The notes beneath the pieces are model-generated. The model saw nothing but the letters and a program-made list of their open reading frames with translations. It did no database searches and was not told where the DNA came from. From Candidatus Gastranaerophilales bacterium (GTDB lineage Bacteria; Cyanobacteriota; Vampirovibrionia; Gastranaerophilales; Gastranaerophilaceae): a stretch of 36,456 bases of DNA. The stretch lies in the NCBI GenBank assembly GCA_016287985.1, contig JAEEXX010000007.1, positions 1 to 36,456 on the forward strand, in the 5' to 3' direction. Positions 1 to 36,456 of this stretch are shown in pieces; positions within the stretch are counted from its first letter, which is position 1, and each line of letters opens with the position of its first letter. The position numbers and the translations under genes are program-made.

Positions 1-681
1 CCCTGTAAGTTCTTTAAGCTTTTCTGCATTTTCAAGAACGCATAATTCATTATTTAAATCTTCATCTTCCTGAGCGGATTTGATATTCGCAGTTTCTATT
101 TCATTTGCTTGGAACTTAAGAAATTCTATTTGCTCCTCTGTTTTTTGGGAAGCAAATTTTAACTTTTCCAGCTCCTCAAGCATATCTTTGTATTCCAGAA
201 AAGCATGTTTATATTCGTCAAGGAGCGGATTCTTTATGTATTCGTCCAAAAGAGTAATGTGATATTTTGGCTGTAAAAATGTATATGCTTGATGCTGTGA
301 ATGAATATCTAAAAACAATTCTCTCATTTGTTTTAAACATTCTTGATTTATAAGACAACCATTAATTCTTGAACGTGAGCCTGTTTGTGTAATTTCTCTT
401 GAGATTATTATTTCATCCCCGTTGTTATCAATACAAAAATCTTCAAATATTTTTTTTAAGCTATGTTTGTTATTTTTAACGGTAAGTTCTATTATGGCTT
501 TTTCAGAGCCAGTTTTAATAACTTCTTTTCCTGCTTTCGCACCGAAAGCAATATCAATTGCGTTAATTAAGATACTTTTGCCGGCTCCGGTTTCGCCGGT
601 TATAATATTTAAACCATTGGCAAAACTCAATTCAAGTTCATCTATAAGTATATAATTTTTAATATAAATATTACTTAACAT
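1..681 (-). CDS. recN: DNA repair protein RecN, N-terminal part (runs off left edge)
   Basis: Minus-strand reading from ATG at 681 is open to base 1: MLSNIYIKNYILIDELELSFANGLNIITGETGAGKSILINAIDIAFGAKAGKEVIKTGSEKA...; RecN-type Walker A GETGAGKSIL. Absent from the ORF track because it is partial. Confidence 0.93.
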   Translation of the reverse strand, partial: MLSNIYIKNYILIDELELSFANGLNIITGETGAGKSILINAIDIAFGAKAGKEVIKTGSEKAIIELTVKNNKHSLKKIFEDFCIDNNGDEIIISREITQTGSRSRINGCLINQECLKQMRELFLDIHSQHQAYTFLQPKYHITLLDEYIKNPLLDEYKHAFLEYKDMLEELEKLKFASQKTEEQIEFLKFQANEIETANIKSAQEDEDLNNELCVLENAEKLKELTG

Positions 682-1758
682 TTAACCCTGCTTATTATCA
701 CTTTCATCTTCAGATTCGTCATCATCTAAAATCTCTTCGTCATACTCATCTTCATCAAATTCTTCTTCTTCCTCTTCATAATTTCCCTGGTTTTCTTCTT
801 CGTATTCTTCAATTTCTTGAGGCGGTTCAAGATCTGTATCGAATCCGGATTTTATCCTGTCAAATTCATTTTTCACTATTGTATGGTCGTATGTGAGAGT
901 TAACGAATTTTTCAAAGCGTTATCCAAAGCCTGAGCATATTCTTGAGCCATACCAAGATATTTGTACACTTGAGAAAGTATGTAAAATAAATCTCCGTTT
1001 TGTTCCTTATCCAGTCTTGTATGAAGAATGGATAAAAGGTTTTCCACGTCACCATCTTTGATTGAAATCTTTGCAAGTAGTTTATATGCTTCAATGTCCT
1101 GGTCATTATATTCAATCGTTAGTAACAGATTGGATTTAGTCTCGTCAATATTTCCGTTTTGATATGCAATTGAAGCAAGATTAAAATAAGCCCAGCTGTA
1201 ATCAGGAGAAATTTCTAAAACTTTTTTATAACATTCTTCCGCAAAATTAGTCAAACCTTCTTCTTGATAAATATTTCCAAGATAAAATTCTGCATATAAA
1301 TCTTGAGGGTTTAGCTCAATTGCTTTTTGGAAACAATTTTCCGCTTGTTTTAATTCTTCCTTATGGTAATAACAAATTCCAAGATTAAAATAACAATTCC
1401 CATCATTTAAATCCGTTTTCAAAACTTCATTAAAGGCTTCAATGCCCTCATCCCAATTTTCTTGATTCACAAACACTTCTCCGAGGTTGTAGAAAAAATC
1501 AGCTTGCGGAGAAATCGAGACAGCCTTCTTATAAGCTTTTTCAGCTTCGCCAAAATTTCTCATCTTTTCATATATAATGCCTATATTGTAAAAAATTTCC
1601 GCATCATCAGGAAAATATTTCGTTAGATATTGAAGGTTTGCAAGAGCTTCTTCATTAAATCCGCTATCTGCAAGCAGAACGGAAAGCTCTCTTCTCGTTT
1701 GAAAGTTTGAAGGGTCTTTTTTTAGTATCTCCTGAAGTTGTTCAATTTCTCCGCCCAT
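682..1758 (-). CDS. Tetratricopeptide-repeat protein with acidic C-terminal tail
   Basis: Multiple TPR-like units (e.g. DLYAEFYLGNIYQEEGLTNFAEECYKKVLEISPDY); C-terminus is a run of E/D residues. Stop codon abuts the recN start. Confidence 0.9.
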   Translation of the reverse strand: MGGEIEQLQEILKKDPSNFQTRRELSVLLADSGFNEEALANLQYLTKYFPDDAEIFYNIGIIYEKMRNFGEAEKAYKKAVSISPQADFFYNLGEVFVNQENWDEGIEAFNEVLKTDLNDGNCYFNLGICYYHKEELKQAENCFQKAIELNPQDLYAEFYLGNIYQEEGLTNFAEECYKKVLEISPDYSWAYFNLASIAYQNGNIDETKSNLLLTIEYNDQDIEAYKLLAKISIKDGDVENLLSILHTRLDKEQNGDLFYILSQVYKYLGMAQEYAQALDNALKNSLTLTYDHTIVKNEFDRIKSGFDTDLEPPQEIEEYEEENQGNYEEEEEEFDEDEYDEEILDDDESEDESDNKQG

Positions 1759-1842
1759 ATGCTGATTATATCAAAGTAATAAAAATCAGTCCACTACACA
1801 GAAATTCTATTTGTTGTAAAATTGTATTATAGTGAGGGAATG

Positions 1843-2457
1843 ATGCCAAAGGGATTATTTATAACATTTGAAGGGGCTGATGGGTGCGGTAAAACCACTC
1901 AGATAAAGTTGCTGGACGAATACCTTAGGAGTAAAGGGTATAAAACTCTGTTGACTCGTGAACCCGGAGCAAAAGGTTTGGGGGAAAGAGTGAGAGAAAT
2001 CCTTCTGAATTATGACGGAGAAGTTTCTCCGAGGTGTGAGTCTTTTCTTTTTCTTGCTGACAGAGCACAACATGCTGATTGTATAATAAAACCCGCTGTA
2101 AAAAACGGTATGATAGTTCTTTGTGATCGTCACACGGATTCTACAATAGCATATCAAGGTTATGGTAGAGGGGTAAATATAGCTGAACTTAAGGCTTTGA
2201 ATGAAATGGCGGTTAACGGCTTAAAACCGGATTTGACGCTTGTATTTGATATCGATGTTGAAACTTCAATGGAGAGAGTCGGAACAGAAAAAGACAGAAT
2301 GGAATCTTCAGGGATTGAATTCTTTGAAAGGGTTAGGCTTGGTTATCTTGAAATAGCGAAACAGGAACCGGAAAGGGTTAAGGTTATTGATGCCACCAGG
2401 TCTGTTGAAGAAATACATAATAAGGTTTTGGAGTTATTAAAAAATGTTATTGGATGA
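1843..2457 (+). CDS. tmk: Thymidylate kinase
   Basis: FITFEGADGCGKTTQIKLL...TREPG...DRHTDSTIAYQGYGRG motifs; GAGGG upstream supports a start near 1843 rather than the TTG at 1822. Confidence 0.95.
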   Translation: MPKGLFITFEGADGCGKTTQIKLLDEYLRSKGYKTLLTREPGAKGLGERVREILLNYDGEVSPRCESFLFLADRAQHADCIIKPAVKNGMIVLCDRHTDSTIAYQGYGRGVNIAELKALNEMAVNGLKPDLTLVFDIDVETSMERVGTEKDRMESSGIEFFERVRLGYLEIAKQEPERVKVIDATRSVEEIHNKVLELLKNVIG

Positions 2458-3509
2458 TTTAAAAGAGCGTGTGAATAAAAATAAGGAGTGTCTTTGACTC
2501 TGCAGAAAAAATGGCGGATGAGCTAAAATCGCTTGAAACAAAATTACAGTCGCCGGAAGTTTGGGCAGACCAGAAGTTTGCTTCCGAAATTGGTCAACAA
2601 ATTCGTGAAATAAAAGATAAGATAGAGATGATTTCTTATTGGAATTCGGTTATTTCTGATGCGGAAGCTGCGCAAGAAATCGGTGATGAAGAATTAATAA
2701 ATGAAAGTGAAGCTGCGCTTATTGAACTTGAAAAAAATCTTGATAAATTTGATTTGCAAAAGATGCTTTCCGGTGAATATGATACTGCTGATGCATTTTT
2801 GAGTATAAATGCCGGTGCGGGCGGGACTGATGCTCAGGATTGGGCTGAAATGCTACTTAGAATGTATACCAGATGGGCAGAATCAAAGGGTTGGAAAGTT
2901 GATCTTGTTGATAAATCCGAAGGTGAAGAAGCCGGGATAAAGTCTGCTACAATAAGAATTTCGGGGAAATATGCATACGGATACTCTAAAGCAGAAAAGG
3001 GGGTACACAGGCTTGTTCGTATTTCTCCATTTAATGCAAACGGTAAACGTCAAACGAGTTTCGCATCGTGCGAAGTTTCACCTATTATTCCCGATTATGA
3101 AAAAACTATTATAATTCCTCCTGAAGACTTGGAGGTTGATACAATGCGTTCAGGCGGTGCTGGTGGTCAAAATGTTAATAAAGTTGAAACAGCTGTTCGT
3201 ATCCTGCATAAACCGACAGGAATCGTTATAAAATGCCAACAGGAACGTTCTCAGCTGCAGAATAAAGAAATTGCCATGGAAATGCTTGCATCAAAGCTGC
3301 TTGAAATCAGGCAGAGAGAACATGAAAAGAAACTTGCAGAGTTAAAGGGTGAAAATTTTGATATAAATTTTGGTTCGCAAATCCGCTCATATGTTTTCCA
3401 CCCTTATAAGATGGTTAAAGACCACAGAACAGGTTTTGAGGTCGGTAATGTCGATGCTGTAATGGATGGTGACTTAGACGGTTTTATTGAGGCTTATTTA
3501 AAAGGGTAG
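2444..3509 (+). CDS. prfB: Peptide chain release factor 2, with programmed +1 frameshift
   Basis: Short frame ATG(2444) [17 protein letters not shown] then TGA(2495); AAGGAG TGT CTT TGA C slippery site joins the long frame ([24 protein letters not shown]...). Main ORF has [16 protein letters not shown] (GGQ) and SPF. Confidence 0.95.
2483..2498 (+). promoter_or_regulatory. RF2 programmed +1 frameshift signal (internal SD, CUU UGA C)
   Basis: AAGGAG-TGT-CTTTGAC, same architecture and 3-nt spacing as the classical bacterial prfB site. Confidence 0.93.
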
Positions 3510-3536
3510 GGGGTAAATATAGTTTTTAACTAAGCT

Positions 3537-3869
3537 TTATTTATACCATACTTTGAATTCATCAATTTGTCTTTCTAATTCTTTGTAATTTCCATTAAAA
3601 TTAATACACCTGTCATCAATTAGCAAAAAACAAGGTTCTTTGACGTTTGTAATATCGCTGATATAGCCTTTTAAATTATTTTTATTAACCCATTCTGTCA
3701 CTAAATGTTTGTTTCGTGTAGTGAAAATCTTGACTGTATAATTTGTCGACAATTGTTTAACAAAATCTAATGCACCTCTTTTAATTGGTGGTATTATGTT
3801 TTCATTAAAAGTTCCATTATAGGTATTTAATACTCCGTCTAAGTCTATAAGTATTATTTTTTTGCGCAT
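3537..3869 (-). CDS. HAD-superfamily-like hydrolase (small, 110 aa)
   Basis: IILIDLDGVLNTYNG (motif I DxDG) ... KIFTTRN (motif II) ... FLLIDDRCINF (motif IV). Confidence 0.75.
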   Translation of the reverse strand: MRKKIILIDLDGVLNTYNGTFNENIIPPIKRGALDFVKQLSTNYTVKIFTTRNKHLVTEWVNKNNLKGYISDITNVKEPCFLLIDDRCINFNGNYKELERQIDEFKVWYK

Positions 3870-3887
3870 AAGTTTATTGCCCCTTTC

Positions 3888-3906
3888 TACTGGATATGTA
3901 CCAGTA
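3888..3906. promoter_or_regulatory. Putative operator, inverted repeat TACTGG-N7-CCAGTA
   Basis: Perfect 6-bp arms in the divergent intergenic region between the HAD and XRE genes; extra CCAGTA half-site at 3924-3929. Confidence 0.55.
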
Positions 3907-3939
3907 ATATTATGTTATTACATCCAGTAAAATAATCAA

Positions 3940-4155
3940 ATGGATGAAAAAATTATATATAAGTATATTGGCAAAAGAATTAAATATTTTAGAGAAAGCA
4001 AAAACTTAACTCAAGAAAAATTAGCAGAAAAGACCGGATTGAGCTTAGATTTTATAGGTAAAATTGAAGTTAATATCAATGAACCCGGATTAAAATCTCT
4101 AATAAAAATTGCAAATGCATTAGAAATTCATATAAAAGAACTTTTTGATTTTTAA
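3940..4155 (+). CDS. XRE-family helix-turn-helix transcriptional regulator
   Basis: IGKRIKYFRESKNLTQEKLAEKTGLSLDFIGKIEVNINEPGLKSLIKIANAL, canonical HTH_3. Confidence 0.9.
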   Translation: MDEKIIYKYIGKRIKYFRESKNLTQEKLAEKTGLSLDFIGKIEVNINEPGLKSLIKIANALEIHIKELFDF

Positions 4156-4170
4156 TTTTAATATGTTCTT

Positions 4171-4797
4171 CTAAGAATATACAAATTCCTCTTTCCCATT
4201 ATCCAGAATAAGTGCACAGAGTTTTCCATTTTTATACTTGCCGCAGCCAAGGTCAATTCCGATTTTACCTTCATCGATGTACGGTTTATCGAATTCTGTA
4301 TGACCGAAAATAATCTTTTGCGGTAAATTGTGTTTTGAATATATAAAATTATGTCTGATATAGACCAAATCAACTTCATCTTGTTTTTCAAGGGGATAAA
4401 TAGGGTTTATTCCGGCATGAACGAACAAATAATTATCTGTTAAATAATAAAATTCTAAGTTTTTAAAGAAATCTCCGTGAATTTTTCCTATATTTTCAAA
4501 ACTGCCGTAACTTTTTACTGTAGCCGGGCCTCCGTAATTCCAAAAAAGATAATTATAATAATCATCCGTTTGAGAATGCAAGTATGCATATTCATGAGAA
4601 CCAATAAGGTAGACGCATTTATGAGTCTTGCTTTGTTCAATGACACGTTCTACGACTCCCTTGGAATAAGGTCCTCTGTCAATATAATCTCCCATAAACA
4701 CAAAAATATCATCCGGAAGCGTTTCTATTTTTGATAGAACGCTATCCAGTTTTTCTAATTCCCCATGAATATCGGTAATTGCAATATATCGTGGCAT
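4171..4797 (-). CDS. Metallophosphoesterase (PrpA/ApaH-like serine/threonine phosphatase family)
   Basis: ITDIHGELEKL, FMGDYIDRGP, LIGSHEYAYLH, FVHAGINP, IFGHTEF motifs. Confidence 0.87.
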   Translation of the reverse strand: MPRYIAITDIHGELEKLDSVLSKIETLPDDIFVFMGDYIDRGPYSKGVVERVIEQSKTHKCVYLIGSHEYAYLHSQTDDYYNYLFWNYGGPATVKSYGSFENIGKIHGDFFKNLEFYYLTDNYLFVHAGINPIYPLEKQDEVDLVYIRHNFIYSKHNLPQKIIFGHTEFDKPYIDEGKIGIDLGCGKYKNGKLCALILDNGKEEFVYS

Positions 4798-4829
4798 AAT
4801 ATTATTTTAGCATAATAATTCATATGGCA

Positions 4830-4861
4830 AAATAAATCTCTCCATAATAGGAGAGATTTAT
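4830..4861. terminator. Hairpin, probable terminator downstream of nrdD
   Basis: AATAAATCTCTCC-ATAATA-GGAGAGATTTATT, 13-bp arms, between nrdD stop and phosphoesterase start. Confidence 0.65.
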
Positions 4862-4879
4862 TTATATTAACTTTATAAA

Positions 4880-7168
4880 CTACATTGAAACTCTGTCTTT
4901 GATTTCTTCCATCTTGTGATCTGCAAGACGAGAATCACCTTTTACACGTGAATATGAAAGATATCCGTTCATACGGTCAATCTTAGTCAGGTTACGACTT
5001 CCGCATTTCGGGCAAACATCCATATTCAATTCCTGATGTCCGCAATCATCACAGTATGAAAGGGAAAGGTTTACACCTTCATAGAAACCCATATCCATTG
5101 CTCTTAAAACAAGTGTCTTAACTGCATCAGTATTATAGTCTAACGGGTATTTAACATATTGAATCTTACCACCATTCATTAAATCCCAGAAACGTTTTTC
5201 CAAATCCTGTTTTTCAATCGGTGTAATTTTTTCCGAAACATGACAGTGGAATGAATTTGAAACATACGGCTTATCGGAAACGTTTGGAACTATACCGTAT
5301 TTTTTACGGAATTGTTCTACTTGTAATCCGCAAAGATTTTCTGCAGGTGTTCCGTAAAGAGCGTACATATTGCCGTCTTCTTTTTTAAATTGTGCAACTT
5401 TTTCATTAATATGCTTCATAACTTCAATTGCAAATTCGCCATCTTCAACGAGTGACTTACCATTATATATTTCTTGAAGTTCATTAAGCGCTGTAATTCC
5501 AAACGATGCGGTTGCAGATTTAAGTAAAGGCTTAATTTTGTCATGGATGCCCAAATGTCCGCCGAGGAATCCACCTTCGCAATAAGCCAGCGGATTAATA
5601 GAAGCTTTCATTTCTCCTAAGTATTCATAAGTTCTGATATGAAGTTGTCTGATTAATTCCATATAGTAATCGAGAACTTCATAAAAATCCCTGCTTTCTT
5701 TTTTAGCTTTTGCGTAAATCATTGGTAGGTGTAAACTGATTGCACCTATATTAAAACGGCCTACAAATACCGGTTTATCATTTTCATCAGCCGGTTCCAT
5801 TCCGCCTCTTTCGTACCATGGAGACAGAAACGCTCTGCAACCCATAGGAGAAACGACTCTGCCATATTTTTTATACATAGATGCAACATAACCATCCCCT
5901 GAAAGTGATAACCAGTCCGGATACATAGCCTTCTTAGAACATTCAATTCCGGCTTCAAATAAGTCATGATTGATTTTGCCTTCTCCGTGGAGATTTTCAT
6001 CATATAAGAAAACAATTTTCGGGAATAATACCGGTTTTTTATTTTCTTTCTTACCTTGTCCGCCCATACGAATTTTTAACATAGCAAGTGTTGCCATTTT
6101 TTCATAAGGTTCTGTTCCCAGACCTGCTGTGACAGTGATGAACGGATAATCTCCTCTTGAGGATGCAACGGTATTAAACTTATATTCCCAACCCTGGAAG
6201 CCTTGTTCAAAATCTTTTCTGACATCTTCCATAGCAGCATCTCTTGCTTTTTCAAAATCCAAACCTAAGCATAAATATTTTTCATTCTGCCGTTGGAAAG
6301 TTTTTTCGGCATATGGAGCAAGAATCTTGTCAACTTCAGGAACTGTAAAACCACCGTATTGCTGACTGGCAGCGGCCATAACTATATCACCGATTACATC
6401 AAATGCGACATCCAGTGACTTTGGTTCATTGTACCAAAGATTTCCCATCTCAAAGCCGCCTTTAAGAACGGTTGCGACATCAAATAAGCAGCAATTCATC
6501 GTATCACGTCTCGCTGACATATCGTGGATGTAAATATAACCGTCACGAATCGCCTGAAGTTCATCAACTGTTAAGAAGAATTTTTTATAAAGCTCTTTAT
6601 TAAGTTCATTGAATATTAGTGAACGTTTGGTTGATACTAATGTAGAATCGGCATTAGAGTTTTCTTTATCACCAATATACATAATTCTTTGTGATTCTTG
6701 ATAAACTTTGTCGAGCATATGTACGAAATCCTGTTTGTAGTTTCTATAATTTCTGTAACTTTGCGCAACCTGCGGGTAAAGATGTTCTAAGGCGCTTTCA
6801 ACAAGATTATGCATTTCTGCAATAGTAACTTCCTGTTTATTCATCCTTATAATATTATTATTTACGAAGTCACATATACTTTTCAAGTCCCCCTCTGTAA
6901 ATTCAACTAGAGCACGGGTTGCAGACTTTTTAACAGCATTAATAATTTTTCGAGGGTCAAAAGGCTCTTTCGTGCCATCTTTCTTAATCACGCAAACAGT
7001 ATCGCTATTCAAAGGCTTAATTTGTGCAGAAAGTAAAGTTTCAGGAGTGGCGACTCCAGTGTGATTTGATAAATCGCCAGGAATAGACATTCCTTTCCCG
7101 GTATCAGCTGCCTTTGAGGCAAATTCTATAATTTTTCCATCTGTGCTTAAACTGTTCTGCATTGTCAA
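4880..7168 (-). CDS. nrdD: Anaerobic (class III) ribonucleoside-triphosphate reductase
   Basis: N-terminal ATP-cone (CVIKKDGTKEPFDPRKIINAVKKSA), NrdD core, C-terminal zinc motif CDDCGHQ...CPKCGS and glycyl radical region RMNGYLSYSRVKGD. Confidence 0.95.
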   Translation of the reverse strand: MTMQNSLSTDGKIIEFASKAADTGKGMSIPGDLSNHTGVATPETLLSAQIKPLNSDTVCVIKKDGTKEPFDPRKIINAVKKSATRALVEFTEGDLKSICDFVNNNIIRMNKQEVTIAEMHNLVESALEHLYPQVAQSYRNYRNYKQDFVHMLDKVYQESQRIMYIGDKENSNADSTLVSTKRSLIFNELNKELYKKFFLTVDELQAIRDGYIYIHDMSARRDTMNCCLFDVATVLKGGFEMGNLWYNEPKSLDVAFDVIGDIVMAAASQQYGGFTVPEVDKILAPYAEKTFQRQNEKYLCLGLDFEKARDAAMEDVRKDFEQGFQGWEYKFNTVASSRGDYPFITVTAGLGTEPYEKMATLAMLKIRMGGQGKKENKKPVLFPKIVFLYDENLHGEGKINHDLFEAGIECSKKAMYPDWLSLSGDGYVASMYKKYGRVVSPMGCRAFLSPWYERGGMEPADENDKPVFVGRFNIGAISLHLPMIYAKAKKESRDFYEVLDYYMELIRQLHIRTYEYLGEMKASINPLAYCEGGFLGGHLGIHDKIKPLLKSATASFGITALNELQEIYNGKSLVEDGEFAIEVMKHINEKVAQFKKEDGNMYALYGTPAENLCGLQVEQFRKKYGIVPNVSDKPYVSNSFHCHVSEKITPIEKQDLEKRFWDLMNGGKIQYVKYPLDYNTDAVKTLVLRAMDMGFYEGVNLSLSYCDDCGHQELNMDVCPKCGSRNLTKIDRMNGYLSYSRVKGDSRLADHKMEEIKDRVSM

Positions 7169-7488
7169 ATACCCTCCTAATAGTACACTAAAAGGTTAGC
7201 TATTATATTTCTTCTTATAATTTATAACTATCCTTTAATAACAGGATAACATCTCGAACATTAAAAATTATCCCCTGTGATTATGATAGTTCAAACAAGT
7301 AATCGAATCAAAAATTTAACATCATGTTACAATCCATGCAACCCAATAAACACGCTACATTTACATTTTGTAACAATATTAAGTTTGTTAAAATTTTAAT
7401 GAAAATTTTATGTAAAAATTCTTGACAAATTCTAAATATCACATTAACAATAAATGTTCTACTAAATTATAAAAAACAATCATAAACT

Positions 7489-7504
7489 TTTTGGCATGCC
7501 AAAA
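7489..7504. repeat. 16-bp perfect palindrome TTTTGGCATGCCAAAA
   Basis: Direct reading; lies between the 7519-8076 CDS stop and nrdD. Confidence 0.6.
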
Positions 7505-7518
7505 TTCGGATTAATAAA

Positions 7519-8076
7519 TTAATCATCCCAAAGCTCAAAGTACTCTGACTTATCAAAAGTTCTCTCGTCTCTGTAGTAGCTGTTATAATATTTTGCTTTC
7601 CATATAATATCAAACCACTGCCTGTAATTATCTTTAAAATCTTCCTTATCTCTGTTAACGTAATGCAGGGTAACAATTCCGTTATGAACGTAAGTAATTC
7701 TATAAAATTCGCATTGAGCCTTAACATTTTTGTAATCATCTGTACATCTTGTTGCCATAGATTCTCTGTCCGTCATTTTTAAATATCTGTATTTCCCAGT
7801 AGGATTTGTTTTTTGCATTTTTAAAAGTTCGGTCATTGTAAAGTTACGTATTGGATAAGCAGAATCATAGTAAGAATGCACAATAATAGTTCTTTTCCAA
7901 TCTTTACTCGTTTGACCGTTTGGTACATATTGCAAAATTGCCTCATTTCCGAGTCTTTTATAATATGCCTTGACCCATAATTCTCCGGGCGGATATTTGA
8001 TTATGATTGTTTCATAAGCAAATACGGCAGGAATTATTAATAATATCAAAAAACTAAGCAAAAGGACTTTTTTCAT
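7519..8076 (-). CDS. Secreted protein of unknown function
   Basis: MKKVLLLSFLILLIIPAVFAYE signal peptide; remainder rich in Tyr with 2 Cys. Start at 8076 preferred over the 8100 start in the track; overlaps the Nif3-like gene end. Confidence 0.7.
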   Translation of the reverse strand: MKKVLLLSFLILLIIPAVFAYETIIIKYPPGELWVKAYYKRLGNEAILQYVPNGQTSKDWKRTIIVHSYYDSAYPIRNFTMTELLKMQKTNPTGKYRYLKMTDRESMATRCTDDYKNVKAQCEFYRITYVHNGIVTLHYVNRDKEDFKDNYRQWFDIIWKAKYYNSYYRDERTFDKSEYFELWDD

Positions 8077-8728
8077 ATGCAATAATCCCTTCTTTTTCAC
8101 TTAATCCCGCAATTTCTCTTAGAGCCTTTACCGAAAAAATTTCACTTTCAAAATGCCCTATATCAAACAGAATTTTATCCGCTTCAATCGCTGTATGGAA
8201 TTTAATATCACCTGTAACAAAAGCATCACAAGGTGTATCTTTAATAAATTCAGCTCCTGAACCTGCGCAAAAAGCGACTTTACTTATGGTTTTTGTATCA
8301 TGGTTATTGACAGTGCGTAACTTTGGAGAAAGATATAAAAGTTTAGCTTTTAAAAATTCAGGGTTTATTTCCTGCTTCAAGTCAACAAGTCGAACAAAAT
8401 CACCATAAGGTTCTCCCACAAATCCCAATTTTTTAAGAAGCAAGTCTGTTGTTCCTCCGTATGCCTTGTCAAAATTCGTGTGAGCACAATACATGTTGAT
8501 GTTTTTATAGCGTAGAGGTACTGTAAATAAAGGATGATGCGATATTATTAAATCACAATCTTTGGAGATTGCCTGTTCGTATATTTCATCTGTTATTGTA
8601 AGAGCAAACAAAACCTTACTAATTTCAGAAAAACCATTATCTATGATCCACCCGCTGCAATCCCATGGTTCTTGTGTATTAAGAGGCGCAAAAGCTTCGA
8701 TTTTTTCAACTATTTCATACTTATTCAA
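8054..8728 (-). CDS. Nif3-like dinuclear metal-centre protein
   Basis: CDLIISHHPLF, YCAHTNFDKAYGGTTDLLLKKLGF, LFDIGHFESE motifs. Confidence 0.88.
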   Translation of the reverse strand: MNKYEIVEKIEAFAPLNTQEPWDCSGWIIDNGFSEISKVLFALTITDEIYEQAISKDCDLIISHHPLFTVPLRYKNINMYCAHTNFDKAYGGTTDLLLKKLGFVGEPYGDFVRLVDLKQEINPEFLKAKLLYLSPKLRTVNNHDTKTISKVAFCAGSGAEFIKDTPCDAFVTGDIKFHTAIEADKILFDIGHFESEIFSVKALREIAGLSEKEGIIAYEKSPFA

Positions 8729-8750
8729 AACTCTTCTCCGGAACGTTTAA

Positions 8751-9941
8751 TTATGATATATTTACCCCTTCAAAGACTTTCTCCAAAATCTTTTTGGCAA
8801 TATTAATTTTGCTGTCTTTTTTAATATGACTTATATTTAGATTTTTATCAAGTATGTAAACTTCATTATTATCTCCGGAAAATCCGATATCTTTTCTTGA
8901 AATATCATTTGCAATGAGATAATCACAGCCTTTATTTTTAATTTTTATTTTTGCGTTTTCCAACAAATTTTCACTTTCAGCACAAAATCCTACTATCTTT
9001 CCTTTGTGTTCCATTGTGCAGATTTCTTTCAAAATATCAGGATTTTGAGTAAACGTAAGAGTAATTTCATTCTCTCCGTTTTTCTTTATTTTTTGCTCGG
9101 AATAATCTTTTATTCTGTAATCTGCAACTGCAGCTGCCATGATTACACAATCCTGCTTGTTTAATTCGGATTTCACGGCAATTTCCATCTCTATTGCGGA
9201 TTCTGATACGATATTTCTATACGGCTTATCAATAGTGAATGTTGAGACTAATGTGACTTCTGCGCCCATAGAATAAGCACAGTCGGCAAGTGCGATTCCC
9301 ATTTTGCCGGAAGAGCAATTTGTAATATACCGAACGGGGTCAATTTTTTCTTTTGTACCGCCTGCTGTTATTAAAATACGTTTTCTGCTCAGCAGTTTGT
9401 TACCATTAAGAATTTCAGAGGTTTTTTCATAGATTTCATCAGGCTCAGGCATTCTGCCTTTCCCTTCTGTTCCGCAGGCAAGATATCCTGAATTTGGTTC
9501 AAGAACTATATATCCTGCATTTTGGAGTTTTCTAATATTTTCTTGCACAAATGGATTTTCCCACATACCGGTATTCATTGCCGGTACAAATAATATTTTT
9601 CCCTTAAAAGCGCAGGCAATAGATGTCAACAGGTTGTCACAGATTCCATTTGCAATTTTAGAAATAGTGTTGGCTGAAGCAGGTGCAATAACAAAAATAT
9701 CTGCCCAATCACAAAGCGAAATATGTTCCGGTTTGTACTCTTCAATTTCATAATTGTTTATGTAAACTTCATTATCCGAAACGGTTTGCAGTGTTAATTT
9801 TGTAACGAAATTTTCTGCGGAAGGTGTCATAACTACTTTAACTTCAGCACCGTTTTTTTTGTATAAACGAATTAACTGCGGAATCTTATATGCAGCAATT
9901 CCGCCTGTTATCCCTACTAAAATTTTCTTACCCTTAAGCAT
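8751..9941 (-). CDS. coaBC: Bifunctional phosphopantothenoylcysteine decarboxylase/phosphopantothenate-cysteine ligase
   Basis: KILVGITGGIAAYK, PAMNTGMWENP, ITAGGTKEKIDPVRYITNCSSGKMG, IAAAVADYR-like segment; start at MLKGKK (9941). Confidence 0.95.
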   Translation of the reverse strand: MLKGKKILVGITGGIAAYKIPQLIRLYKKNGAEVKVVMTPSAENFVTKLTLQTVSDNEVYINNYEIEEYKPEHISLCDWADIFVIAPASANTISKIANGICDNLLTSIACAFKGKILFVPAMNTGMWENPFVQENIRKLQNAGYIVLEPNSGYLACGTEGKGRMPEPDEIYEKTSEILNGNKLLSRKRILITAGGTKEKIDPVRYITNCSSGKMGIALADCAYSMGAEVTLVSTFTIDKPYRNIVSESAIEMEIAVKSELNKQDCVIMAAAVADYRIKDYSEQKIKKNGENEITLTFTQNPDILKEICTMEHKGKIVGFCAESENLLENAKIKIKNKGCDYLIANDISRKDIGFSGDNNEVYILDKNLNISHIKKDSKINIAKKILEKVFEGVNIS

Positions 9942-10046
9942 AAAAGTATTATAACCTAAAAACAAAATGTATCAGTTATAAAAATTTCTAGACAATATGT
10001 TATTTTCGATATAATATTTAATCACAGGTAGTTTTAAGGAATATAA

Positions 10047-11123
10047 ATGAGCAAAAATACTGAAGATTTAGTAATAGGTATACCAAGGGGTATGTCTTTT
10101 TATGAGTATTATCCTTTTTGGTATGGTTTCTTTTCAAGTTTGGGTTTTAAAATTATTCTTTCCGACCCGACGACAAAACAAACAATGTCAGAAGGTTCTG
10201 CTCTGGTTGTAACGGAAACCTGTCTTCCTATTAAAATTTATTTGGGTCATATTATTAATCTTTTAAATAAAGGTGTTAAAAATATATTTGTCCCTTCATT
10301 GCAATCAATAGCTCCAAAGGTTTATAATTGTTCAAAAATTAGGGGTCTGCCTGATTTAGTTCGTAATGTGATAAAAGGGAAATTTAGAATTATTGAGCCG
10401 ACATTGGATAAATCTGCGAAAAATCAAGGTTTGTATACTTTTTTAAAAGAATCAGTTGCGCCTTTTGGGATAACGAGTTTTGAGGAGATAAAAAAAGCAT
10501 CCAAACAGGGATGGAAGGTATACAACAATTTTCATGTCATGATGCGTTCCGGACTCGGTTATAAAAAAGCTCTGAAGTATGCGCTTGAAGGTAAAGTTTC
10601 TCTTGAATCGGATGAAAATTCGGGAATGATTAACATTGCACTCATTTCTCATGGTTATAACATGTATGACGAACGTGCTTGTATGAAAATAATTAATAAG
10701 CTGGAAAAAATGGGTGCGAATGTGTACACTGCATTGCAATTAACAGATGAACAAATGCAAGAAGGATTGACGTCAATAGGTGTTCATAATTATTGGGCAA
10801 ATAGTGCTGAGATGTCAGGTGCTGCAGGTCATTACTTAAAAGATAATAAAATTGACGGTATTATTACTCTTAATGCTTTCGGTTGCGGACCGGATTCTCT
10901 TATGATAGATAGCATTGTGCGTAAAGAAAAAAGCTACGAAAAACCGATGCTTGCTTTAACTATAGATGAGCATACAGGTGAAGCCGGATTTGTTACAAGG
11001 CTGGAAGCATTTATTGATATGCTTTTCCGTAAAAAACGTTCTGCTATTGTAAATAATATCAACCTTGAAGGAGAATCTTTTATCCCGAAAACAAATGTCT
11101 GTGAACAGGTTTTAAAGAGATAA
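10047..11123 (+). CDS. 2-hydroxyacyl-CoA dehydratase activase-related protein (COG3580/DUF2229-like)
   Basis: IGIPRGMSFYEYYPFWYGFFSSLGFKIILSDPT, ETCLPIKIYLGHI, FGCGPDSLMIDSI, LTIDEHTGEAGFVTRLEAF, as in this family. Confidence 0.8.
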   Translation: MSKNTEDLVIGIPRGMSFYEYYPFWYGFFSSLGFKIILSDPTTKQTMSEGSALVVTETCLPIKIYLGHIINLLNKGVKNIFVPSLQSIAPKVYNCSKIRGLPDLVRNVIKGKFRIIEPTLDKSAKNQGLYTFLKESVAPFGITSFEEIKKASKQGWKVYNNFHVMMRSGLGYKKALKYALEGKVSLESDENSGMINIALISHGYNMYDERACMKIINKLEKMGANVYTALQLTDEQMQEGLTSIGVHNYWANSAEMSGAAGHYLKDNKIDGIITLNAFGCGPDSLMIDSIVRKEKSYEKPMLALTIDEHTGEAGFVTRLEAFIDMLFRKKRSAIVNNINLEGESFIPKTNVCEQVLKR

Positions 11124-11320
11124 AGGGGTAAAGTGGTAAATAAAGGAGTAAATAAAAGCCGGTTCCTTATTGTTTCATTACTAATGTTAATGTAAACTTT
11201 TGTAAATTTTAACAAAAATTTTGTCAATTTTGGGGAACAAAAATTGTTCATGTATTTAAGAAGGTAATATTGGTTTAATTATATAAAAAGGTTAGTTGTA
11301 AATATAAGGAGTAATCAATT

Positions 11321-12268
11321 ATGTCAGATGAAATGATGGTACAATCAAGGCCCTCTGTGTTACCCTACGCTTTAGGCGGTGCGGCACTGGGTGCAGCAGG
11401 AGGTGCAGCGTTAACCAAGTGGACAAATTTTAATATTGCTACAAAATATGCGGATAATCCCGGACAAGCAATAGACTATGCTATGGCAGAGATGGTAGAG
11501 CAAACAAATGCTCAAGATAGGTTTGTCCACCAAATGGTAGAAAAAGATAAAGCCGCAGATTCGCCTTGGAAAATTCTGGAAGAGCAAGCAGCAAAGGTAA
11601 AAGAAGCTAATGATGAACTCGGTAAAATTATGCAAGAATCCGGCTGTGCTGATAGAATTACGGATTATCAAAATCGATTGGATGCAATCAAACGGGAGCA
11701 AGACAATGTCTTAGTAGATTTGTTGAGCGGAAATAAAAAGCTAAGCGAAGGTGAAGGCGCAAAAACATTTATTGATACGCTTATAGAATCGACTGATAAG
11801 GATGATAAAAAAGCTGTTGATGAGGCTCTTGCGAGATTTAAAGAAGCATCAAAAGACAAAACTTTTAAAGTCGGTGAAAATGAAGGCGTTGAGTTAGCTA
11901 AAATTACTGATGATAATTTGAAATCCCTAAAAGAATTCAGAGATTTTGTAATGACAGATAAAAGTGTAGTTGAAAGAGCAAAAGAATTGCCCCAATACAA
12001 AGAAATTGCAGAAAAAGCCAAAACAGAAGTCGATGCGCTAAGAACCCTAATAACTTCAAAGAAATCGGACTTCAATTTTGAAAATTATGGAAAAGCATAT
12101 GAAAAATGGAAAGCTGCATATGAAGAAGCAGGGAATAAATTAACTGATGACGTTGTAGCGAAATGTAAGACTCCGAGAATGGGACTTACAATGCTTGCAG
12201 GAGCGGCAGGATTAGCATTAATAGGTGCTTTTATCGGCAAGTTCGCAAATAAGAATAAAGATAAATAA
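11321..12268 (+). CDS. Hypothetical protein, Gly/Ala-rich TM helices at both ends flanking a charged helical domain
   Basis: N-term LPYALGGAALGAAGGAAL; C-term LTMLAGAAGLALIGAFIGKF; middle Lys/Glu-rich, predicted coiled-coil by eye; good upstream AAGGAG. Confidence 0.75.
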   Translation: MSDEMMVQSRPSVLPYALGGAALGAAGGAALTKWTNFNIATKYADNPGQAIDYAMAEMVEQTNAQDRFVHQMVEKDKAADSPWKILEEQAAKVKEANDELGKIMQESGCADRITDYQNRLDAIKREQDNVLVDLLSGNKKLSEGEGAKTFIDTLIESTDKDDKKAVDEALARFKEASKDKTFKVGENEGVELAKITDDNLKSLKEFRDFVMTDKSVVERAKELPQYKEIAEKAKTEVDALRTLITSKKSDFNFENYGKAYEKWKAAYEEAGNKLTDDVVAKCKTPRMGLTMLAGAAGLALIGAFIGKFANKNKDK

Positions 12269-12296
12269 GAGTAATACTCATAAACTAAAGCAAAAG

Positions 12297-12321
12297 GAGC
12301 GGTAAAGTTACCGCTCTTTTT
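12297..12321 (+). terminator. Intrinsic terminator
   Basis: GAGCGGTAA-AG-TTACCGCTC followed by TTTTT. Confidence 0.85.
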
Positions 12322-12405
12322 ATATGGTAAATTATCGACTTTAAAAATCAATCTGTTTGTTTTACAATTTAGTTGAAAATTTCAACTACAGAAGAGGTTA
12401 TTATT

Positions 12406-13233
12406 ATGTGGGAATATTCGGAGAAAGTCTTGGACCACTACAGAAATCCAAGAAATGTCGGAAAAATAGATGATGCAGACTTAATAGGTGAAGCGGGTTC
12501 TTTAGCTTGCGGTGACTCTTTAAAATTATATATAAAACTTGACGGTGATAAAATCAAAGAAGCAAAATTTTTAACATTCGGATGCGGTTCTGCTGTTGCT
12601 TCTTCAAGTATTTTGACAGAAATGATTATAGGAAAAACGCTTGATGAAGTAAGGAAAATTACCAACAAGGACATAGCAGATGAACTCGGAGGGCTTCCTC
12701 AGGAGAAAATGCACTGTTCTGTGATGGGACAGGAAGCATTGGAAGATGCACTCAAAAAATACTATGGCGAAGATGTTGAAATTGGTTTTAGCAAGAGCAA
12801 TGTTGATAAAATCGTTTGCACCTGTTTTAATGTCACAGAAAATCAGATATGGGAAGCTATTAAAATAAACGGCTTAAAAACAGTTGAAGAAGTAACAAAT
12901 TATACAAAAGCCGGAGGAGCATGCGGAAGGTGTAAGGGTGCAATTCAAGATATAATTGATACTTATTACAAAAAGCAGGAATCAGATTCTAAGCTTACTC
13001 CGACTCAAAAAATACTGAGAATAGGAAAAGTTATTGAACAAGAAATTTCTCCGCAGCTTCAAAAAGACGGAGGAGATATTGAACTTATTGACATAGAAGG
13101 AAATACTGTGAAAGTAAAATTAATCGGGGTCTGCTCGTCTTGCAAAAACGCTTCTATGACATTGAAAAACTTTGTAGAATCAGTTTTAAAGGCGAAAGTC
13201 GATTCTAATATAGTGGTTGAACAGGCGGAGTAA
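12406..13233 (+). CDS. nifU: Three-domain Fe-S scaffold protein NifU
   Basis: IscU-like N-domain (MWEYSEKVLDHYRNPRNVGKID), [2Fe-2S] BFD-like middle (CTCFNVTENQI...GGACGRCKG), C-terminal Nfu CxxC (GVCSSCKNASMTL). Confidence 0.93.
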   Translation: MWEYSEKVLDHYRNPRNVGKIDDADLIGEAGSLACGDSLKLYIKLDGDKIKEAKFLTFGCGSAVASSSILTEMIIGKTLDEVRKITNKDIADELGGLPQEKMHCSVMGQEALEDALKKYYGEDVEIGFSKSNVDKIVCTCFNVTENQIWEAIKINGLKTVEEVTNYTKAGGACGRCKGAIQDIIDTYYKKQESDSKLTPTQKILRIGKVIEQEISPQLQKDGGDIELIDIEGNTVKVKLIGVCSSCKNASMTLKNFVESVLKAKVDSNIVVEQAE

Positions 13234-13242
13234 AAGTAATTT

Positions 13243-14427
13243 ATGATATATTTAGACAATAATGCTACAACTCAAGTGGATGATAAGGTTTTAGAAGTTA
13301 TGCTTCCGTATTTAAAATCGGAATATGCCAATCCTTCAAGCATGTACGATTTCGCCAAAAGACCTGCAGAAGCCTTAAAGATTGCAAGGGAACAGGTAAG
13401 AGATTTTTATGGTGCAGGTGATGTAAAAGAAATCTTTTTCACTTCTTGCGGCTCAGAATCTGCAAATATGGCAATTAAAGGGACGTTGAATTGTCACAGA
13501 GAGAAAAAACATATTATAACAACCAAGTTGGAACATCCTTGCGTCTTGAATACTTATAAATTCTTTGAAAATCAGGGGTATGAGGTTGATTATATTTCCG
13601 TAAATTCGCAGGGTGAATTGGATTTGGAAGAATTAAAAGAAAAAATCCGTAAAGATACGGCACTGGTTTCTGTAATGTGGGCAAATAATGAAGTCGGAGT
13701 CGTAAATCCTGTTGAGGAAATTGCTGAGATTATTAAGTCAAAATCGCCTGAAACAATATTCTATGTGGATGGCGTGCAAGCAGCAGGTAAAATCCCGATG
13801 ATAGTAAAAGATACGCAAATTGATATGGTTGGGATTTCAGGACACAAATTTCATGCACCAAAAGGCGTAGGTGCTTTATATGTAAATAAAAAGTGTCGAT
13901 TAACTCCGCTTATAAACGGGGGACATCAGGAAAGAGGACTTAGAGCCGGAACAGAAAATGTTCCTTATATCGCGGGAATGGGAAAAGCTGCTGAACTTGC
14001 GAAGGAATCTCTTACTTATGAAGGAACAGAAGTTAAACGTTTGAGAGATAAACTTGAAATAGGTATTTTAAAAAACGTATTTAATGCAAGACTAAATTCA
14101 TCCGCTTTAAATAGAGTGCCAAATACAACAAATATTGGTTTTGAATACGTGGAAGGTGAGCTTATTCTTCTTCATCTGAGCGATTTTGGTATTTGTGCAA
14201 GCTCAGGCAGTGCTTGCACATCCGGTTCTCTTGAGCCCAGCCATGTTTTAAGAGCTATGGGCATTCCGTTTACAGCACTCCATGGCTCAATCAGATTTTC
14301 TCTATCCAGATTTACCCAAGAAAAAGATATTGATTTTGTCATAGAAAAGATGCCTGCTATAATGGATAAGTTAACGAAAATTTCACCATTTCAGGATGAA
14401 TTAAAAAAATTAAAATCACTAAAGTAG
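13243..14427 (+). CDS. nifS: Cysteine desulfurase, NifS/IscS type
   Basis: MIYLDNNATTQVD, SGHKFHAPKGVGALY (PLP Lys), ASSGSACTSGSLEPSHVL (catalytic Cys loop). Confidence 0.95.
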   Translation: MIYLDNNATTQVDDKVLEVMLPYLKSEYANPSSMYDFAKRPAEALKIAREQVRDFYGAGDVKEIFFTSCGSESANMAIKGTLNCHREKKHIITTKLEHPCVLNTYKFFENQGYEVDYISVNSQGELDLEELKEKIRKDTALVSVMWANNEVGVVNPVEEIAEIIKSKSPETIFYVDGVQAAGKIPMIVKDTQIDMVGISGHKFHAPKGVGALYVNKKCRLTPLINGGHQERGLRAGTENVPYIAGMGKAAELAKESLTYEGTEVKRLRDKLEIGILKNVFNARLNSSALNRVPNTTNIGFEYVEGELILLHLSDFGICASSGSACTSGSLEPSHVLRAMGIPFTALHGSIRFSLSRFTQEKDIDFVIEKMPAIMDKLTKISPFQDELKKLKSLK

Positions 14428-14439
14428 AAGGAAACATAA

Positions 14440-15327
14440 ATGGAAAATATAGAGTTAAACGTAAGTTTTATGATAAAGTTCATTGAAAGTATCGGTAAAT
14501 TTTTTATAAATCATTCCGGCTTCATTTTTGGAGTTTTGATTAATTTGGGAGTAATTTACCTGATATGCAAGGGTATTGATATGTTTAGTCACAAAGTGGA
14601 AGCCAAATTGAGGCAGAAAAATTCCGATTCGCCACTTTTAAATTTAATGCCTATTCTGTCAAAAATGATTAAATTCATTATAATATTTATGTTACTTGCA
14701 AATTTTTTGCAGAGCTTCGGTTATAATGTTGCATCTCTTATAGCCGGTTTTGGTATCACAGGTTTGGCAGTAGGTTTTGCAGCTAAAGAAACTATAAGTA
14801 ATATATTTGGTTCTGTATCATTACTGGCGGATAAGGTTTATAAAGTAGGAGAATATATTTCTTTTAACGGTTATGAAGGAACTGTTGAAAGAATCAATTT
14901 ACGTTCAACTACAATAAGGACGCTAACCGGTTTTCCTGTTAATATCCCAAATAATGTTTTAGCTAATGAAGAAATTACAAACATTTCGCAAGTTAATAAA
15001 CGCCGAATCGATTTGTCAATTGATATCGAATATGGAACTCCGAATGAGAAAATTGACAGAGCTGTTGAAATATTGAAAGAAATTTCAGAAACCGACGATA
15101 AAATTTTAGACGGTGCAATTGCTTTTATTGATAATCTTGCGCCAAGTTCAATTGTAGTCCGGCTGTTTGCACAAACTCATGTGATAAATTATTATGAATA
15201 TCTACAATACAGAGGACAGATAATAAGAAAAATTATACATAAATTCAGAGAAGAAGGAATCAATTTTGCATTCCCTTCCACAAGTGTTTATATAGAAAAA
15301 ACAGGAGAGGGTAAGTTAAATGATTAG
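14440..15327 (+). CDS. Small-conductance mechanosensitive channel (MscS) family protein
   Basis: VASLIAGFGITGLAVGFAAKETISNIFGSVSLLADKVYKVGEYI, MscS TM3/beta-domain signature. Confidence 0.93.
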   Translation: MENIELNVSFMIKFIESIGKFFINHSGFIFGVLINLGVIYLICKGIDMFSHKVEAKLRQKNSDSPLLNLMPILSKMIKFIIIFMLLANFLQSFGYNVASLIAGFGITGLAVGFAAKETISNIFGSVSLLADKVYKVGEYISFNGYEGTVERINLRSTTIRTLTGFPVNIPNNVLANEEITNISQVNKRRIDLSIDIEYGTPNEKIDRAVEILKEISETDDKILDGAIAFIDNLAPSSIVVRLFAQTHVINYYEYLQYRGQIIRKIIHKFREEGINFAFPSTSVYIEKTGEGKLND

Positions 15328-15517
15328 ATTATTAGTTATTATTGCATTGGCATTTGCGGCATTTTGGTGCTATAACAACATCAATTTTTCAAATGTTGCA
15401 AAGGATGCTCAATCGTCAATAAGAAATGAAAAAACAATAAAAGCCGTAAGAGAAAAAAGACAATTTGCTAAGGATGATGCTCAATCTGTAATGGATAACG
15501 GTTATTCTAAAGAATGA
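15320..15517 (+). CDS. Small membrane-anchored hypothetical protein
   Basis: 65 aa, N-terminal hydrophobic helix, overlaps MscS stop and rlmH start (translational coupling). Confidence 0.65.
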   Translation: MIRLLVIIALAFAAFWCYNNINFSNVAKDAQSSIRNEKTIKAVREKRQFAKDDAQSVMDNGYSKE

Positions 15518-15984
15518 AAATTAAGATTATTGCACTTGGAAAAATCAAAGAACAGTTTCTTCGTGATGGAATAAATGAGTTTTTAAAGCGACTTACTCCA
15601 TATTGTTCTGTTGAGATAATTGAACTTCCCCCTATTGAAATTAAAGATGAAAATTTAATTTCAAAAGTATTGGATGAAGAAGGGCAAATGATTTTGTCCC
15701 ATATTAAGCCGGATTCTTACGTAATAACTCTTGAGATACAAGGGAAGCAGTTGTCTTCAGAAGAGTTCGCTTCAAAAATAAATGAAATCAATGTGTCGGG
15801 GGTAAATGATCTGGTCTTTGTAATAGGTTCTTCTTGCGGACTCTCTTCGATTGTTTCTCAAAGAGCTGATTTCAAACTCAGTATTTCCAAGATGACCTTT
15901 TTGCATCAATTTGCAAGGTTATTAATTATAGAACAAATTTATAGAGCATTCAAAATTTTAAAGGGTGAAACTTACCACAAATAA
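15514..15984 (+). CDS. rlmH: 23S rRNA (pseudouridine1915-N3)-methyltransferase
   Basis: MKIKIIALGKIKEQFLRDGINEFLKRL...FVIGSSCGL...LSISKMTFLHQFARLLIIEQIYRAFKILKGETYHK, the RlmH C-terminal signature. Confidence 0.96.
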   Translation: MKIKIIALGKIKEQFLRDGINEFLKRLTPYCSVEIIELPPIEIKDENLISKVLDEEGQMILSHIKPDSYVITLEIQGKQLSSEEFASKINEINVSGVNDLVFVIGSSCGLSSIVSQRADFKLSISKMTFLHQFARLLIIEQIYRAFKILKGETYHK

Positions 15985-15998
15985 AGACATGTCAGATT

Positions 15999-17390
15999 TT
16001 ATACTCTGCCATACATATCTTCATAACGTATTATATCTTCTTCTACAAGCAGATCGCCTTTTTGAACTTCTACTATTTTTAAGTCTTCATTATAAGGATT
16101 TTGAAGAGAATGAATAGCTTTAACAGCGATGTCTACACTGTGCCCTGGGCTTAAAATCAGTTCCTTTCCCTCAAGAACAACCTTTGCTTTGCCTTCCAAA
16201 ACAACCCAGTGTTCACTTCTATGATTATGAGATTGAACAGAGAGTTTTTGCCCCGGATTTACATGAATCATTTTGGTTAAAAATCCTTTTCCTTCTCCCA
16301 AAACAGTATAATATCCCCAAGGGCGATATACAGTTTTATGAACTTTATGTGTAGTATCATTTTGTTTTTTTAAAGTATCGAAAATTTTCTTTACCTCTTG
16401 CGTTTTATCTGCCTTGCAAGCAAGGATTGCGTCTTCGGTTTCAACAAGTACGATGTCTTCCAATCCGATTGTTGCAACAAGTTTTGATGAAGAATAAACG
16501 AACGAATTTTTAGAACCTTCATCAATTACATGTCCTATTTTAACATTACCGTTTTCGTCTTTTTTACTTACATCATATATTGATTTCCAGCTTCCTAAAT
16601 CATTCCAGTCGCTCTTTAGTTGAACCAGCGCAATTTTATCTGACTTTTCCATAATTGCATAGTCAATTGAAATAGAAGGCATCTTATCAAACTCAGTAAA
16701 AGGTATTTCGGAAGATTTCGTAAAATCGAAGTTTTTCAATTTTTCATATATTTCAGGCGTAAATTTAGAAGCTTCGTCCAGCAGCACGGATGCTTTAAAC
16801 ATAAAAATACCGCTGTTCCAATAATAATTCCCGTCAGCCAGGTATTGTTCTGCGGTTTTTTCGTCAGGTTTTTCTACAAATTTATTAACCTTAAAGCCTT
16901 CCGATACTTGTATTTTTGATGTATTTATGTATCCATAACCGGTTTCTGGGTATGAAGGTTTAATACCAAATGTAACAATATAACCTTGTTCCGCAATTTT
17001 TTCACCCTCTTTAACTGTGTCAACAAAGCTCTTAGTATTGTTAATCTTATGATCAGACGGTACAACAAGTATAACCGGATCGGATTTCGATGTTTCGGTA
17101 ATATATTTTGTGCCGAGAATTATTGCAGGTGCTGTATTTTTTGAAATCGGCTCTGATAAAACGACAGGATTTTCCGTAATTGAAGAAAGCTGATATTTGA
17201 CATTGGAAAGATGTTTCACCCCTGTCATACTTACAATATTCTTAGCATTGATACATTCCTTTAGTCTTAAAAATGTTGCCTGCAACAGGCTCTCGCTGGT
17301 TTGAATGTTTAAAAGTTGCTTAGGATAAAGTTCTCTTGACAAAGGCCACAATCTGCTTCCGGAACCTCCAGCTAAAATTAATCCGTACAT
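15999..17390 (-). CDS. manC: Mannose-1-phosphate guanylyltransferase/mannose-6-phosphate isomerase
   Basis: LILAGGSGSRLWPLSRELYPKQLL; C-terminal cupin YRPWGYYTVLGEG...SLQSHNHRSEHWVVLEGKAKV-type segment. Confidence 0.93.
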   Translation of the reverse strand: MYGLILAGGSGSRLWPLSRELYPKQLLNIQTSESLLQATFLRLKECINAKNIVSMTGVKHLSNVKYQLSSITENPVVLSEPISKNTAPAIILGTKYITETSKSDPVILVVPSDHKINNTKSFVDTVKEGEKIAEQGYIVTFGIKPSYPETGYGYINTSKIQVSEGFKVNKFVEKPDEKTAEQYLADGNYYWNSGIFMFKASVLLDEASKFTPEIYEKLKNFDFTKSSEIPFTEFDKMPSISIDYAIMEKSDKIALVQLKSDWNDLGSWKSIYDVSKKDENGNVKIGHVIDEGSKNSFVYSSSKLVATIGLEDIVLVETEDAILACKADKTQEVKKIFDTLKKQNDTTHKVHKTVYRPWGYYTVLGEGKGFLTKMIHVNPGQKLSVQSHNHRSEHWVVLEGKAKVVLEGKELILSPGHSVDIAVKAIHSLQNPYNEDLKIVEVQKGDLLVEEDIIRYEDMYGRV

Positions 17391-17498
17391 ATATCTCTCC
17401 TTAAAGTAATTAATATTTTATCATAAAAAGTGATTAATTGTATAAGTAAATAGGTTAAACTGAGATTTTAGATCCAAAATAGTATTATAGGTTATTTC

Positions 17499-18227
17499 TT
17501 ATTTATTGGTGACATTCTGGAAAGCAGTACGTACATAGTAGTTTTCATCATTCATAAGTTTACTTCTTAAAGGTTTAAATTCAGAATTTTTAATTTCGAG
17601 AACTATTTGGGCAACTTTTTCCCGTATTGTATATTCACTCTCTTCAGAAGCTCTTGTTAAAATCTGTAAAAGCATGTTTGGATCAATTTCATTAACAAAA
17701 AGTTTCAAGCTTTCCAGGCACCAGTAAAGTTTAAAAAGCTGTTTATTAATAACATATTTTTTATCTTTGTATATAAATTTATTCATTTCACTGAAAGTTT
17801 CATCTATAAATTTTATAACAATATTAATATATGCTTTGGAAAAATTCGGCTGTCGTTTCATGAAATTAACGGAGTTGATAACAAGTCTGCATATATTTGC
17901 ATTTATGTCGACAGATGCGTTTGCAAATATTTCGGGATAATTTAAAAAAGCTCCGACATTGTTGTCTGCCGATAAAAGTTCGTCAATTTTTAACGCTGTC
18001 GCTTCACGTATTTTGCCGTCACAACCAATCAAATTGCTTATAAGTATTTCTCCTTCATCTGCATTACATACGTAATCGAGGCATAAAGCAGCTATTTGTC
18101 GTTCCGGAATATTTCCGCATTTAAGCATGTTTATAAGTTCATTATGTGAAAAAATTTTTTCAGAAAGTTCGCACGCAATTTTAAAATGGTTCTTATTATC
18201 TTTATAACAATTCTTGTTCAAGTTCAT
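17499..18227 (-). CDS. Hypothetical alpha-helical (HEAT-like) protein
   Basis: Repeated helical patterns: IAALCLDYVCNADEGEILISNLIGCDGKIREATALKIDEL; EYTIREKVAQIVLEIKNSEF; ENYYVRTAFQNV. Confidence 0.55.
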   Translation of the reverse strand: MNLNKNCYKDNKNHFKIACELSEKIFSHNELINMLKCGNIPERQIAALCLDYVCNADEGEILISNLIGCDGKIREATALKIDELLSADNNVGAFLNYPEIFANASVDINANICRLVINSVNFMKRQPNFSKAYINIVIKFIDETFSEMNKFIYKDKKYVINKQLFKLYWCLESLKLFVNEIDPNMLLQILTRASEESEYTIREKVAQIVLEIKNSEFKPLRSKLMNDENYYVRTAFQNVTNK

Positions 18228-18352
18228 AACCTTATTACTATACAGCTATATTGTAACATAAGTAATGATGAACTTTGATCAAAAAATAGTTTTAATGTAT
18301 GAGAAAGATTATTTGAATCGGTTATATTATATAAATGAACTAAGGAGAAAAT

Positions 18353-18520
18353 ATGAATTTAATACTTAATTTTATACAGAAATGTTTGGTATTCGAAAAA
18401 GAGCCACAAAAAATCGGCTTATGTCAAATTAATGACAATCCGGTGCCTATTAAAAAGAAAGAACCTTCAATAAAAAACAGAGATGTGAAGCTTTCAGATT
18501 TAATGCGCAGAGCAAGTTGA
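18353..18520 (+). CDS. Small ORF, 55 aa, unknown function
   Basis: MNLILNFIQKCLVFEKEPQKIGLCQINDNPVPIKKKEPSIKNRDVKLSDLMRRAS*, with TAAGGAGA RBS 5-11 nt upstream and a hairpin downstream; below the ORF-track length cutoff. Confidence 0.65.
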   Translation: MNLILNFIQKCLVFEKEPQKIGLCQINDNPVPIKKKEPSIKNRDVKLSDLMRRAS

Positions 18521-18546
18521 TATAATTCTAAAGTATTATAAAAATT

Positions 18547-18574
18547 AAATGCTCCGAATAAACTCGGAGCATTT
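18547..18574. terminator. Bidirectional hairpin terminator
   Basis: AAATGCTCCGA-ATAAAC-TCGGAGCATTT between the small ORF and convergent gltX. Confidence 0.75.
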
Positions 18575-18596
18575 AGTGATATTCTTGCGTATTAGA

Positions 18597-20063
18597 TTAT
18601 TTAATACATTTTTTTGCTCTGTTAAGAGAATGTTCTTTCCCTAAAATAGCTAAAATAGCTGTCATATCTGCTCCGCAAAGTCTGCCTGTAACAGCGGCAC
18701 GAATCGCCCACATTGTGAATTTTGGTTTATAGCCTTTTTGTTCCTTGAAATCCCCTCTGAATTTTTCAAGTTTTTCATGAAGATTTTCCTCTGTCCATTC
18801 CCAACCTTCTCCTTGTTCGACAAATGCTTTGAGAACTTCTTGTGAAAGTTCTGTTTCGATATTTTCTTTAGCTTTTTCATCGAGTTCAACATTATCGCCG
18901 CCAAAGAAATAAGTTACCGCATCTGTAATATCAGAAAGCAGTGTTAAAGGTTCATAAGTAACCTCAATCATTCTTGTATATTGAGCATCTGTCATTGAAG
19001 AAAGATCATATTTTGTTAAATACTTTTTGAGCTTTTCTTTCAGAGTTTCAATCGGCAGCATTTTTATATAATGGCTGTTCATCCATTTTAGTTTGTCATA
19101 TTCGAATATTGAATTTGAAGAAGAAATTTCATTAATTCTGAAATCTTTTGCAATTTCTTCTACAGGCTTAATCTCTTGTCCGTCTGACGGTGCCCATCCC
19201 AACAAAGCAACAAAGTTTAATAAAGCTTCGGTCAAATAACCTTGTTCTACGAAGTCAGAGACAGCAGTTGCGCCGTGTCTTTTTGAGAGTTTACTTCTGT
19301 CCGGAGCAAGTATCATACCTAAATGCCCAAATCTTGGGACTTCGAAACCTAAAGCTTCAAATATTAAGATTTGTTTATATGTATTTGAGATATGGTCTTC
19401 ACCTCTGATTACGTGAGATATTTTCATCAAAGCGTCATCAATAACAACAGCAAAGTTATAAGTAGGCGCTCCGTTTGATTTCATAATTACGAAATCGCCG
19501 ATAAGGTTTGTATCAACATGGAGTTTTCCTTTAACTAAATCTTCAAATTCTAAGATTGAAGAGTTATGAAAGGCCTTTTGGGCTTTTGAAACATTAAACC
19601 TAATTGCCGGCTTTCTGCCTTCTGCTCTCAATTTTGCTTTTTCTTCTTCGGTTAAATTTTCACATTTTTTTGAATACACATAGGCTTGTTTATTTTTTGT
19701 CGCTTCTTCTTTTTCTGCCTCAAGTTCTTCGGGAGTGCAGAAACACTCATATGCAAATCCTTTGTCTAAAAGTTCTTGAACATATTTGGGATAAATATCA
19801 AAACGTTCTGACTGCGTATAAGGACCATAATCTCCGCCTACATCAGGTCCTTCATCCCAATTTAACCCCAAGGCTTTTAATGAATCAAAAATATTATCAA
19901 CATATTCTTTGGAAGTCCTTTCGGCGTCAGTATCTTCTATTCTTAATATAAATTTACCATTATTTTTTTTCGCGAATAAATAATTAAACAATGCTGTCCT
20001 TGCTGTACCGATATGTAAATTCCCGCTCGGCGAAGGTGCGATTCTTACTCTTACGTCACTCAT
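18597..20063 (-). CDS. gltX: Glutamyl-tRNA synthetase
   Basis: VRIAPSPSGNLHIGTARTALFNYLFAKKNNGKFILRIEDTD; KLSKRHGA; start MSDVRV at 20063 with upstream AGGAAAT. Confidence 0.96.
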   Translation of the reverse strand: MSDVRVRIAPSPSGNLHIGTARTALFNYLFAKKNNGKFILRIEDTDAERTSKEYVDNIFDSLKALGLNWDEGPDVGGDYGPYTQSERFDIYPKYVQELLDKGFAYECFCTPEELEAEKEEATKNKQAYVYSKKCENLTEEEKAKLRAEGRKPAIRFNVSKAQKAFHNSSILEFEDLVKGKLHVDTNLIGDFVIMKSNGAPTYNFAVVIDDALMKISHVIRGEDHISNTYKQILIFEALGFEVPRFGHLGMILAPDRSKLSKRHGATAVSDFVEQGYLTEALLNFVALLGWAPSDGQEIKPVEEIAKDFRINEISSSNSIFEYDKLKWMNSHYIKMLPIETLKEKLKKYLTKYDLSSMTDAQYTRMIEVTYEPLTLLSDITDAVTYFFGGDNVELDEKAKENIETELSQEVLKAFVEQGEGWEWTEENLHEKLEKFRGDFKEQKGYKPKFTMWAIRAAVTGRLCGADMTAILAILGKEHSLNRAKKCIK

Positions 20064-20330
20064 CTTATTTCCTTTCTTTTGCATAAAGATTATCTAACAA
20101 ATATAAGTCAAAAACAACATTAAAAATTTTGTTTGTAAATTTCTTGTTTTTTGCTTGCTTTATAATTCATAATATGCTAAGCTAAAATTGTAAAGTTATA
20201 TTAGGATAGAGAGAGTTTGTGATTTCTGTTTAAAGTTGAATTAAATAGACTAAATGAATGGTTTCAATCTATTTTAGATATAATATAGTTTAGGTATGTA
20301 AGAGTTAAATCGGATAGTTAGAAGTAAGCT

Positions 20331-20993
20331 ATGAAAACATGTGATTATATGAAAGAAAAGAAAAAAACAGGTCTTGTACATCGCTTTGGGCAAATTGCGA
20401 ATTTATTTTTCGGTTTTATCAATGAGCACAGAAGTTCCATACCCAAGTTTTTGGCGATTGTAGTTATTTTGTCTGTAATATCTGTGATAGCGGCAAGTAA
20501 AGATACCAGTGAGGCAGGGATTGCTGAGTTTGGTTCCGTCAAAATGGCGACAATTCCGTTGGCTGCATCTTCATCACAGAAGAGCGTGATATCGATTCCT
20601 AAAGGCATGGTAAAGGCTAATCCGTTCGTTCCGTACAGAGATATTAGTGGTACCAGTACGGTTAGCGATGTTCCTGCTTATAATTTGATAGAACCGCCGG
20701 AAGTAATTAATGAGAATTCTGATGCGGCGAGGGTTATGGATACAATAGTATCCGGAATTTTGTTTGACAAGTTTAGTCCGTCTGCAATTTTAAATATTGA
20801 GGGCAATGATTATCTCGTCAAAAAGGGTGATGTCGTAAACAACTATAAGGTTGTTAGCATTGCGCAAGATTCTGTAACGGTGCAATTAGGTGCCAATGTG
20901 TATAAAGCAGGCATAGGTGAAATCCTTACAGAGGGTAATTTAAATTATAATGAAGTTTCAAACCTAAATAATAGATTCGGAGGTGTAAAATAA
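20331..20993 (+). CDS. PilP/GspC-like inner-membrane/periplasmic component of T2SS/T4P
   Basis: N-terminal TM; C-terminal VSGILFDKFSPSAILNIEGNDYLVKKGDVVNNYKVVSIAQDSVTVQLGANVYKAGIGE (HR/PilP-like); first gene of an operon with secretin/ATPase/platform genes. Confidence 0.75.
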   Translation: MKTCDYMKEKKKTGLVHRFGQIANLFFGFINEHRSSIPKFLAIVVILSVISVIAASKDTSEAGIAEFGSVKMATIPLAASSSQKSVISIPKGMVKANPFVPYRDISGTSTVSDVPAYNLIEPPEVINENSDAARVMDTIVSGILFDKFSPSAILNIEGNDYLVKKGDVVNNYKVVSIAQDSVTVQLGANVYKAGIGEILTEGNLNYNEVSNLNNRFGGVK

Positions 20994-22906
20994 TGGGTTA
21001 CAGTAATATAAAAAGAGTGTTGTCCGCAGCTTTATTGCTTGCTTTTTCAATGCCATCAACATTTGCGTTCCCGGCATACAACAGTTCTTACTCGAATCCA
21101 CGCTCAAATGCCAGTTCAATGACTTTGGCCGGTGATGTGAGTTTGACTGATAACAATCAAGCCATTACATTGAGTTTGCGTGATTCTGATGTAAAACAAG
21201 TATTAAGAATGTTTGCAGATAAAGCCGGAATGAATATAGTTTTCCATAGTTCTGTTGACGGTAAAGTCACACTTGATTTGGTTAACACTCCGATAAATGA
21301 AGCTTTTAAATTAGTTTTATCAGTTGCCGGTTTAAACTATTACAAACAAGGCAATACGATGGTTATAATATCGAAAGACAGTGATGCAAATACTGCATAT
21401 TCAAAGCAAGAAATGATGGTATTCCCTATTACTTATGTAAGTGCTACCAGTATTGCTGACTTTTTAAATCAAAATGTATTTAGTATGAAAAAAACAGGTA
21501 TGTCCGGTACGGATGCTGCAACTGTAAACTCAGCAACTAATGAGCTGATTGTATTTGGTATGCCTTCTGATGAAGCAATAGTAAGAAAAGTTATTGCTCA
21601 GTTCGACAGAGAGCCGTATTCAAGGACATTCCATGTAAATCATACAACTCCGGCTGAAATGGCTGACATGATATGTAATTTGTTATTACCATCTCGTGGT
21701 ATGGGTGAAGCGAATCAATCTTCTCCAAGCAAGGAAGGTGTTCCGATAGATGTTCCTGATGCGGCTCCCGGCATGGTCGTAGGTGGTGCAGCAGGTATTA
21801 TGACAGGTGGTGCTGCCGAAGCCGGTGGGGTTGATGAATTAAAGCTTGGTGAAGGTATTGTTGCTTGTACAATGGCACCAACAACAAGTGGTTCAGTTGC
21901 TCCTTTTAACGTTCAGAATTTATCCATTGCGTACTTCCCTCAAAGAGGTACAATTACAATGATGGGTGGTTCTGATGCCCAAGCAAGAATGGTTGAGCAT
22001 TTTATAAAAGCTAATGACGTAAAACAGCCGCAGGCATATTTGGAAGTTTCTATTGTAGAATTAAACGAAGCAGGTTCAAAAGAATTTCAGAATCAATGGC
22101 AGCTATATAACAAATATTGGAAAGCCAGCTTTGATGGCGAAGGTTTCAGTGCTGGTCGTCCTACTATAGGAAATTATACAAAGAATCGTACTCCTTTAAC
22201 ACGTTATGTTTGGGAAAATATTACAGGTTTGCCTTATCAAGATAAAGATGGTGCTTGGAAAGTTCCTGAACAAGTAGCACAAAGCTTTACAGATGTGTTG
22301 CCTGGTGTTAAGCTTTCTTGGACGATGAATTACATTATATCAAACCGTAAGGGTAGAGTTTTAGCTAATCCAAAAATATTGATTACAAATGGTAAAGAAT
22401 CTGTAATTGATTTAACACAAGATTATGTTGAAAAAATGACGGCAGAATATTTAACGTCTGCAAGTAACGGCGAAAGTACAGTAGGTACAGTTCAAAGGGA
22501 TTATACTATAGGCAGCGATTTGGGTATAAAAGTTTCTTTGATTCCGTTCATTTCTCCTGAGGGTTATGTAACATTAAATATTAAGCCTGAATACTCAACA
22601 ATAGCAGATCAAGTTTATGCATTGGGTGAAACAGGAACTAATGAGTTAGTTGCTACATTATTAAGCAGAAGAGACTTGGATTTGAAAAATGTTAGAATTA
22701 AAGATGGTGAAACACTTGTAATCGGCGGTATGTTGCAAGAAGTCGAAAATAAGACAGTCAAAAAGATTCCTGTATTAGGAGATTTGCCTTTGGTCGGTTC
22801 TGCATTCCGTTCGACATCTACTAATAAAACAAAATCCGAGTTGGTTATAATGATTACTCCAAATATTATCAACGACGGAGAAGGTGCTATTGCTGATAGT
22901 ATATAA
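20993..22906 (+). CDS. Secretin (GspD/PilQ family)
   Basis: Signal peptide; SLRDSDVKQVLRMFADKAGMNIVFHSSVDGKVTLDL (N-domain); LDLKNVRIKDGETLVIGGMLQEVENKTVKKIPVLGDLPLVGSAFRSTSTNKTKSELVIMITPNII (secretin core). Confidence 0.95.
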   Translation: MGYSNIKRVLSAALLLAFSMPSTFAFPAYNSSYSNPRSNASSMTLAGDVSLTDNNQAITLSLRDSDVKQVLRMFADKAGMNIVFHSSVDGKVTLDLVNTPINEAFKLVLSVAGLNYYKQGNTMVIISKDSDANTAYSKQEMMVFPITYVSATSIADFLNQNVFSMKKTGMSGTDAATVNSATNELIVFGMPSDEAIVRKVIAQFDREPYSRTFHVNHTTPAEMADMICNLLLPSRGMGEANQSSPSKEGVPIDVPDAAPGMVVGGAAGIMTGGAAEAGGVDELKLGEGIVACTMAPTTSGSVAPFNVQNLSIAYFPQRGTITMMGGSDAQARMVEHFIKANDVKQPQAYLEVSIVELNEAGSKEFQNQWQLYNKYWKASFDGEGFSAGRPTIGNYTKNRTPLTRYVWENITGLPYQDKDGAWKVPEQVAQSFTDVLPGVKLSWTMNYIISNRKGRVLANPKILITNGKESVIDLTQDYVEKMTAEYLTSASNGESTVGTVQRDYTIGSDLGIKVSLIPFISPEGYVTLNIKPEYSTIADQVYALGETGTNELVATLLSRRDLDLKNVRIKDGETLVIGGMLQEVENKTVKKIPVLGDLPLVGSAFRSTSTNKTKSELVIMITPNIINDGEGAIADSI

Positions 22907-22913
22907 TTAAACT

Positions 22914-24953
22914 ATGTCTAATCAACTGGAAAAACTAAAAAATAGTATAAAAAAAGAATATACTGATAATTTCGAATTAAACCTGATGAAATCATCAGGT
23001 TTTATTCCAGTTGATAAAAGACAAGAGGATTTTTATGTAATATTAAACAAGGCAAATGTATCTAATAAGATAAAAATCGAAACCTTAATAAAAGAGAAAT
23101 TTAGTGGTTGTAATCCAAAGTTTATACCTGTAGAATCAAGCGACTTTGAGTCTTTATTTAATTCAATCCAACAAACTGTAACACCGGTTCAGGATAGTAA
23201 TGCATCAGCATCAGATACGGAGTTATCTGCTGAGGATATGCTTGTGGGGATTGGTTGGATTACTCAGGCACAGTTAGACGAATGTAAATCAGATGCTGTT
23301 AATCGTAAATTACCTCTAAGTGCCGTTTTTGCGGACAAAGGATATTTATCTCAAGAAAAAATTGCTTCTTACTTGAAAAAAAAATATTCATGTGAAGTTA
23401 TTTCAAAGTCAAATATTACGGTAGATGCAAAAATTTTGAAAATGCTTCCTGATGATTTTGTTGAACGTAAACATGCAATAATCATGTCAATGGAGGGTGA
23501 TAAGCTTGGTGTTGCCATGGTTGATCCAAGCGATAAATATACAATAAGAGAAATTTCATTGTCTACCGGACGAGCTCTGAATGTGTATGCGATTGCATAC
23601 AACGAATACGAAATGTTTCTCAAAGAATTTGATTTAATGAAACAAAATGAGAAACATGCAAAAGAAACAGAGAGAATTATTCAAAGTATTGAAGAAGAAA
23701 CAGCCCAATATAACCAGGAAGAATCGCTATGGTCTCAGGTAGAGAAAGAGCTTCAAGATGCCAGCGGTAACGTAGCAAAATTTGTATATAAAATTATTAC
23801 AGATGCTATAGATGCAAAGGCTTCTGATATTCACATAGAGCCAAGGATCGGTTATTATGTTGTAAGATTGCGTTCTGATGGTATCTTAAAAAAAGTTTTA
23901 GAAATCCCTGGTAGTATTGAACAAGCCGTTATTACCCGTTTTAAAGTTTTGGCAAGAATGAATATTGCCGAGCACAGACGTCCTCAGGATGGTACTTTTT
24001 CCATTAAATATAATGACAGGATGTACGATTTTCGTATAAATACGCTACCCGTATCAGGTAAAGAAAAAGTTGTAATACGTATTTTGGCGCCAGCCGTAAG
24101 TTTAAAAGCTGCCGGCGATAAAATGATTATTACAGGTGCATCAGAAGAAGATATAACAAAAATCCATGATATGGTTCAATGTCCAAATGGAATTATTCTT
24201 ACATCAGGTCCTACCGGTTCAGGTAAAACAACAACTTTGTATACAATTCTAAAAGCACTGAATAAAGAAGATGTTAATATAACTACAATTGAAGATCCTA
24301 TAGAAATTAAACTTGAAGGTATTAATCAATCTCAGGTAAATCCAAAGGCTGATATTACGTTTGCTTCTTGTATGAGAGCTATATTACGTCAAGACCCTGA
24401 TATTATTCTAGTTGGTGAAATCCGTGACTTTGAAACATTGGAAGTCGCAATATCTGCTGCTTTGACAGGTCACCTCGTATTAAGCACGGTGCACACGAAT
24501 TCAGCGGCTGCAACTGTTACACGTTTAATAGAAATGGGTGCTAAGGACTATTTAGTTTCATCAACATTAACAGGTGTAATTGCACAGAGACTTGTCAGAA
24601 GGCTTTGTGATAAATGTAAAGAGGCTTATTTCCCTACTGAAGAAGAAGTTAAGCATATTTCAAATAATCCGGAAGAGCAACAGAGATTGTTGAAAACAAA
24701 ACTATATCGTAAAAAAGGTTGTAAAGACTGCGGTTATTTAGGCTATGCAGGGCGTTTAGGTATATATGAAATAATGCCCATTACACGTGAGATTAAAAAA
24801 CTTATTGCGCAAGGTGCGCATGATATAGAAATAGAAGAAGCTGCTGTTGCAGCAGGTATGAATACTCTTAAAACATCTTGTTTGAATCATATTTTACAAG
24901 GAAATACGACATCAAGCGAGTTTATAAGGGTTCTTGGTTACGCAAACGAATAG
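22914..24953 (+). CDS. GspE/PilB-family secretion/assembly ATPase
   Basis: GPTGSGKTTTLYTIL Walker A, TIEDPIE Asp box, LRQDPDIILVGEIRDFETLE, CDKC...CKDCGYLGYAGRLGIYEI tetracysteine. Confidence 0.96.
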   Translation: MSNQLEKLKNSIKKEYTDNFELNLMKSSGFIPVDKRQEDFYVILNKANVSNKIKIETLIKEKFSGCNPKFIPVESSDFESLFNSIQQTVTPVQDSNASASDTELSAEDMLVGIGWITQAQLDECKSDAVNRKLPLSAVFADKGYLSQEKIASYLKKKYSCEVISKSNITVDAKILKMLPDDFVERKHAIIMSMEGDKLGVAMVDPSDKYTIREISLSTGRALNVYAIAYNEYEMFLKEFDLMKQNEKHAKETERIIQSIEEETAQYNQEESLWSQVEKELQDASGNVAKFVYKIITDAIDAKASDIHIEPRIGYYVVRLRSDGILKKVLEIPGSIEQAVITRFKVLARMNIAEHRRPQDGTFSIKYNDRMYDFRINTLPVSGKEKVVIRILAPAVSLKAAGDKMIITGASEEDITKIHDMVQCPNGIILTSGPTGSGKTTTLYTILKALNKEDVNITTIEDPIEIKLEGINQSQVNPKADITFASCMRAILRQDPDIILVGEIRDFETLEVAISAALTGHLVLSTVHTNSAAATVTRLIEMGAKDYLVSSTLTGVIAQRLVRRLCDKCKEAYFPTEEEVKHISNNPEEQQRLLKTKLYRKKGCKDCGYLGYAGRLGIYEIMPITREIKKLIAQGAHDIEIEEAAVAAGMNTLKTSCLNHILQGNTTSSEFIRVLGYANE

Positions 24954-24965
24954 GAAGGGTTCTAT

Positions 24966-26162
24966 ATGCCAATATACAGTTATGAAGCATTAAAATCTGG
25001 TAAACAAATTGTAAAAGGTGAAGTCACAGCTGCAAATTTAAAAGATGCTCGTGAAATTATCAGAAAGATGGGGCTAGTACCAACAAGGCTAAATGAGTTT
25101 GTTGATAACAAAAAGCGTAATGGTAATTTGTCCAGCATGTCATTGGTGGAAAAGATTGATTTTATATCAACATTACAAATTTTGCTTTCATCCGGTATTC
25201 CTGCCGTAGAATCGCTGATGTTTATGGAGCAGGAAGCTGCAAGAAAGAAAATTCGTGATATCTCGAGAGTTTTAAAAACTCAAATCATGGGAGGTTCTAC
25301 TTTTGCAGATACTTTAGCAAGGTATCCGGGTATCTTTGGGTATATCTTCATAGGTTTGTTTAAAGCAGGTGAAGAAGCCGGTGAATTAGAAAAAACCTTG
25401 GGACGTATTAACGGGTTACTTACTAAGCAGGCTAATATAAAAGCTAAAGTTATCGGGACTCTTATTTATCCGGCATTTGTTATTTTATTAGCTATTGTAG
25501 TTACCTTAGTTATGTTAATGTTTGTATTCCCTGCTTTCAAAGAAATGTTTGAGCAGCAGGATAAGGCATTACCGTGGATTACTTCAATGATGATTGCTGC
25601 CGGTGATTACTTAAAACAATATTGGTTTACAATTCCAATATTCCTTGGGGCATTTATTGCTTTTTGTATTGTGTGTCTCAGATGGAAACCGGCAAGGGAA
25701 ATTTTGGATAAAACGGTGTTAAAAATACCTTTGCTTAATAATTTGATATTATATTCAAACTATTCAAACTTTTTATCTGTTTTAAGTGTATCATATGATG
25801 CAGGTATTCCGATTGTCGACTGTTTACACTTAGCAGTTATAACGTTAGAAAACTCTGTATTAAAAACCAAACTGAGTAGTGCAATTGTCAAAGTTCAACA
25901 AGGTTTGCAAGTATCTCAAGCGTTAAAATCAACTAAAATTGTTCCAAGAATGCTTTTATTTATGATAGCAACCGGTGAACAATCAGGTCGTTTGGGTGAT
26001 ATGCTTGAAAAAGGTGTTAATTTCTTGGATAGAACTTTGGATGGTATTATTGATACAATGACCAAGATGATTGAGCCGATAATGCTTTTGGTAATCGGAA
26101 GTATTGTACTTGTAATGGCTCTGTCTCTATACTTACCGTTGTTCCAGTCTTATATGCAATAG
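24966..26162 (+). CDS. GspF/PilC-family inner-membrane platform protein
   Basis: YSYEALKSGKQIVKGEVTA; IDFISTLQILLSSGIPAVESL; LFMIATGEQSGRLGDML; polytopic GspF folds twice. Confidence 0.95.
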   Translation: MPIYSYEALKSGKQIVKGEVTAANLKDAREIIRKMGLVPTRLNEFVDNKKRNGNLSSMSLVEKIDFISTLQILLSSGIPAVESLMFMEQEAARKKIRDISRVLKTQIMGGSTFADTLARYPGIFGYIFIGLFKAGEEAGELEKTLGRINGLLTKQANIKAKVIGTLIYPAFVILLAIVVTLVMLMFVFPAFKEMFEQQDKALPWITSMMIAAGDYLKQYWFTIPIFLGAFIAFCIVCLRWKPAREILDKTVLKIPLLNNLILYSNYSNFLSVLSVSYDAGIPIVDCLHLAVITLENSVLKTKLSSAIVKVQQGLQVSQALKSTKIVPRMLLFMIATGEQSGRLGDMLEKGVNFLDRTLDGIIDTMTKMIEPIMLLVIGSIVLVMALSLYLPLFQSYMQ

Positions 26163-26189
26163 TCGAAAATTTAATTATTAAGAGGCAAG

Positions 26190-26477
26190 ATGGAAAAGAA
26201 AGAACAGACAGAAAAAAATGAATTCAAAAACTCTGCTTGGAAAGAAAGAGTTTATATTGAAACTTCTGAACACATTATCACCGGTTATATATTTATGCCG
26301 AGAATCGGTAAGAAGAACAGGCTGTTAACGGAAGTATTAAATGCAGGAAAGAATTTCTTGGCGGTAAAAGGGTGTACGCTCGAGTATAAACATCTTCCCT
26401 CAAGAGAAGTTGAAAGCCACGATTTTATGCAGGTTAATGTTTCTTCAATACTAATTATGAGACCTTTTGATGAATAA
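26190..26477 (+). CDS. Conserved-looking hypothetical protein, 95 aa
   Basis: ERVYIETSEHIITGYIFMPRIGKKNRLLTEVLNAGKNFLAVKGCTLEY..., RBS AAGAGGCAAG; overlaps SDR start. Confidence 0.7.
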   Translation: MEKKEQTEKNEFKNSAWKERVYIETSEHIITGYIFMPRIGKKNRLLTEVLNAGKNFLAVKGCTLEYKHLPSREVESHDFMQVNVSSILIMRPFDE

Positions 26478-27288
26478 AAAGACTTACGTAATAACCGGTG
26501 CGGCATCCGGTATTGGCTTGGCGCTGACTAAAGAATTGTGTGCAGAGAATATGGTGTTTGCCGGGTACAGAAGCGAACCTAAACGTGAGTTGTTAGAGTC
26601 GCTTTCGGGGAATATTTATCCTTTTTATGCAGATTATTCAAAGCCGGAAACGCTCCCAAGTGCTATAGAGTATATAAAATCAAAGTGTGACAAAATTGAT
26701 ACACTGGTTAATATAGCCGGTTGTGTTGTCGCAGGTCCTATTGAGAAGATTCATATTAATGAAATAAAAAGGCAGTTTGAAGTAAATGTTTTTGGTCATA
26801 TTGAAATGACTCAAGGGTTAATAGATTTACTTAATGATGGTAGAATTATCAATATTAGTTCTATGGCAAGTTTCGGGATATTTCCGTTTATTTCTCCATA
26901 CTGCGCTTCAAAAAAATGTTTGGATATGTTTTTTAATTCATTATTGATTGAAAACAAACGAAATATAAAGGTAGTTTCTATAAAACCCGGGGTTATATCG
27001 ACTCCCTTGTGGTGTAAATCTATTGATGAAAATTCTAAGGATGAAGATATACGTATCGGATATGAAAAAGAGATGGATTACATTATTAAAAATGCTCAAA
27101 AAAACGAGAATGACGGCTTAGAAGTGAGTGAGGTAATAAAAGTAATATTAAAAGCGGATAGTGCCAAAAACCCAAAACTTTCATATACTGTTGGGTCGGA
27201 TGCTCTTTTCGCAAAATTTATTTCGAAGCTCCCGCAGAATCTTGTTAATAAAATTGTAAAATTAGGAATAAAATTAAGAATTAAGTAA
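26470..27288 (+). CDS. SDR-family NAD(P)-dependent oxidoreductase
   Basis: YVITGAASGIGLALTKEL; NIAG; YCASKKCLDMFFNSL (YxxxK). Confidence 0.92.
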   Translation: MNKKTYVITGAASGIGLALTKELCAENMVFAGYRSEPKRELLESLSGNIYPFYADYSKPETLPSAIEYIKSKCDKIDTLVNIAGCVVAGPIEKIHINEIKRQFEVNVFGHIEMTQGLIDLLNDGRIINISSMASFGIFPFISPYCASKKCLDMFFNSLLIENKRNIKVVSIKPGVISTPLWCKSIDENSKDEDIRIGYEKEMDYIIKNAQKNENDGLEVSEVIKVILKADSAKNPKLSYTVGSDALFAKFISKLPQNLVNKIVKLGIKLRIK

Positions 27289-27289
27289 G

Positions 27290-27727
27290 ATGGGAAGAAA
27301 AAAGAAAAGTTTTGTATCTAAAAATAAGACGATAAGTTTTATAATAATATTTTTTTTGATGCTGACCGGAGGGTACTATATCTTTCTTAATTACGTACCT
27401 GAAAAGTGGTACGAGATGCAAACAATGATGCCGAATCAAGTTGAATCGTATTATGTAAATCAATGGTGTACTTCGGATTTCGGCAGAAAAGAGGCTGTAC
27501 TATGGGATATGACAAGGGTAGATTGTCTAGCAAAAGACTATGCAATAGAATTTGATTTTGCAAAAAAATGGGCGGAATCAGTTGGACAGGCATTGTACTA
27601 TTCCAAAATGACAGGCAAAAAACCCGCAGTAACTCTCATCTTAACAACTCCTGCAGATTACAAATATGTCAAACGTGTAGAAAGATTGGATAATAATATA
27701 AAAATATTTTTGGTAAAAGCATATTAA
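27290..27727 (+). CDS. Membrane-anchored protein with PD-(D/E)XK nuclease-like core
   Basis: N-terminal TM helix; TRVDCLAKDYAIEFDFAKKWAESVGQALYYSKMTGKKPAVTLIL, consistent with D...ExDxxKK core pattern. Confidence 0.6.
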   Translation: MGRKKKSFVSKNKTISFIIIFFLMLTGGYYIFLNYVPEKWYEMQTMMPNQVESYYVNQWCTSDFGRKEAVLWDMTRVDCLAKDYAIEFDFAKKWAESVGQALYYSKMTGKKPAVTLILTTPADYKYVKRVERLDNNIKIFLVKAY

Positions 27728-27729
27728 GC

Positions 27730-27775
27730 AACGCCAAATAGGACGGCATTATGCCGTCCTATTTGGCGTTTTTTA
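27730..27775. terminator. Strong bidirectional intrinsic terminator
   Basis: AACGCCAAATAGGACGGCAT-T-ATGCCGTCCTATTTGGCGTT, 20-bp perfect arms followed by TTTT. Confidence 0.93.
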
Positions 27776-27785
27776 AATCTATTAA

Positions 27786-27938
27786 CTAAGCTCTTTCACT
27801 GCCGGATATAGCAATAGCATGTCTTCCTTTAGCGCGTCTTCTGTTTAGTACTTCACGACCGCCAGGAGTAGCCATTCTTGCTCTAAATCCGCTTACGTGT
27901 TGTCTTTTGAGCTTTGTTCCTTCCAGTGTACGTTTCAT
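27786..27938 (-). CDS. rpmH: 50S ribosomal protein L34
   Basis: Minus reading [50 protein letters not shown] (50 aa); L34 signature. Missing from ORF track because it is short. Confidence 0.96.
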
Positions 27939-28045
27939 TTTTCTATTTCCTTTTCAGCCAGTTTTACATATAATGGTTACATAGTATACAAAAAAAAGCT
28001 TTTAGTCAAATATATGTTTAAGTAATATTAAGTCGGGAGAAGAAA

Positions 28046-28864
28046 ATGGATTATAAAAATTGTAATATTGGTTTTATCGGTTCAGGCAAAATGGCCGGCG
28101 CAATTATTAAAGGGCTTATAAAAACGGGTTTTGTATCTTCAAAAAACATAATTGCTACGCAGGCGGAAAAAGAAGGAATTGAAGAAAAGTCAAAATTGCT
28201 TGGGGTTAGAATAATATTAGATAATAAAGAATTAGTTAAAAACAGCGATGTAATATTTATTGCAACAAAACCGAATCAGGTAATGGGCGTACTTAAAGAA
28301 ATATCAGAATATGTGACAGAGCATAAATTAGTTGTATCAATAGCAGCGGGGGTTAATACAACGAAATTGGAAGCAAATTTACCCGGTGGTACAAGAGTTG
28401 TGCGTGTTATGCCCAATACTCCTGCACTTGTTGGTGAAGGTATGAGTGGGATTTTTGGCGGGGAAAATGTAAAAGACAACGATTTAAACTTTGTTAAAGA
28501 ATTGCTTTCGACTATCGGAAAGTGCATTTTAGTCGAAAATGAAACTCAAATGGATATAGTAACTGCTATTTCTGGTTCGGGGCCGGCATTTTTCTATAAG
28601 GTTATAAATGATATAGCAAGAGCCGGCGAAAAACTTGGATTAGATTACGAAAAGGCACTTTTATTGAGTATTCAAACCGCTATCGGTTCGGGGAAAATGG
28701 CGCTGAACCGACAAACCGATATGGAGACATTAATTTCAAATGTCGCAACTAAAGGCGGTTGTACGAGGGTCGGAGTGGATGTAATGGAAGATAAGAATAT
28801 TGAAGATATATTATATGAAGTTATCCAATCAACGACACAGAAAGCTTCTGAGCTTGGAAAATAA
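28046..28864 (+). CDS. proC: Pyrroline-5-carboxylate reductase
   Basis: IGFIGSGKMAGAIIKGLI; VVRVMPNTPALVGEGMSGIFGG; AISGSGPAFFYKVINDIARAGEKLGL; ATKGGCT. Confidence 0.96.
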   Translation: MDYKNCNIGFIGSGKMAGAIIKGLIKTGFVSSKNIIATQAEKEGIEEKSKLLGVRIILDNKELVKNSDVIFIATKPNQVMGVLKEISEYVTEHKLVVSIAAGVNTTKLEANLPGGTRVVRVMPNTPALVGEGMSGIFGGENVKDNDLNFVKELLSTIGKCILVENETQMDIVTAISGSGPAFFYKVINDIARAGEKLGLDYEKALLLSIQTAIGSGKMALNRQTDMETLISNVATKGGCTRVGVDVMEDKNIEDILYEVIQSTTQKASELGK

Positions 28865-28879
28865 TATTTGAAAATATTA

Positions 28880-28909
28880 GGGGCGGAAAAATTTTAATTT
28901 TTCCGCCCC
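28880..28909 (+). terminator. Hairpin terminator
   Basis: GGGGCGGAAAAA-ttttaa-TTTTTCCGCCCC directly after proC. Confidence 0.8.
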
Positions 28910-28973
28910 GGTTAAATGTTAAATTTGCTTAATCTTCCTTGAAGGGGGCAAATATCTGTGTTAAAGTTGAGCT

Positions 28974-30648
28974 ATGTCAAAGTTTATTCCGCTTCACATT
29001 CACACAGAGTATTCACTGTTAGACGGCATGATTAGGGTTCCTGATTTGGTTAATTATGCTAAGGATAATGATTTGCCTGCAATTGCTATCACAGATCACG
29101 GAGTTATGTATTCTGCAATTGAATTTTATGAACTTGCCAAGAAAGCAGGTATAAATCCTCTAATAGGTTGTGAATTTTATGTTCATGATGGTGATATACA
29201 TAAGCAGGACGCTCATCACAATCCTTTATATCACTTGATTTTGATAGCTAAGAATCAGCAAGGGTATAAAAATCTTATCAAACTTGTTTCAACAGCATGG
29301 TGTGAAGGATTTTATTATAAACCCAGAGTTAATTTTGCGCTTATCGAGAAATATCATGAAGGTTTGATTTGTGCTTCTGCATGTCTTGGCGGAGAAGTTT
29401 TAAAGAATCTTCTTGCAGGTGAAAAAGAAAAAGCAAAAGAAACGGCACAAAGATACAAAGATTTATTTGGTGATGATTATTATATTGAGCTTCAGGACCA
29501 TGGTCTTGCTGAGCAAAAAAGGACAAACCCTGATTTAATAAAAATTGCACGAGAACTTGATATAAAAATGATTATTACAAATGATTCGCATTATCTTAAA
29601 AAAGAAGATGCGGATGCACAAGATACTTTATTATGTTTGCAGACAAATGCTAATAAAGATGATGACAAAAGATTTTCATTTCCGAATAACGAGTTTTATT
29701 TAAAGTCTAAAGATGAAATGCGTCAGGCATTTTCATGGATGGATGAGGAACTTTTCGAAGAATGCTGTAGAAATACAGAAAAAGCTGCTGCAAAATGTAA
29801 TGTGGAAATTGAACTTCACAATGCACCATTGCCGCACTACGAAGTTCCGAATGGGTATGATATTCCTTCCTATCTTGAACATCTTGTTATGGAAGGCTTG
29901 AAAAAAAGATATGGTAATCCTGCGCCTGACGACATTGTTGAACGTGCTAAATATGAACTTGGTGTAATAAATCAAATGGGATTTCCCGCGTATTTTCTCA
30001 TAACTTGGGATTTTATTCACTATGCAAAGACTCATGGTATTCCTGTCGGACCTGGTAGGGGCTCGGCGGCAGGTTCGGTTGTTGCTTATGCACTTGAAAT
30101 AACGGATATTGACCCGATTCAGCATAAACTGTTGTTCGAAAGATTTTTGAATCCGGAACGCTTCACCATGCCCGATATTGATATAGATTTTTGTATCGAC
30201 AGGCGAAGTGAAGTAATTGATTATGTTATCCAAAAATATGGTGAAGATAAGGTTTGTCAGGTAATAACATTTTCGACTTATGCTCCAAAAGCTGCATTTA
30301 AGGGTGTCGGTAGGGTTTTGCAGGTTCCGTTTGTTGAAGCGAACAGATTGACAGGTCTCATTGAACCTGCCCTCGATGTAGCCAGAGTTACAAACCCTAA
30401 AGCCGAATGGCTCAGAGATATTATTCAAGCCGAGGGTATGTCGGAATTTAAGCAGTTGTATGAAGATGATTATAAAATTACAAATCCAGAAAACGGGAAT
30501 GAAATAAGTTTTAAACGCTGGGTGGATATGGCAGTTGCAATAGAGGGTTTAAAATGCGGTACAGGTACCCACGCTGCCGGAGTTATTATTTCGCATGCGC
30601 CATTGGATACGATACTTCCCGTTCAACCTTCAAAAGATGGTATTCAAG
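28974..30648 (+). CDS. dnaE: DNA polymerase III alpha subunit, N-terminal part, truncated at contig junction
   Basis: PHP domain FIPLHIHTEYSLLDGMIRVPDLV; GPGRGSAAGSVVAYAL; FTMPDIDIDFCIDRR; breaks off after VQPSKDGI. Confidence 0.93.
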
Positions 30649-30650
30649 GC
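30641..30650. other. Probable assembly-chimera junction
   Basis: dnaE (plus) and a response regulator (minus) are both interrupted here; base composition and gene content change on either side. Confidence 0.85.
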
Positions 30651-30915
30651 CCATGACCACGTTTACTTCTGCATCGCTTGCTGTCAGAAAGATTACCGGA
30701 ACATCTTCTCTTTCTTTGATGAATTTGCAAACATCATATCCATTTCCATCCGGAAGATTGATATCAAGGATGCATATATCATATGTATTTGTGCTAAAGG
30801 CGTCTTGCGCTTCTTCCTTGGTCTTCATATGGACAACATCATAGCCCTCTTTTTCCAGAGAGTACTTAAGCCCCATTCCAATTGCGTCATCATCTTCAAG
30901 TAAAAACAGCTTCAT
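30646..30915 (-). CDS. Response regulator receiver domain, N-terminal part, truncated at junction
   Basis: MKLFLLEDDDAIGMGLKYSLEKEGYDVV...YDICILDINLPDGNGYDVCKFIKEREDVPVIFLTASDAEVNVVMGLE; after MGLE the frame runs into antisense dnaE sequence. Confidence 0.9.
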
Positions 30916-30948
30916 TTCATGTGCTCCTTGTTCATCTATATATAAAGA

Positions 30949-31614
30949 TTATAAGCAGAGTAGTGCTAATAATCCATATGAAGCAAGTCCCAGACTTGCT
31001 GCGCAACAGCTTGGTGCATCAATAAAGATATCCAGTTTAGTCGCCCTGAACAAAAAACCAACGAGCTGGAAAACTACCGGATTTAATATCACGCACCATA
31101 TTGGAGCATGGATAAAGCCCATAATAATAAGCACTATGACAGCGATCGCCGGAATGATGACCAACATTGAATATAGCGCAAAAAACGGTACATAAATCTG
31201 CTTAAATACTGACTGGATCACATCTTCAGCAAGCTTTCCATCAGCTTTTGCTATGATCTTTCTGTATATTGTTGGCTGCTGGCACAGGAATGTATGGATC
31301 ATAAATCCTCCCATTGCCCCGATCAGGAATATTACAGAAAGCACTGTCGAAATAACAGGATGTTCAGCATGAAGAGTCATCATGAGCGCAATAAATCCGC
31401 AGGAGTACATAGGTACTGCAAACATCGCAAGGATATCAGACCACACAAACCTCCAGTGGGCCATATTTTTCCATTCGCTGTCAATGACGCCCATCTTACC
31501 AAGTTTCTTATTTTTCGGTCCCTTTAAATCCAGCAAAAGATCTGCAGTAGCACAAAGAAGACCACCAATAATTCCAATTACTGCCAATATAGTATTCATT
31601 TTCTTTTCCTCCAA
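30949..31614 (-). CDS. Multi-pass membrane protein of unknown function
   Basis: Six or so hydrophobic segments; start may be MNTILAV (codon 6). Confidence 0.75.
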   Translation of the reverse strand: MEEKKMNTILAVIGIIGGLLCATADLLLDLKGPKNKKLGKMGVIDSEWKNMAHWRFVWSDILAMFAVPMYSCGFIALMMTLHAEHPVISTVLSVIFLIGAMGGFMIHTFLCQQPTIYRKIIAKADGKLAEDVIQSVFKQIYVPFFALYSMLVIIPAIAVIVLIIMGFIHAPIWCVILNPVVFQLVGFLFRATKLDIFIDAPSCCAASLGLASYGLLALLCL

Positions 31615-31619
31615 AAGCT

Positions 31620-33035
31620 TTAGGAAGCTTTCTGTACTAGGGGCTCTGACTGATGTTCACCAGCAAGATTATTAAGCCAGCGCTCTTTCTTTAGCCAAAA
31701 ATGGAATATAACGGTCCTGACAATATCCAGAAGTTTTACGCAAAGGTACATCTGTACCGGACCGAAATCGGTATATCTTGCAAGCAGGAAAAGCATAGGG
31801 AGCATGACTACTATTGTCATTCCAGCATCTGCATATGCACCCATCTTCGTGTCGCCGCCAGATCTTGCAATAGCCTGCTGTGCGTTTACAAGTACCCATA
31901 CAGGCATAAAGAATGCCATAAGTATTACCATACTCCTTGAAATTGCAATGGCGCTTGGACTTAGCTTTCCAAACACAACAGGAATGATAAGTGTTGTAGC
32001 AAATCCGACAAAAGTCATGGCAACACCAAATACGATAGCTCCTGATAAAAGCCATGTTTTCTCTCTGCGGGCTTTTTCAAGATTTCCCTCACCAAGGGTT
32101 TTTCCAATTATTACAGTAGTTGCAGAGTAGATTCCGCCAAATGCTACAAAAAACAGATTAGCTATGGCAAAACTCGATGCCATACCTGAAACTACATCTG
32201 CTCCTCCTCTTCCGTTATAGATAGCTGTCGTTAATGTTTCAGAAAGGACCCAGGTCATCTCACAAAACAGCATCATAGCGCCTTTTCTTATTATTTCCTT
32301 AAACAGCTTTCCATCTACCATGAAATCTCTGTTAAAGCGAATTGCAAAATCAGGTCTGCTTTTAAAATAAATACATACAAATATTACAAACTCCAGTGTT
32401 CTGGCTATAACAGTTGCATAAGCAGCTCCTCGTACCCCAAGTGCACGGAATCCAAAATTTCCATAGATAAGAAGGTAGTTGAATACCGTATTTGTAAGTG
32501 TAGCAATAACTGTTACTATAAGAGGTGTTTTAACTTTTCCCATATCCCTAAGTGAACTGGCAATGCTCATAGAAATGCACATTGGAATTCCTACAACAGA
32601 CATAATTCGTATGTATGGAACTGCCTCATCAAGAATAAGAGGCGCCTGTGTGTTTCCAATAACCATAAGTGACAGGATTTCTCTTGGATATACAAGGCAC
32701 ACCATAAGGTATGGAATGAGCGCCACAAATCCTGCAAGCAGTTTAAACATAAACGCCTGCTGCATTCCGCCATGGTCTTTTGCACCGAAAAACTGCGTAA
32801 GGAATATTCCTCCGGTCATGGTGATCGTGTTAATTAAAACCATAAACACAAAAAGCACCTGACCTGCAATATTTACACCAGACATTGATATATCACCAAG
32901 TCCTGAAACCATAAAATTATCTATAAGTGATACCATGCTTTGTATGAGCTGCTGAAGCATTATAGGTACTGCTATCGCCAGCACATTTTTATAAAATTTT
33001 CCATCTCCAAAAATCTCATTCGTTTTTTCCATCAC
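31620..33035 (-). CDS. MATE-family efflux transporter
   Basis: IAVPIMLQQLIQSMVSLIDNFMVSGLGDISMSGVNIAGQ; 12-TM MatE architecture; FFMPVWVLVNAQQAIARSGGDTK. Confidence 0.93.
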   Translation of the reverse strand: MMEKTNEIFGDGKFYKNVLAIAVPIMLQQLIQSMVSLIDNFMVSGLGDISMSGVNIAGQVLFVFMVLINTITMTGGIFLTQFFGAKDHGGMQQAFMFKLLAGFVALIPYLMVCLVYPREILSLMVIGNTQAPLILDEAVPYIRIMSVVGIPMCISMSIASSLRDMGKVKTPLIVTVIATLTNTVFNYLLIYGNFGFRALGVRGAAYATVIARTLEFVIFVCIYFKSRPDFAIRFNRDFMVDGKLFKEIIRKGAMMLFCEMTWVLSETLTTAIYNGRGGADVVSGMASSFAIANLFFVAFGGIYSATTVIIGKTLGEGNLEKARREKTWLLSGAIVFGVAMTFVGFATTLIIPVVFGKLSPSAIAISRSMVILMAFFMPVWVLVNAQQAIARSGGDTKMGAYADAGMTIVVMLPMLFLLARYTDFGPVQMYLCVKLLDIVRTVIFHFWLKKERWLNNLAGEHQSEPLVQKAS

Positions 33036-33104
33036 ATTAATTCTCCCTAACTCTAATCTGATCGCTCACCATCCCACAATCATTACATTATCACCAAATA
33101 AAAA

Positions 33105-33142
33105 ACAGACCCTTTGTTTCACTCAATTGGGTCTGTTTTACA
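33105..33142 (-). terminator. Terminator hairpin with 16-nt loop AATTGAGTGAAACAAA (copy A)
   Basis: Minus strand: AAAACAGACCC-AATTGAGTGAAACAAA-GGGTCTGTTTTTT; spans the stop codon of the 33119-33718 CDS. Confidence 0.8.
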
Positions 33143-33718
33143 CTTATTTATAACTATCTCTGAAAGATTAAAAAACTGATCCTTGTAATCAGATGTGTAG
33201 GATCTTAGCAGCTCCTCAACATATCCCGGTGGAAATTTAGCAAGGAAACGCTGCTCAGCAGCAATCTTATCAATGTATTCTTCAATTGCATCAATTCCCG
33301 TTTTGCCTTCGATTGGCGCTACCGTAGGATAATCCATCGTAATGATCGTCTCCTGAGGAGAAAATCTTGGAGAATAAAGCTTGAAGAACCCCGGAATAGC
33401 CTTTAAAACAGTATCATTCAGATTGCGATTGCCATATGAAGAAAATGAAGAAATGAGTACCTTATACTTTTCCTTGGCACGTTCTACCTTATCCACAACC
33501 TCCTGAAACCCTACTTCATACAGGCTTCGTGCATCCGCCTGCTGGCAGGTTACCAGACTATTAGCATTCATAGACTCAGCTTCATGAATGCAATATAAAA
33601 CCGCTTCCATCAGATGCTGCGCTGCCTCATAGGTAACGGAAGTACTCTCGCCTCTAGTATATAGATCAGTTAATTCCGCAACTATTGGAATAAGCTCTTC
33701 CGGATCATAATTCATCAA
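33119..33718 (-). CDS. Hypothetical protein (DUF6179-like by recognition)
   Basis: MNYDPEELIPIVAELTDLYTRGESTSVTYEAAQHLMEAVLYCIHEAE...; overlaps the upstream gene. Confidence 0.65.
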   Translation of the reverse strand: MMNYDPEELIPIVAELTDLYTRGESTSVTYEAAQHLMEAVLYCIHEAESMNANSLVTCQQADARSLYEVGFQEVVDKVERAKEKYKVLISSFSSYGNRNLNDTVLKAIPGFFKLYSPRFSPQETIITMDYPTVAPIEGKTGIDAIEEYIDKIAAEQRFLAKFPPGYVEELLRSYTSDYKDQFFNLSEIVINKCKTDPIE

Positions 33719-34205
33719 AATCGTCTCCTAAGTTTAGTTTTTCACGCTTATATCTGTCAGCCCAGTTCTCTCCGGCTCTAACGCTTCTTGCGAAGTCTTC
33801 CAGTGCTGTTCCTTCAAGATATTCAAGATCACCACCGGACTCGTTTTCATAGGCGTTTTTCATAATACCAAGCAGTTCATCATCTGAAACCATGTCCATG
33901 GATTCATTCTTGTACAGGAAAAAGATTTCCTGCAAGCGGGCAAGAGTTTGGGCATAATCGTCCTGATTGATAAATGAAGAATCCGAGAAAGCTCGAATAA
34001 GTTTTGGACTTATGCTATCGCCAAACTCCACGCGCCTTTCTTCCCTCAGAGTATCTCTTTTTGCTTCCACTAGGGCTGTAGCTTCTTCCTCTGACAGGAC
34101 AAGTCCATTCTCTTTGCTCTCTTCGTTTGTTTTCATTATCTGGCTGACCTGATACTGGTCAGATATTTTTTGTAAATAGTTATCCTGCAATTGTTTCTCC
34201 TTCAA
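33705..34205 (-). CDS. Hypothetical protein (DUF6323-like by recognition)
   Basis: LSEEEATALVEAKRDTLREERRVEFGDSISPKLIRAFSDSSFINQDDYAQTLARLQEIFFLYKNES... Confidence 0.65.
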   Translation of the reverse strand: MKEKQLQDNYLQKISDQYQVSQIMKTNEESKENGLVLSEEEATALVEAKRDTLREERRVEFGDSISPKLIRAFSDSSFINQDDYAQTLARLQEIFFLYKNESMDMVSDDELLGIMKNAYENESGGDLEYLEGTALEDFARSVRAGENWADRYKREKLNLGDDFDEL

Positions 34206-35327
34206 TTACATTCCATATACAACCTGCATCCAGCCTGCAGTAATCCTTCCTGTCTGAATGACAGCTTCATGGTCATAGAATTCTAAAAACTCACCAAACA
34301 TCTCATTATTAAGCTTATTGCTCCACCTAGTCCTGTCAAGATTCTTATGTATATAGTCTGCCTTGTCAGAAACGAACCTATCCCGGTTCTCACCGGTAGC
34401 ATAATCATAGTCAAGGGTTTCAAGCCACTTATCAAATTCGGCATTAAACTCGTCAATATAAGTCATGTCATTAAATACATAGCTGTGACCCTTGTCTTTA
34501 AGCTTCATAAAAGAAAACCTGGCATCATCCTTGTATATGTCATAGTAAATGTCGTACCCATAGGAGATTCCAACAACATTGTCATCTTCACTGTGAACTA
34601 TCATGACTCTGGCGTCGCTGGCTTTAAATCCCTTCATGGCTGTTGCACTTGCATACTTTCCGAATTTAATTCGCTCATGAATCCTTATACAGGGCATCAT
34701 AAGAGCTGTTAATGGTCCAGCCTGCTCTTTAGCTCCAACCTCAAAAACATCAGATGACTTGTTGCATCCGGATACAGCGATCACTGCTGCAACTTCAGGA
34801 TGATACTCAAGGACACTGCAGGCGCTATATGCTCCCCAGCTATGTCCAAAGAGCATAATGGGAACATCCGGGAAATCATCGTTCTCCTCAACAAAACTTA
34901 TCGCATGGTCAAGATCAATAACGCCCTGAGGGATTCCGCCAATAGCCTCGCCTTCACTCTCATCATTACCTGTGACGTCATATGCAAAGGCGAAGTATCC
35001 ATTCCTGGCAAAAAAGTTCGCGGCTTCCATATAGAAATTGTGGCCTGCTCCAAATCCATGGGCTATAACAACTATCCCCTTAGGTTCTTTATCTGTGCTA
35101 TATAGATATCCGGAAAGCATCTGTCCCTTGTCCGATGCAAACTCATAATGAGTTGCGTTTAGTCCCTCAAAATCTGAGACCTTAAGAGCTGTTGGCTCAT
35201 ATGTATCCAATCTTTTACCGAATACATTGTTGTAGCAGTACACCGAAACGCCATAGTCAAGACCAATAAGCAAAGCCAGCGTGACCATCGCTATTGTAAC
35301 AATTTTTTTAACCTTAAATCCATTCAT
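34206..35327 (-). CDS. Alpha/beta hydrolase with N-terminal membrane anchor/signal
   Basis: GIVVIAHGFGAGHNFYMEAANFFARNGYFAFAYDVTGNDES; MLFGHSWGAYSA (GxSxG); Asp/His triad segments. Confidence 0.9.
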   Translation of the reverse strand: MNGFKVKKIVTIAMVTLALLIGLDYGVSVYCYNNVFGKRLDTYEPTALKVSDFEGLNATHYEFASDKGQMLSGYLYSTDKEPKGIVVIAHGFGAGHNFYMEAANFFARNGYFAFAYDVTGNDESEGEAIGGIPQGVIDLDHAISFVEENDDFPDVPIMLFGHSWGAYSACSVLEYHPEVAAVIAVSGCNKSSDVFEVGAKEQAGPLTALMMPCIRIHERIKFGKYASATAMKGFKASDARVMIVHSEDDNVVGISYGYDIYYDIYKDDARFSFMKLKDKGHSYVFNDMTYIDEFNAEFDKWLETLDYDYATGENRDRFVSDKADYIHKNLDRTRWSNKLNNEMFGEFLEFYDHEAVIQTGRITAGWMQVVYGM

Positions 35328-35348
35328 TGCCTTACTCCGTTACAACAA

Positions 35349-36038
35349 TCAGCCAAGTGCCAAATCAGCAGCTGCTGTTGCATGTATAATTGTTGTGTCA
35401 TATGTCGGAAGTGCGCTGTCCTCATCTTTTATGAGCATACCAATCTCGGTACAGCCAAGTATCACGCCCTCAGCTCCTTTTTCCTTCATATCTTCAATAA
35501 TCCGCTTATACTCATCTCTTGATGAATCCAAAACTTTCCCAAGACAAAGCTCGTTGAAAATTACATCGTTTACAAATTCCATATCTTTGGACTCAGGAAG
35601 CACAACTTCAAGTCCTGCATCAACAAGCTTGTCTTTAATAAAGTCCTGAGTCATCGTAAACCTGGTCCCAAGAAGCCCAACTTTCTTTATACCATCGCGC
35701 TTTATTGCATCAGCGGTAGCATCTGCTATATGAAGGATCGGTACACTTATTTCTTTTTCGATATCCGGAACAAGCTTATGCATCGTATTTGTTGCTATTA
35801 CGATGAAGTCAGCCCCGGCTCTTTCAAGTCTTACCGCAGCATCTGCCAGTATCACAGCATTACCTTGCCAGTAGCCATTCTTCATATTTTCTTCAAGCTC
35901 TGCAAAATCAACGCTATACATTAGTATTTTGGCGCTATGAAAACCTCCAAGATGCCTTATCACTTCTTTGTTTATGATTTCATAGTATGTCACGGTGCTC
36001 TCCCAACTCATACCGCCTATAATTCCAATGGTTTTCAT
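35349..36038 (-). CDS. Aspartate/glutamate racemase family protein
   Basis: MKTIGIIGGMSWESTVTYYEIINKEV; VIATNTMHK; GVILGCTEIGMLI. Confidence 0.93.
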   Translation of the reverse strand: MKTIGIIGGMSWESTVTYYEIINKEVIRHLGGFHSAKILMYSVDFAELEENMKNGYWQGNAVILADAAVRLERAGADFIVIATNTMHKLVPDIEKEISVPILHIADATADAIKRDGIKKVGLLGTRFTMTQDFIKDKLVDAGLEVVLPESKDMEFVNDVIFNELCLGKVLDSSRDEYKRIIEDMKEKGAEGVILGCTEIGMLIKDEDSALPTYDTTIIHATAAADLALG

Positions 36039-36211
36039 CTTATCCCTCCGATGTCTTTTCTTATTTCAGTTCTAAAATCGTCCTGCCATCCTTTGTATCC
36101 TGCAAGTTCGCCTCCAAAGCTGTCATCTTTATCGTACATGCTTTTCCGGGTACTACCAAAAAAGCGTTTTATCCAGGATAAGTGGCTAGGGATTTCTACT
36201 TTGTTCATCAT
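36035..36211 (-). CDS. Small hypothetical protein
   Basis: MMNKVEIPSHLSWIKRFFGSTRKSMYDKDDSFGGELAGYKGWQDDFRTEIRKDIGGIR; GGGAGGG RBS upstream of ATGATG at 36211/36208. Confidence 0.65.
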   Translation of the reverse strand: MMNKVEIPSHLSWIKRFFGSTRKSMYDKDDSFGGELAGYKGWQDDFRTEIRKDIGGIR

Positions 36212-36274
36212 GACTTTCCCTCCCTCAACTATATCAAAGTTAATTTGTCTTTTTACGATTATCAATTTAACACC

Positions 36275-36320
36275 AAACAAAAAACAGCCCCGAGGTTACA
36301 CTCATTTGGAGCTGTTTTTC
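36275..36320 (-). terminator. Terminator hairpin with 16-nt loop AAATGAGTGTAACCTC (copy B)
   Basis: Minus strand: AAAAACAGCTCC-AAATGAGTGTAACCTC-GGGGCTGTTTTTT; downstream of the GNAT stop. Confidence 0.8.
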
Positions 36321-36331
36321 ACTGATTTATA

Positions 36332-36456
36332 TCATTTTTTAAACCAAAATGAATAATGATACTTCTTTCTAAAGCCGAGCCTCTCATAGAATTCCATATC
36401 GGAAATGACGTAAGCTCTTTTTGCTCCAAGCTTTTTTGCTCTGCCCAGCGCTTCAA
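36332..36456 (-). CDS. GNAT-family acetyltransferase, C-terminal fragment (runs off right edge)
   Basis: Minus reading EALGRAKKLGAKRAYVISDMEFYERLGFRKKYHYSFWFKK*; FYERLGFRKK is typical of the GNAT C-terminus. Confidence 0.75.
   Translation of the reverse strand, partial: EALGRAKKLGAKRAYVISDMEFYERLGFRKKYHYSFWFKK

Follow-up and report, generated by a model that had tools for sequence, protein, structure and literature searches.

The window, the whole stretch of DNA that was analysed, is one complete contig (C129; 36,456 bp) of metagenome bin G000, which comprises 2.01 Mb in 211 contigs and is 92.9% complete and 5.03% contaminated. Within this contig, one plus-strand dnaE gene and one minus-strand response-regulator gene run into each other and are both broken. 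Does this junction exist in the chromosome of an organism, or did it arise on the way to the assembled contig?

Two genes are broken at one base

The open reading frame 28,974–30,656 (+) encodes residues 1–557 of DnaE (DNA polymerase III alpha), followed by QGP and a stop codon after SKDGI, as the first-pass annotation of the window had read it; the dnaE part proper (28,974–30,644) contains codons 1–557 only. The same annotation regarded the gene as intact through its PHP and catalytic motifs. The PHP domain is indeed complete, but the polymerase core is partial; the Pfam DNA_pol3_alpha domain stops at position 234 of 260. On the opposite strand, the open reading frame 30,586–30,915 (−) encodes a receiver domain through residue 91 (VVMGLE) and antisense dnaE thereafter. 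The genuine part of this gene, the first 91 codons of a 236-residue OmpR-like response regulator, occupies 30,644–30,915.

The last base of the dnaE homology and the first base of the Lachnospiraceae homology are identical, position 30,644. The two breaks, previously placed within about 10 bp of each other, therefore fall at the same base, and at the artefactual join (30,644–30,645) only one base, T at 30,644, is common to both parents. In agreement with the earlier claim that mobile-element ends and direct repeats are absent, neither a direct repeat across the join nor an element end, target duplication or integrase at its boundary was found; the response regulator that the boundary interrupts is whole elsewhere. 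Ten proteins near the join were scanned, and none matched a recombinase or transposase family.

The left part matches Gastranaerophilales congeners

Composition, congener DNA matches and the relatives of dnaE identify positions 1–30,644 as a native Gastranaerophilales (Cyanobacteriota/Melainabacteria-type) chromosome segment. The closest named relatives of the window dnaE come from Candidatus Gastranaerophilales MAGs, with amino-acid identities of 78–81%, and the region 14,400–30,644 has DNA matches in six congeners, at about 63–83% identity. We searched the dnaE DNA against 57 congeneric genomes, leaving the bin itself out. Fifty-two of them matched, and in all 52 the match ends at query position 1670 or 1671, corresponding to 30,643 or 30,644 of the window. 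Thirteen of these junctions were read base by base; all continue from SKDGI into VQTGYP(K/P)HE, unlike the window gene, which reads on as CAAGGCCCATGA. Wherever congener DNA was read, dnaE is uninterrupted past the window break. A second genome with the same dnaE/response-regulator fusion had been named as evidence against a chimera; the junction occurs in none of the 52 matching congeners, and no match to its exact 38-mer was obtained in viral contigs.

Upstream of dnaE (14,400–28,900), gene order is poorly kept in the Gastranaerophilales genus, and most of the genes are on separate contigs in congeners; different from these, the block around 20.6–27.7 kb stays together. As proC does not adjoin dnaE in congeners, we weighed a second join immediately upstream of dnaE. 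It was rejected, because the upstream gene order is scattered across congener contigs, i.e. poorly conserved; the upstream genes match congeners at genus-typical identity.

The remainder of dnaE lies at the end of another contig

A profile search of the bin with PF07733 (polymerase core) gave one match, located inside the window dnaE. When the remaining 611 residues of a relative's DnaE were used as query, one match was found in the bin, at 26,559–27,707 (−) of contig C170; it covers query residues 230–610 and reaches the contig end exactly. The C-terminal remainder of dnaE, about 392 codons in length, occupies C170 26,529–27,707 (−), and the C170 sequence spans 'LKCHYPVEYLSALLSS...' through the DnaE C-terminus. 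The stretch of ~687 bp missing between the two dnaE pieces was not found in the bin.

Two close congeners, G031 and G042, carry the window dnaE part (89–90% identity), ~687 bp and the C170 part (84–86%) in order on one contig. The gene next to the dnaE remainder on C170, an open frame at 25,309–26,475, also follows dnaE in both of them, with an identity of 89% in G031 and of 96% in G042 over the 47 residues that are on the contig. Because both dnaE parts and the next gene have this order in G031 and G042, the chromosome of the organism most likely runs from C129 (up to 30,644) through ~687 bp to C170; dnaE would carry on into C170 after about 687 unassembled bases.

The right part is collinear with two Lachnospiraceae genomes

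The right part (30,644–36,456) was searched against 397 genomes, the family of a Lachnospiraceae MAG, and then against the 79 genomes of the best-match genus; the family label rests on genome G002, the holder of locus L033 (Lachnospiraceae bacterium isolate RGIG3741). None of 25 Lachnospirales and Clostridia genomes had given a DUF6796 match, and these DNA searches of the family and the donor genus were used instead. In the family search, response-regulator matches start at window position 30,643 or 30,644 in many genomes, and among the 79 genomes of the donor genus homology to the right part never begins before 30,643. Full-length matches of 30,644–36,456 were found in two genomes of the genus, G487 (C10:118787-124591; 94%) and G485 (C1:31071-36876; 92%). 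Both alignments run end to end without rearrangement, and their first base is exactly 30,644. In both genomes the response regulator is whole, with 236 residues, and VVMGLE is followed by MGADDYVCKPF, the kind of continuation that had been expected for an intact receiver domain. The sequence left of the join position has no relation to dnaE in either genome. Within the bin, no other occurrence of the right part was found.

In addition to the response regulator, the right part contains, all on the minus strand, a DUF6796 gene (30,949–31,614; 96% DNA identity to genome G286), a MATE-family efflux transporter gene (31,620–33,035), and DUF6179, DUF6323, alpha/beta hydrolase and Asp/Glu racemase genes (33,119–36,038), the order of which is partly shared with genome G369. 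Since G487 and G485 are collinear with it and have the response regulator whole, the right part is, judged by its sequence, an ordinary collinear Lachnospiraceae segment. Searched separately, as the first-pass annotation had advised, dnaE on the left side led to 52 congeners and the right side to G487 and G485, and the annotation's view of a Melainabacteria-like left and a Lachnospiraceae-like right side holds.

Several features of the right part were observed in passing. In G286 (C18:627436-628138, aligned to window 30,907–31,611; 96%), conservation is limited to the DUF6796 gene plus ~40 bp of downstream sequence, with neither the response regulator nor the MATE gene adjoining, whereas G487 and G485 retain the whole cluster at 92–94%. 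The DUF6796 gene may have been relocated in G286, or its neighbours may have been lost there. We had considered this 96% block as a mobile cassette, which was set aside as the whole right part is collinear in G487 and G485. At 33,079–33,152 and 36,268–36,326, the intergenic DNA holds a terminator-like hairpin in two similar copies (AAAACAGcCCC...GGgGCTGTTTT; z −3.6 to −4.9); the element matches many donor-genus genomes at other positions and looks like a genus-wide dispersed family of intergenic hairpins or terminators. The right contig end cuts another minus-strand gene (36,340–36,456), with the C-terminal sequence ...SDMEFYERLGFRKKYHYSFWFKK, acetyltransferase-like by eye; the last ~120 bp of this gene are 98–99% conserved in several donor-genus genomes.

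The composition changes at the join

As a baseline for composition, we used sampled stretches of 22 bin loci, cut into 29 chunks of 5.8 kb. The GC content is 0.34–0.36 in the left chunks versus 0.407 in the right part; the right side is less AT-rich, as noted before (40.7% versus about 34–36% GC). The tetranucleotide distance to the mean profile of the bin is 0.013–0.015 for six 5.8-kb left chunks and 0.041 for the right part, with a bin mean of 0.017; the right part lies farther from the mean profile than 28 of the 29 bin chunks. The comparison of GC and tetranucleotide profiles on both sides, which the annotation had proposed, therefore returns an ordinary left part and an outlying right part, and the shift occurs at the same place as the homology switch.

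The second composition outlier of the bin is at about 11,600–20,000 of locus L153 (G000:C150), with a GC content of 0.40–0.46. An open frame there spans at least 1,933 codons and may encode a large surface or repeat protein; a check for rRNA found none in this region.

Origin of the join

Taken together, phylogenetic origin switches at one point, from congeners of the bin on the left to Lachnospiraceae on the right, composition breaks there, and the true continuation of each side is found elsewhere: that of dnaE on C170, that of the response regulator in G487 and G485. At a single base, genes of two different phyla break off; relatives of each carry it complete, and the remainder of dnaE sits at the end of another contig. 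We are therefore nearly certain that C129 is an assembly or library chimera of Gastranaerophilales and Lachnospiraceae DNA that was binned by its majority, and that the broken genes are artefacts. The first-pass annotation had preferred an assembly chimera as well; the dnaE continuation on C170 and the collinearity of the right part with two Lachnospiraceae genomes support it. What speaks against it is that C170 starts ~687 bp past the join, so an insertion with its far end in the missing stretch may physically be accommodated.

In the chimera, bases 1–30,644 would come from the Gastranaerophilales genome that the bin represents, and bases 30,645–36,456 from a Lachnospiraceae bacterium that presumably shared the sample. 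A chimeric read or read pair, produced by library ligation or PCR template switch, may have been accepted at a low-coverage end, or a gap may have been closed faultily; the binning program would then have placed C129 by its 84% native majority. Classic de Bruijn misjoins require a shared k-mer. As the overlap at the join is essentially none (1 bp), repeat collapse is unlikely, and we infer that a chimeric read or pair or a gap-closing error is the likelier route. The absence of a shared repeat or k-mer at the join, beyond the 1-bp overlap, counts against the repeat-collapse subtype and leaves a chimera as such unaffected.

Real horizontal transfer, in which a Lachnospiraceae fragment entered the Gastranaerophilales dnaE by illegitimate end-joining, is very improbable. 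The 1-bp overlap fits end-joining, and the foreign block is contiguous and 92–94% identical to Lachnospiraceae genomes, as a recent transfer could give. However, the dnaE product is an essential replicative polymerase, and the bin yielded no dnaE other than the one that the transfer would disrupt. The foreign DNA, too, ends within a gene, and neither an integrase nor an IS end nor a repeat was seen; no second copy of the junction was found in congeners or viral contigs; and the rest of dnaE is present on C170 in native gene context. We give an equally small chance to a very recent inter-phylum illegitimate recombination, by which some Gastranaerophilales cells would carry 5.8 kb or more of Lachnospiraceae DNA within dnaE, and the others an intact gene.

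Still more improbable is the insertion of a mobile element or prophage into dnaE, the right part being its end. Although insertion within a gene can give an abrupt one-sided break, the right part corresponds to a chromosomal block of Lachnospiraceae, its edge is a truncated response regulator, the scanned proteins and the join lack recombinase or transposase families and terminal repeats, respectively, and the collinear, unbroken host context in G487 and G485 contradicts it. A native Lachnospiraceae part and a foreign Gastranaerophilales part, the misjoin being real but the bin mixed the other way, deserve as little credence: composition alone is silent on which part belongs, but the sampled bin chunks cluster with the left part, the bin's congeners carry it, and the sampled stretches suggest that most bin contigs type as Gastranaerophilales. 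The join is artificial whichever part is native.

Consequences and comparison with known systems

The significance of the chimera is one of quality control only; the adjacency of the two genes carries no biology, and the genes on either side of 30,644 should not be taken as an operon or as evidence of horizontal transfer. C129 should be split at this position and bases 30,645–36,456 removed from the bin. The truncated dnaE and the truncated response regulator of this bin should be discarded, as should every Lachnospiraceae gene credited to it (MATE transporter, racemase, DUF6796/DUF6179/DUF6323).

Compared to bacterial dnaE (NF005298/TIGR00594), residues 1–557 of the window gene align over the N-terminal half of the family; it is not a split or fused variant, for C170 carries its C-terminal part and congeners have the gene unbroken at this point. 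Among OmpR-type response regulators, the 272 bases of the window gene are ~98% identical to the intact 236-residue gene of G487, and it differs in its truncation, which is owed solely to the join. Chimeric contigs are a recognised class of MAG error (PMC8201837); according to the authors of GUNC, misassembly joins fragments of several origins into chimeric contigs and is rarer than mis-binning (PMC8201837). C129 shows no material difference from the chimeric contigs that GUNC targets, its join being one without a long shared word; like them, it switches sharply between gene blocks of two phyla, and both genes at the switch point are truncated, with the native continuation on another contig.
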